A DNA stretch of 64,000 nucleotides from Dyadobacter sp. MSC1_007 (GTDB lineage: Bacteria; Bacteroidota; Bacteroidia; Cytophagales; Spirosomataceae). The stretch is taken from contig NZ_JAMOZL010000005.1 in assembly GCF_023667495.1 (NCBI RefSeq), forward strand, positions 62,001-126,000, written 5' to 3'. Of this stretch, positions 1 to 64,000 are shown piece by piece. The notes beneath the pieces are model-generated. The model had not been told where the DNA came from. It made no database searches and worked only from the letters and a program-made list of their open reading frames with translations. The translations under genes were made by a program, and so were the position numbers. The first letter of the stretch is position 1. Each line of letters begins with the position of its first letter.

Positions 1-175
1 GGAAAGCTTTGGCATACCAATCTTTCCTTTTGGCGAGCAATACAATGCTCAACCCGCCGATGCCACCAGCCCACGCGGCGCCTTGCTCGTGTCCAAACTG
101 TCCGCGTATGGCCCAGGCGGTGCCCAGTGATATTCCTGCAACGAGCAGGGCGTAAAGTAGCTGTCTGTTATTCAT
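1..175 (-). CDS. Partial membrane protein, N-terminal part only
   Basis: The first 58 residues of a protein running off the left edge. It starts at the ATG complementary to 173-175. The beginning MNNRQLLYALLVAGISLG is hydrophobic and reads as a first membrane segment or signal anchor. It is followed by a Gly/Ala-rich stretch with a second hydrophobic segment (GGIGGLSIVLLA) and then a basic loop (KRKDWYAK). This pattern suggests a multi-pass inner-membrane protein. I do not recognise the family with certainty. It diverges from the aminotransferase gene at 330, sharing an intergenic region of about 155 bases. Confidence 0.6.
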   Translation of the reverse strand, partial: MNNRQLLYALLVAGISLGTAWAIRGQFGHEQGAAWAGGIGGLSIVLLAKRKDWYAKAF

Positions 176-329
176 GCAATTAAATGTCTAAGGGTTTGCT
201 GGATAAATACTGTGATGTCCCGTAAACAGACTATAATGCAGCCATCAGCTAACCGGCAATAGCCTGAAACGGAGCGGAAGTAGTATTTCAATCAAAAATC
301 AGTTAGACAAATCAGGCATATCAGTACAT

Positions 330-1547
330 ATGAGCACCCAACAACTCGCTATTCACGGAGGCAGCAGGACCATTGACAAAACCTTTCCCTGGCCGATCTA
401 TGACCAAAGGGAAATATCGATCGTCGAGGAAGTAGTCAGGAGCGGCAAATGGGGCAATCCTGATTGTGGAGAGGAAGTAGCGAAGTTTGAGCAGGAGTTT
501 GCGGCTTATTGTGGGAGCAAATATGCGATCACTTGTGTGAATGGTTCGGTTTCATTGCGGTTAGCGTTGATCGCCTGCGGAGTGAAGCCGGGCGATGAGG
601 TGATTGTGCCACCTTACACTTTCATCACGACCGCTTCGTCGGTGATCGAGTGCAACTGCGTGCCGGTGTTTGTGGATATTGACCCTGAAACTTACAATAT
701 CAGTCCCGCAGCCATCGAAGCCGCGATTACCCCGCGTACAAAAGCGATCATTCCGGTGCATTTTGGAGGCCTGGCCTGCGATATGGACGCGATCATGGAC
801 ATTGCCAAACGTCATAACCTGCGGGTGATTGAAGATTCGGCCCACGCACACGGAGCGGAATATAAAGGCAAAAAACTAGGCTCTATTGGCGACGTAGGCA
901 GTTTTAGTTTTCAGTCTTCCAAAAACCTCACTTCCGGAGAAGGCGGGATCGTTGTCACCGATGATGACGAGCTTTACGCTATGATGCGTTCACTTCGGAA
1001 TGTCGGCCGCATTGAAGGCGGACAATGGTATGAGCATTACAATCCGGGCTGCAACTACCGGATCACTCAAATGCAGGCAGTGTTGCTTTCAGCCCAACTA
1101 AAAAGACTGGAAGAACAAACCCGCCGCAGGAACGAAAACGGTTTGTATCTGAACAGCCTTCTCGAAAAAATTGACGGGATAGCACCATTGCAACGCACCG
1201 CCAACATCACCATGCATTGCTATCATATTTATATTTTCAAATACGACGCATCCCGTTTTGGGAACTTGCCAAAAGATGAATTCGCCGCAATGTTAGCAGC
1301 GGAAGGAGTCCCGAGCTTTAAAGGCTACCCGCAACCGCTGTACAAGCAGCCGCTTTTCCAAAACAAGAACTTCATGTGCTACGCCATACCGGACACTGTC
1401 GACTACACATCGGTCCATTGCCCGGTAGCCGAGCAAGCCTGCAACACCGACGCCGTTTGGATATTGCAACATGCCATGCTGGGCGAAAAGGAAGACATGG
1501 AGGCATTTGCTAAGGCAATTTTGAAAATTCAGGAGGCGTTGGCCTGA
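330..1547 (+). CDS. DegT/DnrJ/EryC1/StrS-family PLP aminotransferase
   Basis: A 405-residue fold-type I PLP enzyme of the sugar aminotransferase family. Members usually transfer an amino group from glutamate to a keto-sugar (often nucleotide-linked) or a keto-cyclitol. The family signature is complete: the PLP aspartate lies in VIEDSAHAHG (Asp169), and the Schiff-base lysine is Lys198 in SFSFQSSKNL, followed by TSGEGG. Length is normal for the family. No glycan or nucleotide-sugar genes lie nearby, so the substrate is unknown; the closest functional types are the GlmS/StsC-like cyclitol aminotransferases and perosamine synthase-like enzymes. It is convergent with the PIN-domain gene, whose stop is only 6 bases away. 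Confidence 0.9.
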   Translation: MSTQQLAIHGGSRTIDKTFPWPIYDQREISIVEEVVRSGKWGNPDCGEEVAKFEQEFAAYCGSKYAITCVNGSVSLRLALIACGVKPGDEVIVPPYTFITTASSVIECNCVPVFVDIDPETYNISPAAIEAAITPRTKAIIPVHFGGLACDMDAIMDIAKRHNLRVIEDSAHAHGAEYKGKKLGSIGDVGSFSFQSSKNLTSGEGGIVVTDDDELYAMMRSLRNVGRIEGGQWYEHYNPGCNYRITQMQAVLLSAQLKRLEEQTRRRNENGLYLNSLLEKIDGIAPLQRTANITMHCYHIYIFKYDASRFGNLPKDEFAAMLAAEGVPSFKGYPQPLYKQPLFQNKNFMCYAIPDTVDYTSVHCPVAEQACNTDAVWILQHAMLGEKEDMEAFAKAILKIQEALA

Positions 1548-1553
1548 TTGGAG

Positions 1554-2036
1554 TTATCCGATATTAAGAAGCCCAAACGTTTCGTGAAATGGGTTATTTA
1601 AGTCGATAAACTGAAATTTCGGGTTATCGACTTGCCTGAGAAGCTGATAAATCTTCATGCTTTCGCGATCAGAGGAAATGAAGTAGTCAACTCCCGTTTC
1701 GCAATCTGCCTGGGCAAAGAGCTTAGTGTCGTTTGGAATAATATTTCTCTCCTTGAATTTCAATGCGCTTTTTTGCGAGAATACAATTCTGGCAAATTCA
1801 CTTGTGCGTTTCGCATGATCAAGGTTAAAAGGAACCGTCTGAAGGTTTCTTAGCGGAAGGTCTTGTAGGTCTCCTCCTACACAATACTCCGCGACAGCAA
1901 TGGTGCTAATTACCAGCCGGTAATTATTTTCCATAAAATATTTGAAATAGCCTCTCGCATTCGCATGCAATGGATCGGTCTGATCGAGAAGGCGGATAAA
2001 AAAGCTGGTGTCGCAAAAAATACCCTTATGTTTCAT
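1554..2036 (-). CDS. PIN-domain protein, putative toxin-like ribonuclease
   Basis: A 160-residue protein with the layout of a PIN-domain RNase. An N-terminal strand ends in FCDTSFF (Asp9), an acidic residue follows in STIAVAEYC (Glu50), then Asp103 in NDTKLFAQA, and a C-terminal ISSDRE (Asp123). These acidic residues are the expected Mg2+ ligands of PIN nucleases, most of which are VapC-type toxins that cut tRNA or mRNA. It is the downstream gene of a two-gene unit: its start overlaps the end of the 260-residue gene at 2026-2808 by 11 bases, so translation is probably coupled. The partner is much larger than a normal VapB antitoxin. Toxin activity is inference. Confidence 0.8.
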   Translation of the reverse strand: MKHKGIFCDTSFFIRLLDQTDPLHANARGYFKYFMENNYRLVISTIAVAEYCVGGDLQDLPLRNLQTVPFNLDHAKRTSEFARIVFSQKSALKFKERNIIPNDTKLFAQADCETGVDYFISSDRESMKIYQLLRQVDNPKFQFIDLNNPFHETFGLLNIG

Positions 2037-2808
2037 GAGATCCTCTTATTTCCCTGACCCAATTGTCTTTATCCGAGATTTTTGACCAATTTTTGGTGGC
2101 ACGGTTAATGAGGTCGTTGAGGTATCTTTCATTGAAATCAGGCGTGTAGTCGACCAATTCGATGAATTTAAGGGAAGATGTGTCGATTTCCCCGGTATGC
2201 GCATGTTGCCTTCCGGCGGCTCTTATTCCAAAAGTCTTGTAAAGCAAATTATCGTTGTAGGCTTGCAAAAAGCTAATGGGAGTCTGTATGCGCAAGGAGC
2301 CGTAATCTTCTGTTAAAATGTGGATGTTGGCTTTGTCTTTGCCCCCTGCATTGGTAAGCTTACCATAGAAGTAAAACTCGCCTTCCACCCATACGGTTTC
2401 TGAACGATAGAAATGGGTCTGCTTGTCAATCTTTAAGACGTTCGAATGATCAACGGACGTCGAGATATTGAATACATAATCATGCCTGAGCGCGATATCC
2501 TGAATGCTTTCAAGAGCTTTCGCAGAGGGGAAGTCGAGAAAATCGATACTTCCGGACTCAGTAACCTGACCCATCACCGCATTGAATCCAATGATGAATT
2601 GAAGCGAGGTCCTGAAGAGGTGTCGTACAGACCCTTCCTTTATTTCGTAGCTGATAGTAGGTCTGTTCGTTCTATCTACCGGATACAACAAACTCTCGGC
2701 ACTTTCCAGCAACGCGATTACTTCGCGAATATCATAGTTTTCAGGGGACAAGTCGAAGTTGCCCTTTGACCCTGATATCTTGATTTCGAGAAATCCGATG
2801 CTTTCCAT
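2026..2808 (-). CDS. Unrecognised 260-residue partner of the PIN protein
   Basis: A soluble 260-residue protein with no signal peptide or membrane segment. I do not recognise its family. It looks like a mixed alpha/beta protein with many beta strands (for example the VWVEGEFYFYGKLTNAG stretch) and a charged C-terminus. It overlaps the PIN gene by 11 bases and is transcribed first, which is the usual order for an antitoxin gene. It lacks an obvious short DNA-binding N-terminus such as a ribbon-helix-helix or AbrB fold. It may neutralise or guide the PIN protein, but nothing in the sequence proves this. Confidence 0.7.
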   Translation of the reverse strand: MESIGFLEIKISGSKGNFDLSPENYDIREVIALLESAESLLYPVDRTNRPTISYEIKEGSVRHLFRTSLQFIIGFNAVMGQVTESGSIDFLDFPSAKALESIQDIALRHDYVFNISTSVDHSNVLKIDKQTHFYRSETVWVEGEFYFYGKLTNAGGKDKANIHILTEDYGSLRIQTPISFLQAYNDNLLYKTFGIRAAGRQHAHTGEIDTSSLKFIELVDYTPDFNERYLNDLINRATKNWSKISDKDNWVREIRGSHET

Positions 2809-2869
2809 ACATTAAATATAGCGAATTTATTAAACCAGGCCTTACCCGACCTTTTCAAAAGTCATACAG

Positions 2870-5800
2870 CTACTTGGCAACCGCTTTCAACCTTACACCT
2901 TCGCTATGCGCTGTAAATTCCGGTGCGTACATGCATTGGATTGTTGTGATGCCATTGCTGAAATCGCCTTCGTGCGTTACGAAAAGGAGATATTCGAATA
3001 CATAAGTTCCTTTTTGTAGTGCATTGAAGAAGAAGTTGGTACTGGCATCGCGGGTGCTTTCATAATAGCCGAGACCGCCCTGCCAGCGATAACCGCTTAG
3101 TACGTTCACAGGTTCGAGGGCCGATGCCCGCATGTCCTTCATGTGCACGTATTCCATATCACGGTCGACGCGTAATTCGATTCTGACTTTGATTTTATCC
3201 CCGATATGCACGGCATCGGCCTCGCCGATAGGCGTTAAAACCGGTCCTGTGTCGGTGTTTTTCTCTATAAACAGCTTCTTAACCAGTTTTAAAGGCGTTT
3301 CGGCAAATGTGATTTTATCCAGATCTTCAAAATACTGCCAGTAAACAGCGCCCCAGCTTGGCATTTCCTTACCACCCATGGAGGCGTCCACACTTACACG
3401 CACATTACCCATGTCCAGGGTGAGAGTTTGGGCTTGCATTGTTTTTTTGAAATAGCCAGTACCGCTTTCCGCTTGCTGGTCTGCCGGTTTTATTTCTGTT
3501 TTTCCAAGGCTAATTGTGACAGCGGGACTTTCGGCCAGCCAGTAATTACCCTGCATTAGCAATGCGTAACAAGCTTCCGCGGTAGCCTTCGTACTTTCCC
3601 AATTGTTGGTTTGCTTGTTTTTCAACAACCAGGTTTTGAGGTCGTTCACGGTACTGGCATCATTACTTATTTCCTGAAAAGCTTCGATTAATAATGCCTG
3701 GCGTTCGATAGGTGCCTCGTGCCACCACCAGCCGCGTTGATTGGATTTCCAGTACATACCCAGTTCTTCGTTTTGGATAGCGGTTTGCCGCAAGGATTCC
3801 AGGATCTGTTTCGCAGTTTTGGGATCATTGGCACGGTGGGCTATTAAGGCAACCAGTCCTTGAAGCATCTTCGACTGACTGACCCACGTCGCAAAAGCCC
3901 GTTCCCGATAATATTGATATGCCTTTTGAGAAGTCTGAGCGATGGGTTTTTCAGGATAAAAGCTTCGCATGTATAAGTAATGCAGTTCCAGTGGCCCTGG
4001 TGTATACTTGGCAAGATCGGATTTCCACTTGACGAGCTCCTTGTAATCTTCTTCAATGCGTTTGTCCAGATAAGGAATTGCTTTTGCAAGAATGGCCTCC
4101 AGCATGTTTTGTTGATCGGTAGGAAGCGCATTCATTTTTTTTAGATGACCGATGCCCGTGACGATGTATTGGGTCATATAGCGATCGTCGGGCCCGCCTT
4201 TGAACCAGACGAAGCCGCCGTTCGGGCTCTGCATTTCCTGTAATTTGCGAAGACTGGCATCCAGCTCGCGGCTCATTTTTACGAGATTGAACAACATTGC
4301 GATGTTCTGCTTTTGCTGCGCCTCCGTTTTGGCAGTCAATACCCATGGCGTTTCCGTAAGCAGCAGCGATTTCAATTCCTGATTTTTAGCCAGATTGCTT
4401 TGCAATGCAGTCGTATCGCTGTTTTTCCAGGTTTCGAACACCTTAGCGATCCGCGGCGAACTCCGGACAATGGACGCAGCTAATGCATTGGCATAATACC
4501 GGTTCCAGGTTTGTTCGGCGCATTCGTACGGATATTCCATCAGGTACGGCAACGCCTGGATCGCATACCAGGCTGGATTGCTGGTATATTCCACGGTAAG
4601 CGACTGATGTGCAAGAGTAGCCGATTTTTCCGAAGCCAATAACTTTTCGAACGTGAAATTTTTTTGGCCGTTTCCACGCATCGATAAGGGCATACTTTCC
4701 GTCACAAGCATGCGATTAGGTAGTACGGGCAGGATGTTTTCTTCACCGTCGGATAAGTTTCCGGCCTTTGCGATGGCCGTCCACGTAATCGTTTTGGTAA
4801 AGTTTTTGGGTATTCGAATCGCAAATACAATTGTTGCGCTCTGTTTTGCCTGAATATTGAACTGCTTTTCCGGTGTTGCATGGCCGAATGCTGCGTTTAG
4901 ATCTTCATTAGTCTCCGTGTCTTTCAATTGGAGCGTAACAGAACCTTTTAACTCGCGATCAGTAAGGTTTACGATTTTTACAGGAAAGCTGAGCTTGTCG
5001 CCTTCGCGGAGAAAACGGGGCGCATTCGGCTGAACCATTAAATCCTTTTGTGTTACGATCTCCTTAGAACTGTAACCTACGGCGAGGTCTTTGGTGTGGG
5101 CGAGTGCCTGAAACTTCCATTTCGTGAGCGCTTCGGGCATAGTGAAGGAGAATGTAATGTTGCCTTCGCTGTCTGTTAGAAGGTTTGGCAGGAAGAAGGC
5201 GGTTTCGTTGAAATTGGTGCGGATAGACAACTTTTCGGCAACTGATTCCTTGGTTACCGCATTACGTGATACACCATAACCCACCTTTACAACCTCAACA
5301 AGTTTCTGGTCACCTCCCACGGCGAATAGCTCGTCTTTCTCTTCCGCTTGCATTGGAGCGGCCTGCGGTACTGATTCTTTATCGTAAAGTACCTCCGGTG
5401 TTAGAACCCTTCGCATATCTCTCGATCGCCCGCCGCCCGCGGCGCTACTCGGTCTTGGGGGAAAATCATTCCAAGATACTTCTAGCAACTGATCATAGCT
5501 TTTACCAAATGACTTATAATTTCCAAAAGCCACATATTTAACGTCGCTATCGCCAAATCCAAAGTTTTTATCTTTGATCCAATGTTTCAATTCTCCTTGT
5601 GCGTGCCACCAATAAGGCTTTTGCCAGCGATGATACTGGAACTGGTCGAGCGATGCGTCGTACATGCTGGTCAGCATTTCAGTAGCAACCTTTTCCTTTT
5701 TATAACCACTGATCTTGACTTTCCATGTTTCCTTGCTACCTGGTAATGTCTTGTCCCTGAATGTTTCATATTCAATATGCAGGTCCTTGTTAGTCCAGGG

Positions 5801-8800
5801 GACGTTCACAGTTTCAGTATGTTCATGTACCCGATTGTGTTTGACGAACAGATAGGCTACCGAATAACCACCGCGATCTTGCTCAGTTGCATCGAAATCG
5901 ATTTTTCGGACTTCATTATTTAGAGTCAGGAATGAAAAGCCTTTGTCAGCCGATTTCCTGTTGGTATGGCTGATCAGAAAAGCATTGTCTGCGCTGGTTA
6001 CCAGGACTAATTTCCCTTTTTCACCCGGTTCAATGGTGTTGGACGATTGGGTGGATAGATATTCCGGGCGGATCAACTTTTGGCTTTTCGGATCAGTTAG
6101 TTCAATGTATTTGATGTCGGTAACTTCTTCACCAGCGGCATTGATCGTTTTGACAGCTACTTTGTAAAAACCCGGTTCGAACCGAAGTTCCTGGATTCCA
6201 ACAGGCGCGCCGTCTGCCAGGTTCGCTTGTTTGTGCATTGGAGTGCCCGATTCTTGCCATTTAGCAATTTCCGTTTCATCGTCGTATTCATCGTGTGGAA
6301 AACTGGTGATAAACTCGGCTTTTGTCATCACAAAAACGTCCGGACGCTGCCAATACCGATTTCTGATCAGTCTTTTTTCGGGAGTGAGCCGCGTTATTTG
6401 AATGCTGGCGCTGGTAGCTGCGAATACTCCCGCCAGGTTTTCCGTCCGGATGTTGAGCGATTTGAAGCTATCCACTTCTGTTTTTTCAGGCACTTGGAGG
6501 CGGAGAATGTAGGATTTGTCGCTTACAGATATTGTGGTTTCGGCACTCCTTGTTTCCCCATTTGAGTCGGTAATATCTGCATGAATGCTGTAATCGAAAA
6601 CCGGATCGAGCTTTTGGTCGGTTTTTAGATCGGGAATAGCAGCGAATGTCACTTTAAATTTGCCTGCTGCATCGGTGGTAGTCTCACCATGCGCAATTTC
6701 CATTGGGGGCGACGGATCCCACCAACGCCTTAGCATCCAGGTATAAATAATGCGTGGTGTGCGCACAACACGGTATTTGACGGTGGCGCCGTCTATTGCA
6801 TTGCCAGCATAAGCCGTAGCCGTTCCGATGGCTACGATGGTATCGTTGAGCTTGTAAGTAGCTTTAAGCGTGTCAAACTCCGCGGCGAACTTCGGCCTTT
6901 TATATTCCTCCACATGAAAATCAGCGCGATATTCCCCGGCTACTTTCAGTTGGAAATTGCCGGTAAGGCCATTTTCAGGCAGATTGAATGAACCGGATAA
7001 ACTGCCATACTCATTTACAAAATGCTTGTTACTCTGCACTTTCTCTCCATTCGCATTGTGAAGTTCAACCGTAATTTCTTTTTTCTGATCCTTTAATGTC
7101 GTCTTCCCTTTTCTTGCAATGCCTTTATAATACACAATCTGGCCCGGGCGGTACAAGCTGCGATCTGTGAAGAGATAAATGTGCTCTTTTGATTCTTCTT
7201 CTTCATTTTCTTCGACGTAATAAAAGGTGCCGTTCGGTTCCTGAACAAACAGCCGCTCATTTTGGAAGTTGATTTCGAGCAGTGTCTGGTTCTGCTGATA
7301 TATTTTACCAGCTGGCGGGCCTTTGAAGTAGCCATTACGGTCGGTCAAAAATGCCGGCCCCTTTTTCTTGATATATCTCCGGGTTGAGTAGTCATAGGTG
7401 CGGTTCCATAAGGCAACATTTGCGCCAGCGAGCGGCTTTCCGGAGTCCCGGTTAAGAATAAAAAAGTCCCCTTCTTTTTGAATAAAACTAATATTTGAAA
7501 CATAAAGCAGCCGCGCGCCTATCAGCGTTTTGCTATCTTTGAAATCAGCATTTGTGGCCGCCAGCAACACATATTCCCCTACTGGCAGACCATTCACCTT
7601 GATTTCGACGCTGTGCTGCTGATAATCTTTGATATCGGGCAATGCCTGCTCCCACGCACGTACCGGCTGAGAATTGGTGAGCAAATTCCATTTGGATTGA
7701 TGATCACTCTCTTCCAGGTTTTTCCGGATGTAATCGACAGCTTTGATCAGCCTAAGATAAAGTTTGCCGACATTCTTATATTTAACTAAAACCAGGAAAG
7801 GCTTTTCAGGCACATTTACGTGTTCAGCCGAGAAATGCAGGCTCGGCGCTTTGATCCGCTGAAGAAGGTTATGAGCATTAATCCCACCTTCTGTTTCCGG
7901 ATTTTCCCGGATCACTTTCTCACAGATTCCGACAGCTTTGACGTGTTCAAATTGGTATGCTGAATCCTTGTTTGTATTGTAATTGTCTCCCTGCTGATTA
8001 AACCACTGCGCTTTCAGAAACCAGGCCTGTGCCGCCGCCGGTGTTGATTGATACTGCTCAGCGACATGGTTAATGCTCATGAAATAAAGTGCATCCTTAT
8101 CCGGATGCACCGATTTTTGCTTTACATATTGAATGCGCTGCAGATCGACGTCGATCAGTGCGTCGGGAGTAGCGTCATTGAGGTGAAATGCGATTAGTTT
8201 TTGATAAAGCTTTAATGCATGAAGTTCCAGGGAGGCCGAATCCTTTGTTTCGAACTTGCGGTGGATAAAATCGGCGGCGGGGTCAAATGCCGACGCTGTA
8301 TTGATTTCAAATGCAAATGCAGGCTTTTTGATGTTGCGCTCATCAGTGGAAAAGTACTGCAATGCTTTGAAAGTCAACAGGTCATAAAGTGTTGGCCGTA
8401 GTTTGCGGGTGTTGCCTGCTGTAATAATGGCATCGTAAGGTTCGAGCCGTGTTTTCTTCAAAAGAACTTCATCACTGATCGATTCCTGGAACAATGCGCC
8501 TATTTTTTGATGGAAATCCTCGGTTCCCCACGTGGCAATGTCTGTTTTATCGAAGCCAGTCGTGGCAGCGCGATCGTAGAGTTGCCAGCGGACTGCCTGG
8601 TAATAGGAGTAGTATTTCGAAGCTATCAGACTTGCGAAAATAGCTTTCGCCGGTCCCGTGCTTTCGGCCATTTCCTTTTCGAGCTCGGCAATGGAAATTA
8701 CCGCATTGTCCTCCCGGTTTTCGTTTTGAAGCTGCACCATGTAAACAGCCGCCTTAATCACCTGTGCATCCTGCTTCTCTTTTTTAGCAACCTGATAGAT

Positions 8801-8971
8801 TTTCCTGACCTGCTCCAATGCGTCTTTCGAAAGTCCCTTACCGATCAGTTCATCGGCTTTTTTCCATTCGGTACCATAACTTTTGACCGGTCCTTGTCCG
8901 TAAGTGTGCATAGTTAACGATATGATAATGGTGATTAAAAGGCAGTAACCGAGGGTGTACGCTACTTTCAT
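2870..8971 (-). CDS. Bacterial alpha-2-macroglobulin family protein with intact thioester
   Basis: A very large exported protein of 2033 residues. A signal peptide (LLITIIISLTMHTYGQ) has no lipobox, so this is not the lipoprotein type known from E. coli YfhM. After an alpha-helical N-terminal region of about 350 residues come macroglobulin-type beta domains. The MG2 signature YLFTDRSLYRPGQ lies near residue 600, and the family block NETAFFLPNLLTDSEGN near residue 1252. A thioester motif CAEQ starts at Cys1484 (bases 4511-4522) inside the helical thioester domain. Family members are thought to trap foreign proteases in the periplasm or at the surface. Around residues 1220-1240 there is an EVVKVGYGVSR stretch resembling the plug-domain motif of SusC-type receptors. 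No penicillin-binding protein 1C gene, the usual partner in Proteobacteria, is adjacent. Confidence 0.9.
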   Translation of the reverse strand: MKVAYTLGYCLLITIIISLTMHTYGQGPVKSYGTEWKKADELIGKGLSKDALEQVRKIYQVAKKEKQDAQVIKAAVYMVQLQNENREDNAVISIAELEKEMAESTGPAKAIFASLIASKYYSYYQAVRWQLYDRAATTGFDKTDIATWGTEDFHQKIGALFQESISDEVLLKKTRLEPYDAIITAGNTRKLRPTLYDLLTFKALQYFSTDERNIKKPAFAFEINTASAFDPAADFIHRKFETKDSASLELHALKLYQKLIAFHLNDATPDALIDVDLQRIQYVKQKSVHPDKDALYFMSINHVAEQYQSTPAAAQAWFLKAQWFNQQGDNYNTNKDSAYQFEHVKAVGICEKVIRENPETEGGINAHNLLQRIKAPSLHFSAEHVNVPEKPFLVLVKYKNVGKLYLRLIKAVDYIRKNLEESDHQSKWNLLTNSQPVRAWEQALPDIKDYQQHSVEIKVNGLPVGEYVLLAATNADFKDSKTLIGARLLYVSNISFIQKEGDFFILNRDSGKPLAGANVALWNRTYDYSTRRYIKKKGPAFLTDRNGYFKGPPAGKIYQQNQTLLEINFQNERLFVQEPNGTFYYVEENEEEESKEHIYLFTDRSLYRPGQIVYYKGIARKGKTTLKDQKKEITVELHNANGEKVQSNKHFVNEYGSLSGSFNLPENGLTGNFQLKVAGEYRADFHVEEYKRPKFAAEFDTLKATYKLNDTIVAIGTATAYAGNAIDGATVKYRVVRTPRIIYTWMLRRWWDPSPPMEIAHGETTTDAAGKFKVTFAAIPDLKTDQKLDPVFDYSIHADITDSNGETRSAETTISVSDKSYILRLQVPEKTEVDSFKSLNIRTENLAGVFAATSASIQITRLTPEKRLIRNRYWQRPDVFVMTKAEFITSFPHDEYDDETEIAKWQESGTPMHKQANLADGAPVGIQELRFEPGFYKVAVKTINAAGEEVTDIKYIELTDPKSQKLIRPEYLSTQSSNTIEPGEKGKLVLVTSADNAFLISHTNRKSADKGFSFLTLNNEVRKIDFDATEQDRGGYSVAYLFVKHNRVHEHTETVNVPWTNKDLHIEYETFRDKTLPGSKETWKVKISGYKKEKVATEMLTSMYDASLDQFQYHRWQKPYWWHAQGELKHWIKDKNFGFGDSDVKYVAFGNYKSFGKSYDQLLEVSWNDFPPRPSSAAGGGRSRDMRRVLTPEVLYDKESVPQAAPMQAEEKDELFAVGGDQKLVEVVKVGYGVSRNAVTKESVAEKLSIRTNFNETAFFLPNLLTDSEGNITFSFTMPEALTKWKFQALAHTKDLAVGYSSKEIVTQKDLMVQPNAPRFLREGDKLSFPVKIVNLTDRELKGSVTLQLKDTETNEDLNAAFGHATPEKQFNIQAKQSATIVFAIRIPKNFTKTITWTAIAKAGNLSDGEENILPVLPNRMLVTESMPLSMRGNGQKNFTFEKLLASEKSATLAHQSLTVEYTSNPAWYAIQALPYLMEYPYECAEQTWNRYYANALAASIVRSSPRIAKVFETWKNSDTTALQSNLAKNQELKSLLLTETPWVLTAKTEAQQKQNIAMLFNLVKMSRELDASLRKLQEMQSPNGGFVWFKGGPDDRYMTQYIVTGIGHLKKMNALPTDQQNMLEAILAKAIPYLDKRIEEDYKELVKWKSDLAKYTPGPLELHYLYMRSFYPEKPIAQTSQKAYQYYRERAFATWVSQSKMLQGLVALIAHRANDPKTAKQILESLRQTAIQNEELGMYWKSNQRGWWWHEAPIERQALLIEAFQEISNDASTVNDLKTWLLKNKQTNNWESTKATAEACYALLMQGNYWLAESPAVTISLGKTEIKPADQQAESGTGYFKKTMQAQTLTLDMGNVRVSVDASMGGKEMPSWGAVYWQYFEDLDKITFAETPLKLVKKLFIEKNTDTGPVLTPIGEADAVHIGDKIKVRIELRVDRDMEYVHMKDMRASALEPVNVLSGYRWQGGLGYYESTRDASTNFFFNALQKGTYVFEYLLFVTHEGDFSNGITTIQCMYAPEFTAHSEGVRLKAVAK

Positions 8972-9204
8972 TGGTGGGAATGTTTGTGATGATGCGATAA
9001 AGATAACAAAAGGTCACACTCCCAAACGAGGCATTTAGCAGGCGGAAACTGTCATTCAGCAAACATCGTTGGAAAGGCTTATCGTATGAAGTATAAATAC
9101 TTTACATTGCCGCTTTTTACAATATGAAGTATCTTTAAATGAGCTTTTGAAAGAATATAATTAATTACAACTCTTCTTGAACGAATTTTATTTTAAGTAA
9201 GTCT
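8972..9204. promoter_or_regulatory. Divergent intergenic region between the macroglobulin and efflux genes
   Basis: Non-coding stretch of 233 bases holding the starts of both transcription units. On the plus strand TTG at 9107-9109 is followed after 20 bases by TATCTTTA at 9130-9137, one mismatch from the Bacteroidota -7 consensus TAnnTTTG, placed well for the adaptor gene at 9205. On the minus strand the same octamer TATCTTTA lies at 8998-9005, with TTTG (9023-9026) 17 bases upstream, placed for the macroglobulin gene. Both calls rest on consensus matching only. Confidence 0.4.
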
Positions 9205-10281
9205 ATGCGTACGATCATGTTGGTGGCCGGTATTGTTATCGCGCTGGTGTTGGGAAAACTATTCATTTTTTCCAAACCGGGAGATGGTAAGGCTTCCGAT
9301 TCTAAAAAAGGAGGGGAAAGCAAGGGGCCGAAATCTTCGGGTGGAAGTGCGGTGCCGGTGAATGTATTTATCGTAGGGCATGAATCAATTGAGAATCAGA
9401 TATTTGCGTCCGGAACGGTGTTGCCAAATGAAGAAGTCAACCTGATGGCGGAAATATCCGGCAGACTGGTGAAACTCGATATCAAGGAAGGCGCATATAT
9501 TAATAAAGGCCAGTTGATCGCAAAGATCAACGACCGCGAACTCAGAGCACAACTGCAAAAGGTAGCCTATAACCAGGATCTCAGTAAAAAAATAGAAGCC
9601 AGGCAGAAGAAACTTTTGAACGTGGAGGCGATTAATCTGGAAGAATATGATGTAACGTCGAATAATATAAGGGTATTGGAAGCGGAAAGAGAGGTAATAG
9701 AGGCACAGCTTGAGAAAACAGAAATTCGTGCGCCATTCAGCGGCCGCATCGGGTTGAAATTCATTAGTGAAGGCGCTTACCTGGCTCCGGGTACGCCCAT
9801 CGTGACGATCGTACAAAGCAATCCCGTCAAGATCGACTTCTCAGTTCCAGAAAAGTACACACCTAACATCAAGGTAGGCAATACAGTCAAATTCAATCTT
9901 GACGGAGATCCTTCTACTTATACCGCGAAAATACTGGCTGTTGATCCGAAGGTCGATGAGACGCTGCGCACATTAAAAGTGCGTGCATTGGCTAATAATC
10001 CCGAAGGCCGCTTTGTACCGGGCATGTTTGTGAAGGTTTTGGCCGATTTGGATGCTAACCGTTCGGCGATGATGATCCCAACAGAGGCGATTGTGCCGGT
10101 TTTGAAGGGTAAGAAAGTTTTTGTGGTCAAAAATGGCAAGGCACAGGAGGCTATGGTTACGACCGGCCTGCGCACCGACAAAAAGATCCAGGTGATCGAC
10201 GGACTTCAGCCCGGTGATTCGTTGATTGTATCGGGTATCATCGCTATCAAACCCAACTCGGCCGTCAAGGTAAACCTATGA
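9205..10281 (+). CDS. RND efflux periplasmic adaptor (membrane fusion protein)
   Basis: A 358-residue AcrA/HlyD-type adaptor that links an inner-membrane RND pump to an outer-membrane channel. An N-terminal hydrophobic anchor (MLVAGIVIALVLGKLFIF) has no lipobox. A Ser/Lys/Gly-rich linker comes next, then a biotinyl-lipoyl half-motif (GRLVKLDIKEGAYINKGQ) near residue 90, a short helical hairpin, and the second half (EIRAPFSGRIGLKFISEGAY) near residue 175. The beta-barrel and membrane-proximal domains end the protein. Its stop overlaps the start of the pump gene (ATGA at 10278-10281), so the two are co-translated. No TolC/OprM-type channel gene follows, so the complex must use one encoded elsewhere. 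Confidence 0.93.
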   Translation: MRTIMLVAGIVIALVLGKLFIFSKPGDGKASDSKKGGESKGPKSSGGSAVPVNVFIVGHESIENQIFASGTVLPNEEVNLMAEISGRLVKLDIKEGAYINKGQLIAKINDRELRAQLQKVAYNQDLSKKIEARQKKLLNVEAINLEEYDVTSNNIRVLEAEREVIEAQLEKTEIRAPFSGRIGLKFISEGAYLAPGTPIVTIVQSNPVKIDFSVPEKYTPNIKVGNTVKFNLDGDPSTYTAKILAVDPKVDETLRTLKVRALANNPEGRFVPGMFVKVLADLDANRSAMMIPTEAIVPVLKGKKVFVVKNGKAQEAMVTTGLRTDKKIQVIDGLQPGDSLIVSGIIAIKPNSAVKVNL

Positions 10282-13200
10282 GCATTTCGACCCTTTCCAT
10301 AAAGAGGCCGGTTCTGGCGATTGTTATGAACCTGCTGATCATCCTGTTCGGATTCCTGGGCTATAAGTTCCTCGGAATGCGCGAGTTTCCGTCTATTGAC
10401 CCGCCCGTAGTCTCTATACGAACAAGTTACACCGGTGCCAATGCGGATATTATCGAGTCGCAGATCACTGAACCGCTTGAAAAACAGCTCAATAGCATCG
10501 AGGGAATCAAATCCATTAATTCTACCAGCAGCCAGGGAACGAGCCAGATCACCGTCGAGTTTGACATCGGTGTAGACATGGAACGTGCCGCCAACGACGT
10601 GCGCGACAAGGTGGGATCGGCGTCCCGGACATTGCCATTGGATATCGATGGCCCGCCGGTGGTGAGCAAGGCCGATGCGAACTCGGAGCCTATTATCGTT
10701 CTCACATTCAAAAGCGACACCCGTTCGCACCTTGAAGTAAGCGATTATGCCGAAAACGTGATCGCGCAACGCCTGCAAACGATCGAAGGCGTGAGCGAAA
10801 TACGAATATTCGGACAGAAGAAGTATGCCATGCGGATCTGGATGGACCCGGTTAAAATGGCTGCGCTGGGTATTACCACACAAGACGTGAAAGTGGCGCT
10901 TGATAGAGAGAATGTGGAGCTGCCGAGTGGAAAGCTGGCCGGCGACAATACAGAGCTTACGGTTAAAACAATAGGCCGGTTCAGGACTGAGGAGGACTTT
11001 AATGAGTTGATCATCAAAAACTCAGCAACTCAAACCATACATTTAAAAGATGTCGGTTTCGCCCAACTTGGGCCTGAGAACGAGGAGACTATTCTTCGGT
11101 TGGATAATGTTCCAATGATCGGTCTGGCTATTTCGCCAATGCCGGGCGCCAACTATCTCGATATCGCCAAAGAAGTGAATAAGCGGATGGCCGCCATTAA
11201 AAAGGAGCTTCCAAAAGATTACCAGCTCGACACACTGATTGATAATACCATTTTTGTGGAAAGATCCATTGAAGAAGTAGGAGAAACCCTGCTGATCGCG
11301 ATCATTCTTGTGGTCCTTATCATTTATCTGTTCTTCCGCGACTGGCTGATCGCATTCCGTCCATTGATTGATATTCCGGTGTCGCTGATCGGGACGTTCT
11401 TCATTATGTACATCATGGGTTTTTCCATTAATGTGCTCACACTGCTGGCGATCGTGCTGGCGACAGGGTTGGTAGTCGATGACGGTATTGTGGTCACGGA
11501 GAACATATTCAAGAAGATCGAGCAGGGTATGAGCCCGATTGAAGCTGCAATCAAAGGCTCGAATGAGATTATTTTCGCGGTGTTGTCGACTTCCATTACA
11601 CTGGCTTCGGTTTTCCTTCCGGTAATTTTTATGGAAGGTTTTGTGGGTAAACTGTTCCGCGAGTTCGGTATCGTGATCTCCGCGGCGGTGTTGATTTCGG
11701 CATTTGTTTCGCTGACATTAACGCCCATGCTAAATGCTTATCTGGTTCGTAAAACACATAAAAAGAGCTGGTTCTATGAAAAAACAGAACCGTTTTTTGA
11801 GAAGATCACTACCAACTACGGTAATGCACTTGCCCAATTCCTGAAAATGCGCTGGGTGGCGATACCGATCGTAGCAGTAACGATAAGTATGATCTGGTTT
11901 TTTGGTAAAGGGCTCCAATCGGAACTGGCGCCACTGGACGACAGAAACTGGTTCAGGATCAATATGACTGCCCCGGAAGGCTCCTCGTTCGAGTTCACCG
12001 ATCGCTATGTTCAGGGAGTCGGCCAAATGCTGATGGACTCAATGCCCGGTAGAAAAGGTTTGATGCTGATTACCTCACCCGGAAATTCTGGACTCGGTGC
12101 GGCCAATACGGGCAGCGGCCGTATCGCATTGGTAGACAAGAAGTTCAGGAAGGAATCTCAGCAGGAAATAGCGGATTACATCAATCAAAAACTGAAACTA
12201 ATGCCTGATGCCAAATCATTTGTGGTACAGCAGCAGACCATATCGGTTGACTCACGCGGCGGGCTTCCGATCCAGTATGTGATCCAGGCACCGGATTTTG
12301 AGAAATTACGCGAATACCTTCCCAAATTCATGGAAGAAGCGTCCAACGACCCGACTTTCGCAATCACGGACGTCAACCTGAAATTTAGTAAACCAGAGAT
12401 ACAGATTACCATCGATCGCGAGAAGGCCAAGTCGCTCGGTGTATCCGTGCAGGATGTTGCGCAGACCATGCAACTTGCATTTGCTGGCCAGCGCTTTGGT
12501 TATTTCACCATGAATGGGCGTCAGTATCAGGTGATAGGGCAATATGACCGCGTAAATCGCGATGAGCCGCTGGATTTGAAAAGTATGTTCGTGAAAACCA
12601 ATACAGGAAACCTTGTTCAACTCGATAACATTGTAAAAGCCGAAGAGGAAAGCAGTCCCCCGCAGCTATTCCATTACAACCGTTACATGAGCGCGACCGT
12701 ACAAGCGGCGCTCGCACCCGGGAAGACGATCGGCGACGGCATTGCGGCTATGGACCGGATCAGGGACAAATTGAATGATGAGACGATCCAGACTGCATTA
12801 AGCGGATCATCCAGGGACTATGCGGAAAGCTCGTCCAATACGATGTTCTCATTCTTCCTAGCGCTGATCCTGATCTATTTCATTCTAGCGGCCCAGTTTG
12901 AGAGCTTCGTGGATCCGTTCATTATTATGTTTACAGTGCCGCTGGCAATCGGTGGCGCCGTTTTCTCGCTGTGGTATTTTGACCAGACACTGAATATTTT
13001 CAGTCAGATCGGTATGATCATGCTCATTGGTCTGGTCACGAAAAACGGTATTTTGATCGTCGAGTTCGCCAACCAGCTGCGCGAGCAGGGTAGGAGCATT
13101 CAGGAAGCTGCGCTGGAAGCTGCTACATTGCGTTTCAGGCCCATTCTGATGACCAGTCTGGCTACAATCCTGGGGGCATTGCCTATCGCAATGGCGCTGG

Positions 13201-13391
13201 GTTCTGCTGGTAAAAGCAGGATGTCAATGGGGATCGTGATTATGGGAGGGTTGTTGTTCTCACTGGTATTGACATTGTATGTTATCCCTGCCATTTATAC
13301 ATTCTTCTCAAGACCCAAAAACTACGAGAAGATGAAAATGATCGAACGCGTTGCACGCGACAGCGAACTGGAAGAACCGGCACATTTTTAA
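10278..13391 (+). CDS. RND efflux pump permease, hydrophobe/amphiphile type
   Basis: A 1037-residue inner-membrane proton antiporter of the AcrB/MexB type, normal in length. It has the usual twelve membrane helices with two large periplasmic loops. The proton-relay acidic pair sits in LATGLVVDDGIVVTENI in helix 4, and the family block GLVTKNGILIVEFANQLR is present near residue 920. The amino end NRPVLAIV-like (KRPVLAIVMNLLIILFG) and the FPSIDPPVVSI segment are typical. The start codon overlaps the adaptor stop, giving a two-gene operon. Substrate range (drugs, bile salts, solvents, metals) cannot be told; the acidic pair and missing metal motifs favour organic compounds over heavy metals. Confidence 0.95.
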   Translation: MSISTLSIKRPVLAIVMNLLIILFGFLGYKFLGMREFPSIDPPVVSIRTSYTGANADIIESQITEPLEKQLNSIEGIKSINSTSSQGTSQITVEFDIGVDMERAANDVRDKVGSASRTLPLDIDGPPVVSKADANSEPIIVLTFKSDTRSHLEVSDYAENVIAQRLQTIEGVSEIRIFGQKKYAMRIWMDPVKMAALGITTQDVKVALDRENVELPSGKLAGDNTELTVKTIGRFRTEEDFNELIIKNSATQTIHLKDVGFAQLGPENEETILRLDNVPMIGLAISPMPGANYLDIAKEVNKRMAAIKKELPKDYQLDTLIDNTIFVERSIEEVGETLLIAIILVVLIIYLFFRDWLIAFRPLIDIPVSLIGTFFIMYIMGFSINVLTLLAIVLATGLVVDDGIVVTENIFKKIEQGMSPIEAAIKGSNEIIFAVLSTSITLASVFLPVIFMEGFVGKLFREFGIVISAAVLISAFVSLTLTPMLNAYLVRKTHKKSWFYEKTEPFFEKITTNYGNALAQFLKMRWVAIPIVAVTISMIWFFGKGLQSELAPLDDRNWFRINMTAPEGSSFEFTDRYVQGVGQMLMDSMPGRKGLMLITSPGNSGLGAANTGSGRIALVDKKFRKESQQEIADYINQKLKLMPDAKSFVVQQQTISVDSRGGLPIQYVIQAPDFEKLREYLPKFMEEASNDPTFAITDVNLKFSKPEIQITIDREKAKSLGVSVQDVAQTMQLAFAGQRFGYFTMNGRQYQVIGQYDRVNRDEPLDLKSMFVKTNTGNLVQLDNIVKAEEESSPPQLFHYNRYMSATVQAALAPGKTIGDGIAAMDRIRDKLNDETIQTALSGSSRDYAESSSNTMFSFFLALILIYFILAAQFESFVDPFIIMFTVPLAIGGAVFSLWYFDQTLNIFSQIGMIMLIGLVTKNGILIVEFANQLREQGRSIQEAALEAATLRFRPILMTSLATILGALPIAMALGSAGKSRMSMGIVIMGGLLFSLVLTLYVIPAIYTFFSRPKNYEKMKMIERVARDSELEEPAHF

Positions 13392-13402
13392 GGAGCTGAT
13401 TG

Positions 13403-13437
13403 TTTGTATGGTATTGTTATATTGTTTGTTAATTTTG
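13403..13437 (+). promoter_or_regulatory. Putative promoter of the small gene at 13454
   Basis: TAATTTTG at 13430-13437 matches the Bacteroidota -7 consensus TAnnTTTG exactly, with TTTG at 13403-13406 as a possible -33 element (spacer 23, slightly long). It would start transcription about 10 bases before the ATG of the small gene, so that gene need not depend on the efflux operon. Confidence 0.35.
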
Positions 13438-13453
13438 GTTGAAGGTAACGGCT

Positions 13454-13681
13454 ATGCAAACAACAACGAAAACGACCTTTACAAATCTTCAGCAAGAGTT
13501 GCTGCAACTTTATGCCCGGCAGGTCAGTGAAGAAGATTTATTGAATATTAAACATCTCATCGGAGCATATTTTGCCAAACGTCTCACGACACTGGCCGAT
13601 GCATCCTGGGAAGCGAATGACTGGACTCAACAAGATATGGATGATATTTTGAACGAGTCTGATCAGAAAATTCCCGCGTAG
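13454..13681 (+). CDS. Small acidic hypothetical protein, antitoxin-like
   Basis: A 75-residue soluble protein. I chose the ATG at 13454 over an in-frame TTG at 13439 because it is the first ATG and has GAAGG upstream. The body (LQQELLQLYARQVSEEDLL, then a KHLIGAYFAKR helix and an acidic tail QQDMDDILNES) is helical. It resembles short Bacteroidota and cyanobacterial proteins of the kind found upstream of PIN-type toxins, but no toxin gene follows here: the next gene is a desaturase on the other strand. It may be an orphan antitoxin or a regulator. I do not assign a function. Confidence 0.6.
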   Translation: MQTTTKTTFTNLQQELLQLYARQVSEEDLLNIKHLIGAYFAKRLTTLADASWEANDWTQQDMDDILNESDQKIPA

Positions 13682-13689
13682 CCCCGCGA

Positions 13690-14772
13690 TTACCGCGAAC
13701 CCATATTCTTCAACATTCGCACGTGTGATCCTAATGCATTAGCGAAGTTAGCCTTAGCATTGTAGGTCAATCCGAACTCCAATGCGGTTGCCTGTACAAT
13801 GGGCGACAGCGCGTGGTAATGCACATGCGAAATGGAAGGGAACAGGTGATGTTCGATCTGATAATCCAATCCACCTATAAACCAGGACAGTATCCGGTTC
13901 TTTCCTGCAAAATTAGAAGTAGTTTGTAGCTGATGAACAGCCCAGGCATTCTCGATAGAGCCGCTGTTATCCGGTTCCGGCTGTTCGGCGCCTTCAACGA
14001 CGTGAGCCATTTGAAATACAGTGCTCAAAATCATCCCTGCGGTCGCATGCATCACCAAAAAACCGATCAGCCATTGGCCGAAGGTAATGGAGGTGAAGAA
14101 AAGCGGAATTGCGCAGATAAATACAATGTAAGCGAGTTTGGTCCAGATAAGGCGGATCAATTCCTTTTTAGGAAAAGGCTTCGTCATACCCGATTCTGCC
14201 ATCTTGTTGAAAAGCGAAATCTCTTTGAAATCTTTCCACAGGAACGATAAAGTCATCAGACTGTACAGAAAGAATGCGTAAATGTGCTGGAAGCGGTGAA
14301 TGTATTTCTGTTTTTCCTGAAAAGACAGCCTCAGTAAAAATTTGCCGGTAATATCTTCGTCGACTTCGTGAATGTTGGTGTATGTGTGATGCAGGCGGTT
14401 ATGCTGAACTTCCCAGTTATAGGCGTTGCCGCCAAGCAGATAAATAGATGCGCCGAAAAGCTTGTTCAAAATGCGCGAGGTTGCAAGCGAGCCATGGATG
14501 GCGTCATGCATGACAGACATACCCACACCCGCGACGCCAAATCCCATGATGATAGTCAAGCCAACCATTGCCAGATTGGAAAACTGGCCGGATAAAATAA
14601 GCACATACGGGACAATGTAAAGGCTCAACATAAAAAGCGCCTTATAAATGATCGGCTTACCTCCCGACTTGCATATTTGATTTGCAGAAAAATACTGGTC
14701 TACCCGCTGTCGTAATGTGGGGAAGAAAGTGCTTTTCTCTGCGTTGGTAAATTTTATTTTCTGGTATTGCAT
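13690..14772 (-). CDS. Membrane fatty acid desaturase (acyl-lipid/acyl-CoA type)
   Basis: A di-iron membrane desaturase of about 360 residues that introduces double bonds into fatty acyl chains, probably for membrane fluidity. The three histidine boxes are complete: HDAIHG, HNRLHH and QIEHHLFP, the last being the Q-x-x-HH form of front-end/linoleoyl-type desaturases. There is no fused cytochrome b5 domain. At least four hydrophobic segments surround the boxes. I place the start at the ATG at 14770-14772 rather than an upstream TTG at 14796, because the upstream extension runs into the terminator hairpin of metK. The gene is convergent with the small gene ending at 13681, only 8 bases away. 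Confidence 0.9.
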   Translation of the reverse strand: MQYQKIKFTNAEKSTFFPTLRQRVDQYFSANQICKSGGKPIIYKALFMLSLYIVPYVLILSGQFSNLAMVGLTIIMGFGVAGVGMSVMHDAIHGSLATSRILNKLFGASIYLLGGNAYNWEVQHNRLHHTYTNIHEVDEDITGKFLLRLSFQEKQKYIHRFQHIYAFFLYSLMTLSFLWKDFKEISLFNKMAESGMTKPFPKKELIRLIWTKLAYIVFICAIPLFFTSITFGQWLIGFLVMHATAGMILSTVFQMAHVVEGAEQPEPDNSGSIENAWAVHQLQTTSNFAGKNRILSWFIGGLDYQIEHHLFPSISHVHYHALSPIVQATALEFGLTYNAKANFANALGSHVRMLKNMGSR

Positions 14773-14798
14773 ATGAGGGGGTGCGATATGGGTCAATA

Positions 14799-14830
14799 GA
14801 AAGGGGCCGACAAAGCTTGCCGGCCCCTTC
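14799..14830 (-). terminator. Hairpin terminator after metK
   Basis: A 9-bp GC-rich stem, AAGGGGCCG (14801-14809) pairing with CGGCCCCTT (14821-14829), closes an 11-base loop. On the minus strand it follows the metK stop by about 25 bases and ends in CTTTCT. It lies just upstream of the desaturase start, separating the two genes. Confidence 0.7.
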
Positions 14831-14854
14831 TGTTTGTAATGTATTGTTGTAAGA

Positions 14855-16135
14855 TTACAACGAGAATTTGCTCTTGATAGTATCTACGAAATCAAGTTTT
14901 TCCCAGGTAAACAATTCAACTTCAACTTCTTTTTCTTCGCCATTAGCACCTTTGAAAGATTTCTTAACGATCTCATTCTTACGTCCCATGTGGCCATAAG
15001 CCGCTGTTTCAGAGTATATTGGATTGCGAAGTTTCAGGCGCTGCTCGATCGCATATGGACGCAGGTCGAAAATTTCACCGATTTTCGCAGCAATTTCGCC
15101 GTCGTTGCCGGATACTTTCGCCGTTCCGTAAGTGTTTACATATAATCCGCAAGGCTCAGCCACACCGATCGCGTAAGATACCTGAACAAGCACTTCGTCA
15201 CAAAGGCCTGATGCTACCATGTTTTTGGCAATGTGACGGGTTGCATAGGCAGCCGAACGGTCCACTTTAGAAGGATCTTTGCCTGAGAATGCGCCACCGC
15301 CGTGTGCACCTTTTCCACCGTAAGTGTCTACGATGATTTTACGGCCTGTCAAACCTGTATCACCATGTGGTCCACCGATTACGAATTTCCCTGTTGGGTT
15401 GATGTGGTGTGTAATATCGCCTGTAAACAATTTTTGTAGTTCAGGCGTAAGTTTCGCTTTCACGCGGGGGATGACGATATTGACGATGTCCTGCTTGATT
15501 TTGGCAAGCATAGCAGCTTCGGTATCAAAATCATCGTGCTGCGTTGAAACTACGATCGTGTCGATGCGCTGAGGTACATTGTCGTCGCTGTATTCGATCG
15601 TTACCTGTGATTTCGCATCTGGGCGAAGGTAAGGGATCAATGCAGGCTCGTTGTTACGGATGTACGACATTTCCTGAAGAATTTTATGTGCCAGATCGAG
15701 TGCGAGTGGCATGTAGTTCTCCGTTTCGCGGGTCGCATATCCAAACATCATTCCCTGGTCACCTGCTCCCTGTGCATTGGCTTTTTCTTCAAAGCTCTCG
15801 GAAGCAACTGCACGGTCAACACCCTGGTTGATATCGGCACTCTGATCGTGGATCGCCGAAAGAATACCGCAGGAGTTGGCTTCAAACATGTATTCACTTT
15901 TAGTGTAACCAATCCTCTTGATAACATCACGGGTGATTTTCTGTACGTCAAGATAGGTGTTGGTCTTAACTTCGCCGGCCAAAACTACCTGTCCCGTTGT
16001 TACCAGAGTTTCGCAGGCCACCTTGCTGTTGGTATCCCATGCTAGAAAATTGTCAATCAGTGCATCTGATATTTGATCGGCTACCTTGTCAGGATGTCCT
16101 TCAGATACGGACTCCGAGGTGAATAAGTATGGCAT
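14855..16135 (-). CDS. metK: S-adenosylmethionine synthetase
   Basis: A cytosolic 426-residue enzyme forming S-adenosylmethionine from methionine and ATP. Signature motifs are intact: the N-terminal [19 protein letters not shown], the hexapeptide-type [12 protein letters not shown] in the middle, and the P-loop-like [19 protein letters not shown] near residue 275. Length is slightly above the usual 380-400 because of insertions near residues 175-215 and at the C-terminus. It stands alone with its own upstream region and a hairpin terminator downstream. I looked for a SAM riboswitch in the 5' region and saw none that I could support. Confidence 0.97.
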
Positions 16136-16361
16136 TTGAAACGAAATAAAAAGTTAAAGAAAAGTTTGAATGTGTGATAAATTAACTTCCGGAGAAGCGC
16201 TTCTATTTTCCTAGTTGGTGGCAAAAATAAGTAATCATTTAGATATTGGCGCTGCAAAATGTATTGTTTGAGAACATTTTCCTCAATTTTGCCACTATTG
16301 ATTTTTTAAACGGTCGATTTATATGGTCTTGTATCGCAGATCATTAGATACTACTGATCGC
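16136..16361 (-). promoter_or_regulatory. Upstream region of metK
   Basis: Non-coding sequence between the lipA terminator and metK. On the minus strand TATTTTTG at 16222-16229 matches the -7 consensus TAnnTTTG exactly; the nearest TTTG lies 25 bases upstream, longer than the usual 19-21. A perfect 12-base palindrome AGAAGCGCTTCT lies at 16193-16204 just downstream of that box, within the predicted leader, and could be an operator or a small stem. No recognisable riboswitch was found. Confidence 0.35.
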
Positions 16362-16392
16362 AAAAAGCCGGTATAGTAACACTACACCGGCT
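16362..16392 (-). terminator. Hairpin terminator after lipA
   Basis: Minus-strand stem AAGCCGGTGTAGT / ACTATACCGGCTT with one G-U pair and a short loop, followed by a run of T (complement of 16362-16366). It lies 30 bases beyond the lipA stop. Confidence 0.8.
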
Positions 16393-16421
16393 TCGTTATG
16401 GGATCAATGATTGTTTCTGAA

Positions 16422-17300
16422 TCAGATAGGCACATTCACATGGCGCTCGGCATGGTAGCTCGAACGCACCAGCGGGCCGGATTCCACGTATTTAAGCCCG
16501 CGCTTCAATCCTTCTTCCCTGTAATTATCAAACATTTCAGGTGTGATCCATTCGATCACCTCGTGGTGCATTTTGGTTGGTTGGAGATATTGGCCGAGGG
16601 TAAGGATATCCAGGCCGTTTTCGGCCAGGTCGTCCATTGCCTTGTGCACTTCATCCTGCGTTTCACCAAGTCCGAGCATGATACCTGATTTGGTGCGCTG
16701 TCCGTATTCTTTCGTACGCTTGATCTGTTCCAGGCTGCGCGTGTATTTGGCTTGGGGCCGTACTGCCCGGTAGAGGCGCTCCACGGTTTCCATATTGTGT
16801 GAAACAACTTCTTGTCCGGCTTCGATCATATGGATCAATGCGTCCCAGTTGCTTTTTACATCGGGGATCAGTGTTTCAATCGTCGTTTCCGGCGTGTTTT
16901 CTTTTACCTGACGCACCGTCTGGTACCAGATCTCCGCTCCCTTGTCTTTCAGTTCGTCGCGGTTCACAGACGTGATGACGGCGTGCTTAACCTGCATTAG
17001 CTTAATAGCTTCTGCCACCCTTCTGGGCTCGTCGGTGTCATATTCGTTGGGGCGGCCGGTTGCTACGGCGCAGAAACTGCAACTTCTGGTACACACATTA
17101 CCGAGGATCATAAACGTGGCGGTACCCGCGCCCCAGCATTCACCCATGTTGGGACAGTTGCCGCTTTCGCAAATTGTATGCAGTTTATAATTATCGACCA
17201 GCTGTCTTACTTTCCTGAATTCGGGGCCTGCGGGGAGTTTTACGCGAAGCCAATCGGGGCGTTTTCTGCGTTCCGACGGTATTACTGGCAATTCAATCAT
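16422..17300 (-). CDS. lipA: Lipoyl synthase
   Basis: A radical-SAM enzyme of 292 residues that inserts two sulfur atoms into octanoylated lipoyl domains of pyruvate and 2-oxoglutarate dehydrogenases and the glycine cleavage H protein. Both iron-sulfur clusters have their ligands: the auxiliary cluster Cys44, Cys49, Cys55 in [12 protein letters not shown], and the radical-SAM cluster Cys70, Cys74, Cys77 in CTRSCSFC. The C-terminal VRSSYHAE carries the conserved Arg-Ser-Ser ligand motif. Length matches the family. No lipB or lplA gene is adjacent. The gene upstream at 17366 encodes an outer-membrane-type protein and is transcribed in the same direction. Confidence 0.97.
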
Positions 17301-17365
17301 ATCAATCTGTAATCTCCGATAAACCCGGACGCGAGCCGAACTTTATCAATTTTAAATAATAGTAA

Positions 17366-18139
17366 TTATCTTTTTTTGCTTCCGAAATACAATGTCAGAT
17401 AGCCTGATGTGTAAAAGCTCCTGTTCTCGGCGAATGCCATGATCTGTACTTTTCGGGTAAATGCTTCTGCGAGAAAACCGATTTCAACCCCGGTTACATT
17501 TTCGCGGAATGCGCTGAGCTCAAAGCTCATCGCGGTTTTAATGTGTATCCCAGGAACAATTTTGGACTGGCCGAAACCCTGGAAAAAGCTTCCCGCGCCC
17601 ACAATTCCTGTTTGTGAGCCTCCGCCTGTGTGTTTAACGGGATCAAAAGGCTCGGTGGTTACGCGGCCGTCGGTATTCTGATATTGCACCATGTAAGGTT
17701 TTTCAATGCCCAGCGTCGGGCCGGCAGCTACAATCCCACTGATCGAAATGCCTTCGTCGTCCTGGCGGCTGAACAGCGTCAATTCGCGGCCATATTCCGG
17801 GCGCAGGGCGAAAAGATAGTTTTGCTTACCATAAACCAGACGTGCTCCGGTTACAAAATCTTGTGTGGACAGCTCTTTTGGGTGTTTGACATTCACAAGT
17901 TCCACGGCCAGATAGCGATATTGGTTTTTTCCAAATAATTTGGAGCCAAGTGCCGAAGACTGACGAAATACCGCTCCTCCGAGAATCCCGGAGTTTGTAT
18001 TGGTAGTGATGCCGACAGAGGTAAACGATTTATAGCTCTCTTCGCTATCCTCATTCTTTACTGCTCTGCGCTGAGCGTATATATCTGTCGATAGTACAAA
18101 CAGAATAGATACTGAAAGTAAAAGTTTTACACGCATCAT
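17366..18139 (-). CDS. Putative outer-membrane beta-barrel protein of unknown function
   Basis: About 257 residues when started at the ATG at 18137-18139, which gives a clear signal peptide (MMRVKLLLSVSILFVLSTDIYAQ cleaved after YAQ). A longer frame to 18229 adds an unlikely extension. The mature part alternates short strands and Gly-rich turns (SVGITTNTNSGILGGAVF, SGYLTLYFG at the end) typical of an outer-membrane barrel of 8-10 strands. No known enzymatic motif is visible. It is upstream of lipA in the same orientation, 65 bases away, and divergent from waaA. Family not recognised. Confidence 0.65.
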   Translation of the reverse strand: MMRVKLLLSVSILFVLSTDIYAQRRAVKNEDSEESYKSFTSVGITTNTNSGILGGAVFRQSSALGSKLFGKNQYRYLAVELVNVKHPKELSTQDFVTGARLVYGKQNYLFALRPEYGRELTLFSRQDDEGISISGIVAAGPTLGIEKPYMVQYQNTDGRVTTEPFDPVKHTGGGSQTGIVGAGSFFQGFGQSKIVPGIHIKTAMSFELSAFRENVTGVEIGFLAEAFTRKVQIMAFAENRSFYTSGYLTLYFGSKKR

Positions 18140-18360
18140 ATTATTGATAAATTCTCTGTGACTATGTATGTGTCGTATGAACAGTGAAAGTACAAAATAA
18201 TAGCGTAAGCATCTGTATACCGACACCACTTTAACGGTTTTTTGTACATTTATGTTCTTTAAACGAAAAAAGAAGCAAAAAAGCCTGCCGGCGATCTATT
18301 TGCCATGATTAATTAGCTGCCGGTTTCCTTCTTTAACATCCTTTTAATCAGAGTCCTTTG

Positions 18361-19614
18361 GTGAAAATCATTTATCAGGTCGCCATCCATATCTTCGCAT
18401 TTCTAATCCGGTTTGTTGCACCTTTCAATCACAAAATAAAGCTCGGAACGGAGGGCCGGAAAGGTCTTATCGGGAAGTTACGTAAATCGCTTCCAATGCT
18501 GGTTTGCGGGCGTCCGGTGGCCTGGTTCCATGCCGCATCGCTCGGGGAATTCGAGCAGGGAAGGCCGGTTATTGAGGCCTATCGCTTAACTTATCCCGAC
18601 CATTTTATACTAGTTACTTTCTTTTCTCCGTCGGGGTATGAGATCAGGAAAAACTATACCGGAGCAGACTATATTTGCTATCTTCCGATCGATACAATTG
18701 CCAATGCACGTGCGTTTGTGAGCATTGTAAATCCGCGCATTGCCTTTTTTATTAAGTATGAATTTTGGTTTAATTACCTGACAGAACTGAGGCGGAATGG
18801 CACGTATATTCTATCATTTTCTTCCATTTTCCGTCCCGGACAAATATTTTTTAAGCCCTATGGTGGTTTTTTCAGGCGCATGCTAGGCTTTTTCGACCAT
18901 CTTTTCGTGCAGAACCAGGCTTCCGTTTCGCTTCTCGCAGAGGCGGGCATACGCACGAGCAGCGTTGCGGGCGACACCCGTTTCGATCGCGTGCGTGCCA
19001 TTGCGCTTAACGCCCGAGAGCTTCCGGAAATAGCGGGTTTCACGAACAATAAGCCGTGTATGATCGCAGGATCTGTCTGGAATGCTGATATGCAAGTGTT
19101 GATCCCGGTACTGAATGCCCTTACCGGAAAAATGAAATCGGTTATTGCTCCACACGAAATCAAAAAGGAAGAAATCGCCGGATGGCGGGCGCAGCTGTCC
19201 GGGCGTTCGTTGCTTTACTCGGAACTGGCTTCGGAAGCCGCACCTGAGCAGTTCGATCACCTGATTATCGACAATATCGGAATGCTTTCTTCCCTGTACA
19301 GATATGGCAATATGGCTTACATTGGCGGGTCGTTTGGCGCGGGACTTCACAATGTCCTGGAAGCCGCGACTTTCGCATTACCAATTGCATTTGGAAACAA
19401 GAGTTATCACCGTTTTCAAGAGGCTTTGGACTTAATAGAAAAAGGCGGAGCGTTTCCTGTGGCGGGTCAGGAGCAGTTATTGGAAATAGTAAGTAATTGG
19501 GTTGAAGCGCCGGAAACAGCGGAACAAGCTGGAAAGGTCGCGGGCGATTATGTGGTGTCCGGCACCGGTGCCACTGATCTTATTATGAAGAAAGTAAAAG
19601 AAGCTATGAATTGA
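18361..19614 (+). CDS. waaA: 3-deoxy-D-manno-octulosonic acid transferase (KDO transferase)
   Basis: A GT30 glycosyltransferase of about 417 residues that adds KDO from CMP-KDO to the lipid A precursor on the inner face of the cytoplasmic membrane. The N-terminal hydrophobic anchor (IYQVAIHIFAFLIRFVAPF) is followed by the family block WFHAASLGEFEQGRPVI with the catalytic Glu, and the C-terminal half has the GT-B donor motif (GSFGAGLHNVLEAATF). I start at GTG 18361; a TTG lies directly before it at 18358 and neither has a good ribosome-binding site. It is divergent from the barrel protein gene and convergent with the ROK regulator. Confidence 0.94.
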   Translation: MKIIYQVAIHIFAFLIRFVAPFNHKIKLGTEGRKGLIGKLRKSLPMLVCGRPVAWFHAASLGEFEQGRPVIEAYRLTYPDHFILVTFFSPSGYEIRKNYTGADYICYLPIDTIANARAFVSIVNPRIAFFIKYEFWFNYLTELRRNGTYILSFSSIFRPGQIFFKPYGGFFRRMLGFFDHLFVQNQASVSLLAEAGIRTSSVAGDTRFDRVRAIALNARELPEIAGFTNNKPCMIAGSVWNADMQVLIPVLNALTGKMKSVIAPHEIKKEEIAGWRAQLSGRSLLYSELASEAAPEQFDHLIIDNIGMLSSLYRYGNMAYIGGSFGAGLHNVLEAATFALPIAFGNKSYHRFQEALDLIEKGGAFPVAGQEQLLEIVSNWVEAPETAEQAGKVAGDYVVSGTGATDLIMKKVKEAMN

Positions 19615-19641
19615 TGGCGCCGGTTTGGGCGCCATCAATTC
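19608..19641. terminator. Hairpin between waaA and the ROK gene
   Basis: A perfect 14-bp inverted repeat, GAATTGATGGCGCC (19608-19621) and GGCGCCATCAATTC (19628-19641), with a 6-base loop. It includes the waaA stop codon and sits between two convergent genes, so it could end transcription from both sides, although neither flank has a strong T run. Confidence 0.6.
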
Positions 19642-19649
19642 AATACATA

Positions 19650-20873
19650 TCAGGAGAACTCCTTAGTGATCAGATTCTCGAATAAATAGGCTTGTGTGCC
19701 CAGTAAACGCGCTTTCGCACCCAGTTTGGAGATATGGATCGATAGCGGGTTTTTGAAGTCGGACAGGCAATATTTGTTAATAGCTTGCTCGATCGGGTTG
19801 GAAATGAACGGTCCCGCTTCGGCCAGAAGACCGCCTACTATAATCACTTCCGGGTTAAATAAATGCACGGCAGTAGCCAGGCCTTTTCCGAGCTCCGTTC
19901 CTACATTGCTCAGTAGGTCGATAGAGAACTCGTCACCCGCGTGTACGGCTTCGATGATATGGGAGGTTTCGAGCTGGTCGAGGTCGTTGTTTACAATCTG
20001 TTTCAGGATCGTTGCCCTTCCGCTATTAATGCCATCTTTCGCCTGACGGATCAATGCAATGGCCGACGTAATAGTGTCAAGACATCCTACTTTTCCACAA
20101 TGGCACAGCATGCCGTCCGGTTTAACCTGGATATGACCAAGTTCCCCCGCAAATCCCGATGCTCCGTTAAATACTTCGCCATTGATGATAATGCCCAGAC
20201 CTACTCCCCAGTCGATATTGATGGTCAAAACCTGTGATTTGTCCACTGCAAACCCAAACCGGTGTTCGCCGATCGTGGTTGCCTTCGTATCATTGAAAAG
20301 GCAGACAGGCAGGTCGAAATGCTGTTTGAGGTACGTTACCAGAGGCACACCCGGAGGCGTCAGGTTGAGGTAAGTAAGGTTAATGCCTTGTGATGTGTTG
20401 ATCAGTCCGGGCATTGAAACGCCGATACCCCACAATTTGCTGCGGGTAATGTTATTGGATTTAAGAAAATCGTCGGTGGAAGCAAAAAGTTGTTCGAGGA
20501 AGTCGGAAGAATCATCCAGGCGGATATCCACTTTTCTTTTAAGTACCAACTGATTGTGCAAGTCGAAAATGACCAGTTGCGTGTCATGGCGGTTGATGTC
20601 CATGATCAGGGTCAGGTACTTTTTCGCATTGAGGCCATAGAGTACCGGTGGCCTGCCTGCCCTCGCGGGGCCGGTGCCTGTTTCGGTGATCCAGCCTTCG
20701 CGCATCAGATCATTTACAATTCCGGTTGCAGACGGGATACTCGCATGGAACAACCTTGCCATTTTATTAATGGAAGTGTCCCCGGATTGATATAAATGAA
20801 GCAATAAGCTGCTTCTGATGCGATTTTTTCTAATATCAATGACCGAACTCGGTTCTTCTGCCACTAAGTCCAT
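19650..20873 (-). CDS. ROK-family transcriptional regulator (NagC/XylR type)
   Basis: A 407-residue protein. An N-terminal winged helix-turn-helix spans about residues 10-75 (SINKMARLFHASIPSATGIVNDL), followed by a sugar-kinase-like ROK domain with the zinc motif CHCGKVGCLDT and the phosphate-1-like segment DINRHDTQLVIFDL. Proteins with both parts are usually sugar-responsive repressors; those lacking the helix-turn-helix are kinases. The catalytic Asp region (LFNDTKATTIGEHRFG) has Asp retained, so residual kinase activity is not excluded. No sugar operon is adjacent; the hexosaminidase, sulfatase and sugar loci in this window are possible distant targets (inference only). Confidence 0.92.
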   Translation of the reverse strand: MDLVAEEPSSVIDIRKNRIRSSLLLHLYQSGDTSINKMARLFHASIPSATGIVNDLMREGWITETGTGPARAGRPPVLYGLNAKKYLTLIMDINRHDTQLVIFDLHNQLVLKRKVDIRLDDSSDFLEQLFASTDDFLKSNNITRSKLWGIGVSMPGLINTSQGINLTYLNLTPPGVPLVTYLKQHFDLPVCLFNDTKATTIGEHRFGFAVDKSQVLTINIDWGVGLGIIINGEVFNGASGFAGELGHIQVKPDGMLCHCGKVGCLDTITSAIALIRQAKDGINSGRATILKQIVNNDLDQLETSHIIEAVHAGDEFSIDLLSNVGTELGKGLATAVHLFNPEVIIVGGLLAEAGPFISNPIEQAINKYCLSDFKNPLSIHISKLGAKARLLGTQAYLFENLITKEFS

Positions 20874-21215
20874 TATGCGGAGTAAAAAGTATTATAGGAT
20901 GATGTTTTTAATATTCTTTATAATTGAATGGTACTAATGTAGGAAATAAACAGAAAAAACCGCCAATATTTTAAAAAATATTATTATTTGTTACGATGGC
21001 TTCAATATGTTGACGGAAGTGCTGTCAATATGAAAACGAGGTAAGCAGTAGGAATCGGAACGGGGAGCATTAATTTGTCGCCGAATTTGCAGGATTTTAT
21101 CTCTATAAAGCCAATCAATCCGCGAAAACTACTTGATTTTGATATCCTTTTTGACTTAACGGTAATTTTTTGAAACTTCTGGCAAACTCCTTTTAAATTC
21201 GCTGGTTGCAAACAA
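20874..21215. other. Intergenic region, ROK regulator to rsgA
   Basis: 342 bases with no supportable gene. The left part (20900-21000) is AT-rich and should hold the divergent promoter of the ROK gene. The rest is the upstream region of rsgA. I found no exact TAnnTTTG box, no tRNA and no strong hairpin. Confidence 0.5.
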
Positions 21216-22160
21216 ATGGAAAGAATGGAGTTAATCAAAGGACTGGTGTTGCGTTCGACAGGTTCGTGGTATGAGGTACGTGACAGCCGCGACGGCCATG
21301 TCTGGCAATGCCGTTTAAAGGGAAAATTTAAAGCGCTCGGATTAAAAGTAACCAATCCGATTGCCGTGGGCGATTATGTGAATTTTGAAGAAGAGAATGA
21401 AACGGAGAATTTCGGTATTATTCATGAAATCCTTCCTCGTGAAAACTATGTGATCCGACAGTCGGTGCACAAAACGGCGCATGCCCACCTGATAGCAGCC
21501 AATGTGGACCAGGCGATCCTGATAGCCACATTGGTTTTTCCACGCACGTCACTGGGTTTTATCGACCGTTTTCTGGTAGCGATCGAGTCGTTCCGGATTC
21601 CTGGCGTGCTGGTTTTCAACAAACAGGATTTGCTGAACGACGCGATGAAAGATTTTCAGTCGGAACTGATGGAACTGTATACAAGCCTTGGCTACACATG
21701 CCTGGCAACGACGGCTTTGACCGAAGGTGGGGCTGACTCGGTTAAGGACCTGCTTAAAGGAAAAGTATCTTTGCTGTCCGGGCATTCCGGTGTGGGGAAA
21801 TCGACGCTGGTAAATGCTATCGCGCCTGATCTGGATATTAAAACACAGGAAGTTTCGACGTTTGCCAACAAAGGCGTCCATACAACCACATTCGCGGAAA
21901 TGTTCGAACTGGAACCCGGCACGTTCATTATCGATTCGCCGGGAATCAAAGAGCTTGGCCTGGCGGACATGAAACCCGAGGAGATCAGCCACTACTTCCC
22001 TGAAATGCGTGAATTACTGAATCAATGCAGGTTTAACAACTGTCAGCATATTAATGAACCGGGTTGCGCAGTGAAGGAGGGTGTGCAAAATGGGGAGATT
22101 GCATTCAGCCGGTACGAAAGTTACCTCAGTATGGTTGGAGGTGGAGATAATAGGAAGTGA
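21216..22160 (+). CDS. rsgA: Ribosome small-subunit-dependent GTPase A
   Basis: A 314-residue circularly permuted GTPase (YjeQ/EngC) that acts late in 30S ribosome maturation. An N-terminal OB-fold (about residues 5-75) precedes the G domain, in which the G4 motif FNKQD comes before the P-loop GHSGVGKST (residues 189-197), the hallmark of the permutation. G3 is DSPGIKELGL. The C-terminal zinc knuckle has Cys271, Cys276, His278 and Cys284. Length is standard. It is followed after about 50 bases of tandem repeats by the methylmalonyl-CoA epimerase gene in the same direction. Confidence 0.97.
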   Translation: MERMELIKGLVLRSTGSWYEVRDSRDGHVWQCRLKGKFKALGLKVTNPIAVGDYVNFEEENETENFGIIHEILPRENYVIRQSVHKTAHAHLIAANVDQAILIATLVFPRTSLGFIDRFLVAIESFRIPGVLVFNKQDLLNDAMKDFQSELMELYTSLGYTCLATTALTEGGADSVKDLLKGKVSLLSGHSGVGKSTLVNAIAPDLDIKTQEVSTFANKGVHTTTFAEMFELEPGTFIIDSPGIKELGLADMKPEEISHYFPEMRELLNQCRFNNCQHINEPGCAVKEGVQNGEIAFSRYESYLSMVGGGDNRK

Positions 22161-22212
22161 GTTTAGAGTTCATGAGTTTAGAGTTCATAAGTTTAGAGAG
22201 TCTATAAGTTTA
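22159..22212 (+). repeat. Short tandem repeats between rsgA and mce
   Basis: Two perfect head-to-tail copies of the 15-mer GAGTTTAGAGTTCAT (22159-22173 and 22174-22188), followed by degenerate partial units (AAGTTTAGAGAGTCTAT, AAGTTTA). The array overlaps the rsgA stop codon and runs up to the start codon of the next gene. Confidence 0.85.
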
Positions 22213-22613
22213 TGACGAACGTCGAACATATTGGCATTGCGGTAAAGCAACTGGAAGCGGCGGAGAAGCTGTTTTCCAGTCTTTTTAATACCAAACCTTA
22301 CAAAAGGGAAACGGTGGAATCCGAGCAAGTCGCTACTTCTTTTTTCAAAATCAATCAGACTAAAATAGAATTACTTGAAGCTACTGGCCCGGAAAGTGTC
22401 ATCGCAAAATTTATAGAAAAAAAAGGCGAGGGTTTTCACCACATCGCCTTTGAAGTCGAAGATATTGAGCTGGAAATGGAGCGGTTGCGTAATGAAGGAT
22501 TTACATTGTTGAATGAAAAGCCCAAACTGGGTGCTGATAATAAACTCGTCTGCTTCCTGCATCCGAAAGATACCAGCGGCGTGCTTATCGAACTGTGCCA
22601 GGAAGTCCGGTAA
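22212..22613 (+). CDS. mce: Methylmalonyl-CoA epimerase
   Basis: A 133-residue two-module VOC (vicinal oxygen chelate) protein that interconverts the (2R) and (2S) forms of methylmalonyl-CoA in the propionate/succinate pathway. Expected metal ligands are visible: His6 in EHIGIAV, His77 in GFHHIAFEV and Glu127 in GVLIELCQE. Length and module order match known epimerases. No methylmalonyl-CoA mutase gene is in the window. It is convergent with the tamL gene, whose stop is 12 bases away. Confidence 0.93.
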   Translation: MTNVEHIGIAVKQLEAAEKLFSSLFNTKPYKRETVESEQVATSFFKINQTKIELLEATGPESVIAKFIEKKGEGFHHIAFEVEDIELEMERLRNEGFTLLNEKPKLGADNKLVCFLHPKDTSGVLIELCQEVR

Positions 22614-22625
22614 GTCTTTAAATGC

Positions 22626-25058
22626 CTAGAAAGGCAATCCTACCGCAATATTCAATATCAGATTCTCCTTTCGCCAACTCTTACTTCCAAATTTGATCTC
22701 GTTGAAGACCCATGGGTTTCTGTATTTGATCTCGCCTTCAGGCGCCTCCGGATCTGGTTCCTGCGTGTACCAGGGCTTGCGGAATGGTGTGGCCAGGTCG
22801 AGCCGGAATATCAGATAAGAAAAGTCCAGGCGAAGCCCGATCCCGCCACCCACTGCAACCTGTTTCAAAAAGTCACTGCTGATCAAGGCTCTTTCATCGT
22901 AACGCGCACGCTCGGCGCTTCCGAATGACCATATATTGCCAGCGTCGACGAAGACAGCGCCATTGATGATATCGGTAAATTTCATCCTTATTTCTGAATT
23001 GAACTCCATGCGGATATCTCCGAAGGATTGGTACCCGAACAATGCGATACTACCGGAGTCTGGCGGAGTGGCACCCGGTCCGAGAGATCTGGCCCTGAAT
23101 GCCCTTATTCCTGTGCTTCCTCCCCCGAAATATTGTTTGAATTGCGGTGTCTGCATGTACTTGGAATTGCCATAAGGCTTGATAGCACCCAGCATCAGCC
23201 GGTTTGCCCATTTGATGGAAGGTGTAATGGTGCGGTAATACCTTACATCGCCATCAAGTTTAATATATTGAAAAACCGGTACGCCGAAAAGCTCTTTTGG
23301 AATGCTGTCAGACGCCATTTTTTTTGCAAAAAGGCTCAATAAATTCCCACCGTAATCAATACCGCCGGAGAGGGCAAACTGATTTTTGCTGAAAGGGCGT
23401 GGGGTAGGCCGATAAGAGATCGAATAGTTCGATCCCATAATCAGATATTTTGTTTCCAGAATGTCCAAATAGCGGTCTACGTCCAATGGATTGGTGTCCG
23501 GATCGAAAATGATCTTGTCGTAAGTTTCGTAATTGATATTCCGGGGCTCAATAAAGTTGATCGAAATCGGTGTTAGTGTATGCTCCACCTCCGAATTACG
23601 GCGCCAAACGTAAGCCCAGTCCCCGCGTATGGACCTCGTTGTGTAGAAATTGCGCTGTATCCGGTTTTCATAATTCAATGAAAGAATCGTTTTGGGCAAT
23701 GCCTGACTTTTCTCCGGCCTTATGCGCACGAACGGGATAATGAACCTTGGAAATGAGAGATCGGCTTTGGCACCATATCGGATATATTCATTTCCAACAT
23801 TATTGGAAGAGTTGCGGTTGCCACCCAACTGGACGTCAAACCCGAAATAGCCGCTCAGGGCCAACATTTCCGCACCTCTGAAAAAATTCCGGTGCCGCCA
23901 GGTCACGTCCAGCTGCGAACCTCCCAGGTTATTAGATTTAGTACTGGCCGACAAAGTTGTTTGCAACGACTTTTTCTTCATCGGTGCCAGGTCGTAATGC
24001 ACATCCAGCAAAGCCGAATCGGAACGGGGAACCAGGTCGAAGCGATTTTTGACGAAACGGAAATTTTGCAGGTTCACCAGCCTTTGCAGCGACACGTCGT
24101 GCATGGTGTTAGTATATAAATTGCCCCGCCTGAAACCGATCGCGTCGTAGAAAATCCTGCGTTTGTAGTTGTTGCCGGGATCTTTGATCGTGATTCCTCT
24201 TCGCAAGCGGCCACGGGTAATGAGGGTCGAATCGTTTTGGATATTCTCTTCCGTGCCCGTGTTGACATATATCCGGTTGATAAAATACTGTTTTAACGAC
24301 GTCTGTGCGGTTTCCTTTTTGACTTCGAGGTACAAATTCACCTGCTGCGGCCCGAGCGTGGAGTCCGCACGTCCTATGGTTGAATCGACTTTTACGATCA
24401 GATAATCTGGATTGAAATAGTAATAGCCTTTACCCTTCAACTCCTGGTCGATGCGCGAACGCTCGGTGGTAATCACTTCGAGACGGATTGGGTCACCCTT
24501 TTTCAAAAGGGTTTTCTCTTTGGCTAAAACCAGGTTGCGATTGAAAAGCGAGCTGTCCGGGACCATGTAGCTGATCTCGTTAATAACATAGCGCGGCATC
24601 ACATAGGCGTCATATTCGTTGATCGCCGTCCTCTTTCGCTTGTTTTTATTAGGCACTATCTTTCCCTTCGCCGAAGAGCGGTAATAGCCCTCGTTGTCCA
24701 GAAAGGCTACCATATTGGCTGCATTGATGTCGACGATCCGTTGGGTGGCATAACGCGGAGGTTCGCCCAGCTTTTTGCGGAACCAGCTTCGAAGTCCGCC
24801 TTCATCCTTTGGTTCGCCGATCCAATAGTAAAACCATACTTTCCAGGGAAAGCCGAAAATGGTTTTGTTAGCAGGTGGTTTGATCAGTTCTTCGAGTTGA
24901 TCGGCCAGGCCAGATACATTCGGTTTAGAAATGCTGTCGGCCTGCACCCTCACCTTGTTGCCAACGTAAATGCTCTGCCCCTCGGGTACATACCTGTTGA
25001 CCGAGCAGCTGCTCAGGAAAATACATACGGCCAGTAAATACCCTATATTACTTTTCAT
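22626..25058 (-). CDS. tamL: Omp85-family outer-membrane assembly protein, TamL type
   Basis: An outer-membrane barrel protein of about 810 residues related to BamA/TamA. I start at the ATG at 25056-25058, which gives the lipoprotein signal SNIGYLLAVCIFLSSCSVN with lipobox LSSC; a longer frame reaches 25094. Lipidated TamA homologues are known in Bacteroidota as TamL. POTRA-like domains fill about residues 20-400, with a 16-strand-type barrel after that (FGGGSTGIRAFRARSLGPG is the conserved loop segment), ending in Phe as barrel proteins do. It follows tamB, overlapping its end by 11 bases. Together they should form the translocation and assembly module. Confidence 0.92.
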   Translation of the reverse strand: MKSNIGYLLAVCIFLSSCSVNRYVPEGQSIYVGNKVRVQADSISKPNVSGLADQLEELIKPPANKTIFGFPWKVWFYYWIGEPKDEGGLRSWFRKKLGEPPRYATQRIVDINAANMVAFLDNEGYYRSSAKGKIVPNKNKRKRTAINEYDAYVMPRYVINEISYMVPDSSLFNRNLVLAKEKTLLKKGDPIRLEVITTERSRIDQELKGKGYYYFNPDYLIVKVDSTIGRADSTLGPQQVNLYLEVKKETAQTSLKQYFINRIYVNTGTEENIQNDSTLITRGRLRRGITIKDPGNNYKRRIFYDAIGFRRGNLYTNTMHDVSLQRLVNLQNFRFVKNRFDLVPRSDSALLDVHYDLAPMKKKSLQTTLSASTKSNNLGGSQLDVTWRHRNFFRGAEMLALSGYFGFDVQLGGNRNSSNNVGNEYIRYGAKADLSFPRFIIPFVRIRPEKSQALPKTILSLNYENRIQRNFYTTRSIRGDWAYVWRRNSEVEHTLTPISINFIEPRNINYETYDKIIFDPDTNPLDVDRYLDILETKYLIMGSNYSISYRPTPRPFSKNQFALSGGIDYGGNLLSLFAKKMASDSIPKELFGVPVFQYIKLDGDVRYYRTITPSIKWANRLMLGAIKPYGNSKYMQTPQFKQYFGGGSTGIRAFRARSLGPGATPPDSGSIALFGYQSFGDIRMEFNSEIRMKFTDIINGAVFVDAGNIWSFGSAERARYDERALISSDFLKQVAVGGGIGLRLDFSYLIFRLDLATPFRKPWYTQEPDPEAPEGEIKYRNPWVFNEIKFGSKSWRKENLILNIAVGLPF

Positions 25059-28000
25059 CGCGCTGCTTTTTGAAAATTTCGCGGAGAAGATCATAATCCG
25101 CAGTAATGATAAAACTTACGCCTGTTTCAATGATAAAACCTTCCAGGATTGATTGGTATTGATTTTTGCGGTAGCCCCGGAACATATAGCGGCCGTCTTT
25201 GCTGATCAGATAGTCGAGGGCAATATTATCGAATACCTCGGTGGAATTGCCAGCATTGTTCTGGCTTTCCAGCTCGAAATTCTTGCCTACCGATATTTTT
25301 AAACGATTGTTCAGGAATGCCTTGCTTAGGCCGACGTTTAGGTCGGTGCGGGCACCGGTAGACTGGTCGGCCGTGGAGTTCACACCGATATCCAGATCAA
25401 CGCCTTTGACGAGGTCGGAGGCCAGGTTATTCAGCTGGTCACTCAGCAGCTGGCTCACACTTTGGCGTGCTACCGCTTCTGCGCTCGACCCGATGTTGAA
25501 CCCGGAAGTTGACTGATCAGTGATAAATTTATTAGTGATCAGCAATGCAAATGCCTGCTTGTTCATTTCTGATGGACTGAGTTCCATATCTCTCCAGAAG
25601 GTCTGGTTGGTGATATCGCTCTTGACCTGCTCATCGATTGACTTGCCTGGTACAATATTGAAGGTGATGTTGGGCGTAGTCAGATTTCCTGTAATGATCA
25701 CTTGAACTTCAATCGGTATTTTGCTGGCACCCTGGAATTTCGCGGCAATAGAACCGGGGTCAACCATGACCGGGTATGCTGCGGTAATGTTGAGATCGGC
25801 CTTCATCGGGTCGCCTGTCCAGAGCAGTGTACTCTTCTCCTTGATTTCAAACTTCCTTTTGAGGATTTGCAATGTCAGGTCATAGGAGCCTTCCGTGAGG
25901 TCATAGGAGCCTAAAAGGAAAAGCTGGCCGTTCGGTGCTACGCCTGTGTTGAGTTGCGCATTACCCTTCAGACGGATATTATCACCATTCAATTCATCGA
26001 TCACGACTCTGAATTCCGATTTATCGTCCACATCAATATCCAGTGAGATCTGGGAAACGAAATCAACCATGATGTTCTTCGAATCTTCCACAGAGTCGGC
26101 TTTTGCAACCTGGGTCGAATCGCTCATGTCTACAAACTCGATTACACCTTTGGTCGCATCGCCCGATTCGGTCGCGTCATTGGGCATTACCACGGTGACA
26201 TTGCTGCCAGGATCCACTTTAACTTTGCCATCTATCACCGATTTGGCACCCTTTCCTTTCACGGTCAGATTGGCATCGATATTGGCTTTCCCGAAAAACA
26301 ACTCATTCTGTTTTTGGGTAGAATTTAGAACATTGAAATTCTTGGCGTCGATCGTCAGGTTATAACCTACATCCGGAAGCGTGGCGATATTTACATTTCC
26401 ATTGATTTTCGCCTGCTGATTAGTCGAATCGGCAATGATGAAGTTGTTAAAATTGATATTCTGACCAGCAAAACTGATTTTTTGCCCTGCGAGCGAGTAC
26501 CTCGACCCGGTCTGCGTTGCATTGAATGCTACCTTATCAAAATTGACCTCGCCGTTCAGCTTAGGACTGTCCGTAGAACCGGTAATCGCTATATTGCCCG
26601 TCACATTACCCTCAGCGCGTTTCAATTCGCCCAGACTGAATGCTTCAATGGTTTTTGCGCTTAGTTTTTTAACATCCATTTTGAAATCCATTGGACTATC
26701 GGAATTCACATTGTAGCTACCTGTGAGATTTACGTCGTTCTGATCATTCACGAGCGACATGGCTACCCGGATCAGGTTTTCAGTTTCGTTGGTGGCTTTC
26801 AGGGAAAGATCTCCGACTGGTATTTTGGTTACTGCGAGGTTGTTGATCGTTAACTCACCAGTGTACACCGGGGCTGTCATGTAATTGCTCAGCATGACTT
26901 TTCCGTTCAATGTGCCGGTAGCCAGTGTGGAGTCCAATGTGGCAATTTCAATCAAAGGTCCGATCTCGACATTGGTCATAGCAATGTCCAGCGGACTGTT
27001 GGGCGCATCGGTGGTGGAGTTGATTTTTAATGATTGCCCTTTGTTGCTGATAGAAAAGTCCTTCACAAATAAGCTATCGGTCGCATAGCTGACATATCCC
27101 GCAGTATCCGTGGCCCATTTGTCATAGTTCAACAGCAGATCGTCACGAAGATTGAGCCGGTATTGGTTGTTAGCCACAGCCAGGTCGCCTTTTACAGCAT
27201 GCCGTTCTGTATTAACAGAGTCTTTAACCACAAAATCGAATTTGATGTCATTAGCGACGATCGTGCTTTGCAAAGAGGCATTCTGCATTCTGAAACTCCC
27301 CGTATTCACCATTCCGACATAGGCATTCAATCCCGCATTCTCTTCCAAAGTATTGAAATCAACCGACACGCGTTCAATGCGGATGCTGTCGTAATCCACC
27401 ATGGGGAGGGTCAGGCGGGCTACGATGGAGGAATCTTTCTGATTATCCATTCGTGCCTGGAATTGGACGTTGTTCATCTCTTTCAGGCCCGGCACAAACA
27501 TCTGGAAAACCGGATGGTTTATTACAGTAGCATTCAGCGTAAAATTCGTAGGCTTGGTAACTTCGGTGTAGGTGAGATCCGGTGCTTTAAAATGCTTGCC
27601 AACTTCGGTCAGCAGGGCGTCGCCTAGTTCAGTGTACGAATAATCACCTTCCATTTTTGCTTTCAGAAATGGTGAATCGATGTTAGCCTGCTTCCTGCCA
27701 CTGGAATCCGTAAGCTGCACATTGATATCCGAAACGCCGATGGGCCTCCGGTGATGTGTCAGCACCAGGCCGTTCACATTTACTGTACCAAGTGGGTTTT
27801 CGGGGTTGGTTGATGGCATATCCACCTTAATATTACCTTTTACCTGCAATGAATCAGCATAAAGATTAAGCGCTGTAAGATCCAGACTAGTGATAGAAAC
27901 GTCCGCTTTTACGGAAGGGTATTCTTTGGATAAATCCGCCTGTGCAGTAAGATCGACGTCGATGTTGCGGTCGTCCATATTGGCTGAAATATTGGCGAGT

Positions 28001-29985
28001 CCATTGTCGACATCGCCTTTCAGTCTCAGATTTGTGTACACATATCCCTTGATGTCGGCGCTTTCAATTGTGCCGTCCAGCCGCGCTTTCATTGTTTTAG
28101 GCGCGTATCCAGAGCCTTCAACATCCGTCCGTAAGGTCAGTTTGCCCAATTCGGATGGCGGTTGCTTCATTAGTTTACCCAAATCAAACGCATTGAATGC
28201 TAATGTGCCATTGTATTGAGCGCGGAGACTGTCTGTGATATTTTTGAGGGTGCCGGAGAATGTGGCGTCACCAAAAGTGGTATTAATGGTAGTGGCAAGC
28301 GTAAGGTCCTCCATAGAGCCCTTTACTTTTCCGGACATTTTGATCTCGTCAGGCAGTTCAATGGAAGATGGCAAGGTGCTGTCCGGCAGCATTTTCATCA
28401 GGTCGGCTTTGGTAGAGGATATTTCTCCGATATCCAGGTTCACTGCCAGTTTTTCGGCATTAGGCAAGCCTTGAATGCGCCCGTCTGCATTCAAAACGGT
28501 GCCGTCGAGCATGCTGAACCTGGCCTTTGAGATCAGCATATCATCCACAGAACCCGTGATCTGCCCGGAGCCTTTTAGGACGCCATTGGGTTCTTTATCA
28601 AAAGGCGGGGTCTTGGCAAGGTCTGGGACGAGCAGCAATATATCTGCGAAAGCAATGCGGCTATCCGTCAGCCTTACTTTCAGTTTAACCTTCGCAATGT
28701 CTTTAGTAAGCTCGTCGAGATTTTTGTAACGCAGGCTTAGCTCATCCCTGAGCAGGGTATGAGGTGTTTTTATAAACAGTTTTCTCAAATATGTCTCCTG
28801 CTCTCCATAAGCGAAATCGGTGCGCGCCTCCTGCAAGCGGAAGCCACTTTTTTCGGAGAATGAGCCGGATTTGAGCACCCCGGCTATTTTTTCATCAGAG
28901 AATAGAAAATCCTGTAAGTCGATATTCAGGTTTTTGACATTCAAATGTGCGTAATCCAGACCTTTCGTCAGGGCTGCGGAATTGAAATCGTCGTACCTGA
29001 CATTATTATTTACAAGTTTGATACTGCCGACTTTTACATTCCAGCCCGGTGTTTCCACATCCTCGGCTATCGAGTCTTTTTTCGCCTCCGTAGCTTTGGG
29101 CTTTTTCGCGAATTCGGCATATACCGTCATATTTTCCAACGCCACATCCTTCACGTCCACGTGCTGGCTTCCCATGAATATGTTATTGACATGACCAGCC
29201 AGTTTTCCAACGGTCAGCCCGTTTTTCAAGCCCGCGATCTCGTCATTGAACTGCCATTGAAATTGTTGAATGTCGATATCGCCTACTTTGATGTCCAGGG
29301 AGTCGGCCGGATCCGGTTTTGGATCGGGGCCTGCCGCGGCTGTTTTTAATGCGGGATACATGCGCAATTTTACGCGGCTATTCAGCAAGGCGGTGCTGGT
29401 GAGATGATATTGCGAAAGCGTCGGGTTGAATTTATCGAATTTAATGACGGACGAATCGATATTGGCCTCCGCATCGGTGCCCGTCACAGCATCGCGATAG
29501 GACAGCCGCACACGTCTTAACGTGATCTGGTCAAGCCGCATTTTTAGCGGTTTTGAAGTGGAGGTATCCACTTCCGTTGTGTCCGTTCCGGCAAATGCAT
29601 CGACGATAAACTGGAAATTGAAAACAGTATCCGGAAGCACCCGGTTGATATTTGCATTCACTCCTTCCAGTTCCACTTTATTGATCCCGATGTCACCCTT
29701 GATCAGGCCGTACATATCGAGATCCACGTAGAGGCGCTTGCCCGCAAGGAGCGTATCGCCGTGCAAATCTTCAAAATATACCCCTTCAAGCAATATCCAG
29801 TCCGGAATATCGAACCGTACTTTTTCGATATTGACCTTGGTTTTAAGTTTTTTACGGAGATAAGAGTTGGCCTTGGATGTCAAAAAGTTCTGGCCAAACG
29901 GGGTTTGGAGCCCCCATATCGTTACGCCAATCAGGATTAATACGGTCAGGATTATTATGGCCAATACTTTGAGTGCTTTCTTCAT
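25048..29985 (-). CDS. tamB: TamB-family translocation/assembly protein (AsmA-like, DUF490)
   Basis: A 1645-residue protein anchored in the inner membrane by one N-terminal helix (VLAIIILTVLILIGVTIWGL) and otherwise spanning the periplasm. It is built of repeated beta-strand segments expected to form a long hydrophobic groove. The C-terminal part, about residues 1230-1640, is the conserved TamB domain, with the typical ILLTGNLTTPNITF-like stretch (VIITGNLTTPNITFNIVPG) and SQLLSDQLNNLASDLVKGVDL near the end. Family members help insert outer-membrane proteins and move phospholipids between membranes. The downstream tamL gene overlaps it, so the two are one operon. Confidence 0.95.
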   Translation of the reverse strand: MKKALKVLAIIILTVLILIGVTIWGLQTPFGQNFLTSKANSYLRKKLKTKVNIEKVRFDIPDWILLEGVYFEDLHGDTLLAGKRLYVDLDMYGLIKGDIGINKVELEGVNANINRVLPDTVFNFQFIVDAFAGTDTTEVDTSTSKPLKMRLDQITLRRVRLSYRDAVTGTDAEANIDSSVIKFDKFNPTLSQYHLTSTALLNSRVKLRMYPALKTAAAGPDPKPDPADSLDIKVGDIDIQQFQWQFNDEIAGLKNGLTVGKLAGHVNNIFMGSQHVDVKDVALENMTVYAEFAKKPKATEAKKDSIAEDVETPGWNVKVGSIKLVNNNVRYDDFNSAALTKGLDYAHLNVKNLNIDLQDFLFSDEKIAGVLKSGSFSEKSGFRLQEARTDFAYGEQETYLRKLFIKTPHTLLRDELSLRYKNLDELTKDIAKVKLKVRLTDSRIAFADILLLVPDLAKTPPFDKEPNGVLKGSGQITGSVDDMLISKARFSMLDGTVLNADGRIQGLPNAEKLAVNLDIGEISSTKADLMKMLPDSTLPSSIELPDEIKMSGKVKGSMEDLTLATTINTTFGDATFSGTLKNITDSLRAQYNGTLAFNAFDLGKLMKQPPSELGKLTLRTDVEGSGYAPKTMKARLDGTIESADIKGYVYTNLRLKGDVDNGLANISANMDDRNIDVDLTAQADLSKEYPSVKADVSITSLDLTALNLYADSLQVKGNIKVDMPSTNPENPLGTVNVNGLVLTHHRRPIGVSDINVQLTDSSGRKQANIDSPFLKAKMEGDYSYTELGDALLTEVGKHFKAPDLTYTEVTKPTNFTLNATVINHPVFQMFVPGLKEMNNVQFQARMDNQKDSSIVARLTLPMVDYDSIRIERVSVDFNTLEENAGLNAYVGMVNTGSFRMQNASLQSTIVANDIKFDFVVKDSVNTERHAVKGDLAVANNQYRLNLRDDLLLNYDKWATDTAGYVSYATDSLFVKDFSISNKGQSLKINSTTDAPNSPLDIAMTNVEIGPLIEIATLDSTLATGTLNGKVMLSNYMTAPVYTGELTINNLAVTKIPVGDLSLKATNETENLIRVAMSLVNDQNDVNLTGSYNVNSDSPMDFKMDVKKLSAKTIEAFSLGELKRAEGNVTGNIAITGSTDSPKLNGEVNFDKVAFNATQTGSRYSLAGQKISFAGQNINFNNFIIADSTNQQAKINGNVNIATLPDVGYNLTIDAKNFNVLNSTQKQNELFFGKANIDANLTVKGKGAKSVIDGKVKVDPGSNVTVVMPNDATESGDATKGVIEFVDMSDSTQVAKADSVEDSKNIMVDFVSQISLDIDVDDKSEFRVVIDELNGDNIRLKGNAQLNTGVAPNGQLFLLGSYDLTEGSYDLTLQILKRKFEIKEKSTLLWTGDPMKADLNITAAYPVMVDPGSIAAKFQGASKIPIEVQVIITGNLTTPNITFNIVPGKSIDEQVKSDITNQTFWRDMELSPSEMNKQAFALLITNKFITDQSTSGFNIGSSAEAVARQSVSQLLSDQLNNLASDLVKGVDLDIGVNSTADQSTGARTDLNVGLSKAFLNNRLKISVGKNFELESQNNAGNSTEVFDNIALDYLISKDGRYMFRGYRKNQYQSILEGFIIETGVSFIITADYDLLREIFKKQRDEK

Positions 29986-30039
29986 CCCGGGCTGTTAATT
30001 CCTGCCGCCACAGGCAGGTGTTGAGAACTACGCTTATTA

Positions 30040-30079
30040 TAAAAAATCTGGACGGTTAAAGCCGTTTTAACCATCCAGA
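30040..30079 (-). terminator. Hairpin terminator after the 30106 gene
   Basis: Minus-strand 14-bp stem TCTGGATGGTTAAA / TTTAACCGTCCAGA with one wobble pair and a 5-base loop, followed by a T run (complement of 30040-30046). It ends the gene at 30106-30816 before tamB. Confidence 0.85.
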
Positions 30080-30105
30080 AGCATTTGACTTGGGTATTGC
30101 TGTTA

Positions 30106-30816
30106 TTATCTTTTAAATAAATCCACACCAACCTGCTCATTCACAGTCAGCGCCGACTTGATTGTCACGGGCTTTTTATCCGTGCTGGTCAACTCCACGA
30201 GTTTGGTCGGGTACGAGATTCCGTAGGCGGATTTCGCATAGTCGGATAGGTCAGTGGTCGTTTCCACACCAGCTTGTGATTCTTTCTGGCGAACCAACAG
30301 GCCGGTTTTTGCGTCGAAATACAAGTTATATTTTACGCCTTTACCTTGCAGCTCCACCTGGTTCACCTGCACGCCGTTGAGTGTTTCGGTACCCACGGTC
30401 GTTGCGATCAGGCCCCGGTTTTTGTAATCGATAAATGGGGCGAGGTTATCATACATTTCCAGCCGCATATTTTGTTGTTCGGCTTGGCTAAGGTCTTTTA
30501 CATCCACTTTTTGCCCGATAGGCACTTTAATCCATCCCTGGTCACCCTTCACCGTGTATACAAAGCTCCGTTTCATAATGGTTTTGTTCTTATGAATGGA
30601 TTGGTCGGGTATAGAAGCTGTGATAACGGCGTCGTATGGAGTTGCAGCAGAGGCGGAATAGCTTCTTTTAAGGTTGTAGGATTTTATTCCATCCCATAAG
30701 TTCTTTCCACCGGTTGCTTTGTAAAACTGGGCGAAAATAGAATCCGCAGGCAGTTTTTGCGCATAAGAGCCAGCCGACATAAGCATTAGTGCGGCCAGCA
30801 TTTGTAACTTTTTCAT
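30106..30816 (-). CDS. Periplasmic LolA-like protein of unknown function
   Basis: 236 residues with a clear signal peptide (KLQMLAALMLMSAGSYAQ). The mature part has the pattern of LolA/LppX-fold outer-membrane lipoprotein-sorting-like proteins: an N-terminal helix with FAQFYKATGGKNLWDGI, then successive strands, and the segment VQVNQVELQGKGVKYNLYFD followed by DAKTGLLVRQKES, a motif common in this fold. It differs from the true lolA at 39951. It is a single-gene unit with its own terminator and its role is unknown; binding of a lipid or lipoprotein is possible. Confidence 0.7.
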   Translation of the reverse strand: MKKLQMLAALMLMSAGSYAQKLPADSIFAQFYKATGGKNLWDGIKSYNLKRSYSASAATPYDAVITASIPDQSIHKNKTIMKRSFVYTVKGDQGWIKVPIGQKVDVKDLSQAEQQNMRLEMYDNLAPFIDYKNRGLIATTVGTETLNGVQVNQVELQGKGVKYNLYFDAKTGLLVRQKESQAGVETTTDLSDYAKSAYGISYPTKLVELTSTDKKPVTIKSALTVNEQVGVDLFKR

Positions 30817-31015
30817 TGTTGTAAAGATTTGTGTTAAGTGCTCCGGATCTGTTCCAGTCTGGATTTTAGATCGCTAAAGACGTTCGGGGTTTAAATAAGT
30901 AAAATAAAACGACTATTGATACCGCTCTTTGCAAAAACCGTTCCATCAATTAGCCATACCACAAAACCCTCCATTTTGCTGCGTTTGACCATTTATGCCG
31001 AACCCGCTGTAAATG

Positions 31016-31048
31016 AAAAAGGAAAGACCGTGAAAGTCCTTCCTTTTT
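31016..31048 (-). terminator. Hairpin terminator after the TonB receptor gene
   Basis: Minus-strand 13-bp stem AAAAAGGAAGGAC / GTCTTTCCTTTTT with one wobble pair and a 7-base loop, located 28 bases beyond the stop at 31076. The A and T ends make it usable in both directions. Confidence 0.8.
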
Positions 31049-31075
31049 AGCACTGATATATTTTTCAAATGCCTG

Positions 31076-33502
31076 TCAGGCATCGTCGCCGCTTGCGGAA
31101 ATTTTACCGAATCTGTATTGGAATGTCACATTGACGAGGCGGTTGGTCTGGTGCCACAACGAGGATTGAGCATAGCTGCTGGTGTTCAGCTGGCTTTTGT
31201 AATTTCTGGACAAGAAGATATCCTGCACATTGAACGAAATCGTCGCCTTCTTTTCGAGCAAGTCTTTACGGATACCCATATTAGCGATGAAAACACCGTC
31301 GCGTGTACCCTGCGCGATCGCCCGTGGACCTTCATAATTCACATATGCGGATGCGCGGAAGTCGGCCGGTAATGTAATGAACGCATTCAGGTTGCCCGAA
31401 TAGCTCCATGTGCGGTTATCAATATTAGCCAGTGCCGATACCACTTCGCTCCGGAAAACCCGGCCGCTACCATTGATTTTCAGGACATCACCGAATTTCT
31501 GAGAGAAATCAGTTTCAAAACCATAAGAAAACTCGCGGCCCACATTGTCATAACGGGTCAATGAAATGCCCGTTTCGTTAACCGTGCGGATCTGCGTGAT
31601 CGCATTGTTCGAATAATCCATGAACAGCGATGGCCCCCAACCGCCATTAGCTTCGTAGTTGGAATAGCCCATTTCCGCTTTATGCGTGAACTCGGGACGC
31701 AAGTTCGGATTACCCGTTTTTACATTGCGCGGATCCGATACGTCGGTGTAAGGGTTCAGCCAGTCGGCTTCCGGACGTTGCACCCGGCGACTATAATTCA
31801 GCTTGATCTGGGATGATTCGCCAAGTTTGCGTGTGAGCGCAAATGATGGCACCAGTGTAAGGAAATGCACACTGAAATCACGGTTAAGGCTTATCTGGTT
31901 AATATCCTGGTTGTAATCTGTCACGCGCAAACCGGCTCGGATGCCCCATAGGTCAGTTTTCTGCGAGAAGGTCATAAAACCAGTGTAGGTCGCGTCCTTG
32001 TATCCGAAAACGTTACTGATATTATTGTCGAAAACGTATGCATTGGTCTCTCTGTCAAGATTATAAAATGCGTTTACGTTGTCATTAGCGCTGGTACGCG
32101 AGCGCAAACCTACTTCCAGTGTCGATTTCGGCGTGATCGGCCAGGTGTAATCTGTATTCAGGAAAAGCGAATGGCGGTTGTTGTTGCGAAGGTTCTGTTG
32201 ATTTCTTAGCAGACTGTCAATTTCGCTTTCCTGGTTGAAATACGACTCGCCATCGGAACCTCCGAGCGAATAGCTGGAATTGAAGTTCAGCTGATGGTCT
32301 TTTTCTGCAAATTTCAAGCGGTAATCCAAATTGAAATTGAGATTGTCACCATTCCCTTTGCTGTTATTCAACCGTCGGAAAGTTTCTGTCACCAGGCCTG
32401 TTTGCAAGCTGGTTTCGTTGAGGATATTACTATTGTTGCGGTTGTTATCCCGCGAATAGTTGACGCCCGCTTCGAGTGAATTCTTGTCATTGATGTCGTA
32501 ATTCACACCCACGCGGCCAAACAGGCCTTTTCCTTTATTACCGCCGGTTCCTGTTTGTTGCAAATGGGTAGGCATGTCGGAAGCCAAATTATCTCGGTTC
32601 AATGTCCTTTCCCACGTCATAGCACGGGTCTGGCCGCTTCCAAATGCATTCAAGCCAAACTTTCCTGCCTTATAACTGATATTACCGGAAGCACTGTTGT
32701 TGTTTTTGGTACCGATGCTCAACCGCGCGCCGCCGTTGGTCCCGCGGATCTTGGTCTTCTTGGTAATGATGTCGATCACACCCGAGGCGCCTTCGCCTTC
32801 GTATTTCGCGGACGGCGTAGTCATCACGTCGATCCGCTCGATCAGGTTGGCCGGGAATGACTGTAATATCGTCGGCAGGTCGCTACCGTAAAGATTGGAC
32901 GGCTTCCCGTCGATCAGCACCACCACATTGCCTTTGCCGCGAACTTGCGGGTTTCCATTTTCATCCAGGGATACCGCCGGGACTTTTTCCAGCAGGTCGC
33001 TTACATTATTACTGGTAGCCAGCATGTCTTTGCCGATGTTGACGATCTTTTTATCGATATCGTCGACGATCATGCTTTTTTCTCCTCTTACGATTACTTC
33101 GTTTAGTTTTTTAGCCTCGGGAAGCATAGTAAGCGTGCCGAGGTCCAGCAGGTTGGCCTCGGTAGCCACACTGACATTCGGCCGGTAGAAAGTCTGATAA
33201 CCCATGTTGGTCACCCGGAGAATGTAGTTGCCGGGCGTGACGTTAGCAATCGTGAACACGCCGTTTTCATCGGCCACCACGCCATTAGCGAGGGACGAAT
33301 CTTTGGTCATCAATAATGCCACTGTGGCAAAGCTTACGCCTGCATTATTGGGTGCTTCCACGATTTTACCCACGAGTTTTCCGCCGTCGGCCCGTTGTGA
33401 TTTTGTAATATTCACAAGAGTTGTGCCGGTGTTGGGAGAAGCAAAAAGTAGCTGGATAGGTAGAGTTAATGCAATAATGTTAAGAAACGAGTTTCTTTTC
33501 AC
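31076..33502 (-). CDS. TonB-dependent outer-membrane receptor with regulatory-like N-domain
   Basis: An 808-residue outer-membrane protein. A signal peptide is followed by a carboxypeptidase-regulatory-like domain (about residues 38-115, GKLVGKIVEAPNNAGVSFAT), a plug domain (residues 135-250, with VSDLLEKVPAVSLDENGNP and a VRGKGNVVVLIDGKPS segment), and a barrel of the outer_membrane_beta-barrel_3 type ending in VTFQYRFGKIS. It is not a SusC: the typical SusC length near 1000 and a downstream SusD partner are both missing. The substrate is unknown; related receptors carry siderophores, peptides or sugars. It is divergent from the GH20 gene at 33750. Confidence 0.9.
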   Translation of the reverse strand: MKRNSFLNIIALTLPIQLLFASPNTGTTLVNITKSQRADGGKLVGKIVEAPNNAGVSFATVALLMTKDSSLANGVVADENGVFTIANVTPGNYILRVTNMGYQTFYRPNVSVATEANLLDLGTLTMLPEAKKLNEVIVRGEKSMIVDDIDKKIVNIGKDMLATSNNVSDLLEKVPAVSLDENGNPQVRGKGNVVVLIDGKPSNLYGSDLPTILQSFPANLIERIDVMTTPSAKYEGEGASGVIDIITKKTKIRGTNGGARLSIGTKNNNSASGNISYKAGKFGLNAFGSGQTRAMTWERTLNRDNLASDMPTHLQQTGTGGNKGKGLFGRVGVNYDINDKNSLEAGVNYSRDNNRNNSNILNETSLQTGLVTETFRRLNNSKGNGDNLNFNLDYRLKFAEKDHQLNFNSSYSLGGSDGESYFNQESEIDSLLRNQQNLRNNNRHSLFLNTDYTWPITPKSTLEVGLRSRTSANDNVNAFYNLDRETNAYVFDNNISNVFGYKDATYTGFMTFSQKTDLWGIRAGLRVTDYNQDINQISLNRDFSVHFLTLVPSFALTRKLGESSQIKLNYSRRVQRPEADWLNPYTDVSDPRNVKTGNPNLRPEFTHKAEMGYSNYEANGGWGPSLFMDYSNNAITQIRTVNETGISLTRYDNVGREFSYGFETDFSQKFGDVLKINGSGRVFRSEVVSALANIDNRTWSYSGNLNAFITLPADFRASAYVNYEGPRAIAQGTRDGVFIANMGIRKDLLEKKATISFNVQDIFLSRNYKSQLNTSSYAQSSLWHQTNRLVNVTFQYRFGKISASGDDA

Positions 33503-33602
33503 GGGTAAAGGATTTAGATTTTATTAGGAGTTAAGTCAGACAAAATATCTTGCAGTGTGTGAGGAAATGTAACAAAACCCAGTTGCAAGGCTTTAATAGG
33601 TA

Positions 33603-33610
33603 CAAAGTTA
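33603..33610 (-). promoter_or_regulatory. Possible -7 box of the TonB receptor gene
   Basis: TAACTTTG on the minus strand matches TAnnTTTG exactly, about 100 bases upstream of the receptor start. No clear TTTG -33 element is found at the right distance, so the call is weak. Confidence 0.3.
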
Positions 33611-33749
33611 CATGAATATTGGTAACGTACCCGGTTTCTGAATAATTACATGGAATTATAAAAAAATAAAGATTGGTTTAGTTTCTAAAAACCAACAGAT
33701 TATCTTGCAATGTTTTTAAATAATTTTAATAAATCCTGCTTTTCTTAAA

Positions 33750-35378
33750 ATGAAACGTTTCCTTTTTATAATGATTTGCTGTGTAGCCATGCATTCGTCG
33801 TGGGCGCAGTTGAATATCATTCCCAAACCCAGCCAGGTGCTTACAGCCAAAGGCGAATGGACATTAAAAGCTAAAACAAAGATCGGCGCGCCGGCCGATG
33901 TCAAATGGACCCATGTAGCCGGAATGCTCGCATCGCAGCTTGGAAAGGCAACCGGACAGGCGCCTCAAACCGTTAAAGGTAAGGGGGATATTACCCTGGT
34001 GGCATCCGCGGATACAAGCTTGCGCGAAGAAGGCTATCGCTTGCTGGTCACTTCAAAAGGTGTTACCATTCAGGCGCAGACGGCCAAAGGCGCTTTCTAC
34101 GGTGTGCAGACATTGCTGCAATTGCTTCCTGCCGAGGTTTTTAGCCCTGAGCCGGTAGCAGGTGTGAAGTGGACGGTGCCTTATGTGACTATCAAAGATG
34201 TACCGCGTTACGCTTACCGTGGGTTGATGCTCGACGTAAGTCGTCATTTCATGCCTGTCGATTTTGTGAAAAAGTATATCGACCTGATTGCGCTGCACAA
34301 GCAGAACCAGTTTCACTGGCATTTGACGGACGACCAGGGCTGGCGTATCGAGATTAAAAAATATCCTGAACTGAAAACGATCAGTTCGAAGCGGAAGGAG
34401 ACGATGAAGGGGCATTATTCGGACCAGAAATACGATGGTATCCCTTATGAAGGCTTTTATACCCAGGAAGAGATTAAGGATGTGCTGAAATATGCCGAGG
34501 AGCGCTTTGTGAACGTGATCCCTGAAATCGAAATGCCGGGCCATGCATTGGCGGCGCTGGCTGCTTATCCGCAACTGGGCAATAATCCTGACAAAATCTA
34601 TCAGGTAGGAACCAAATGGGGCGTTTATGAAGATGTTTTCATGCCACGGGAGGAGACTTTCAAGTTCCTGGAAGATGTATTAACAGAGGTGATCGATCTT
34701 TTTCCAAGCAAATACATCCATATCGGCGGCGACGAATGCCCGAAAACACAATGGGAGGAAAGCCGTTTCGCACAGGCTCTGATCAAGAAGGAAAATCTGA
34801 AAGACGCGCACGGGCTGCAAAGCTATGTGATCAAGCGTATTGATAAATTTATCACCGCAAAAGGCCGTCGGATGATCGGCTGGGACGAGATCCTCGAAGG
34901 AGGACTTTCACCTAATGCAACGGTAATGAGCTGGCGTGGCACCGAAGGCGGCATCGCGGCCGCAAAGGAGCGCCACGACGTGGTGATGACACCCAACAAC
35001 TTTGTTTACCTGGATCATTATCAGGCCGAAGCCAGCACGCAGCCTGTTGCTATCGGCGGTTTCACGGATCTTGCGGAGTCCTATTCCTACGAACCAACAC
35101 CAGCCGAACTTTCCCCGGAAGAAGCAAAACACATCCTTGGCGTGCAAGGCAATGTGTGGACGGAATACATGAAGACGCCCGCGTATGTGGAATACATGGT
35201 GTGGCCGCGTGCAACCGCATTGGCAGAGGTAGGTTGGACGCCTAAAAACGGTAAGAACTTCGAAGATTTCAGCAAGCGCATGGAAGTTCATAGAAAGCGT
35301 CTGGATTACCTGGGAGTCAACTACTTTGGTGCGCCTATCAACAAAAAATTCGAATATGTGTGGCCGGTCAAAAAGTAA
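33750..35378 (+). CDS. Secreted beta-N-acetylhexosaminidase, GH20
   Basis: A 542-residue exported enzyme (signal peptide FLFIMICCVAMHSSWAQ) that removes terminal N-acetylglucosamine or N-acetylgalactosamine from glycans. The GH20b-type N-terminal domain spans about residues 20-150 and the catalytic TIM barrel the rest. Key motifs are FHWHLTDDQGWRIEIKKYP and the catalytic Asp-Glu pair in HIGGDECPKTQW, with the substrate-assisted mechanism of the family. C-terminal MVWPRATALAEVGW is also standard. It probably acts in the periplasm on chitin oligosaccharides, host-type glycans or cell-wall sugars. It stands alone with a good terminator downstream. Confidence 0.95.
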   Translation: MKRFLFIMICCVAMHSSWAQLNIIPKPSQVLTAKGEWTLKAKTKIGAPADVKWTHVAGMLASQLGKATGQAPQTVKGKGDITLVASADTSLREEGYRLLVTSKGVTIQAQTAKGAFYGVQTLLQLLPAEVFSPEPVAGVKWTVPYVTIKDVPRYAYRGLMLDVSRHFMPVDFVKKYIDLIALHKQNQFHWHLTDDQGWRIEIKKYPELKTISSKRKETMKGHYSDQKYDGIPYEGFYTQEEIKDVLKYAEERFVNVIPEIEMPGHALAALAAYPQLGNNPDKIYQVGTKWGVYEDVFMPREETFKFLEDVLTEVIDLFPSKYIHIGGDECPKTQWEESRFAQALIKKENLKDAHGLQSYVIKRIDKFITAKGRRMIGWDEILEGGLSPNATVMSWRGTEGGIAAAKERHDVVMTPNNFVYLDHYQAEASTQPVAIGGFTDLAESYSYEPTPAELSPEEAKHILGVQGNVWTEYMKTPAYVEYMVWPRATALAEVGWTPKNGKNFEDFSKRMEVHRKRLDYLGVNYFGAPINKKFEYVWPVKK

Positions 35379-35403
35379 GGCCCGGTTTTAGATAAGTGTA
35401 AAG

Positions 35404-35433
35404 GGCATCCCGACGATTGGGATGCCTTTTTTT
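35404..35433 (+). terminator. Rho-independent terminator after the GH20 gene
   Basis: Perfect 8-bp stem GGCATCCC (35404-35411) / GGGATGCC (35419-35426), 7-base loop, then seven T residues. It lies about 25 bases after the stop codon. Confidence 0.9.
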
Positions 35434-35435
35434 GT

Positions 35436-35443
35436 TATGTTTG
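35436..35443 (+). promoter_or_regulatory. Possible -7 box of the 35465 two-gene unit
   Basis: TATGTTTG matches TAnnTTTG exactly and sits directly after the GH20 terminator, 22 bases before the start codon at 35465. A TTG lies 16 bases upstream inside the terminator stem region, a short spacer, so the -33 element is doubtful. Confidence 0.35.
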
Positions 35444-35464
35444 TTTAATCATTATTGATCAGCG

Positions 35465-35677
35465 ATGCGTAAAAGGGAAATTAAGATATATGGCTCTTTT
35501 GAAGAACAAGAAGAAGACAGATGGAACAAGATAATCCACTCTTCGTTGGAAGAGCGCTGGGTAGCATTTTGGCGACTTCGAAATTTCCACAAAAACTTTT
35601 TTGGGAATAACGTTGAGGAAACCCGGCCTGTTAACGCAAAGAAGAAGATCATTATATCAAAGCCGGAATGGATGTAG
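35465..35677 (+). CDS. Small basic protein upstream of a nucleotidyltransferase
   Basis: A 70-residue soluble protein rich in charged residues (MRKREIKIYGSFEEQEEDRW and so on). It overlaps the next gene by 10 bases (35668-35677), so the two are translationally coupled. I have seen this pattern, a short protein beginning with an IKIYxSFEEQE-like stretch ahead of a MNT-type nucleotidyltransferase, in other Bacteroidota (memory of the pattern, not checked). It may be the regulatory or antitoxin-like partner of the enzyme. No domain can be named. Confidence 0.6.
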   Translation: MRKREIKIYGSFEEQEEDRWNKIIHSSLEERWVAFWRLRNFHKNFFGNNVEETRPVNAKKKIIISKPEWM

Positions 35678-36153
35678 AAAATGAAGAGTTTCTGAGATTT
35701 GTTCGGGTTGCCGGCGAAAACCGACTTGAATATCTGCTGATCGGTGGTCTAGCCCTCGCTATGCACGGAATTGTGCGTTATACGCAGGATGCAGATGTCT
35801 GGATTGCCCCGACGGATGAAAACAAAGAGCATTTTCTCGATACATTGATTGGTTTGGGATATGATTCCGAAGAACTGGACAATATCAGGCAGCTGGATTT
35901 TAAGGAACCACAAATCTTAAAGTTGGAAGGGCCGATAGACATTCTGACAAGGGTTCATTTTCGAATGGAGTATGATGTATGCAGGTCGAGGGCGCGTGAA
36001 TTCGAGTCTGCCGTTGGGTATAAAATCTATTTTATCCATATCAATGATCTCCGGGAGTTTAAAATTCTTGCCAGGCGGCCAAAGGATTTATACGATGTTG
36101 TGATGATAGATCAGCTCCTGGAAAAAATATCAGGCAAATCCGACGGGAACTAA
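35668..36153 (+). CDS. Nucleotidyltransferase-fold protein (MNT/AbiEii-like)
   Basis: A 161-residue protein with the minimal polymerase-beta-type nucleotidyltransferase core. The Gly-Gly motif is in LLIGGLALAMHG (Gly26-Gly27), the metal pair in RYTQDADVWI (Asp41 and Asp43), and the third acid is probably Asp91 in GPIDILTRV. In type IV and MNT/HEPN-type toxin-antitoxin systems such proteins transfer nucleotides to tRNA or to a partner protein. It follows a coupled 70-residue gene; no HEPN gene is visible. pyrD begins 79 bases downstream and is probably separate. Toxin or antitoxin role is inference. Confidence 0.8.
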   Translation: MDVENEEFLRFVRVAGENRLEYLLIGGLALAMHGIVRYTQDADVWIAPTDENKEHFLDTLIGLGYDSEELDNIRQLDFKEPQILKLEGPIDILTRVHFRMEYDVCRSRAREFESAVGYKIYFIHINDLREFKILARRPKDLYDVVMIDQLLEKISGKSDGN

Positions 36154-36219
36154 TTTGCCCCTGCCGTTTCTTCAAAAATAAAAATCCGATTCCCCACCAG
36201 CCCTTCCTCTGAAAGATTA

Positions 36220-36227
36220 TATTTTTG
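36220..36227 (+). promoter_or_regulatory. Possible -7 box giving a very short or no leader for pyrD
   Basis: TATTTTTG matches TAnnTTTG exactly and ends 4 bases before the pyrD ATG at 36232. Transcription would begin at or next to the start codon. No TTTG -33 element is seen at 19-21 bases upstream. Confidence 0.35.
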
Positions 36228-36231
36228 CAGG

Positions 36232-37263
36232 ATGTATAAGATTCTGATCTCCCCTATACTTTTCCTGTTTGACGCTGAACGCATTCACTACTTTGTGTGT
36301 GAATTGCTGCATTTCGCATTTAAAATCCCAATCATGCCGCGGATCATCCGGGCGCTTTACACCTACGAACATCCCGATCTGGTTCAGGAAGTGGCTGGTT
36401 TGCGTTTCCGCAATCCCGTCGGGCTTGCTGCCGGATTTGATAAGAATGCCGAAATGGTCGATCAGCTCGAAGCGTTGGGATTTGGATTTATCGAGATTGG
36501 AACCGTAACACCCCGTCCACAGCCCGGGAATGACAAGCCGAGGTTATTCCGGTTAAAAAAGGACAAGGCGCTGATCAATCGGATGGGTTTCAATAATAAA
36601 GGAGTTGCAGTGGCAGCCGCCAAGCTGGCGAAACGCACATCGAAAATTTTGGTGGGAGGAAATATCGGCAAGAACAAGGATACCCCGAACGATCAGGCAC
36701 TGAGTGATTACCTCATCTGTTTCCGCGAACTGTTCGATGTAGTCGATTATTTTGTCGTCAATGTAAGTTCGCCGAATACGCCCGGTCTGCGTGATTTGCA
36801 GGAAAAGGAGCCGCTCACAGCATTACTTAAAGAACTTCAAACCAAAAATCTTGAAAAGGTTAAATCCAAACCGATATTCCTGAAAATTGCGCCAGACCTG
36901 ACATGGAGCCAGCTTGATGATATCATCGATATCGTAAAACAAACCGGAATAGCCGGCGTTATTGCAACCAATACGACCATCAGCAGGGAAGGTCTGCTGA
37001 CAAACGAAACGGAAGTTCAGCAAATAGGGGCCGGTGGCCTGAGCGGGGCGCCATTGGAGCATCGGTCGACTGAAGTAATTCGTTACCTTTGTGAACAATC
37101 GAACCATGCTTTTCCAGTGATAGGAGTTGGCGGAATCGCCTCTTCCGGCAGTGCTTTGGGGAAAATCAATGCAGGCGCCGCGCTTATCCAGCTTTATACC
37201 GGCTTTATTTATGAGGGCCCGGGTGTGGTTAGCAGGATATGTAAAGCATTGGTTAAGAAGTAA
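36232..37263 (+). CDS. pyrD: Quinone-dependent dihydroorotate dehydrogenase, class 2
   Basis: A 343-residue FMN enzyme that oxidises dihydroorotate to orotate in pyrimidine synthesis, passing electrons to the membrane quinone. The N-terminal amphipathic helices (residues 1-40) that anchor class 2 enzymes are present. The barrel begins with [14 protein letters not shown]. The catalytic Ser lies in [11 protein letters not shown] (residues 177-187), and the FMN phosphate site in IGVGGIASS near residue 295. Length is standard. It is followed by ftsK after 42 bases in the same direction, a chance or loose operon. Confidence 0.96.
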
Positions 37264-37305
37264 AACCGTAAAAATAGCACTTCACGCATCCCAGAATTGA
37301 AATAA

Positions 37306-39852
37306 ATGTCAGTAAACAAGCCAAGAGTAAACGCACAACGCCAGAATCCGGAGCCCGCATCAGCGCCCCGTTTTCGCGTATCTCTCGACTGGGAGCATAT
37401 TTTCACCAGTCCCAAAAACACGCTGGCCTGGGGTACGTTTTTCATCATCCTGGGGCTGATACTCGAAACATCCTTTTTTTCCTACATCGTCACCGGGCTT
37501 TCCGATCAAAGCGTGGTCGATGGTCTCGGCCATCAGTCTATTCGTGACGCGGGTAGGCAAACACGTAATTTCCTGGGAGTCCTTGGCGCAGTGGTTTCTC
37601 ACATTTTTGTATACAGATGGTTTGGGATCGGCGCATTGCTGCTTCCGCTGGTGCCTTTTGTGGCCGGTTGGAAAATGGCATTCGGCAGGGAAATATTGCC
37701 ATTGAGCAAAACTACCAAGGAATCGATATTCTTCACGCTTTGGGTGAGTGTGCTGATGGGCTATGTGGTGCTGATGAGCAACAATGAGAACACGCTCAGC
37801 TTCCTTTCAGGCGGGTTTGGCTACATCATCAATGTAACCTTGTTCGACTGGCTCAAATGGGGAAGCATTATCCCTATCCTTTTTGCATTATTCGTATTTG
37901 CGGTCTTTTTCTACGACGCCCGGGCAGCTTATGAGGCATGGCAGCTGAAACACGCCAAGCCTGAAACACTTCCACTTGAAGCGGAGGATGAAACCGCCGA
38001 GGAAGGCGAAATAGTGCAGAAACCAGCAGCCAAGCGGCCTTTTGTATCGGTCGTCAATGATACCTACGATGATGAAACTCCGGCTTCCGTGCCTCACGAA
38101 GGACCTGAGCTTGAAATTGAGACGGAAGAAGAGTCGCCCGTAATGGGCCATCCGGCAGTGTTGCAGCCAACAGTCAGCCCGGTTACCGCGCCGCCTGTGA
38201 TGCCGCTTGAAGTGTCGGCGGTACCTTCGGAGCCATTATTGGAGCTGGAAGTGGAGGATACCACACATCAGCCTGCCCCCGCAGAGGAAGAATTTGAAGA
38301 CGAAGATGTAAATGCAACGATCCTGCGGGAGTTTGGGCAATACGACCCGATGCTCGACCTGCCGTCCTACAAGTTCCCGACGATCGATTTGCTGAACGAG
38401 GTTTATGAAAACCTGCACGAAAAAGTAAGTCAGGAAGAGCTGGAAAGCAATAAAACCAAGATCGTAGATACATTAGGTAGTTACGGGATCAATATTTCGA
38501 AGATCAAAGCCACCATTGGTCCCACGGTTACACTTTATGAGATCATCCCGGAAGCGGGGGTTCGTATTTCGAAGATCAAGAACCTGGAAGGTGATATTGC
38601 ATTGAGCCTTGCCGCATTAGGTATCCGTATCATCGCGCCGATGCCGGGCCGCGGAACGATTGGGATAGAAGTGCCTAATAAGAACCGGGAGACTGTTTTT
38701 GCCCGCTCTGTTCTGGCAAATGAACGTTTTCAAAAGTCGAACTATGACTTGCCTATTGTATTGGGGAAAACGATTTCTAACGACATACACATTGCCGATC
38801 TTGCCAAAATGCCCCACTTGCTGATGGCCGGTGCGACAGGTCAGGGTAAGTCCGTGGGTCTGAACGTGATCCTGGCTTCGCTGATTTATAAGAAGCACCC
38901 GGCCGAGCTGAAATTCGTACTGGTGGATCCCAAGAAGGTGGAATTGACCCTTTTCAATAAGCTGGAAAGACATTTCCTTGCCAAACTTCCCAATGCGGAA
39001 GAAGCGATCATTACCGATACCAAAAAGGTGATTTTTACATTGAATTCACTTTGTATAGAAATGGATTCGCGATATGACCTGTTGAAGGAAGCATCGGTCC
39101 GGAACTTGAAGGAATACAATGCAAAATTTGCGCAGCGCAGATTAAATCCTGAAAAAGGACACCGCTTCCTGCCTTATATCGTACTTGTGATCGATGAGCT
39201 TGCCGATTTGATGATGACGGCCGGTAAAGAAGTCGAAACACCGATCGCCCGTCTTGCGCAGCTTGCGCGTGCGGTAGGTATACACCTGGTGGTGGCCACG
39301 CAGCGTCCGTCAGTGAAGGTAATTACCGGTTTGATCAAGGCCAACTTCCCGGCACGTTTGTCGTTCCGTGTGACTTCCAGCATCGACTCCCGTACCATTC
39401 TCGATATGGGCGGTGCCGAGCAGCTGGTAGGCCAGGGGGATATGCTGCTGGCGATCAACTCCGAAGTGATCCGTCTGCAATGCCCGTTCATCGACACGCG
39501 CGAAGTGGAAGACGTCTGCGAATACATCGGTTCTCAGCGTGGTTATGACGAAGCTTACGCATTGCCGGAATACGAAGGTGAGGACGCAACCGAAGGAAAA
39601 ACGGAACTGAACCCCGACGATTTTGACGGATTGTTGCCCGATGCCGCACGCCTGATCGTCACGCACCAGCAAGGCAGCACCTCGTTGATCCAGCGGAAAA
39701 TGAAATTGGGTTACAACCGCGCTGGCCGCATTATGGACCAGCTTGAAATTCTAGGCGTGGTAGGCCCATTCACCGGAAGCAAAGCCCGCGACGTAATGTT
39801 CCACGACCTGAACATGCTCGAAGAACACCTGCGCGCAATGGGTGTGAATTAA
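37306..39852 (+). CDS. ftsK: DNA translocase FtsK
   Basis: An 848-residue septal DNA pump that segregates chromosome ends and acts on XerCD at dif. The N-terminal part (residues 1-200) has four to five membrane helices. A low-complexity acidic and Pro-rich linker follows (about 205-345). The RecA-like motor has the Walker A motif GATGQGKS (residues 509-516, Lys515) and Walker B VLVIDELADLMM. The gamma winged-helix domain is at the C-terminus (STSLIQRKMKLGYNRAGRIMD). Length is normal for Bacteroidota. It is immediately followed by lolA, as often seen in this phylum (from family knowledge). Confidence 0.96.
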   Translation: MSVNKPRVNAQRQNPEPASAPRFRVSLDWEHIFTSPKNTLAWGTFFIILGLILETSFFSYIVTGLSDQSVVDGLGHQSIRDAGRQTRNFLGVLGAVVSHIFVYRWFGIGALLLPLVPFVAGWKMAFGREILPLSKTTKESIFFTLWVSVLMGYVVLMSNNENTLSFLSGGFGYIINVTLFDWLKWGSIIPILFALFVFAVFFYDARAAYEAWQLKHAKPETLPLEAEDETAEEGEIVQKPAAKRPFVSVVNDTYDDETPASVPHEGPELEIETEEESPVMGHPAVLQPTVSPVTAPPVMPLEVSAVPSEPLLELEVEDTTHQPAPAEEEFEDEDVNATILREFGQYDPMLDLPSYKFPTIDLLNEVYENLHEKVSQEELESNKTKIVDTLGSYGINISKIKATIGPTVTLYEIIPEAGVRISKIKNLEGDIALSLAALGIRIIAPMPGRGTIGIEVPNKNRETVFARSVLANERFQKSNYDLPIVLGKTISNDIHIADLAKMPHLLMAGATGQGKSVGLNVILASLIYKKHPAELKFVLVDPKKVELTLFNKLERHFLAKLPNAEEAIITDTKKVIFTLNSLCIEMDSRYDLLKEASVRNLKEYNAKFAQRRLNPEKGHRFLPYIVLVIDELADLMMTAGKEVETPIARLAQLARAVGIHLVVATQRPSVKVITGLIKANFPARLSFRVTSSIDSRTILDMGGAEQLVGQGDMLLAINSEVIRLQCPFIDTREVEDVCEYIGSQRGYDEAYALPEYEGEDATEGKTELNPDDFDGLLPDAARLIVTHQQGSTSLIQRKMKLGYNRAGRIMDQLEILGVVGPFTGSKARDVMFHDLNMLEEHLRAMGVN

Positions 39853-39950
39853 CCATACGTTTTAAACCTTTGCCGTCCGCGCTGGTCTATCTTTTGTATA
39901 CATCACATAAACCCATTTATATAAACTCACTAAGTATTAAATTGTTGAAT

Positions 39951-40601
39951 ATGAGAAATTTGAAAAAGAGTGCTTGCCTGCTTGCCGTTATGACGATGTT
40001 CCTTTTAACCCCGGCCGTTTCCAATGCGCAGGGTGACAAAAAATCATCGGCCATTCTGGAAGCAATGAACAGCAAGTACCAAAAGATCAAATCCTTCAAG
40101 GCGCTTTTTACCTACATTACCAAGGGAGAAAAGCCATTGAAAGGAGAAGCGACTGTGAAGGGATCGAAGTTCAGGTTGAAAATGGCGGGTCAGGAGATCT
40201 TTAATGACGGAAAACTAATGGCCACTTATATCAAGGAAACCAATGAAGTAAACCTGCAAGACTTCGACCCGGCCGCCGGCGGGGACCTGGATCCAACAAA
40301 GATCTACTCTGCTTACAAAAAAGGGTTTAAATCCGCATTTGTAAAGGAAAGACAGGAAGGCAACAAAGCGCTGGAAGTTGTGGAGCTAACATCGACGAAC
40401 AAAAACAGTCAGGTTGACCGCGTTCAGATTGAAGTGAATAAGGCCGATAAATCAATCGCAAGCTGGAAGATTTATCAGAAAAACGGACAGGAAGTAACCT
40501 ACAAAGTCGATCAGTTCCAGCCCGATGTGGCCGTTGCCGACAGCTATTTCGCATTCAATACCAAGCAATATCCCGGTGTTGAAGTAGTGGATTTGCGTTA
40601 A
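39951..40601 (+). CDS. lolA: Outer-membrane lipoprotein carrier protein LolA
   Basis: A periplasmic chaperone of about 216 residues that carries lipoproteins to the outer membrane. I start at the ATG at 39951 because it gives a clean signal peptide (KKSACLLAVMTMFLLTPAVSNAQ); the frame extends upstream to a TTG at 39870 without a plausible leader. The mature chain shows the LolA pattern: SSAILEAMNSKYQKIKSFKA, then KGEATVKGSKFRLKMAGQEI and DGKLMATYIKETNEV. No LolB is expected in this phylum. It is transcribed after ftsK with about 98 bases between them. Confidence 0.92.
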   Translation: MRNLKKSACLLAVMTMFLLTPAVSNAQGDKKSSAILEAMNSKYQKIKSFKALFTYITKGEKPLKGEATVKGSKFRLKMAGQEIFNDGKLMATYIKETNEVNLQDFDPAAGGDLDPTKIYSAYKKGFKSAFVKERQEGNKALEVVELTSTNKNSQVDRVQIEVNKADKSIASWKIYQKNGQEVTYKVDQFQPDVAVADSYFAFNTKQYPGVEVVDLR

Positions 40602-40622
40602 TCGCACTGATAAGCAAAAAGT

Positions 40623-40656
40623 AATGGGTGAGCCGGTTCCGGTCTCACCCATTTTT
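40623..40656. terminator. Bidirectional terminator between lolA and the DUF2383 gene
   Basis: Perfect 10-bp stem AATGGGTGAG (40623-40632) / CTCACCCATT (40644-40653) with an 11-base loop, T-rich on the plus strand and with a T run on the minus strand (complement of the A run before 40620). It lies between convergent genes. Confidence 0.85.
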
Positions 40657-40681
40657 CTTATATGCGCTATGTAAGTGGTTC

Positions 40682-41149
40682 TTAATTGACTGCCTGATGC
40701 AAGTCACGGTATTTCTTGATCAGATTGTGCGATTCAAGCAGCTCCGCTTTCTGATTGGCGATTATTTGGCGTATTTCAACCGGCAGGTCTACGTCGCTCG
40801 CCAAAGCATCGTCATAAGCTTCCTGGGCTGCATCCTCGCCATATTCACAACTTTCAAGGACCGAAGTGCGGTCATGTCCGGTGAATGTTGCCTTAATGTC
40901 CATCCACACCCGGTATATCTTACCCGACGCTGTTGTGCCGGTAGCCACTTCACCGCCGAGGTTGCGGATCTCTGCGCTTAATTCGTTTATATTTTCACGG
41001 CTTTCATTGGCCATTTTCTGAAAAATCCCGCGGAGATCCAGGTCGATGTCTTCCACTTCACTAAGCGCTTTTTCGTACCCATCAACACGGTCATTATTGA
41101 TCCTGATAAGATCGTTCAACACTTCAACAAGATTTTCATTGGTTTCCAT
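40682..41149 (-). CDS. Four-helix-bundle stress protein (DUF2383/PA2169 family)
   Basis: A protein of about 155 residues when started at METNENLVEVLNDL (ATG at 41147-41149); an upstream in-frame ATG at 41215 adds a poorly conserved-looking tail. It is almost entirely helical, with a ferritin-like repeat of two helix pairs: LNDLIRINNDRVDGYEKAL with NESRENINELSAEIRNLG, then SCEYGEDAAQEAYDDAL with IANQKAELLESHNLIKK. Members are small soluble proteins linked to general stress and stationary phase; biochemistry is unknown. Neighbours (topoisomerase IB, phytochrome, DUF4142) fit a stress setting. Confidence 0.85.
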   Translation of the reverse strand: METNENLVEVLNDLIRINNDRVDGYEKALSEVEDIDLDLRGIFQKMANESRENINELSAEIRNLGGEVATGTTASGKIYRVWMDIKATFTGHDRTSVLESCEYGEDAAQEAYDDALASDVDLPVEIRQIIANQKAELLESHNLIKKYRDLHQAVN

Positions 41150-41302
41150 AACAATTGCATTTAGAGTTTTGTGACTAGTTTGTTTGAATTCCAGTGTTTT
41201 AAAATGCTGTGCCATAGAAGCCTATCACTGTTATTCAGCCATTCCTGACCAAGTTGCGGCAACGTATATGTAGGGGATATTGCCCGATGCGTTGCCCGCC
41301 GT

Positions 41303-42400
41303 TTATTGGTGGGCAAGTAATGTCCGCACATGTTGTTCGCTCACCGAAAAATAGGGAAGGTCCTCGGTCGGTTTGTTCAGGATTTTGGGAATACGATTGC
41401 GTTCATATGCTCTGAAAACAGCCGGATGCACATAATATTTTTTACAAACGGCGCGGGTGTTTCCCAAATGCGCAGCTACAACATCCAGGCAGCTGTTCAA
41501 TGTCCTTGTCAATTGCCGCTGGGATTCCGGTTTTTCTTGTGTACTGAGATATTCCCAGGCCGACACCGTGCCCATCCAGGTCCTGAAATCCTTCGCTGAG
41601 AAGTTTGCACCGGTATGTTGACGAATGTAATCGTTGACCTGATGGGCGCTTAATGCACATTTGACGCCACTTTCGGTCGTGTATTGAAAAAGCCGTTTAC
41701 CAGGCATTTCCTTATATTGTTTAACCAACCGGGCGAGTTGCTTGTCCCGCAGCGTAATATCCTGACGGATGCCTTTTTTTCCGGTAAACATAAAACGAAT
41801 GCGACTGCCATTGACCGTCGCGCAACGCGCATCCAGCGTAGTAATGCCCGAAGACCCGTGTTTGATCTTGTAACGCTGGTTCCCCACACGCATACACGTC
41901 TTATCCATCAGTTTGATGACCAATGCAATGGACTTTGCCAAATCGAAATCCCGCTTGCGCAAATCGTGATCAACCTGCTCGCGGAGCTGTGGAAGCGCTT
42001 CCGAGAATGTGAGGAGCCGGTAATATTTGGTCTGATTGCGGATCAGGTTCCAGTAAGGATGGTAGCGGTATTGTTTACGCCCTGCAGCATCGACCCCCGT
42101 CGCCTGCAAATGTGCATTCGGGTCAGCGCTGATCCATACATCCGTCCAGGCTGGCGGAAGAACGAGCGATTTAATGCGTTTGATGATTTTCTGGTCCTTA
42201 CAACGGTTACCTTTTCGATCGACGTAATAAAAGCGGGGGGATTTGCCTTTTCTGAGAAAGCCCGGTGCATTGCCCGACTGGACATAATTCAGCCCTGCTG
42301 CTTCTGCTGTCCGGGCGGGGTCTTTTCTTAGTTTTTTAAATAATCTCGCAGTAATAACAGGTTCATCAGCTGTCATTCTCATTAATGCGGCTACCGACAT
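41303..42400 (-). CDS. DNA topoisomerase IB (poxvirus/eukaryote-like)
   Basis: A 365-residue type IB topoisomerase that relaxes supercoils through a 3'-phosphotyrosyl link. The N-terminal domain (residues 30-120) has the bacterial TopIB block RFYYVDRKGN and IKSLVLPPAWTDVWI. The catalytic core includes KTCMRVGNQRY (Arg171) and DFRTWMGTVSAWEYL (Arg273), and the active-site tyrosine is most likely Tyr323 in KKYYVHPAVF. Such enzymes are found in stress-resistant bacteria such as Deinococcus. The gene is transcribed toward DUF2383 and lies downstream of the phytochrome operon, behind a terminator. Confidence 0.95.
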   Translation of the reverse strand: MSVAALMRMTADEPVITARLFKKLRKDPARTAEAAGLNYVQSGNAPGFLRKGKSPRFYYVDRKGNRCKDQKIIKRIKSLVLPPAWTDVWISADPNAHLQATGVDAAGRKQYRYHPYWNLIRNQTKYYRLLTFSEALPQLREQVDHDLRKRDFDLAKSIALVIKLMDKTCMRVGNQRYKIKHGSSGITTLDARCATVNGSRIRFMFTGKKGIRQDITLRDKQLARLVKQYKEMPGKRLFQYTTESGVKCALSAHQVNDYIRQHTGANFSAKDFRTWMGTVSAWEYLSTQEKPESQRQLTRTLNSCLDVVAAHLGNTRAVCKKYYVHPAVFRAYERNRIPKILNKPTEDLPYFSVSEQHVRTLLAHQ

Positions 42401-42462
42401 GTGGTTTACTTTTAAGCGTGTACATCACTGCTAATAAAGTAATACCAGTGCGAGAAGGGCAT

Positions 42463-42503
42463 AAAAAAGCCTCAGCGGTCCCGTGGGATGCACGGTGCTG
42501 AGG
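42463..42503 (-). terminator. Hairpin terminator after the phytochrome gene
   Basis: Minus-strand stem CCTCAGC / GCTGAGG (42497-42503 and 42470-42476) with an inner stem CCGTG / CACGG, followed by CTTTTTTA. It lies about 27 bases beyond the kinase stop and isolates the topoisomerase gene from the phytochrome operon. Confidence 0.9.
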
Positions 42504-42529
42504 AAGTATCTACTCACTATAAGGGTTTT

Positions 42530-44818
42530 CTATTCTGTTGGAAAATAAATACTGAAAACCGACCCTTCGCCGGGAATTGAATCGGCGTGAATAAATCCGT
42601 TATGATTTTCCATGATCTTTTTACAAATGGCAAGCCCTATTCCGGTTCCGGGATACTTGTGGGCGGGATGCAATCTTTGAAATACATCGAAAATCCGCTC
42701 CGAATACGCTTCGTCAAAGCCGATACCATTGTCCGCCAAAGCGATTCTATAATATGTTTTGCCGGCCACAGCTTTGTCCGTGGGTATATGCTCGCCGGTG
42801 GTGGTGCTGACTGAGATGCGGATCTCCGGCTGTGTTTCCGGTTTTACAAATTTGATCGCATTGCTGATCAGGTTGATGAAAAGCTGATGGACCTGAAAGG
42901 GAATGATGTTCAGATAAGGAAGACTTTCCGCATGAATGGTCGCCTGTTTGTCTTCGATATTATCCTGCAATTCGGCTAGCACGTTACTCAATACCAGATT
43001 CAGGTCGATATTCTTAAACACCTTCTCGATGGTTCCTGCTTTGGAATAGGTGAGAATATCTTCGATTAAAAGTTGCATTTTCTCGGCAGCAAACCGCATA
43101 CGCTCCACCGAATCTTTCACCTGTGCCGAAAGGTCAGGATCCTCCCTGTCCAGCACTTTCGATGCAAAGATCTGAATCTTGCGAAGCGGCTCTTTAAGAT
43201 CATGCGTGCTGATCCAGTTCAGGTTGGCCAGTTCTTTGTTGGCCATCTGAAGTTCTTCGTTGAGAATGCGGTTTTTATCTTCCTGGGCACGGATTACCTG
43301 GAAGTTAATGTGTTTTTGAAGCGCATATGAAAAGCTCGAAGCCGCATTGGTCTCGGATTTTTTCCAGGGCAGGCTCTTATCCTTCACAATTTCTTTCCAC
43401 AGTTCAAATGACTTGCGTGGCGAAAGCCGCACACCGTCCTCGTTCGGAAGAATGGCTTTGTCGGGATTACCGGCCCAATTAATAGTCTCAATCTTTTCTT
43501 GCCTCAGCCAAAGTATACCGTCGCCATTGCCGGAACCCATTGAATGATAAATGATACCCGCAGCAAATTTCGAAATGGCACCTGCGTCAGGGTAAATGTC
43601 AAGTAGCCGGTCGGTATCCAGTCCCTTGTTGGCATAATTCGCAGATAAGAACTCGAACAGCCTGATTAGTTCGCCGTCTTCCGGAACCAACCCGTTTTTA
43701 TAAAGTTTTCCATTGTAATAAATCGCAGCCCCGGTCGCATTGGCCAGTTGAAGCAACGATGGCGACTGGTGGCAGGCTTCGATGAAATTTTCGTTCTCAT
43801 GCAAGAGCGTGAGAGAGCTCACCAGCGCCTTATCCACCTCTTCCCCGATCTCAAATTCCTCGGCTACCTCTCTCACGGCGATTTGCGAGGTAAGGAAATG
43901 CCCCTGCAACAATGCCGAAAGCCGCGTGTAATGCGGAAGAATTTTAGGCGAATAATGGTGACAGGCGATCAGTCCCCAAAGTTTGTGATTGAGCAGCAAA
44001 GAAATGGTCAGCGTTGCGCCCACACCCATGTTTTTCAGATATTCGATATGCATGGGCGACACGCTTCTGAGGATCGACAGGCTCAGGTCGAGCGAATGGT
44101 TGCCTTTTTCCGGGGAATCGTCGATGGTCAGCAGCGGCACCGGCGTGTAGTTGATGTCCGCGATCATCCGCAGCGGGTTGCGAATGTAAAGCTCGCGTGC
44201 CTGCACGGGAATGTCGGTATGCGGGTATTTTTGGCCGGAGAAAGAAACGAGATCTTCCCGCTTGCTCTCGGCGATCACTTCGCCGTTATATTCAGGATCA
44301 AAGCGATATATCATCACACGGTCGTAGCCGGTGATAGCGCGGGTTTCGTCGGCGATATCCTGGCACAGTTCGAGCAGGCGGCTCGATTTTTCCATGATCG
44401 ACACGAAATTCCGCGTCTGATTATACAGGTTAGGAAGGTTCAGTGTACCATCCGGGAACGGTTCGAGTTCCAGGATTATGTTAGGTCCGCTCTGGTGAAC
44501 GGTCGTATTGAAAAATGTGCCGTTAAGCGAAAACACGAATGGCCTGGCGCTATCGATAATCTCTTCGTCCGCATATTGCATAAACGCCGCGGCTTGTTCT
44601 GCTGGAAATATTTCCGGAATGAGCTTCCCCAGCAACTGTTCTGGTCGCAAGCCAATAAATTCGGCGCTATTGGCACTGCAAAAATCGATTCTGGAAACCC
44701 CTTTTTTAATGCCCAGCAAAAAGCCGTGCGGTTGAATAGTGCCTGGTATGTGGATGGGTTCACTTTCGCAATTCGTCAGGTTGACAATATCGCGGTTTAC
44801 AATATCCTTAATGTTCAT
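42530..44818 (-). CDS. bphP: Bacteriophytochrome sensor histidine kinase
   Basis: A 762-residue red/far-red light sensor kinase. Order of domains: PAS (about 1-120), GAF (about 130-300), PHY (about 320-500), HisKA and HATPase. The biliverdin-binding Cys17 lies in NCESEPIHIPGTIQPHG, the position typical of bacteriophytochromes. GAF carries HTDIPVQARELY, and the PHY tongue has LSPRKSF near residue 465. The phospho-acceptor is His539 in STHDLKEPLRKI; the ATPase has LADNGIGFDEAY and GTGIGLAICKKIMENH. There is no receiver domain and no response-regulator gene nearby, so the partner is encoded elsewhere. It lies 15 bases after bphO. Confidence 0.96.
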   Translation of the reverse strand: MNIKDIVNRDIVNLTNCESEPIHIPGTIQPHGFLLGIKKGVSRIDFCSANSAEFIGLRPEQLLGKLIPEIFPAEQAAAFMQYADEEIIDSARPFVFSLNGTFFNTTVHQSGPNIILELEPFPDGTLNLPNLYNQTRNFVSIMEKSSRLLELCQDIADETRAITGYDRVMIYRFDPEYNGEVIAESKREDLVSFSGQKYPHTDIPVQARELYIRNPLRMIADINYTPVPLLTIDDSPEKGNHSLDLSLSILRSVSPMHIEYLKNMGVGATLTISLLLNHKLWGLIACHHYSPKILPHYTRLSALLQGHFLTSQIAVREVAEEFEIGEEVDKALVSSLTLLHENENFIEACHQSPSLLQLANATGAAIYYNGKLYKNGLVPEDGELIRLFEFLSANYANKGLDTDRLLDIYPDAGAISKFAAGIIYHSMGSGNGDGILWLRQEKIETINWAGNPDKAILPNEDGVRLSPRKSFELWKEIVKDKSLPWKKSETNAASSFSYALQKHINFQVIRAQEDKNRILNEELQMANKELANLNWISTHDLKEPLRKIQIFASKVLDREDPDLSAQVKDSVERMRFAAEKMQLLIEDILTYSKAGTIEKVFKNIDLNLVLSNVLAELQDNIEDKQATIHAESLPYLNIIPFQVHQLFINLISNAIKFVKPETQPEIRISVSTTTGEHIPTDKAVAGKTYYRIALADNGIGFDEAYSERIFDVFQRLHPAHKYPGTGIGLAICKKIMENHNGFIHADSIPGEGSVFSIYFPTE

Positions 44819-44833
44819 TATGCTGCTTTTCTT

Positions 44834-45439
44834 TTACCGTGCGCTAAGCCAGTCGTCTATAGTTGTAAACGTTTTTTTTGCACTTTCAATGATTTCAGCG
44901 CTTCCTTCCTCAATAGTCACAAATTGTGTAAGCGAAGAGATGAAAGATTTCCACAAATTTCCGGTTTCCGGGCCATATCCCCAAAAATAGGACGCACCGG
45001 CCTCCGGCGTAAGGCCCAGCGTTTCGTGAATATGTTTATAAAGAATTCTTCCGCCGAGGGTAGAGCCTTCCAGCACATACATGATGCCCAGCGCTTCGGC
45101 GGTGGTCGAAAACCTGAAATGGTGAACGGGCATCCCGTCAATGGTTTCGCCCGGCATACCGGTGGCGAGCAGGTCGGCGATAATGAGATTGGATTTATAA
45201 CGTGCCTGCAAATCAGGGACTATGTGGCTGAGAGCCGGGAAAATTTGTTGTTCACACGAAACGGTAACCCCCCAAAGTGCCCCGATGTAAGCCTGATATT
45301 CTGCTATCGTTACCGACGGGCTTAATATCGCCTGGGATAGCTTGTTAGCTTCAAGTTTCTGGTGACTTTCAGCCGTTTCTTGTCTTAATCTCTTAAAAAA
45401 TAACTCGTGTTTTACGTCTGAAACAACCGTTTCACTCAT
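44834..45439 (-). CDS. bphO: Biliverdin-producing heme oxygenase, phytochrome-linked
   Basis: A 201-residue alpha-helical heme oxygenase that opens heme to biliverdin, iron and carbon monoxide. The proximal heme ligand is His26 in ETAESHQKLEA. The distal-helix Gly-rich stretch is LEGSTLGGRILYKHI (around residue 122), and the C-terminal helix has FISSLTQF. It is the first gene of a two-gene unit with bphP, 15 bases apart, so it most likely supplies the biliverdin chromophore. A heme-degrading role for iron supply alone is less likely given this arrangement. Confidence 0.95.
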   Translation of the reverse strand: MSETVVSDVKHELFFKRLRQETAESHQKLEANKLSQAILSPSVTIAEYQAYIGALWGVTVSCEQQIFPALSHIVPDLQARYKSNLIIADLLATGMPGETIDGMPVHHFRFSTTAEALGIMYVLEGSTLGGRILYKHIHETLGLTPEAGASYFWGYGPETGNLWKSFISSLTQFVTIEEGSAEIIESAKKTFTTIDDWLSAR

Positions 45440-45562
45440 ATTGAATGGATTTGAAAACCTGTAAAAATTTACTTGGTACTCAAAAACTGTTCCACACTAC
45501 CAACACACCTGAGCCTATCCGCACTGGCATGCTTTTTTGTTTTTGAAGTATATCAACAAAAA

Positions 45563-46138
45563 ATGAAACGAGTTATGAAAAAGATCACATTAAGCGCAAT
45601 GATGATAGCCCTCTCCGTCGCATTCTTTGCTTGTAATAACACTAAAACAGAGGATAGCACGGAAGTTGCCGAAGAACAAAACGAAGCCAAGCTGGACACT
45701 ACCGCGCTCGAAGATGATTCTGAATTTGCCGTAGCCGCCGCGGATGGCGGAATGATGGAAGTAAAGCTTGGAGAACTTGCACAGACGAATGCGGCCAGTG
45801 CGGATGTCAAGAAATTTGGAAAAACAATGGTCGACGACCATGGCAAAGCCGGCGAAGAACTGAAAGCACTGGCTCAGAAGAAAAATTTCTCGCTTCCTGC
45901 GGCATTGAGCGACGATAAGCAAAAGAAATATGACGACCTGGCTAAAAAGAAAGGCAAGGAGTTCGATGAAGCATATGTTTCTTTTATGGTAGATTACCAC
46001 AAAGAGGACATCAGCGAATTTGAGGAAGCTGCCAAAGATGCGAAGGATCCTGATGTAAAGGCATGGGCCGCGGGCAAAATCCCGACTTTGAAGCACCATC
46101 TTGAAATGGCAGAAGGATTGAAAAAGACAGATAAGTAA
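45563..46138 (+). CDS. DUF4142-family lipoprotein
   Basis: About 191 residues. I start at the ATG at 45563 (another is at 45575); the longer frame to 45473 has no sensible leader. A lipoprotein signal (KKITLSAMMIALSVAFFACNN, lipobox FFAC) is followed by an acidic linker and a DUF4142 helical domain, about residues 50-190: LGELAQTNAASADVKKFGKT, MVDDHGKAGEELKALAQKK, AYVSFMVDYHKEDISEFE and a final KIPTLKHHLEMA helix. The domain is ferritin-like and exported, often in stress or conjugation contexts; biochemical role unknown. It is divergent from bphO by 120 bases and has a strong terminator. Confidence 0.9.
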   Translation: MKRVMKKITLSAMMIALSVAFFACNNTKTEDSTEVAEEQNEAKLDTTALEDDSEFAVAAADGGMMEVKLGELAQTNAASADVKKFGKTMVDDHGKAGEELKALAQKKNFSLPAALSDDKQKKYDDLAKKKGKEFDEAYVSFMVDYHKEDISEFEEAAKDAKDPDVKAWAAGKIPTLKHHLEMAEGLKKTDK

Positions 46139-46158
46139 TTGATAACACCACATAAATG

Positions 46159-46193
46159 AAGCCGGTGCAGCATGTCCTGTACCGGCTTTTTTT
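46159..46193 (+). terminator. Rho-independent terminator after the DUF4142 gene
   Basis: 12-bp stem AAGCCGGTGCAG / CTGTACCGGCTT with one G-U pair, loop CATGTC, followed by a T run (46187-46193). It lies 21 bases after the stop codon. Confidence 0.92.
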
Positions 46194-46340
46194 GTTTTAA
46201 ATACCTGAATAGTAAAAACCAATCATCAATTTGTAATTTTAGCCAGCCCAGTGTTGAAGGATTTCAAGTAAATCCGGTGAAATGCTTGTTAAATCATTTT
46301 GTATAAGTTTATTTTGTCTACCTATTATATAGAGTAATCC

Positions 46341-47900
46341 ATGTTTGTAAAACCTGAACATCTGAACCGACCTATCCTGACCCTGCTGTTTTTCCTTGCA
46401 GCAACGTTTTCATCATTTGCACAAACGGCCACGAAGCCGAACATCATCTTCATTTTCTCGGACGACCACGCTTATCAGGGCATTGGAGCTTACGGAAACA
46501 AGATTGCCAAAACGCCAAATATCGACCGTATTGCCCGCGAGGGCGCATTGCTGACGAACAATCTGGTTACCAATTCAATATGCGGTCCAAGCCGGGCGAC
46601 GTTGCTTACGGGCAAGTACAGCCACCTTAATGGCTACAAACGGAATGATAACACCAAATTCAACACCAACCAGACCTTATTATCTGAAACACTGCGCAAA
46701 AGTGGTTATCAGACAGCCTGGATAGGCAAAATGCATTTGAATAGCCTGCCAGCGGGGTTTGATTACTGGAATGTGCTTCCTGGACAGGGACATTACTATA
46801 ACCCGGAATTTATCGGTCAGCCTAACGACACCACGCACCATACCGGATATGTGTCGGACCTGATCACCCAGTTTGCCACTTCCTGGCTTGATAAACGCGA
46901 CAATGCCAAACCGTTTTTCCTGATTGTCGGCCACAAAGCCACGCACCGCGAATGGATGCCCGATTTGCAGGACCTGGGTGCTTACGACGACGTTACATTC
47001 CCGTTACCTTCCACTTTTTATGACGATTACAAAGGCCGGGTAGCAGCTTTGCAGCAGGATATGACCATCGATAAAACCATGCGGATGAAGCTGGATCTTA
47101 AAGTGGGCGTGGATTATGACAAAGACTGGCTTTACAAGCGCCTCAATCCCGAGCAGCGGAAGGTATTCAAAGCCTATTATGATAAAGTAAGTAAAGAGGT
47201 TACTGATAAAAATCTGACTGGAAAGGCATTGATCGAATGGAAATACCAGCGTTATCTGCGTGATTACTTTTCAACAGCCAACTCACTCGACCGGAATATC
47301 GGCAAGCTGCTGGATTATCTTGATAAAAGCGGTCTTTCTAAAAACACAGTAGTGATTTACGCGTCCGACCAGGGCTTTTACCTCGGCGAGCACGGCTGGT
47401 TTGATAAGCGTTTTATTTATGAGGAATCTCTGAAAACGCCATTTGTGATCCGTTATCCGGGTGTGATCAAGCCGGGAACCAAAGTGGACAACCTGATCGT
47501 GAATGCGGACTGGGCCCCGACAATGCTGAATATTGCAGGAGCGAAAACGCCTGCCGATATGCAGGGAAAATCGTTTTTACCATTGTTGAAAGCTGATAGG
47601 GCGGCGCAGGTGCCTTGGAGAAAGGAAGCCTATTACCATTACTACGAATTCCCTGAACCACACCACGTTTACCCGCATTTCGGACTCCGTACCAGCCGGT
47701 ATAAGCTGGTATATTTCTATGGCGGTGCCGATTCGTGGGAGTTGTACGACCTGGAAAAAGATCCAACGGAAGTGTCCAACATTTACGGCAGCGCAGGCAC
47801 CGAAAAGCTGGCTGCCGATCTGAAAGGTAAATTGAAAGCGTTGATGAATGAGTACAAGGATGATGAGGCATTGAAAATCCTTGCAACCGCAAAAAAATAA
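46341..47900 (+). CDS. Exported arylsulfatase-type sulfatase (Cys type)
   Basis: A 519-residue exported sulfatase (signal peptide ending FSSFAQ) that hydrolyses sulfate esters, probably on a glycan. The active-site Cys81 in CGPSRATLLTGKY must be converted to formylglycine. Metal-site Asp41-Asp42 are in IFSDDHAY, and the second half contains VIYASDQGFYLGEHGWFDKR, a variant in which Gln follows Asp where many sulfatases have Asn. That pattern is common among Bacteroidota glycan sulfatases of the S1 family, some acting on 6-sulfated hexosamines (substrate is inference). The next gene starts 10 bases away, and the maturase-type FGE is two genes downstream. Confidence 0.94.
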   Translation: MFVKPEHLNRPILTLLFFLAATFSSFAQTATKPNIIFIFSDDHAYQGIGAYGNKIAKTPNIDRIAREGALLTNNLVTNSICGPSRATLLTGKYSHLNGYKRNDNTKFNTNQTLLSETLRKSGYQTAWIGKMHLNSLPAGFDYWNVLPGQGHYYNPEFIGQPNDTTHHTGYVSDLITQFATSWLDKRDNAKPFFLIVGHKATHREWMPDLQDLGAYDDVTFPLPSTFYDDYKGRVAALQQDMTIDKTMRMKLDLKVGVDYDKDWLYKRLNPEQRKVFKAYYDKVSKEVTDKNLTGKALIEWKYQRYLRDYFSTANSLDRNIGKLLDYLDKSGLSKNTVVIYASDQGFYLGEHGWFDKRFIYEESLKTPFVIRYPGVIKPGTKVDNLIVNADWAPTMLNIAGAKTPADMQGKSFLPLLKADRAAQVPWRKEAYYHYYEFPEPHHVYPHFGLRTSRYKLVYFYGGADSWELYDLEKDPTEVSNIYGSAGTEKLAADLKGKLKALMNEYKDDEALKILATAKK

Positions 47901-47910
47901 GCAGGTACAA

Positions 47911-49350
47911 GTGGGCAACACCGAATTTGATGCAGTGATCGTAGGTTCCGGCCCCAATGGATTGGCGGCCGGGATCACTTTGCAGCAAGCAGGCCTGTCG
48001 GTGTTGATTGTTGAAGCGAAAAGTTCGATCGGGGGCGGAATGCGTTCGGCGGAGCTGACGCTGCCGGGTTACTTGCACGACGTATGTTCCGCAATCCACC
48101 CGATGGCATTGCTCTCACCATTTTTCGCAGCATTGCCACTTGATAAGTTCGGGCTGGAAATGATCCAGCCAACGCTCGCAGCGGCGCATCCGCTTGATGA
48201 CGGCACCGCCGCTGTGTTGGACCAGTCAATTGTGCATACGGCCTTGCGGCTGGGAGCGGACGAGGGGGCCTATCTCGATTTGATGGGGCCGCTGGTGGAA
48301 ACACTGCCGGGTTTGCTACCGGAGTTGCTCGGACCGTTACGCTGGCCGTCGCAACCTGTTTCACTGGCGAAATTCGGGTTGAAAGCACTGCCTTCCGCCT
48401 GGGCTACGGGTAAGAGATTTAAAACAAAAGCGGCTGCGGGGCTTTGGGCAGGAATGGCCGCACATGCGATACAGCCGTTGGAAAATATAGCCACGTCAGC
48501 ATTTGCAATCATGCTCATGGCAGCGGCGCATTTGAAAGGATGGCCCATTCCGAAAGGCGGAAGCCAGTCGATCGCCGATGCATTAGCGAGCTATTTTAGC
48601 TCTTTGGGAGGAAAAATAGAAACCGGTTTTGAAGTAAGTTCACTGACGCAACTGCCGGGATCGAAAGTAGTTTTAATGGATGTCACGCCAAAACAACTGC
48701 TGCGCATCGCCGGTGATCGCTTAACTGCCTCTTACCGCGCACGGCTTGAAAATTACCGGCATGGTCCGGGCGTTTTTAAAGTGGATTGGGCATTGGACGA
48801 GCCGATCCCTTTCACAGCGGCGGATTGCCGGAAGGCAGGCACAGTGCATCTTGGGAATACATTGGAGGAAATCGCTCAATACGAAAGGAATGTGGCCAAA
48901 GGCATTCAAGGCGAAAAACCTTTTGTATTGGTAGCGCAGCAAAGTCTGTTCGACAGCAGCCGCGCGCCGGAAGGAAAGCATACAGCATGGGCATATTGTC
49001 ACGTTCCGAATGGTTCGAAAGTTGATATGACGGGGGAGATAGAAAGTCAGATAGAACGTTTTGCGCCCGGTTTCCGGGATATTATCAAAGCGAAGCATAC
49101 CATGAATGCGGCGGAAATGGAAGGTTATAATCCGAATTATATCGGCGGAGATATTAATGGAGGAATTCAGGATATCTTTCAGCTCTATTCAAGGCCGGTT
49201 TTGAGCATTTCGCCTTACCGGACCTCGGCCAGGGACATTTACCTGTGTTCCTCATCGACCCCGCCAGGCGGTGGTGTGCACGGAATGTGTGGTTACCATG
49301 CCGCCAGGCAAGCATTGAAGGACGTTTTTAAAATAATAATAGAGAAGTAG
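47911..49350 (+). CDS. FAD-dependent oxidoreductase, phytoene desaturase-like
   Basis: A flavoprotein of about 479 residues. I start at GTG 47911, after the sulfatase stop and behind an AGCAGG site; a TTG at 47881 lies inside the sulfatase. The N-terminal Rossmann motif is AVIVGSGPNGLAAGITLQQAG, with VLIVEAKSSIGGGMRSAEL following. The C-terminal CRTI-type end is GGDINGGIQDIFQLYSRPVLS and PPGGGVHGMCGYHAA. Members act as carotenoid desaturases, isomerases or amine-type oxidases; the substrate is not known. No carotenoid genes are near. Its place between a sulfatase and FGE suggests co-expression, but a functional link is not evident. Confidence 0.9.
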   Translation: MGNTEFDAVIVGSGPNGLAAGITLQQAGLSVLIVEAKSSIGGGMRSAELTLPGYLHDVCSAIHPMALLSPFFAALPLDKFGLEMIQPTLAAAHPLDDGTAAVLDQSIVHTALRLGADEGAYLDLMGPLVETLPGLLPELLGPLRWPSQPVSLAKFGLKALPSAWATGKRFKTKAAAGLWAGMAAHAIQPLENIATSAFAIMLMAAAHLKGWPIPKGGSQSIADALASYFSSLGGKIETGFEVSSLTQLPGSKVVLMDVTPKQLLRIAGDRLTASYRARLENYRHGPGVFKVDWALDEPIPFTAADCRKAGTVHLGNTLEEIAQYERNVAKGIQGEKPFVLVAQQSLFDSSRAPEGKHTAWAYCHVPNGSKVDMTGEIESQIERFAPGFRDIIKAKHTMNAAEMEGYNPNYIGGDINGGIQDIFQLYSRPVLSISPYRTSARDIYLCSSSTPPGGGVHGMCGYHAARQALKDVFKIIIEK

Positions 49351-49376
49351 CAGTAATGCGCATTTAATACCTGGAT

Positions 49377-50459
49377 ATGAGATTTTTAGCGAAAGAATTT
49401 TGGGTGATAGCAGGTGGTTTGGCAATGGTTGCCTTCGGGTGTGATAAAAAGCAGACTGCTGAGGAAAGAAAAGCCGACAGTCTTGCACATTGCATTGCCG
49501 ACGGAATTCCCTCACGCGCATCAGCCATTCAAAATGCGAGCTATGTGCAGGAAGGAAAGGGCGATACGACCGGTATGGTGTGGATTCCGGGCGGCAAATT
49601 CCTCATGGGCGCCGACGAGTTCCCGGATTCACGCCCGATGCATCAGGTGACTGTGAATGGCTATTATATGGATGCACACGAGGTTACCAACGCCGAATAT
49701 CAGGAGTTTGTGAAAGCTACCGGCTACAAAACAGTGGCCGAAAGGCCTCTGAACCCCGCCGATTATCCTGGCGTTCCTGCCGATAAACTGGTTCCCGGCT
49801 CGGCTGTTTTTACCCCAACCCTGACACGTGTTTCACTCGATAATCCCCTGCAATGGTGGAATTATGTGGCAGGCGCCAGCTGGGCACATCCGGAAGGCCC
49901 TTCCAGTTCGATTAAGGGCAGGGAAAATTACCCGGTAACGCATATTTCGTATGAAGACGCCGCCGCTTATGCCAAATGGGCGGGAAAAAGATTGCCGACC
50001 GAAGCTGAATGGGAGTTTGCAGCCCAGGGTGGCAAAGGAAACCATACCTATTATTGGGGCGACGATCTCAAACCACAGAACAAATGGGTGGCGAATATCT
50101 ATCAGGGAAGTTTTCCTGACAAGAATACAAAGGAAGACGGTTATCTTGCCGCCGCACCTGTGAAATCGTTCCCTGCCAATCCATATGGTTTGTACGATAT
50201 GGATGGCAATGTGTGGGAGTGGTGTGAAGACCTCTACCGCCCCGATTATTATCAGAAAAGTCCGGCTGTGAATCCAAAAGGGCCGTCGGACAGCTATGAT
50301 CCTGAGGAACCGGGCGCGGTGAAGCGGGTGCAGCGTGGCGGGTCGTTTTTATGCAGTGATGATTACTGCATTCGCTACAAGGCCGGCAGCCGTGGAAAAG
50401 GAGAGGTAACAAGCGGAAGCAACAATTTGGGCTTCCGCTGCGTGAAGGATAAAAAATGA
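49377..50459 (+). CDS. Formylglycine-generating enzyme, exported lipoprotein type
   Basis: A 360-residue protein with an FGE-sulfatase domain (about residues 60-357). It begins with a lipoprotein signal, WVIAGGLAMVAFGCDKK (lipobox AFGC), so it should sit on the periplasmic side of a membrane. FGE oxidises the active-site Cys of sulfatases to formylglycine using copper and oxygen. The essential thiols are present as Cys326 and Cys331 (SFLCSDDYCIRYK), spaced exactly as in the human and bacterial enzymes, and NNLGFRC ends the domain. WIPGGKFLMGADE and EVTNAEYQEFV mark its start. It is in a tight operon with the sulfatase at 46341, its probable client. Confidence 0.93.
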   Translation: MRFLAKEFWVIAGGLAMVAFGCDKKQTAEERKADSLAHCIADGIPSRASAIQNASYVQEGKGDTTGMVWIPGGKFLMGADEFPDSRPMHQVTVNGYYMDAHEVTNAEYQEFVKATGYKTVAERPLNPADYPGVPADKLVPGSAVFTPTLTRVSLDNPLQWWNYVAGASWAHPEGPSSSIKGRENYPVTHISYEDAAAYAKWAGKRLPTEAEWEFAAQGGKGNHTYYWGDDLKPQNKWVANIYQGSFPDKNTKEDGYLAAAPVKSFPANPYGLYDMDGNVWEWCEDLYRPDYYQKSPAVNPKGPSDSYDPEEPGAVKRVQRGGSFLCSDDYCIRYKAGSRGKGEVTSGSNNLGFRCVKDKK

Positions 50460-50483
50460 GGAGATTAATTAACCAAAGACTTT

Positions 50484-51053
50484 ATGAGTATGCGCTTTCT
50501 CACGGTACCTGGGCTCGCAAGTTCGGGGCCGCAGCACTGGCAGACTATCTGGGAGGAGCAATATCCTGAGCGTTTCAGCAGGGTGCAGCAGGAGAACTGG
50601 GACTGGCCGGTTAAAACGGATTGGGTAAGCCAGCTGCAAAAGCAGATCAGCGAACTGACGGAACCAACCATCCTTGTCGCGCATAGCCTCGGCTGCATTA
50701 CAGTGGCGCATTGGGCGCAGGAATTCTCGTCGGAAATGATCAAAGGGGCATTGCTGGTGGCACCGGCTGATGCGGAACAATCGAAGCGGTTGAATTTTGT
50801 GGTCGGGTTTACGCCCATACCCATACGTACGATTCCGTTTAAAACGATCGTTCTTGCGAGTACCGATGATATATATGCGACTATCGGCCGCTCAAAGGTT
50901 TTTGCCGGCAATTGGGGCAGTGAATTTATCAATGTCGGGAAAAAGGGGCATATCAATGCAGTTTCTGGTCTGGGAGATTGGGAAGAGGGTAAGAAAATGC
51001 TTGAACACTTCGAAGGCGTGAAGCTCATTGAAAGAGAAGTGAGCCGCTCCTGA
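50484..51053 (+). CDS. Small serine hydrolase, RBBP9/YdeN family
   Basis: A 189-residue alpha/beta hydrolase. It has FLTVPGLASSGPQHWQTIW at the start, the nucleophile elbow AHSLGC (Ser68), an aspartate in ASTDDIYA and a catalytic histidine in KKGHINAVSG. No signal peptide, so cytosolic. The natural substrate of this family is unknown. It is the last gene of the likely operon that starts with the sulfatase, 24 bases after the FGE gene. A role in sulfatase biology is not suggested by its sequence. Confidence 0.9.
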   Translation: MSMRFLTVPGLASSGPQHWQTIWEEQYPERFSRVQQENWDWPVKTDWVSQLQKQISELTEPTILVAHSLGCITVAHWAQEFSSEMIKGALLVAPADAEQSKRLNFVVGFTPIPIRTIPFKTIVLASTDDIYATIGRSKVFAGNWGSEFINVGKKGHINAVSGLGDWEEGKKMLEHFEGVKLIEREVSRS

Positions 51054-51155
51054 ACTTCGGTGTACCGAATGTTAAAGCCTGTTAACGTTTTTTGAGTATT
51101 TCATATCTTTTATATCTTACAAAATTCTTCTACACTTTAAACAATTGGATTTATT

Positions 51156-51767
51156 ATGAAAAAAATGTTTGTTTTCGCAGTGGCAGGTTTGTTGTTCAAT
51201 GCAGCAGCTATTGCTAATGGTCCAGGCAAATCGAATGCAGCGGATAAGAAGCTGACAGTTGATCCCAAAGCCAGCACGGTAGTATGGGGTGCAAAGAAAG
51301 TAACCGGAACGCACGCCGGAACCGTCCCTCTGGAAAGCGGATCGCTCATCGTTGATAATGATAAGTTGAAAGGAGGAAGTTTTGTGGCGGATCTGAAATC
51401 CATCGTGGTGACGGATGTGACCGACAAAGAAATGAATGGCAAGCTGACCAATCACCTGAAAAGCGACGACTTTTTCTCAGTGGAAAAGCATCCGCAAGCC
51501 AAACTGGTGATTTCTTCGGTAACACCAAAAGGAGGGGACGCATATGATGTAACAGGCAAGCTGACGATCAAAGGCATTACGCAGGATGTAACTTTCCCTG
51601 CCACGTTGAAGGCGGATGCAAAGAAGGTAACCGCTAATGCCAAAGTGACTATCGATCGTACCAAGTATGATATTAAGTTCCGCTCGGCCAATTTCTTCGA
51701 GAACCTTGGCGACAAGGCAATCCATAATGATTTCACATTGGATGTAAATCTGGTAGCGAATAAGTAA
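51156..51767 (+). CDS. Exported YceI-family lipid-binding-like protein
   Basis: A 203-residue periplasmic protein with a signal peptide (FVFAVAGLLFNAAAIANG). The YceI domain covers residues 30-203, starting with TVDPKASTVVWGAKKVTGTHAG and containing LKSDDFFSVEKHPQAKL and GKLTIKGITQDVTFPA. The fold is a lipocalin-like barrel that binds isoprenoid or other lipids in known structures; the ligand here is unknown. It has its own upstream region (102 bases) and its own terminator, so it is probably separate from the sulfatase operon. Confidence 0.93.
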   Translation: MKKMFVFAVAGLLFNAAAIANGPGKSNAADKKLTVDPKASTVVWGAKKVTGTHAGTVPLESGSLIVDNDKLKGGSFVADLKSIVVTDVTDKEMNGKLTNHLKSDDFFSVEKHPQAKLVISSVTPKGGDAYDVTGKLTIKGITQDVTFPATLKADAKKVTANAKVTIDRTKYDIKFRSANFFENLGDKAIHNDFTLDVNLVANK

Positions 51768-51794
51768 AAAAGCATTGTTTTTGAATTATAACGG

Positions 51795-51828
51795 AGTCCG
51801 GTTTGAGTATTCAGGCCGGGCTTTTTTC
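51795..51828 (+). terminator. Rho-independent terminator after yceI
   Basis: Stem AGTCCGG (51795-51801) / CCGGGCT (51816-51822) with one wobble pair, then a T run. It ends 5 bases before the GH130 start at 51833, which argues that the true start is the second in-frame ATG or that the leader is very short. Confidence 0.75.
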
Positions 51829-51832
51829 GTAA

Positions 51833-52999
51833 ATGATCAAAAAAACTATGAAAAATTTTATCGGAGTACTGGCATTATGCACACTGATTTTTTTAGAACC
51901 GGCCCTGGCCCAAACGGAGAATAAACTTCCGGATTGGACTTTTGGTGGTTTTAAGCGACCGGCTAAGGTTAACCCGGTTATTTCCCCGGACACTACGTCG
52001 ACTTTCTTCTGCCCGATGAACAAGCGGCAGATCGACTGGGAGTCCAACGATACATTCAATCCCGCCGCGACGATCAAGGATGGTAAAATTGTTGTGCTTT
52101 ACCGGGCCGAAGACAAGGCCGGAAAGGCGATCGGAATGCGGACGTCCAGGCTTGGCTATGCGGAAAGTACGGACGGAATTCATTTCAAAAGAAGAAAAGA
52201 GCCTGTTTTGTTTCCGGCTGAGGACGGACAAAAAGCCAACGAATGGCCCGGAGGTTGCGAAGATCCGCGTGTTGCGGTGACCGAAGACGGCCTTTATGTG
52301 GTCATTTACACACAATGGAACAAAGATAAAGCCCGCCTAGGCGTGGCCACTTCCCGTGATCTCCTCAAATGGGAGAAGCACGGCCCGGCATTTCAAAAAG
52401 CTTACAACGGGAAGTTCAACAATATTTGGACAAAATCCGGCTCCGTGGTCACAAAACTGGTCGGAGACAGGCAGGTAATCGCGAAAATTAATGGTAAATA
52501 CTGGCTGTATTTTGGGGAAGCCAATGTAAATGTCGCCACATCGACAGACCTCGTCAACTGGGAGCCGATGGTAGACTCGAAGGGCGACCTTATCAACCTC
52601 ATTTCCCCCAGAAAAGGCTATTTTGACAGTAACCTCACCGAATGCGGCCCTCCGGCGATCGTGACCGAAAAGGGTATCGTGTTGCTTTACAATGGTAAAA
52701 ACGACAAAGGAGAAGACGGCGACAGGCGCTATACACCCAACAGCTATTGCGCGGGACAGGTGTTATTCGATAAAAACGACCCGACGAAAGTGCTTGCACG
52801 ACTGGACACGCCGTTTTTCAGGCCGATGGAGCCATTCGAAAAAAGCGGTCAATATGTGGCCGGGACGGTTTTCATTGAAGGCATGGTGTATTTTAAAAAG
52901 AAATGGCTGCTATATTACGGCTGCGCCGATTCACGCGTGGGTGTAGCGGTGTACGACCCGAAAGTGAAGGCGCCGGGCGATCCCATTCCCGCAAACTGA
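51833..52999 (+). CDS. Exported GH130-family mannoside phosphorylase/hydrolase
   Basis: A 388-residue beta-propeller enzyme of glycoside hydrolase family 130, which includes mannosyl-glucose and mannooligosaccharide phosphorylases and also 1,2-mannosidases. The signal peptide (FIGVLALCTLIFLEPALAQ) places it outside the cytoplasm, which favours hydrolysis over phosphorolysis because free phosphate and sugar phosphate use are cytosolic. GGCEDPRV and TECGPPAI are family motifs, and the repeats FHFKRR-like blade patterns are visible. A second start at 51848 is equally good. It is the first gene of the sugar locus, with about 155 bases between it and the DUF1080 gene. Confidence 0.88.
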   Translation: MIKKTMKNFIGVLALCTLIFLEPALAQTENKLPDWTFGGFKRPAKVNPVISPDTTSTFFCPMNKRQIDWESNDTFNPAATIKDGKIVVLYRAEDKAGKAIGMRTSRLGYAESTDGIHFKRRKEPVLFPAEDGQKANEWPGGCEDPRVAVTEDGLYVVIYTQWNKDKARLGVATSRDLLKWEKHGPAFQKAYNGKFNNIWTKSGSVVTKLVGDRQVIAKINGKYWLYFGEANVNVATSTDLVNWEPMVDSKGDLINLISPRKGYFDSNLTECGPPAIVTEKGIVLLYNGKNDKGEDGDRRYTPNSYCAGQVLFDKNDPTKVLARLDTPFFRPMEPFEKSGQYVAGTVFIEGMVYFKKKWLLYYGCADSRVGVAVYDPKVKAPGDPIPAN

Positions 53000-53154
53000 T
53001 CCGCAGGCAGGTCAGTACAGGATAGTGCAACAGATATTTTTAGGAATTTTTGGATATTAATTTCTGCTTTTTTAAGAGTATTGATATTCAGATTACTCTT
53101 GCAATAAGGGAAGTCAATAGTTCAGAAGTCACTAAACCTATAAATAGAACCACG

Positions 53155-53922
53155 ATGAGTTCCAGATTTATCAAAGCCGGAATGCTGATGACCATTCTGA
53201 TGACCGTTATTTGCCAGGTCAACAGTTTTGCACAGAAAAATGAGAAAGGATTTGTATCCATATTCGATGGAAAAACGCTGAAAGGCTGGGATGGCGACCC
53301 GAAATACTGGAGAGTGGAAAATGGTAGCCTGGTGGGAGAGATCACACCGGAAACGCTTCTTAAAACAAACTCATTCATCATCTGGCGTGGCGGCGAGCCC
53401 GGAGATTTCGAGTTGAAAGGCTCATTCAAAATCGCTACTGCCGGAAACTCAGGTATTAACTACCGCAGCGAGCAACTCACGGACGTTCCATTTGCATTAA
53501 AAGGCTATCAGGCCGATATTGACGGGAAAAACAACTATACCGGTCAGAATTACGAGGAACGCAAGCGCACGACATTAGCTTATCGTGGTCAGAAAACGGT
53601 CATTAAAGAATATACAGGCGAAAAAACGCCGGAAGCTGTTCGCGCTAACGTCGCAAGGAATGCGTGGAAAGGCTTCGAAGTAGTAGGTTCACTGGGTTCT
53701 TCCGACTCTTTGAAGACACTGATCAAAAGCGAGGATTGGAACACATTCCATCTCGTGGTGAAAGGAAACCATTTGCAGCATTATATCAATGACGTGCTCA
53801 TGAGCGATGTAACGGACAACGATACCGTGAATGGAGCCAAAAAAGGTCTTTTGGGCGTACAGGTTCACGTAGGTCCGCCTATGAAGGTTGAATACAAAGA
53901 TTTGAGAATCAAACAATACTAA
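53155..53922 (+). CDS. Exported DUF1080 protein (3-keto-disaccharide hydrolase domain)
   Basis: About 255 residues from the ATG at 53155 (a longer frame starts at TTG 53050). A signal peptide (AGMLMTILMTVICQVNSFAQ) is followed by the concanavalin-like beta-sandwich of DUF1080, with FVSIFDGKTLKGWDG, YWRVENGSLVGEIT, and the C-terminal GLLGVQVHVGPPMKVEYKDL. Members act on 3-keto glycosides, formed by Gfo/Idh/MocA or GMC dehydrogenases, by cleaving or hydrating them. It precedes the epimerase and ThuA genes with small gaps, so it likely works on the same sugar. Confidence 0.92.
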   Translation: MSSRFIKAGMLMTILMTVICQVNSFAQKNEKGFVSIFDGKTLKGWDGDPKYWRVENGSLVGEITPETLLKTNSFIIWRGGEPGDFELKGSFKIATAGNSGINYRSEQLTDVPFALKGYQADIDGKNNYTGQNYEERKRTTLAYRGQKTVIKEYTGEKTPEAVRANVARNAWKGFEVVGSLGSSDSLKTLIKSEDWNTFHLVVKGNHLQHYINDVLMSDVTDNDTVNGAKKGLLGVQVHVGPPMKVEYKDLRIKQY

Positions 53923-53966
53923 TCAAAAATCGGCTGGCGGCCTTTGGCTGCCGGCTTAATGCGCTT

Positions 53967-54818
53967 ATGAATAAAATTGGATTTAATGTGCTGGCCTGGA
54001 CGGCAGCAGTTTCGGATGATCTGTTCCCGATTATTGAGAGATTAAAAGGAATTGGCTACGATGGTGTCGAGTTTTACCTGGGCCCGCAGGAAGCATCCGC
54101 CTATCAGCGCATGGGCAATTTTACGAAGGATCTTGGTTTGGAAACTACCACTGTGATGACAGTCGGTAAGGATGATAACCCGGTTAGCGAATCCGCAGAA
54201 GTGAGGCAACGGGCTTTGGATAAAATCAAATGGGCCGTAGACCGGGCGCACGATGTGAATTCGAAAATCATTTGCGGGCCGTTCCATTCGGGGCATACTG
54301 TTTTTGTAAACCGTCCGGCCGAGGACCGCGAATATGCGCTGGCAGGTGAGGTATTGAATGCAGCGGCGGATTACGCAGCACAAGCCAACATTACTTTTGC
54401 TTTGGAAGCACTCAACCGCTTCGAATGCTACCTGTGCAATACCATGGAGCAATTGCTCAAATTGGTAAAAGCCGCCGACCATCCGAATGTACGGGCGATG
54501 TTCGATACGCACCATTCCAATATAGAAGAGAAAAAATTTTCGACGGCATTGCAAACCATTGCCCCGGTGCTGGCCCACGTGCATATCAGCGAAAACGACC
54601 GCGGCACTCCCGGCGACGGGCAGGTGCTGTGGGACGATGCATTTTCATCTCTGGCCGCCATCAAATACCAGGGTTGGCTCACGATTGAAGCGTTTTCGAG
54701 GAACGACCCGGCTTTTGCCAATGCGATCGGTGTATGGCGTGAATTCTCGGATCCTTGGGACATCGCTGAAAACGGCTACCGGTTCATACGTGAAATGAGC
54801 CTGAAACATGGCCTTTGA
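53967..54818 (+). CDS. TIM-barrel ketose 3-epimerase-like enzyme
   Basis: A 283-residue cytosolic sugar isomerase of the xylose-isomerase-like TIM-barrel type. The metal ligands match D-tagatose/D-psicose 3-epimerases: Glu147 in ALEALNRFE, Asp180 in MFDTHHSNIEE, His206 in AHVHISENDRG and Glu241 in LTIEAFS, each about 5 residues before the equivalent residue of the Pseudomonas cichorii enzyme (from memory). This strongly suggests a ketose or keto-glycoside C3 epimerase. It lies 44 bases after the DUF1080 gene and 32 bases before thuA-like, in one operon. The exact substrate is unknown. Confidence 0.88.
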   Translation: MNKIGFNVLAWTAAVSDDLFPIIERLKGIGYDGVEFYLGPQEASAYQRMGNFTKDLGLETTTVMTVGKDDNPVSESAEVRQRALDKIKWAVDRAHDVNSKIICGPFHSGHTVFVNRPAEDREYALAGEVLNAAADYAAQANITFALEALNRFECYLCNTMEQLLKLVKAADHPNVRAMFDTHHSNIEEKKFSTALQTIAPVLAHVHISENDRGTPGDGQVLWDDAFSSLAAIKYQGWLTIEAFSRNDPAFANAIGVWREFSDPWDIAENGYRFIREMSLKHGL

Positions 54819-54850
54819 TCGTCCCAAAAATCATTTTTCTGTCTTGATCT

Positions 54851-55921
54851 ATGAATAATATCCTGAAATCGGTGCTGTCATTCGGCATTGCATTGCTCAT
54901 TTTCGCCTCTAATGTCATTGCTGACAATACTTCGAAGCAAGACGATCCGGCCAAATACCGCGTAGTTTATAAAGGCGATAAAGGTCCGGGTGTAGGAAAA
55001 AATATCGTTTTTATCGCAACCGATCACGAATACCGAGGCGAGGAATCGCTGCCTGCGCTCGCGCGGATTATGGCGAAGCACTATGGGTTTACGTGTACGG
55101 TCGTGTATGCGCTCGACGACAATGGTAACATCCTGCCCGGCAGTTCCAATGTAAAGGGGCTTGATGTGCTCGATAAGGCTGATCTGCTGGTCATGTTCAT
55201 GCGTTTTGCGCATTTCGAAGACAAAGAAATGCAGCATATCGACAACTACCTGAAACGCGGCGGTCCGATTGTGGCATTCCGGACTTCTACCCATGCGTTT
55301 GAGATCAAAAACGACCCGAAATGGGAGCATTACGGCTGGGACTACAAAGGATCGAAAACGGAATGGAAGGATGGTTTCGGAGAATATATCCTAGGGGAAA
55401 CATGGGTTTCGCATTATGGGACCAACCATAAGCAGTCATCCAAACTGATCATCGACGAGGCACAAGTGAAGAACCCGATCATGCGCGGCGTGAAAGACAT
55501 GTGGGTGCAATCGGGAGGATATACAACTTATCCGAAAGGCACCGTGCTTGCCAAAGGGCAGGTACTGAACGGCATGACCGCCACTTCGGCACCCGACCCG
55601 ACAAAAGAGCTGCTTCCCGTGGCCTGGATCAGGGATTACAAAGTGGATGGCGGTAAAACAGGCCGGGCATTTACAACGACGCACGGCGCTTCCGAAGATA
55701 TCCTGAATGAAGGATTCAGAAGAATGGTCGTGAATGCGATGTACTGGGGGCTGGGTATGGAAAAGGATATCAAACCTGACAACGATATTGCATTTGTAGG
55801 CCCATATAAACCTACGACCTTCAATTTCAGTGGTTACAAGGCTAATGTAAAGCCGTCGGACCTGGCGGGTTGGGATTCGCTGATTATGCCAGGTGAAATC
55901 GTGAAAAAGAAGGGTAAGTGA
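54851..55921 (+). CDS. Exported ThuA-domain protein
   Basis: A 356-residue protein with a signal peptide (VLSFGIALLIFASNVIADN) and a ThuA domain (glutamine-amidotransferase-like fold, residues 45-320). Blocks include IVFIATDHEYRGEESLPALA, DLLVMFMRFAHF and GGPIVAFRTSTHAF, and a late KTGRAFTTTHGASEDI. ThuA was named from trehalose utilisation genes in rhizobia and is linked with 3-keto-sugar metabolism; its reaction is unclear. It sits in the middle of the sugar operon, 32 and 29 bases from its neighbours, and joins the group of exported members with GH130 and DUF1080. Confidence 0.92.
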   Translation: MNNILKSVLSFGIALLIFASNVIADNTSKQDDPAKYRVVYKGDKGPGVGKNIVFIATDHEYRGEESLPALARIMAKHYGFTCTVVYALDDNGNILPGSSNVKGLDVLDKADLLVMFMRFAHFEDKEMQHIDNYLKRGGPIVAFRTSTHAFEIKNDPKWEHYGWDYKGSKTEWKDGFGEYILGETWVSHYGTNHKQSSKLIIDEAQVKNPIMRGVKDMWVQSGGYTTYPKGTVLAKGQVLNGMTATSAPDPTKELLPVAWIRDYKVDGGKTGRAFTTTHGASEDILNEGFRRMVVNAMYWGLGMEKDIKPDNDIAFVGPYKPTTFNFSGYKANVKPSDLAGWDSLIMPGEIVKKKGK

Positions 55922-55950
55922 TTTTTTTGAATTAATAAATATCCACATTA

Positions 55951-56778
55951 ATGTCGCAGCAACTCCCATTCCGTTTCGGATCAGAAGTATACACCTGGTT
56001 TATGAGCAACAACGGTCAGACTCACCAGGGCCGGTTAGGACACATGATTGAAGTCATTGCAAAAGCAGGTTTTAAAGGTATTCAGCCAATTTTTACCTGG
56101 ATGGGTGACCTGGTCGATCCAGATAAGCTTGAAGCGAAACTAAAAGAGCAGGGCATTGAACTCGCAGCGCTGGCACTTGCATTGGATTGGAACGAAGCAG
56201 AGGAAACAGATCGGGAGCGCGAAGTAGCAGACCACGCCATCCGCGTGTTGCAACGCTTTCCGGGCGCTGTATTAAACACAGTGCAAATCCCAACAGGCCG
56301 TCATGAACTGGCGGAACGTCAGAAAAGATTGGTCAACATCGTGAATACGGTTTCCAGAAGGGCGGCAGATAAGGGCGTTCCATGCAGCTATCATCCCAAT
56401 TCCCCGCATTCATCCATTATCCGTACGGAAGAAGACTACAAAATAGTACTGGAATCGCTGGATTCGTCGGTTACCGGCTGGACGCCGGACGTAGGCCACA
56501 TTATCAACGGCGGCATGGACCCGCTTGCGAAAATGAAGGAATACCAGTCACTGATCAACCACGTACATTATAAGGATTGGGATGGAAATCCTGAGTTTGC
56601 ATTAATGGGGAAAGGAAAAGTGGATTTGCTTGGTGTAACGCAGTGGTTGAAAGATATCAATTACAAGGGCTGGATCATCTGTGAGGATGAAGGCGAAGAA
56701 GCATTGGAAGATCCGGATTTCGTGACTTTGCATGACGGCAAATGGATACAGCAGGATTTGATCCCAAAATTGAAATAA
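55951..56778 (+). CDS. TIM-barrel sugar isomerase/lyase-like enzyme (IolE-like site)
   Basis: A 275-residue cytosolic TIM-barrel protein of the AP-endonuclease-2 type. The site residues differ from an epimerase: at the place of the first metal Glu there is His148 in CSYHPNSPHSS, as in inosose dehydratase (IolE)-like enzymes. The remaining ligands appear as Asp180 in TPDVGHI, His206 in NHVHYKDWD and Glu245 in IICEDEGEE. This points to a dehydratase or lyase on a keto-sugar rather than a simple isomerase (inference). It is followed by an alpha/beta hydrolase after 7 bases. Confidence 0.85.
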   Translation: MSQQLPFRFGSEVYTWFMSNNGQTHQGRLGHMIEVIAKAGFKGIQPIFTWMGDLVDPDKLEAKLKEQGIELAALALALDWNEAEETDREREVADHAIRVLQRFPGAVLNTVQIPTGRHELAERQKRLVNIVNTVSRRAADKGVPCSYHPNSPHSSIIRTEEDYKIVLESLDSSVTGWTPDVGHIINGGMDPLAKMKEYQSLINHVHYKDWDGNPEFALMGKGKVDLLGVTQWLKDINYKGWIICEDEGEEALEDPDFVTLHDGKWIQQDLIPKLK

Positions 56779-56785
56779 CCACGCA

Positions 56786-57598
56786 ATGCCGACTATCAAA
56801 ACAAACGGTATCAACTTTTATTATGAGGAGCGCGGTTCCGGGGAGCCGCTGCTGCTGATCATGGGAATTACCGCACCCGGCACCGTGTGGAATGTGCACG
56901 TGGCGGACTGGAAGCACCATTTCCGATGCATTATCGGGGATAACCGGGGCGTGGGGCTCACTGACAAGCCTGCTGGACCCTATTCAACCGAGCAAATGGC
57001 GGATGATTATGCTGGTTTGTTGGATTCGCTGGGTTTGGAGAACGTCAACGTCGTAGGTTGCTCAATGGGAAGCACTATTGCGCAACAGCTTGCAATAAGG
57101 CATCCCGATAAGGTGAGATCGCTGGTGCTGATGTGTCCCTGGGCTCGGTGCGATAACTATGCAAAAGGCCTTTTCCAGCACATTATGAATGCCAAAGCGC
57201 GGTTCAGGCCGGAAGAGTTTAGTTTATACATCCAATTGCTGATCTATTCGAAATCGTCCTGGGACGATGCGCAGCAGCACGAAGACCTTGAAAACGGCAG
57301 AAGGGCCGACGGTTTTAATCCGTTTCCACAGCCATTACACGGTTTGGAAGGACAGGCAGCAGCGTGCATTAATCATAATGCATTGCCCGATCTGGGAGGG
57401 ATAAATAAGCCAACTCTCGTCATAGGAGGCAAGGTGGATATATTCACACCGGTATGGATGGCCGAGGAAGTTGCCAACGCCATTCCGGGAGCCGAACTTT
57501 TCCTTTACGACAAGCTCGGGCACGCATTCCATTTTGAAAATACGGAGGACTTTAATGCAAGAATCAGGAATTGGCTGGCAGCAGTGCCGGTAGTCTGA
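56786..57598 (+). CDS. Cytosolic alpha/beta hydrolase
   Basis: A 270-residue alpha/beta hydrolase without signal peptide. Oxyanion-side NLGITAPG-like segment LLIMGITAPGTVW, nucleophile elbow VVGCSMGSTIAQ (Ser93), acid in VIGGKVDIFTP and catalytic histidine in KLGHAFHFEN. Sequence relatives include 3-oxoadipate enol-lactonases and esterases. Located 7 bases after the IolE-like gene, it may open a sugar lactone made by the dehydrogenase in this locus. That is an inference from position only. Confidence 0.88.
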   Translation: MPTIKTNGINFYYEERGSGEPLLLIMGITAPGTVWNVHVADWKHHFRCIIGDNRGVGLTDKPAGPYSTEQMADDYAGLLDSLGLENVNVVGCSMGSTIAQQLAIRHPDKVRSLVLMCPWARCDNYAKGLFQHIMNAKARFRPEEFSLYIQLLIYSKSSWDDAQQHEDLENGRRADGFNPFPQPLHGLEGQAAACINHNALPDLGGINKPTLVIGGKVDIFTPVWMAEEVANAIPGAELFLYDKLGHAFHFENTEDFNARIRNWLAAVPVV

Positions 57599-57686
57599 GG
57601 GATGCATTTTTGTGAATAAAAGCATTAAAACAAGGCATTTTACGCCTTTTTCAGGTTTAGATAATTACCAGTTTAATTAATAAATA

Positions 57687-58784
57687 ATGGGGATTGCCGA
57701 TTCAAAAAGCGAAGAGCCGAAAAATCAGGATTGGATAACGAAAGTGTCGAATCACGCGCAAGTGGGCGGCATCGAAACTTCGGTGATCGATAATGGAGCT
57801 GGTCGCGGTACCCGCATTGCCTGGGTGAACACCGGAACCGGTTTGCGTTTTAAAGTGGTGATCGACAGGGCAATGGACATAGCGGAGGCATTTTATAACC
57901 AGCACAGCCTTGCCTGGCTCAGTCACGGAGGTATTACCTACCCGCAGCCTTTTTCCGACAAGGGTATTGACTGGCTGAGGACATTCGGTGGCGGGTTACT
58001 CACGACCTGCGGACTTTCACACGTCGGCGGACCGGAATCGGATCAATATGGCGACCGTGGTTTGCATGGGTTGATCAGCAATACACCAGCTGAAATTGTT
58101 TCGATTGTCCAGCCCGATTTGCGCGCAGGGAAGTATGATATGAGCATCACCGGCATTATCCGGGAAACGAAGCCATTCGGACCCAGCCTGGAATTACGAA
58201 GAACCATTTCCGCGACTTTGGGACAGCCTGGCATCCGGATCCACGACGAAGTGACCAATAAAGCCAATACACCGGCACCGCATATGCTGCTTTACCATTT
58301 CAATTTTGGTTGGCCGCTGGTGGATGAAGGAACCGATATTCTTTGGAATGGGAAATGGCACCCGCGGATGGGCGAGGAGAATGCAAAGATTTTCAAAGAA
58401 GGAAATGCATTCAGAAAAGCCCCGGGGCCGATCGACGACCATTTAGGAAGTGGCGAAGAAGTAGCATTGATCGACGTGGATGCCGATATTTTCGGTGACA
58501 GCATTTGCGGGTTGCATAACGAAAAACTCGGTTTGGCTGTCGCATTGAAGTTCAAAAAAGAACAATTACCGTGGCTGGCGAACTGGCAGCATTGGGGGCG
58601 GGGAGAATACGTAACGGGCATCGAGCCAAGCACCCATCCGCTCACAGGGCAATCGAAGGCGCGCGAGGACGGGACTTTGATATTCATTCAGCCGGAGGAA
58701 ACGCGGGTTTATGATCTGGAATTGAATGTGTTGACGGCGAAGGAAGACATTGAGGAATTTGAATTGAAGGTGAATGTGTTGTGA
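57687..58784 (+). CDS. DUF4432 family mutarotase-like protein
   Basis: A 365-residue protein with the galactose-mutarotase-like beta-sandwich of DUF4432. Visible blocks are SHGGITYPQPFSDKGIDWLR, GDRGLHGLISNTPAEIVS and MLLYHFNFGWPLVDEGTDIL, then LPWLANWQHWGRGEYVTGIE. Members are thought to interconvert anomers or epimers of sugars; no member in this context has a proven role to my knowledge. No signal peptide, so cytosolic. It starts 88 bases after the hydrolase gene and is followed by a repeat-containing gap, so it may end an operon. Confidence 0.88.
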   Translation: MGIADSKSEEPKNQDWITKVSNHAQVGGIETSVIDNGAGRGTRIAWVNTGTGLRFKVVIDRAMDIAEAFYNQHSLAWLSHGGITYPQPFSDKGIDWLRTFGGGLLTTCGLSHVGGPESDQYGDRGLHGLISNTPAEIVSIVQPDLRAGKYDMSITGIIRETKPFGPSLELRRTISATLGQPGIRIHDEVTNKANTPAPHMLLYHFNFGWPLVDEGTDILWNGKWHPRMGEENAKIFKEGNAFRKAPGPIDDHLGSGEEVALIDVDADIFGDSICGLHNEKLGLAVALKFKKEQLPWLANWQHWGRGEYVTGIEPSTHPLTGQSKAREDGTLIFIQPEETRVYDLELNVLTAKEDIEEFELKVNVL

Positions 58785-58790
58785 CGCTAT

Positions 58791-58944
58791 TGTCACCCTG
58801 AGCGCATCGGTTTGTCACCCTGAGCGCACCGATTTGTCACCCTGAGCGCAGTCGAAGGGTAATTGCGTGACGCCCATCATCCTTCGACTTCGCTCAGGAT
58901 GACAGTAACGGGCCGCAGGGCGGTGGATGGATGACAGTAACGGG
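58791..58944. repeat. REP-like intergenic repeat cluster
   Basis: Three direct copies of TGTCACCCTGAGCGCA start at 58791, 58813 and 58835. The third is extended to 58858 and pairs, with two mismatches in 24, with an inverted copy at 58881-58904. A 16-base direct repeat GGATGACAGTAACGGG occurs at 58897-58912 and 58929-58944. This is a stem-loop element of the kind scattered between genes in many bacteria. Confidence 0.85.
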
Positions 58945-59024
58945 TCAACAGACTATCGCAATTACACACACCAGTCAAAAATTTAACATAGTATCAACCA
59001 AAACCAATTTTTTAATACAAAACA

Positions 59025-60239
59025 ATGGGACTTTCAAGTATAGCTGAGAAGGCGTTAGAGCAGGGAAAAGGAATATTGCGTTTGGCCCCGACGTGGGTGC
59101 CGCGTTCATTTTGCGTTCCCGGCCGCAGGATCAAGTTACACCCGGATGACTATTATGTGCTGGGTGGCGAGCGCGGTGGAATCGATGAGCGCTGGTTGTC
59201 GTCAACCACACCTGCGGAAAACGGGCCGCTTACCGGCGAAAATGAAGGTTTGAGCCAAATCGTTTTTGAAGATGAATCGGGCGTTCAAAAAGTGACATTG
59301 CGCGATGCGGTAGAAGAGCTGAAAGGTCAGATTATAGGTGACAGACTTTGGGATCAATACAACAGCTGGCCCATGTACTCCAAGTTTTTTGACAATATGG
59401 GGCCGCTTCCGCATCATATTCACCACAGAGATGAGCACGCCGCTATGGTGGGCCAGAACGGAAAGCCGGAAGCCTACTATTTTCCGCCCCAACTTAACAA
59501 TCATGGTGGCGATTTTCCATACACATTCATTGGTATCGCTCCCGGCACTACCAAAGAGCAGATCAAAGAGTGTCTGATGAACTTCACCAAGGGTGACAAT
59601 AAGATTACTAATTACTCCCAGGCATTTCGTCTGGAGCCGGGAACAGGCTGGGATGTGCCCCCTGGCATGTTACATGCGCCGGGCAGTTTGTGTACCTACG
59701 AGCCTCAAAAAGCATCAGATATTTTTGCGATGTATCAATCGCTTGTTAATGAGGCCGTTATTCCGGAAGAGCTGCTTTGGAAAGGAACCCCGAAAGACAG
59801 AATTGGCGATTATGACTTGTTGATGGAAGTGATCGACTGGGATTTGAACGTAAATCCTAATTTGATGGAAAAGCATTTCATGCGCCCCAAACCGGTAAAA
59901 GATGTCGCTGTGATGGCGGAAGGGGGATATAGTGAAAACTGGATTTGCTATAAAAGCGAGGCTTACAGTGCCAAGGAACTTACCGTTTTTCCCGGACAAA
60001 CTGTTACCATTAAAGACGCTGCTGCGTACGGAATGATCGTGATGCAAGGCCACGGCAAGTTTGGTGTGTGGGATATCGAAACACCCGCACTGATCCGCTA
60101 CGGACAACTTACCCATGATGAGTACTTCGTTACCGAAAAAGCAGCGATCGAAGGTGTAACGATCTCGAACCCATCGAAATCCGATCCGATTGTGATACTA
60201 AAACACTTCGGCCCTGAAAATCCTGATCTGGTATTGTAA
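59025..60239 (+). CDS. Cupin protein, class I mannose-6-phosphate isomerase-like
   Basis: A 404-residue cytosolic double-cupin protein. A metal site is suggested by His131-x-His133 in LPHHIHHRDEHA, Glu149 in KPEAYYF and His217 in VPPGMLHAPGS, as in class I phosphomannose isomerases and D-lyxose isomerase-type cupins. The C-terminal half has a second cupin without metal residues (ELTVFPGQTVTIKDAAAYG). It probably isomerises an aldose/ketose pair in the sugar pathway. It starts 81 bases after the REP-like element, with 123 bases of repeat-like gap before the next gene. Confidence 0.8.
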   Translation: MGLSSIAEKALEQGKGILRLAPTWVPRSFCVPGRRIKLHPDDYYVLGGERGGIDERWLSSTTPAENGPLTGENEGLSQIVFEDESGVQKVTLRDAVEELKGQIIGDRLWDQYNSWPMYSKFFDNMGPLPHHIHHRDEHAAMVGQNGKPEAYYFPPQLNNHGGDFPYTFIGIAPGTTKEQIKECLMNFTKGDNKITNYSQAFRLEPGTGWDVPPGMLHAPGSLCTYEPQKASDIFAMYQSLVNEAVIPEELLWKGTPKDRIGDYDLLMEVIDWDLNVNPNLMEKHFMRPKPVKDVAVMAEGGYSENWICYKSEAYSAKELTVFPGQTVTIKDAAAYGMIVMQGHGKFGVWDIETPALIRYGQLTHDEYFVTEKAAIEGVTISNPSKSDPIVILKHFGPENPDLVL

Positions 60240-60362
60240 ATTCCAGAAGTCGCCTGATTCGTCGGAGGCACCTACGGAGCCCAATCCTGATTCGGGAATA
60301 TTTTGCTAGAAACAGAAGGCACCTCCGGCGCCGTTGATTTTAAACCCAATATCTCTTAAACC
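60240..60362. repeat. Repeat-like intergenic stretch before the 60363 gene
   Basis: Contains imperfect inverted units GTCGGAGGCACC (near 60259) and GGCACCTCCGGCGCC (near 60319) plus GATTCG repeats. The composition resembles dispersed intergenic repeats of Bacteroidota, but I cannot verify other copies. No gene or promoter consensus was seen. Confidence 0.4.
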
Positions 60363-61394
60363 ATGCCTGAAAATAATTATCCCAAACTTCACAATGCCAC
60401 ATGGCCTGGCATTGTTGGAAAAGGTCCTGATTCGGAACCTGTGATCCCATTTGATACCATGCTGAAAATGACGGCTGCTGCGGAAGTGGACGGCGTGAAG
60501 TTTGATGGTGTCGATATCGGCCTTTTTGATCCTCATATCGATCTGGATATGAGTGATGATGGTATCAAAGCCCTTGCTGATAAAGTGGGCGGTTATGGTC
60601 TGTCAATCGGCAGTCTGGTGGCGCCTATCTGGGGCGGACCTGCAATGGGCAGCAAGGAAGAGCGTGCGACCTTCGTGGAAATGGTGCGCAAAGCCTGCGT
60701 TTTTGGTAAAAAACTGAATGACCTCGGTATCCGCAAATATGGCGTTGTCCGCATTGACTCCGCCAGCAAACCGGAAGCCTGGGCGCAAGATCCTGCGGGA
60801 AATACTAAACTTATTGCTCAAACTTTCCGCGAAGCATGTGATGTAGCTGCCGATTTCGGCGAAAGCCTCGCTGCAGAAGGTGAAATCTGCTGGGGTGGAA
60901 TGCATTCATGGAAAGCGATGATCGACACCATGGAAGCTGTTGAGCGTCCAAATATCGGTTTCCAGGCTGATATGTCGCATACTTTGCTTTATCTGCTGGG
61001 CTACAATAGTCCCGAAGACCGTATCCTGCCGGTGGATTTCGATTGGAACGACCGCGCAACCCTGGATGCCGGCCTCAAAAAACTGACAGCTGCATTGCGT
61101 CCATGGACAATCGACTTCCACGTAGCACAAAACGACGGAACTGTTCACGGACAAGGCTCGCACGATAAAACAGGCCGTCACTGCCTGGCAACCGACCCTA
61201 ATGGCAAACTGGACATTGCTCACCACGCCGGTTTCTGGCTTCGTGACGAGAACGGCGACCTTACGAAGCGTTTCAAGCACATTTGCTGGGATGGCTGTAT
61301 GTTCCCGAACCCGGTGATGGAAAACCAGCAGACCTGGAACGACATTCTGGCTGCGCTGATCAAAGTGCGCAATGCGCATGGGTGGGTAGCTTAG
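60363..61394 (+). CDS. TIM-barrel sugar phosphate isomerase/epimerase-like protein
   Basis: A 343-residue cytosolic protein of the xylose-isomerase-like TIM-barrel superfamily, larger than the two at 53967 and 55951. Likely metal ligands are Glu174 in [10 protein letters not shown], Asp203 in [13 protein letters not shown], and His253 in [15 protein letters not shown] histidine/glycine-rich loop ([13 protein letters not shown]) is unusual and may bind substrate or a second metal. It lies between the cupin gene and the Gfo/Idh/MocA gene, so it is probably a step in the same pathway. It is not an obvious paralogue of the other two barrels. Confidence 0.85.
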
Positions 61395-61515
61395 GGCTGT
61401 AAGCTGTACGCTATAAGCTGTATACGCGTACAGTCCAGAGCCTGAAGCGATTTCTAAAATCTCTAAAACCAAAGGCTTAAAGCTTACAGCCTAAGGCCTA
61501 AAGCATCAAAAAACA
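61395..61515. repeat. Inverted-repeat intergenic stretch
   Basis: TTAGGGCTGTAAGCT at 61391-61405 and AGCTTACAGCCTAA at 61481-61494 are inverted copies with one inserted base, and related units (TAAGCTGTA, GGCTTAAAGC) lie between. It could fold as a long stem between two genes of the sugar locus. Confidence 0.6.
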
Positions 61516-62676
61516 ATGTCAAATAAAAAAGAAATCAGAATAGGATTGATCGGGACCGGTTTGATGGGCCGGACGCATTCCAATGGTTATAAAAGGATAG
61601 GTGATTTTTTCCCTGAGCTCGAATATCGTCCGGTTTTGAAGGCCGTATGTTCACGTAACGAAGAGAAAGTGAAGGCTTTCGCGGAGCAATGGGGCTACGA
61701 GTCGGTGGAGACTGACTGGAAAAAAATCATCGAGCGTGAAGATATCGATGCCGTGGACATTTGTACACCAAATGATACGCATGCAGAAATTGCTATTGCA
61801 GCTGCGGCCGCGGGTAAAATGATCCTTTGCGAAAAACCGCTGGCGCGGACTTTGGAGGAAGCTAAAACAATGGTTGACGCCATCGAAAAAGCGGGCGTTC
61901 AGAATACGGTATGGTATAACTACCGTCGGGTTCCTGCGGTTACGCTGGCGAAACAAATTGTGGATTCAGGCAAACTGGGGCGCATTTTCCATTACCGTGC
62001 CAACTTTTTGCAAGACTGGACCATTAACCCGGATGTGCCGCAAGGCGGAACGGCAACGTGGCGCCTCGATGTAGACGCGGCAGGATCCGGCGTGACCGGC
62101 GACTTGTTGGCGCATTGCATTGATACTGCTATGTGGATCAATGGAGGCATTAAGGATGTGTCGGCTGTGGCTGAGACATTCATCAAGGAGCGCAAGCATT
62201 CGGATACCGGTCAGGTACAGAAAGTGGGTATCGACGATGCCTGTATTTTTCACTGCCATTTCGATAACGGTTCGTTAGGGCTTTTCGAATCGACGCGCTA
62301 TGCGCGCGGCCACAAGGCTCTTTATACTTTTGAAATTAATGGGGAACATGCCTCTATCCGCTGGGATTTGCATGACCTTAACCGCCTGGAATATTTTGAT
62401 CATAACGACGAATCGATCGTACGCGGTTGGAGGTCCATTCTGGTAACCGATAGTGATCAGCCTTATATGAAGAGATGGTGGATTCCCGGCACCAGCATTG
62501 GTTACGAGCATTCATTTATCCATCAAGCAGCTGATTTCTTTGAAAGTCTGCAAACAGGCGAACCCTGCCGGCCGACATTTAAAGATGCTTACGAAACCCA
62601 AAAGGTTTGTGAGGCGGTACTCGCATCTGCGGCTTCGAAAAGCTGGAAGGATACCGGTGTGACCTGGGAAGGGTAA
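61516..62676 (+). CDS. Gfo/Idh/MocA-family NAD(P)-dependent sugar dehydrogenase
   Basis: A 386-residue cytosolic oxidoreductase. The Rossmann motif is [17 protein letters not shown], the catalytic lysine motif ILCEKPLA follows near residue 103, and the substrate-side histidine is in [13 protein letters not shown]. Members oxidise sugars or cyclitols, often at C2 or C3, and commonly partner with TIM-barrel isomerases and DUF1080 proteins. In this locus it is the best candidate for making the keto intermediate. No export signal (unlike the Tat-exported family members). It is followed by the ABC ATPase gene behind a long hairpin. Confidence 0.93.
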
Positions 62677-62698
62677 GATCCTCGAAATATATTAAACT

Positions 62699-62745
62699 AA
62701 GGCTTTAACCAGGTTTCGGCATACATGAAACAGGGTTAAAGCCTT
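62699..62745 (+). promoter_or_regulatory. Long hairpin between the dehydrogenase and ABC genes
   Basis: Perfect 12-bp stem AAGGCTTTAACC (62699-62710) / GGTTAAAGCCTT (62734-62745), extended past a 2x2 internal loop by GTTTC / GAAAC with a 9-base loop. It lies 14 bases before the ABC ATPase start. No T run follows, so it may be an attenuator, RNA-processing or stability element rather than a full terminator. Confidence 0.6.
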
Positions 62746-62759
62746 CTTCAAATTCTCCC

Positions 62760-64000
62760 ATGTCCGATTTTATTCTCAAAGTAAAAGGCCTCTCGAAATC
62801 CTTTTCAGGTGTCAAAGCGCTGGATAATGTCAGCTTTGAACTGAAAAGAGGGGAAGTGCATGCCTTAATGGGAGAAAATGGCGCCGGAAAATCGACTTTC
62901 ATGAAGAGCCTGATTGGTTTGGTGACACCGGATACGGGTGAAATCCTGCTGGAAGGAAAAAGTTTGACAGGTAACGATGTCAATGAAACATTGAAAAAAG
63001 GCATTTCCATGATTCATCAGGAAATCCTCATTGTTCCGGAGTTGACTGTTGCTCAGAATATATTTTTGGGAAGAGAAAAAGAGGCATCCGGAAAAAGTGG
63101 GTTGCTTGCTGGCTGGTTGAACGACTCGGTGATCAACACAAAGGCAGAGCAGCTTTTGACCGGAATGGGCGTCAATATCGCTCCGAAAGCGAAAATGAAA
63201 TACCTGAGCGTAGCGCAAATGCAAATGGTCGAGATTGCGAAGGCTATTTCCAACAATGCCAGGGTGATCATTATGGACGAACCTACGTCGGCAATATCCG
63301 ACAAGGAAGTTGCCGTGCTTTTCAGGATCATCCGAGACCTGAAAGCGAAAGGAGTTGGCATTATTTACATTTCGCACAAAATGGACGAGATTTTCGAGAT
63401 CTCGGACACTATTACCGTATTGCGCGATGGGAAATACATTGGAACCAAAAGCGCGTTCGACCTTGATCGGAGTTCGTTGATATCCATGATGGTAGGTCGG
63501 GAAATCGATCAGATGTTTCCCGAGCCGAGTCAGGGCAATGGAGAAGAATTGCTGTCAGTCGAGAACCTGGGCAGCAATGGGAAATTTTCGAATATCAGTT
63601 TTAAAGTGCGTGCTGGGGAGATACTGGGTTTAGCAGGTCTAATGGGCGCTGGCAGGACCGAAATAGCACGCACGATTTTTGGGCTCGATTCATTTGACGA
63701 AGGTCAGATTCAGATCAAAAACGATGCGGTAAGAATTCGCACACCACGGGAGGCTATTCGAAAAGGAATAGGGTACGTAAGCGAAGATAGAAAAGGGCTG
63801 GGGTTTATTCCCCGAATGTCTGTGAAAGACAATATGACGCTTTCGAGCATCGGTAACCACCGGAAAGGTGCGTTTATCGATCAGCGGAGCGAACAATCGG
63901 CAACGGAGCGGATGATCGCAGACCTGCGTATCAAAACATCCGGTACCCACCAAAAAGTGACTTATCTGAGCGGAGGTAACCAGCAAAAAGTGGTAATCGG
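62760..64000 (+). CDS. Ribose-type sugar ABC importer ATPase, partial at the window end
   Basis: The first 413 residues of a duplicated ATPase of the RbsA/MglA/XylG type, normally about 500 residues; it runs off the right edge without a stop. Start is ATG 62760. The first domain has Walker A GENGAGKST, signature LSVAQMQ (a variant of LSGGQ) and Walker B VIIMDEPTSA. The second half has the degenerate P-loop LGLAGLMGAGRTE and the signature LSGGNQQK, as expected for this family. It powers uptake of a monosaccharide with a membrane permease and binding protein that should be encoded just beyond the window. It places ABC import, not SusCD uptake, in this sugar locus. Confidence 0.95.
   Translation, partial: MSDFILKVKGLSKSFSGVKALDNVSFELKRGEVHALMGENGAGKSTFMKSLIGLVTPDTGEILLEGKSLTGNDVNETLKKGISMIHQEILIVPELTVAQNIFLGREKEASGKSGLLAGWLNDSVINTKAEQLLTGMGVNIAPKAKMKYLSVAQMQMVEIAKAISNNARVIIMDEPTSAISDKEVAVLFRIIRDLKAKGVGIIYISHKMDEIFEISDTITVLRDGKYIGTKSAFDLDRSSLISMMVGREIDQMFPEPSQGNGEELLSVENLGSNGKFSNISFKVRAGEILGLAGLMGAGRTEIARTIFGLDSFDEGQIQIKNDAVRIRTPREAIRKGIGYVSEDRKGLGFIPRMSVKDNMTLSSIGNHRKGAFIDQRSEQSATERMIADLRIKTSGTHQKVTYLSGGNQQKVVI

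Follow-up and report, generated by a model that had tools for sequence, protein, structure and literature searches.

A widely conserved sugar locus of Dyadobacter as a candidate inner half of a two-compartment keto-glycoside pathway

Keto-glycoside pathways are a recently recognized alternative to ordinary glycosidases, and the question raised by eleven genes of Dyadobacter sp. MSC1_007, all on the same strand at 51833-64000 of the window (the whole stretch of 64,000 nucleotides that was analyzed), is whether they encode such a pathway or part of one. The initial annotation described them as a single-strand sugar catabolic locus combining keto-sugar chemistry with ABC uptake. That arrangement is borne out, as are ten of the eleven gene labels by profile or structure matches (Table 1), the ThuA label being the exception, and the mix of families fits keto-sugar chemistry. 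The N termini of the GH130, DUF1080, and "ThuA" proteins carry Sec-like signal peptides, judged by eye. The eleven genes include neither SusC nor SusD, and neither a kinase nor a regulator. The cupin gene is preceded by a gap of 240 bp, TIM3 by one of 123 bp, and GfoA by one of 121 bp, enough to accommodate internal promoters; a search for the consensus of the Bacteroidetes-type promoter motif gave nothing upstream of seven of the eleven genes, nor upstream of the SusC gene described below.

Table 1. Genes of the locus, in window coordinates
Feature	Position	Strand	Remarks
GH130, exported, BT3780 beta-1,2-mannosidase family	51833..52999	+	accessory; NF058598
DUF1080 / 3-keto-disaccharide hydrolase family, exported	53146..53922	+	core; PF06439
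TIM1, xylose-isomerase-like barrel, signal peptide not visible	53967..54818	+	NF051856 nearest, below cut-off
"ThuA" (label unconfirmed), exported	54851..55921	+	without Pfam family above cut-off
TIM2, xylose-isomerase-like barrel, signal peptide not visible	55951..56778	+	PF01261; nearest IolE
Alpha/beta hydrolase, accessory	56786..57598	+	PF00561, E 5.1e-31
DUF4432, aldose-1-epimerase-like, putative mutarotase	57687..58784	+	core; PF14486
Cupin, type I phosphomannose-isomerase fold, putative isomerase	59025..60239	+	core; model and Foldseek
TIM3, xylose-isomerase-like barrel, putative hydratase/dehydratase or epimerase	60363..61394	+	core; PF01261
GfoA, Gfo/Idh/MocA dehydrogenase, signal peptide not visible	61516..62676	+	core; nearest levoglucosan dehydrogenase
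RbsA-type ABC ATPase, frame cut by window end	62760..64000	+	sugar ABC families

Whether these genes belong together can be judged from their conservation. From at least 584 confirmed relatives, the best 80 were retained, which biases the sample toward close relatives; of the 80, the 58 "long loci" with at least 19 kb were compared and 22 shorter ones excluded. Genus assignments (19 Dyadobacter, 39 other) are those given in database records, and gene labels are best BLAST matches spanning at least half of the query. Every count of long loci given here refers to this best 80 of at least 584. A core of DUF1080-DUF4432-cupin-TIM3-Gfo/Idh is complete in 56 of the 58 (38/39 outside Dyadobacter and 18/19 within it), and DUF1080 is present in all 58. 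DUF4432 is directly followed by the cupin in 37/39 and 18/19, respectively, and the steps from cupin to TIM3 and from TIM3 to GfoA are each adjacent in 36/39 and 18/19; in L038, TIM3 was missed by the ORF caller and is found by tblastn at 82%. In 14 further loci with cupin identity of at least 70% (L113-L116, L136-L141, and L143-L146), DUF4432, TIM3, and GfoA lie beside the cupin in all except L141 (genome G355), where none of the other core genes adjoins a 70%-identical cupin. DUF1080 occurs in 11 of the 14, being absent from L138, L139, and L141; the L139 contig stops after the cupin, and L138 keeps DUF4432-cupin-TIM3-GfoA with no DUF1080 or dehydrogenase within 19 kb. Because the order DUF4432-cupin-TIM3-Gfo recurs across Bacteroidota, the locus is more than a chance assembly, and the proposal of one co-conserved catabolic locus, for which a lack of shared conservation would have been fatal, stands on a strongly conserved core. 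Genera carrying the operon, among the matches listed, include Dyadobacter, Larkinella, Spirosoma, Cyclobacterium, Daejeonella, Segetibacter, and Zobellia.

Outside Dyadobacter, the core locus often also holds a SusC-SusD pair and a cytochrome-c dehydrogenase. Among the 39 non-Dyadobacter long loci (best 80 of at least 584), the dehydrogenase is absent from three and SusD from 13, RbsC is present in 14, and SusD, the PVC-type dehydrogenase, and RbsABC all stand beside the core in 11; because these counts differ, the outer half and import can be said to vary among species. None of the 19 long Dyadobacter loci in the same sample has the SusC-SusD pair, nor do the surroundings of the present locus. 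In this genome, SusD is found instead on another contig (C16:104847-106355), where SusC and the dehydrogenase adjoin it; it is 81% identical to the SusD of a relative from the same family (L116), for which the next best match in this genome reaches 46%. Loss of SusC-SusD is thereby ruled out. A marker of each half gave one match in each of the 26 Dyadobacter genomes searched, and the two were never seen close together. In a Rhabdobacter locus (L061), SusD and the dehydrogenase stand in line with DUF1080-TIM1-"ThuA"-TIM2-hydrolase-DUF4432-cupin-TIM3-GfoA, so that most of the window's gene set is still joined to the outer half. The earlier remark that no SusC or SusD is included thus holds for 51833-64000 and fails for the system, because an orthologous SusC-SusD-dehydrogenase block lies elsewhere in the genome and other genera have the pair in the core locus itself.

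The system is also cut by the coordinates of the window, because RbsA extends beyond 64000 and a permease and a binding protein come after it. In the sequence past that point (L009), RbsA ends at 763 and is followed by RbsC (780-1727) and RbsB (1787-2779), so that, with permease and sugar-binding lipoprotein both present where the initial annotation had suggested looking for them, the ABC importer is complete. RbsA matches NCBIfam sugar ABC families, every one below its equivalog cut-off, and the best NCBIfam match of RbsB is ribose RbsB, again below cut-off (178 of 337 bits). The PDB relatives of RbsB are mostly ribose-type sugar-binding proteins, judged by name; NCBIfam and PDB relatives together gave no ligand prediction. 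As RbsA counts take in weak matches (24-26% identity in L065 and L097), RbsC is the safer count, and its presence in 14/39 non-Dyadobacter long loci (best 80 of at least 584) makes ABC import a recurring option.

What the core enzymes might do is suggested to differing degrees by their families. The DUF1080 protein matches PF06439 (E 1.2e-35, 123.7 bits against a cut-off of 26.8) and, weakly, family members with solved structures; no NCBIfam family was matched. According to PMC9007349, this family includes a reported 3-ketotrehalose hydrolase and a periplasmic 3'-ketolactose hydrolase proposed from fitness data; that none of ten DUF1080 genes of Pedobacter showed a lactose phenotype in that study counts against the pathway proposed below. 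DUF4432 matches PF14486 (E 2e-105) and PDB 3ty1, a "hypothetical aldose 1-epimerase" (E 7.6e-22). For TIM3, sequence searches of the PDB gave nothing by phmmer at E 0.1 and a best E of 0.48 by profile, hhalign against TIM2 gave a probability of 0.4, and a search against plasmids gave no match. Its predicted model (pLDDT 86.0) scores by VIA at Z 25.4 with IolE, about 24 with ketose 3-epimerases, and 23.9 with AtHYD, a keto-glucal hydratase (8ro4) that stands third by Foldseek and 17th by VIA, level with the epimerases. The modeled fold does not assign TIM3, with IolE (the inosose dehydratase family) slightly above the keto-glucal hydratase.

GfoA finds its best curated family in levoglucosan dehydrogenase (NF052479, 346.4 bits against a cut-off of 650) and matches PDB 6a3f (E 5e-82), which we take to be a levoglucosan dehydrogenase structure. 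YRR and LQDW motifs are common to GfoA and 6a3f and are lacking in scyllo-inositol dehydrogenase 5ya8. Among homologues above 55% identity at 90% coverage (40% identity was used for DUF1080), K107, D196, and H200 are each present in 81/81 and W168 in 77/81. Levoglucosan dehydrogenase is described as C3-specific in PMC7676230.

In Pfam, the cupin matched nothing at E up to 5. Its predicted model (pLDDT 91.6) has the fold of type I phosphomannose isomerases (PMIs), which fill Foldseek ranks 1-17 (best E 3e-19, TM by target 0.81). H131, H133, K147, E149, and H217 are each present in 95/95 close homologues and invariant in an alignment with remote homologues (28 rows, from 99 homologues listed; the corresponding TIM3 alignment has 31 rows from 83). 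In 1qwr, the matching motifs line up with H133, K147-P-E149, and H217; as in PMIs, H133, E149, and H217 would presumably bind metal and K147 be catalytic. The fold and metal/catalytic motif are thus those of type I PMIs (1zx5, 1qwr, and 3h1m), whereas identity in the fold alignments is 11-14%. Because of fold and motif, the cupin is probably an aldose-ketose isomerase.

Starting from the gene families, the cupin fold, the co-conservation, the split, and the complete importer, all shown above, we infer each reaction, each compartment, and the sugar of the following scheme, in which the locus would be the inner half of a two-compartment keto-glycoside pathway, a reading held with moderate confidence. 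SusC-SusD of the outer half on C16 would bring a glycoside into the periplasm, where the cytochrome-c-linked PVC-type dehydrogenase encoded beside them would convert it into a keto-glycoside by oxidation. Its 3-keto cleavage may then fall to the exported DUF1080 protein, and RbsABC would take the resulting (keto-)monosaccharide through the inner membrane into the cytoplasm. There, TIM3, as a hydratase/dehydratase or epimerase, and GfoA, as an NAD(P)-dependent keto-reductase/dehydrogenase, could restore or convert the sugar, DUF4432 might mutarotate it, and the PMI-like cupin could turn an unphosphorylated aldose into a ketose that would enter metabolism via a kinase encoded elsewhere.

Several known systems resemble parts of this scheme. 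In PMC7676230, the lgdA-lgdB1-lgdB2-lgdC cluster of Bacillus smithii likewise combines a Gfo/Idh dehydrogenase of a related subfamily with two proteins annotated as sugar-phosphate isomerases and adjoining sugar ABC transporter genes, and its oxidation-elimination-hydration-reduction logic is similar. The present locus, however, adds DUF1080, DUF4432, and the PMI-like cupin (its relatives adding SusCD and the c-type dehydrogenase) and has a single Gfo/Idh from 51833 to RbsB, the LgdC type being absent; the next one, downstream of RbsB, has a twin-arginine start by eye and scores 142 of 750 bits for BT_2158. A wider BT2156-2160-type 3-keto-glycoside pathway has reportedly been described for Bacteroides thetaiotaomicron, also of the Bacteroidota and also with a DUF1080 protein and a Gfo/Idh enzyme. 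GfoA nevertheless falls far below the BT_2158 and BT_2159 families (38.3 of 750 and 44.1 of 650 bits), and the present system differs in its cytochrome-c-linked dehydrogenase, its ABC import, and its PMI-like isomerase. TIM3, considered as a candidate 2-hydroxy-3-keto-glycal hydratase of that pathway, gave the AtHYD matches described above. BT2157 is named in PMC9007349, which also describes the LacABC and DUF1080 lactose route of Caulobacter, alike in periplasmic-side oxidation and proposed periplasmic DUF1080 cleavage of a 3-keto-disaccharide but with another dehydrogenase type; the present genes, in contrast, include those of a dedicated importer and of four inner enzymes. The system thus resembles known oxidation-elimination-hydration-reduction pathways while failing their curated dehydrogenase cut-offs, and membership of the levoglucosan or BT2158/2159-type pathways was rejected on that ground.

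It is possible, although doubtful, that the route is new as a whole: periplasmic oxidation of a glycoside by a cytochrome-c-linked PVC-type dehydrogenase, cleavage by a DUF1080 lyase/hydrolase, import of the keto-monosaccharide by a dedicated ABC transporter, and four inner enzymes including a PMI-fold isomerase of an unphosphorylated (keto-)sugar, with the operon broken in Dyadobacter into two loci kept by all searched genomes. A description of the operon was not found in a search of open-licence PubMed Central literature. In many Bacteroidota genera, the operon presents a defined set of four inner enzymes, accompanied by an ABC transporter, a c-type dehydrogenase, and a matched importer of the outer membrane. 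Its cupin, TIM3, and GfoA would bear on the fate of a keto-sugar after cleavage, a fate left open for 3-ketogalactose in PMC9007349.

Other substrates would place the same genes in different pathways. One unlikely alternative is L-rhamnose-like sugars or their glycosides, a ketose from the cupin or TIM3 passing to an FGGY kinase and a RhaEW-type aldolase, with the last steps supplied in Dyadobacter by a chromosomal rhamnose locus; RhaI and the aldolase both lie on contig C3 of this genome. In L140 (G336), the operon includes a bifunctional rhamnulose-1-phosphate aldolase/dehydrogenase (NF006189, 1026 bits against a cut-off of 634) along with an FGGY kinase. The operon of L113 (G171) likewise includes an 83%-identical aldolase, together with a short ORF of 251 aa that looks FGGY-like by eye; in G171, a second aldolase copy adjoins RhaI 16-18 kb from the cupin. 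An aldolase stands no farther than 20 kb from the cupin in G182 and G076 as well, and about 44 kb from it in G299. The link is post hoc, however, because it was looked for after being seen in L113 and L115, and only G076 and G299 were found later. Moreover, the L140 kinase bears only a weak resemblance to rhamnulokinase (44.9 of 528 bits, against 45.0 for xylulokinase), the contig of the cupin has no aldolase within 50 kb in 10/15 genomes (some fragmented), G333 has no aldolase and G182 no RhaI match, and the stretch 51833-64000 holds no isomerase, kinase, or aldolase of the L-rhamnose pathway. The aldolase occurs in the flanks of one of the 80 named loci (L085, Zobellia; best 80 of at least 584), and these neighbors were rejected as substrate proof as post hoc.

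A cyclitol (inositol-type) pathway, with GfoA oxidizing the cyclitol, TIM2 or TIM3 acting as inosose dehydratase or epimerase, and RbsABC as importer, would explain why IolE structures head the VIA list of TIM3, why inositol 2-dehydrogenase is the second-best NCBIfam match of GfoA, and why IolE (TIGR04379) is the best match of TIM2. Both matches are below cut-off (129.4 of 355 and 67.6 of 290 bits), none of the eleven genes is assigned to IolC, IolD, or IolJ, PMIs head the fold list of the cupin, and DUF1080, present in 58/58 long loci (best 80 of at least 584), would be left without a role, which makes this pathway decidedly unlikely. To an anhydrosugar (levoglucosan-type) pathway of the lgdA-B1-B2-C kind, combined with an ABC importer and suggested by the best curated family of GfoA and by the likeness in cluster content cited above from PMC7676230, we give a slim probability: GfoA misses the equivalog cut-off by nearly half, no second Gfo/Idh without a signal peptide fills the LgdC role at the locus, and DUF1080, the cupin, SusCD, and the cytochrome dehydrogenase do not appear in the gene list of one figure legend of PMC7676230. 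Degradation of beta-1,2-mannosides to mannose or mannobiose is highly improbable. GH130 clears the BT3780-family cut-off (NF058598, 673.6 bits against 550) and the cupin has the fold of mannose-6-phosphate isomerase, but GH130 occurs in 16/19 Dyadobacter and 0/39 other long loci (best 80 of at least 584), 38 of those 39 keeping all five core genes, and mannose would presumably not need DUF1080, GfoA, or TIM3. GH130 was accordingly ruled out as the substrate-defining gene, and mannosides, put forward initially as a clue to the substrate, lose that standing.

The single Pfam match of the "ThuA" protein is to a different family and below cut-off, and no PDB sequence matches it at E up to 1. Lactone opening, also suggested initially, found no result in its support, the alpha/beta hydrolase being an accessory gene in 5/39 non-Dyadobacter long loci (best 80 of at least 584). 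TIM1 is present in 12/39 of the same loci and is nearest to D-psicose 3-epimerase/IolO (NF051856, 150.1 bits against a cut-off of 300); PF01261 is matched by all three TIM barrels. In favor of the keto-glycoside reading, remote relatives of the cupin have a sugar kinase or a sugar ABC importer nearby (L112, its kinase named by eye, and an Arthrobacter plasmid), and a 50%-identical cupin lies on a 3.7-kb contig (L142).

The window spans 62001-126000 of contig C5 in a genome of 7.45 Mb. The eleven genes that run from 51833 to the end of the window all lie on one strand (see table). The "ThuA" label that the initial annotation gave to one of them finds no support in Pfam or PDB matches. The ATPase gene finishes beyond the window end; a permease (PF02653) and then a sugar-binding-type lipoprotein come next, making the RbsABC importer complete. 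Intergenic gaps measure 7-146 bp as far as DUF4432, and thereafter 240, 123, 121 and 83 bp; the longest of these contains several direct copies of an element like TGTCACCCTGAGCGCA together with an inverted counterpart, resembling REP-type repeats. Beyond the lipoprotein lie a small ORF on the opposite strand and a Gfo/Idh protein whose twin-arginine start was recognized by eye. The nearest family to this protein is the BT_2158 glycoside 3-dehydrogenase family (142/750 bits), and it recurs in 14 of the 19 long Dyadobacter loci (from the best 80 of at least 584 relatives); a further relative, L115, has a 71%-identical copy close to its operon. It is possibly a second periplasmic oxidizer in the same pathway.

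Features of the locus and of related stretches, with their coordinates
Feature	Location	Strand	Basis
GH130 (BT3780 equivalog passed), DUF1080, TIM1, "ThuA", TIM2, alpha/beta hydrolase, then DUF4432	window, from 51833	+	family matches, except "ThuA"
Cupin, TIM3, GfoA (Gfo/Idh/MocA), RbsA-type ATPase	after DUF4432 to window end	+	family matches; for the cupin, modeled fold
Repeats in gap 5' of cupin	window, 58785-59024		
Gfo/Idh/MocA, twin-arginine start	L009 (just past window), 3765-5135		
SusD and dehydrogenase	C16 (same genome), 101916-106355		
Cupin relative, annotated hypothetical	L158 (Arthrobacter plasmid NZ_CP084551.1), 27538-28743		
Cupin relative and neighbors	L109, 8407-12778		
Cupin standing apart from core	L141 (genome G355), 1799-3034		
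Operon continuation	L138, 9089-17503		

Searching GTDB contigs for the cupin gave at least 584 confirmed relatives, of which the best 80 were kept with flanks of up to 10 kb per side; 58 of these 80 loci are long (at least 19 kb), 19 from Dyadobacter and 39 from elsewhere. Among the nearest named records of the best 80, Dyadobacter cupins are 85-97% identical to that of the window. The full core of five genes (DUF1080, DUF4432, cupin, TIM3 and GfoA) occurs in 18 of the 19 Dyadobacter and 38 of the 39 other long loci within this best-80 set. In the same 39 loci, DUF4432 and cupin are directly adjacent in 37, cupin and TIM3 in 36, and TIM3 and GfoA in 36. The remaining genes are accessory: again among the 39 non-Dyadobacter long loci of the best 80, TIM1 occurs in 12, "ThuA" in 7, TIM2 and the alpha/beta hydrolase in 5 each and GH130 in none, which leaves GH130 unusable as a clue to the substrate, mannosides having been among the candidates proposed initially. 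In 14 further loci, mostly more distant, the four inner genes stand together in 13. A 70%-identical cupin in L141 is an exception: it has none of the other core genes beside it, its surroundings differ and include ABC genes of branched-chain type by look, and it could work alone.

The cupin is uncommon in the phylum and class samples. Of 296 genomes of the phylum, 18 have a match (E 1e-10), nine of them with identities of 74% or more, one at 50% and eight at 38-40%, as do 5 of 295 genomes of the class (E 1e-120); the window's genome is included in the 18, the nine and the five. A single match, at 33% identity, was found among 72,556 plasmid records. In the genus sample it is present in 26 of 26 Dyadobacter genomes.

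Another property of this system is its division into two parts. In the non-Dyadobacter long loci of the best 80, SusC is found in 25/39, SusD in 26/39 and a dehydrogenase of about 900 residues with a cytochrome c domain (Cytochrom_C) in 36/39; SusD, the dehydrogenase and RbsABC accompany the core in 11/39. In a Rhabdobacter locus (L061), SusD and the dehydrogenase stand together with the inner and accessory set of the window, minus GH130 and RbsABC. Neither SusD nor the dehydrogenase occurs in any of the 19 long Dyadobacter loci of the best 80. In the window's genome both lie on contig C16, where the SusD is 81% identical to that of a same-family relative (L116; the next best match in the genome reaches 46%) and the dehydrogenase, above the cut-off of TIGR02603 and below that of TIGR02604, is 61% identical to the copy in L090. 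Their neighbors are SusC, two Tat-type TIM barrels, a 475-residue Tat protein taken by eye for DUF1501, and a 785-residue protein with the look of the planctomycete cytochrome family, also by eye, whose counterpart in L053 has PSCyt1, PSCyt2 and PSD1 domains. In L060 a front part similar to the C16 block, without SusCD, is joined to the core. The initial statement that SusCD is lacking thus holds for the window's locus but not for the system as a whole.

Each of 26/26 Dyadobacter genomes has one match for the dehydrogenase at E up to 1e-150 and one for the cupin at E up to 1e-60; the two share a contig in 6/26, where they are at least 1.5 Mb apart, and are on separate contigs in 20/26. As both markers are present in all 26 genomes and never found close together, the operon was probably broken before Dyadobacter diversified, with both parts retained. 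Such a split extends beyond the genus: the outer part is missing beside the core in L073 and also in L143 (G190), which belongs to a different genus of that family.

The cupin matches no Pfam family at E values up to 5. Its model, built from 28 sequences (pLDDT 91.6, pTM 0.91), retrieves phosphomannose isomerases as all of the top 17 Foldseek matches (1zx5, E 3e-19), with weak agreement from a sequence profile search (1qwr, E 0.0012). H133, K147-P-E149 and H217 align with the matching motifs of 1qwr; together with H131 they are conserved in 95/95 close homologues and invariant in an alignment with relatives at 36-38% identity. Positions H133, K147, E149 and H217 are, we presume, those of metal-binding and catalytic residues in the phosphomannose isomerase family. 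A remote relative, in L112, lies near an FGGY-like kinase (named by eye). Around the 33%-identical relative on an Arthrobacter plasmid (L158) are an ABC importer of ribose type, members of the dihydroxyacetone-kinase and triose-phosphate isomerase families, and a ribose-5-phosphate isomerase, a cluster that presumably resembles a tetritol pathway. Another, 38% identical, lies beside corrinoid methyltransferase-like genes (by eye; L109) and fits less simply. Overall, fold, motifs and neighborhoods are in keeping with a putative isomerase acting upstream of a ketose kinase.

Kinase and aldolase neighbors also suggest an L-rhamnose-like substrate, which is unlikely. In a distant genome (L140/G336) the operon includes an FGGY kinase along with a bifunctional rhamnulose-1-phosphate aldolase/dehydrogenase; the operon of its relative (L113/G171) includes the same aldolase and a kinase-like ORF of only 251 residues. 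G182, G076 and G299 also have the aldolase near their cupin. However, the L140 kinase falls far below the rhamnulokinase cut-off, the aldolase occurs in just 1 of the 80 named loci (the best of at least 584), and the idea is post hoc, having arisen once the aldolase had been seen. We equate the aldolase family of L140 and L113 with RhaEW, which in Chloroflexus forms DHAP and L-lactate from L-rhamnulose 1-phosphate (PMC3870299).

Keto-glycoside cleavage is considered because DUF1080 is present in 58 of 58 long loci of the best 80, which is the best single pointer to such a reaction. Solved family members match the window's protein at E 1.4e-15 (4jqt) and about E 9e-5 (8rr2, 8tda). PMC9007349 describes the 3-ketotrehalose hydrolase BT2157 as a family member, a Caulobacter member important, along with LacABC, for lactose use, and ten Pedobacter genes showing no phenotype on lactose. 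L138 has no DUF1080 within reach of the stretch examined.

For GfoA, the best curated family is levoglucosan dehydrogenase (346 bits against a cut-off of 650) and the nearest structures are 4h3v, uncharacterized by its title, and 6a3f (E 5e-82), which we take to be a levoglucosan dehydrogenase. K107, D196 and H200, presumably the usual catalytic set, are conserved in 81/81 homologues. An LQDW motif is common to GfoA, 6a3f and 4h3v, and NYRR to GfoA and 6a3f (TYRR in 4h3v), both being different in scyllo-inositol dehydrogenase 5ya8; this sequence pattern makes a 3-oxidoreductase of pyranose rings likelier than a cyclitol enzyme, without proving it. In a Foldseek search with the TIM3 model (pLDDT 86.0), two chains of the 2-hydroxy-3-keto-glucal hydratase AtHYD (8ro4) rank third and fifth. 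As VIA-align Z scores are close (IolE 25.4, IolI 24.8, ketose 3-epimerases about 24, AtHYD 23.9), the modeled fold would be compatible with hydratase, dehydratase and epimerase alike and does not decide among them. E172, E174, D203, H253 and D310, invariant in 84/84 sequences, could be a metal site.

The system as a whole resembles oxidation-elimination-hydration-reduction pathways in its overall working, but GfoA misses the curated thresholds set for their dehydrogenases, and the locus is therefore not filed under any known pathway of this kind. What the analysis shows directly is the gene families, the fold of one protein, the conserved gene order, the division into two loci and the completeness of the importer; from these we infer all reactions of the proposed pathway.

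In two Cyclobacterium loci (L089 and L107), a conserved cluster directly 3' of the operon is ebo-gene-like by eye. L113, L138 and L139 carry a conserved, divergent MFS-type transporter at the operon head, which shares about 82% identity with its L113 counterpart; with no RbsABC seen in their available stretches, it is predicted that this transporter may substitute for the importer. In L138 the operon runs on with a class II aldolase-like protein and several proteins that by eye are sulfatase-like, hinting at sulfated glycans.
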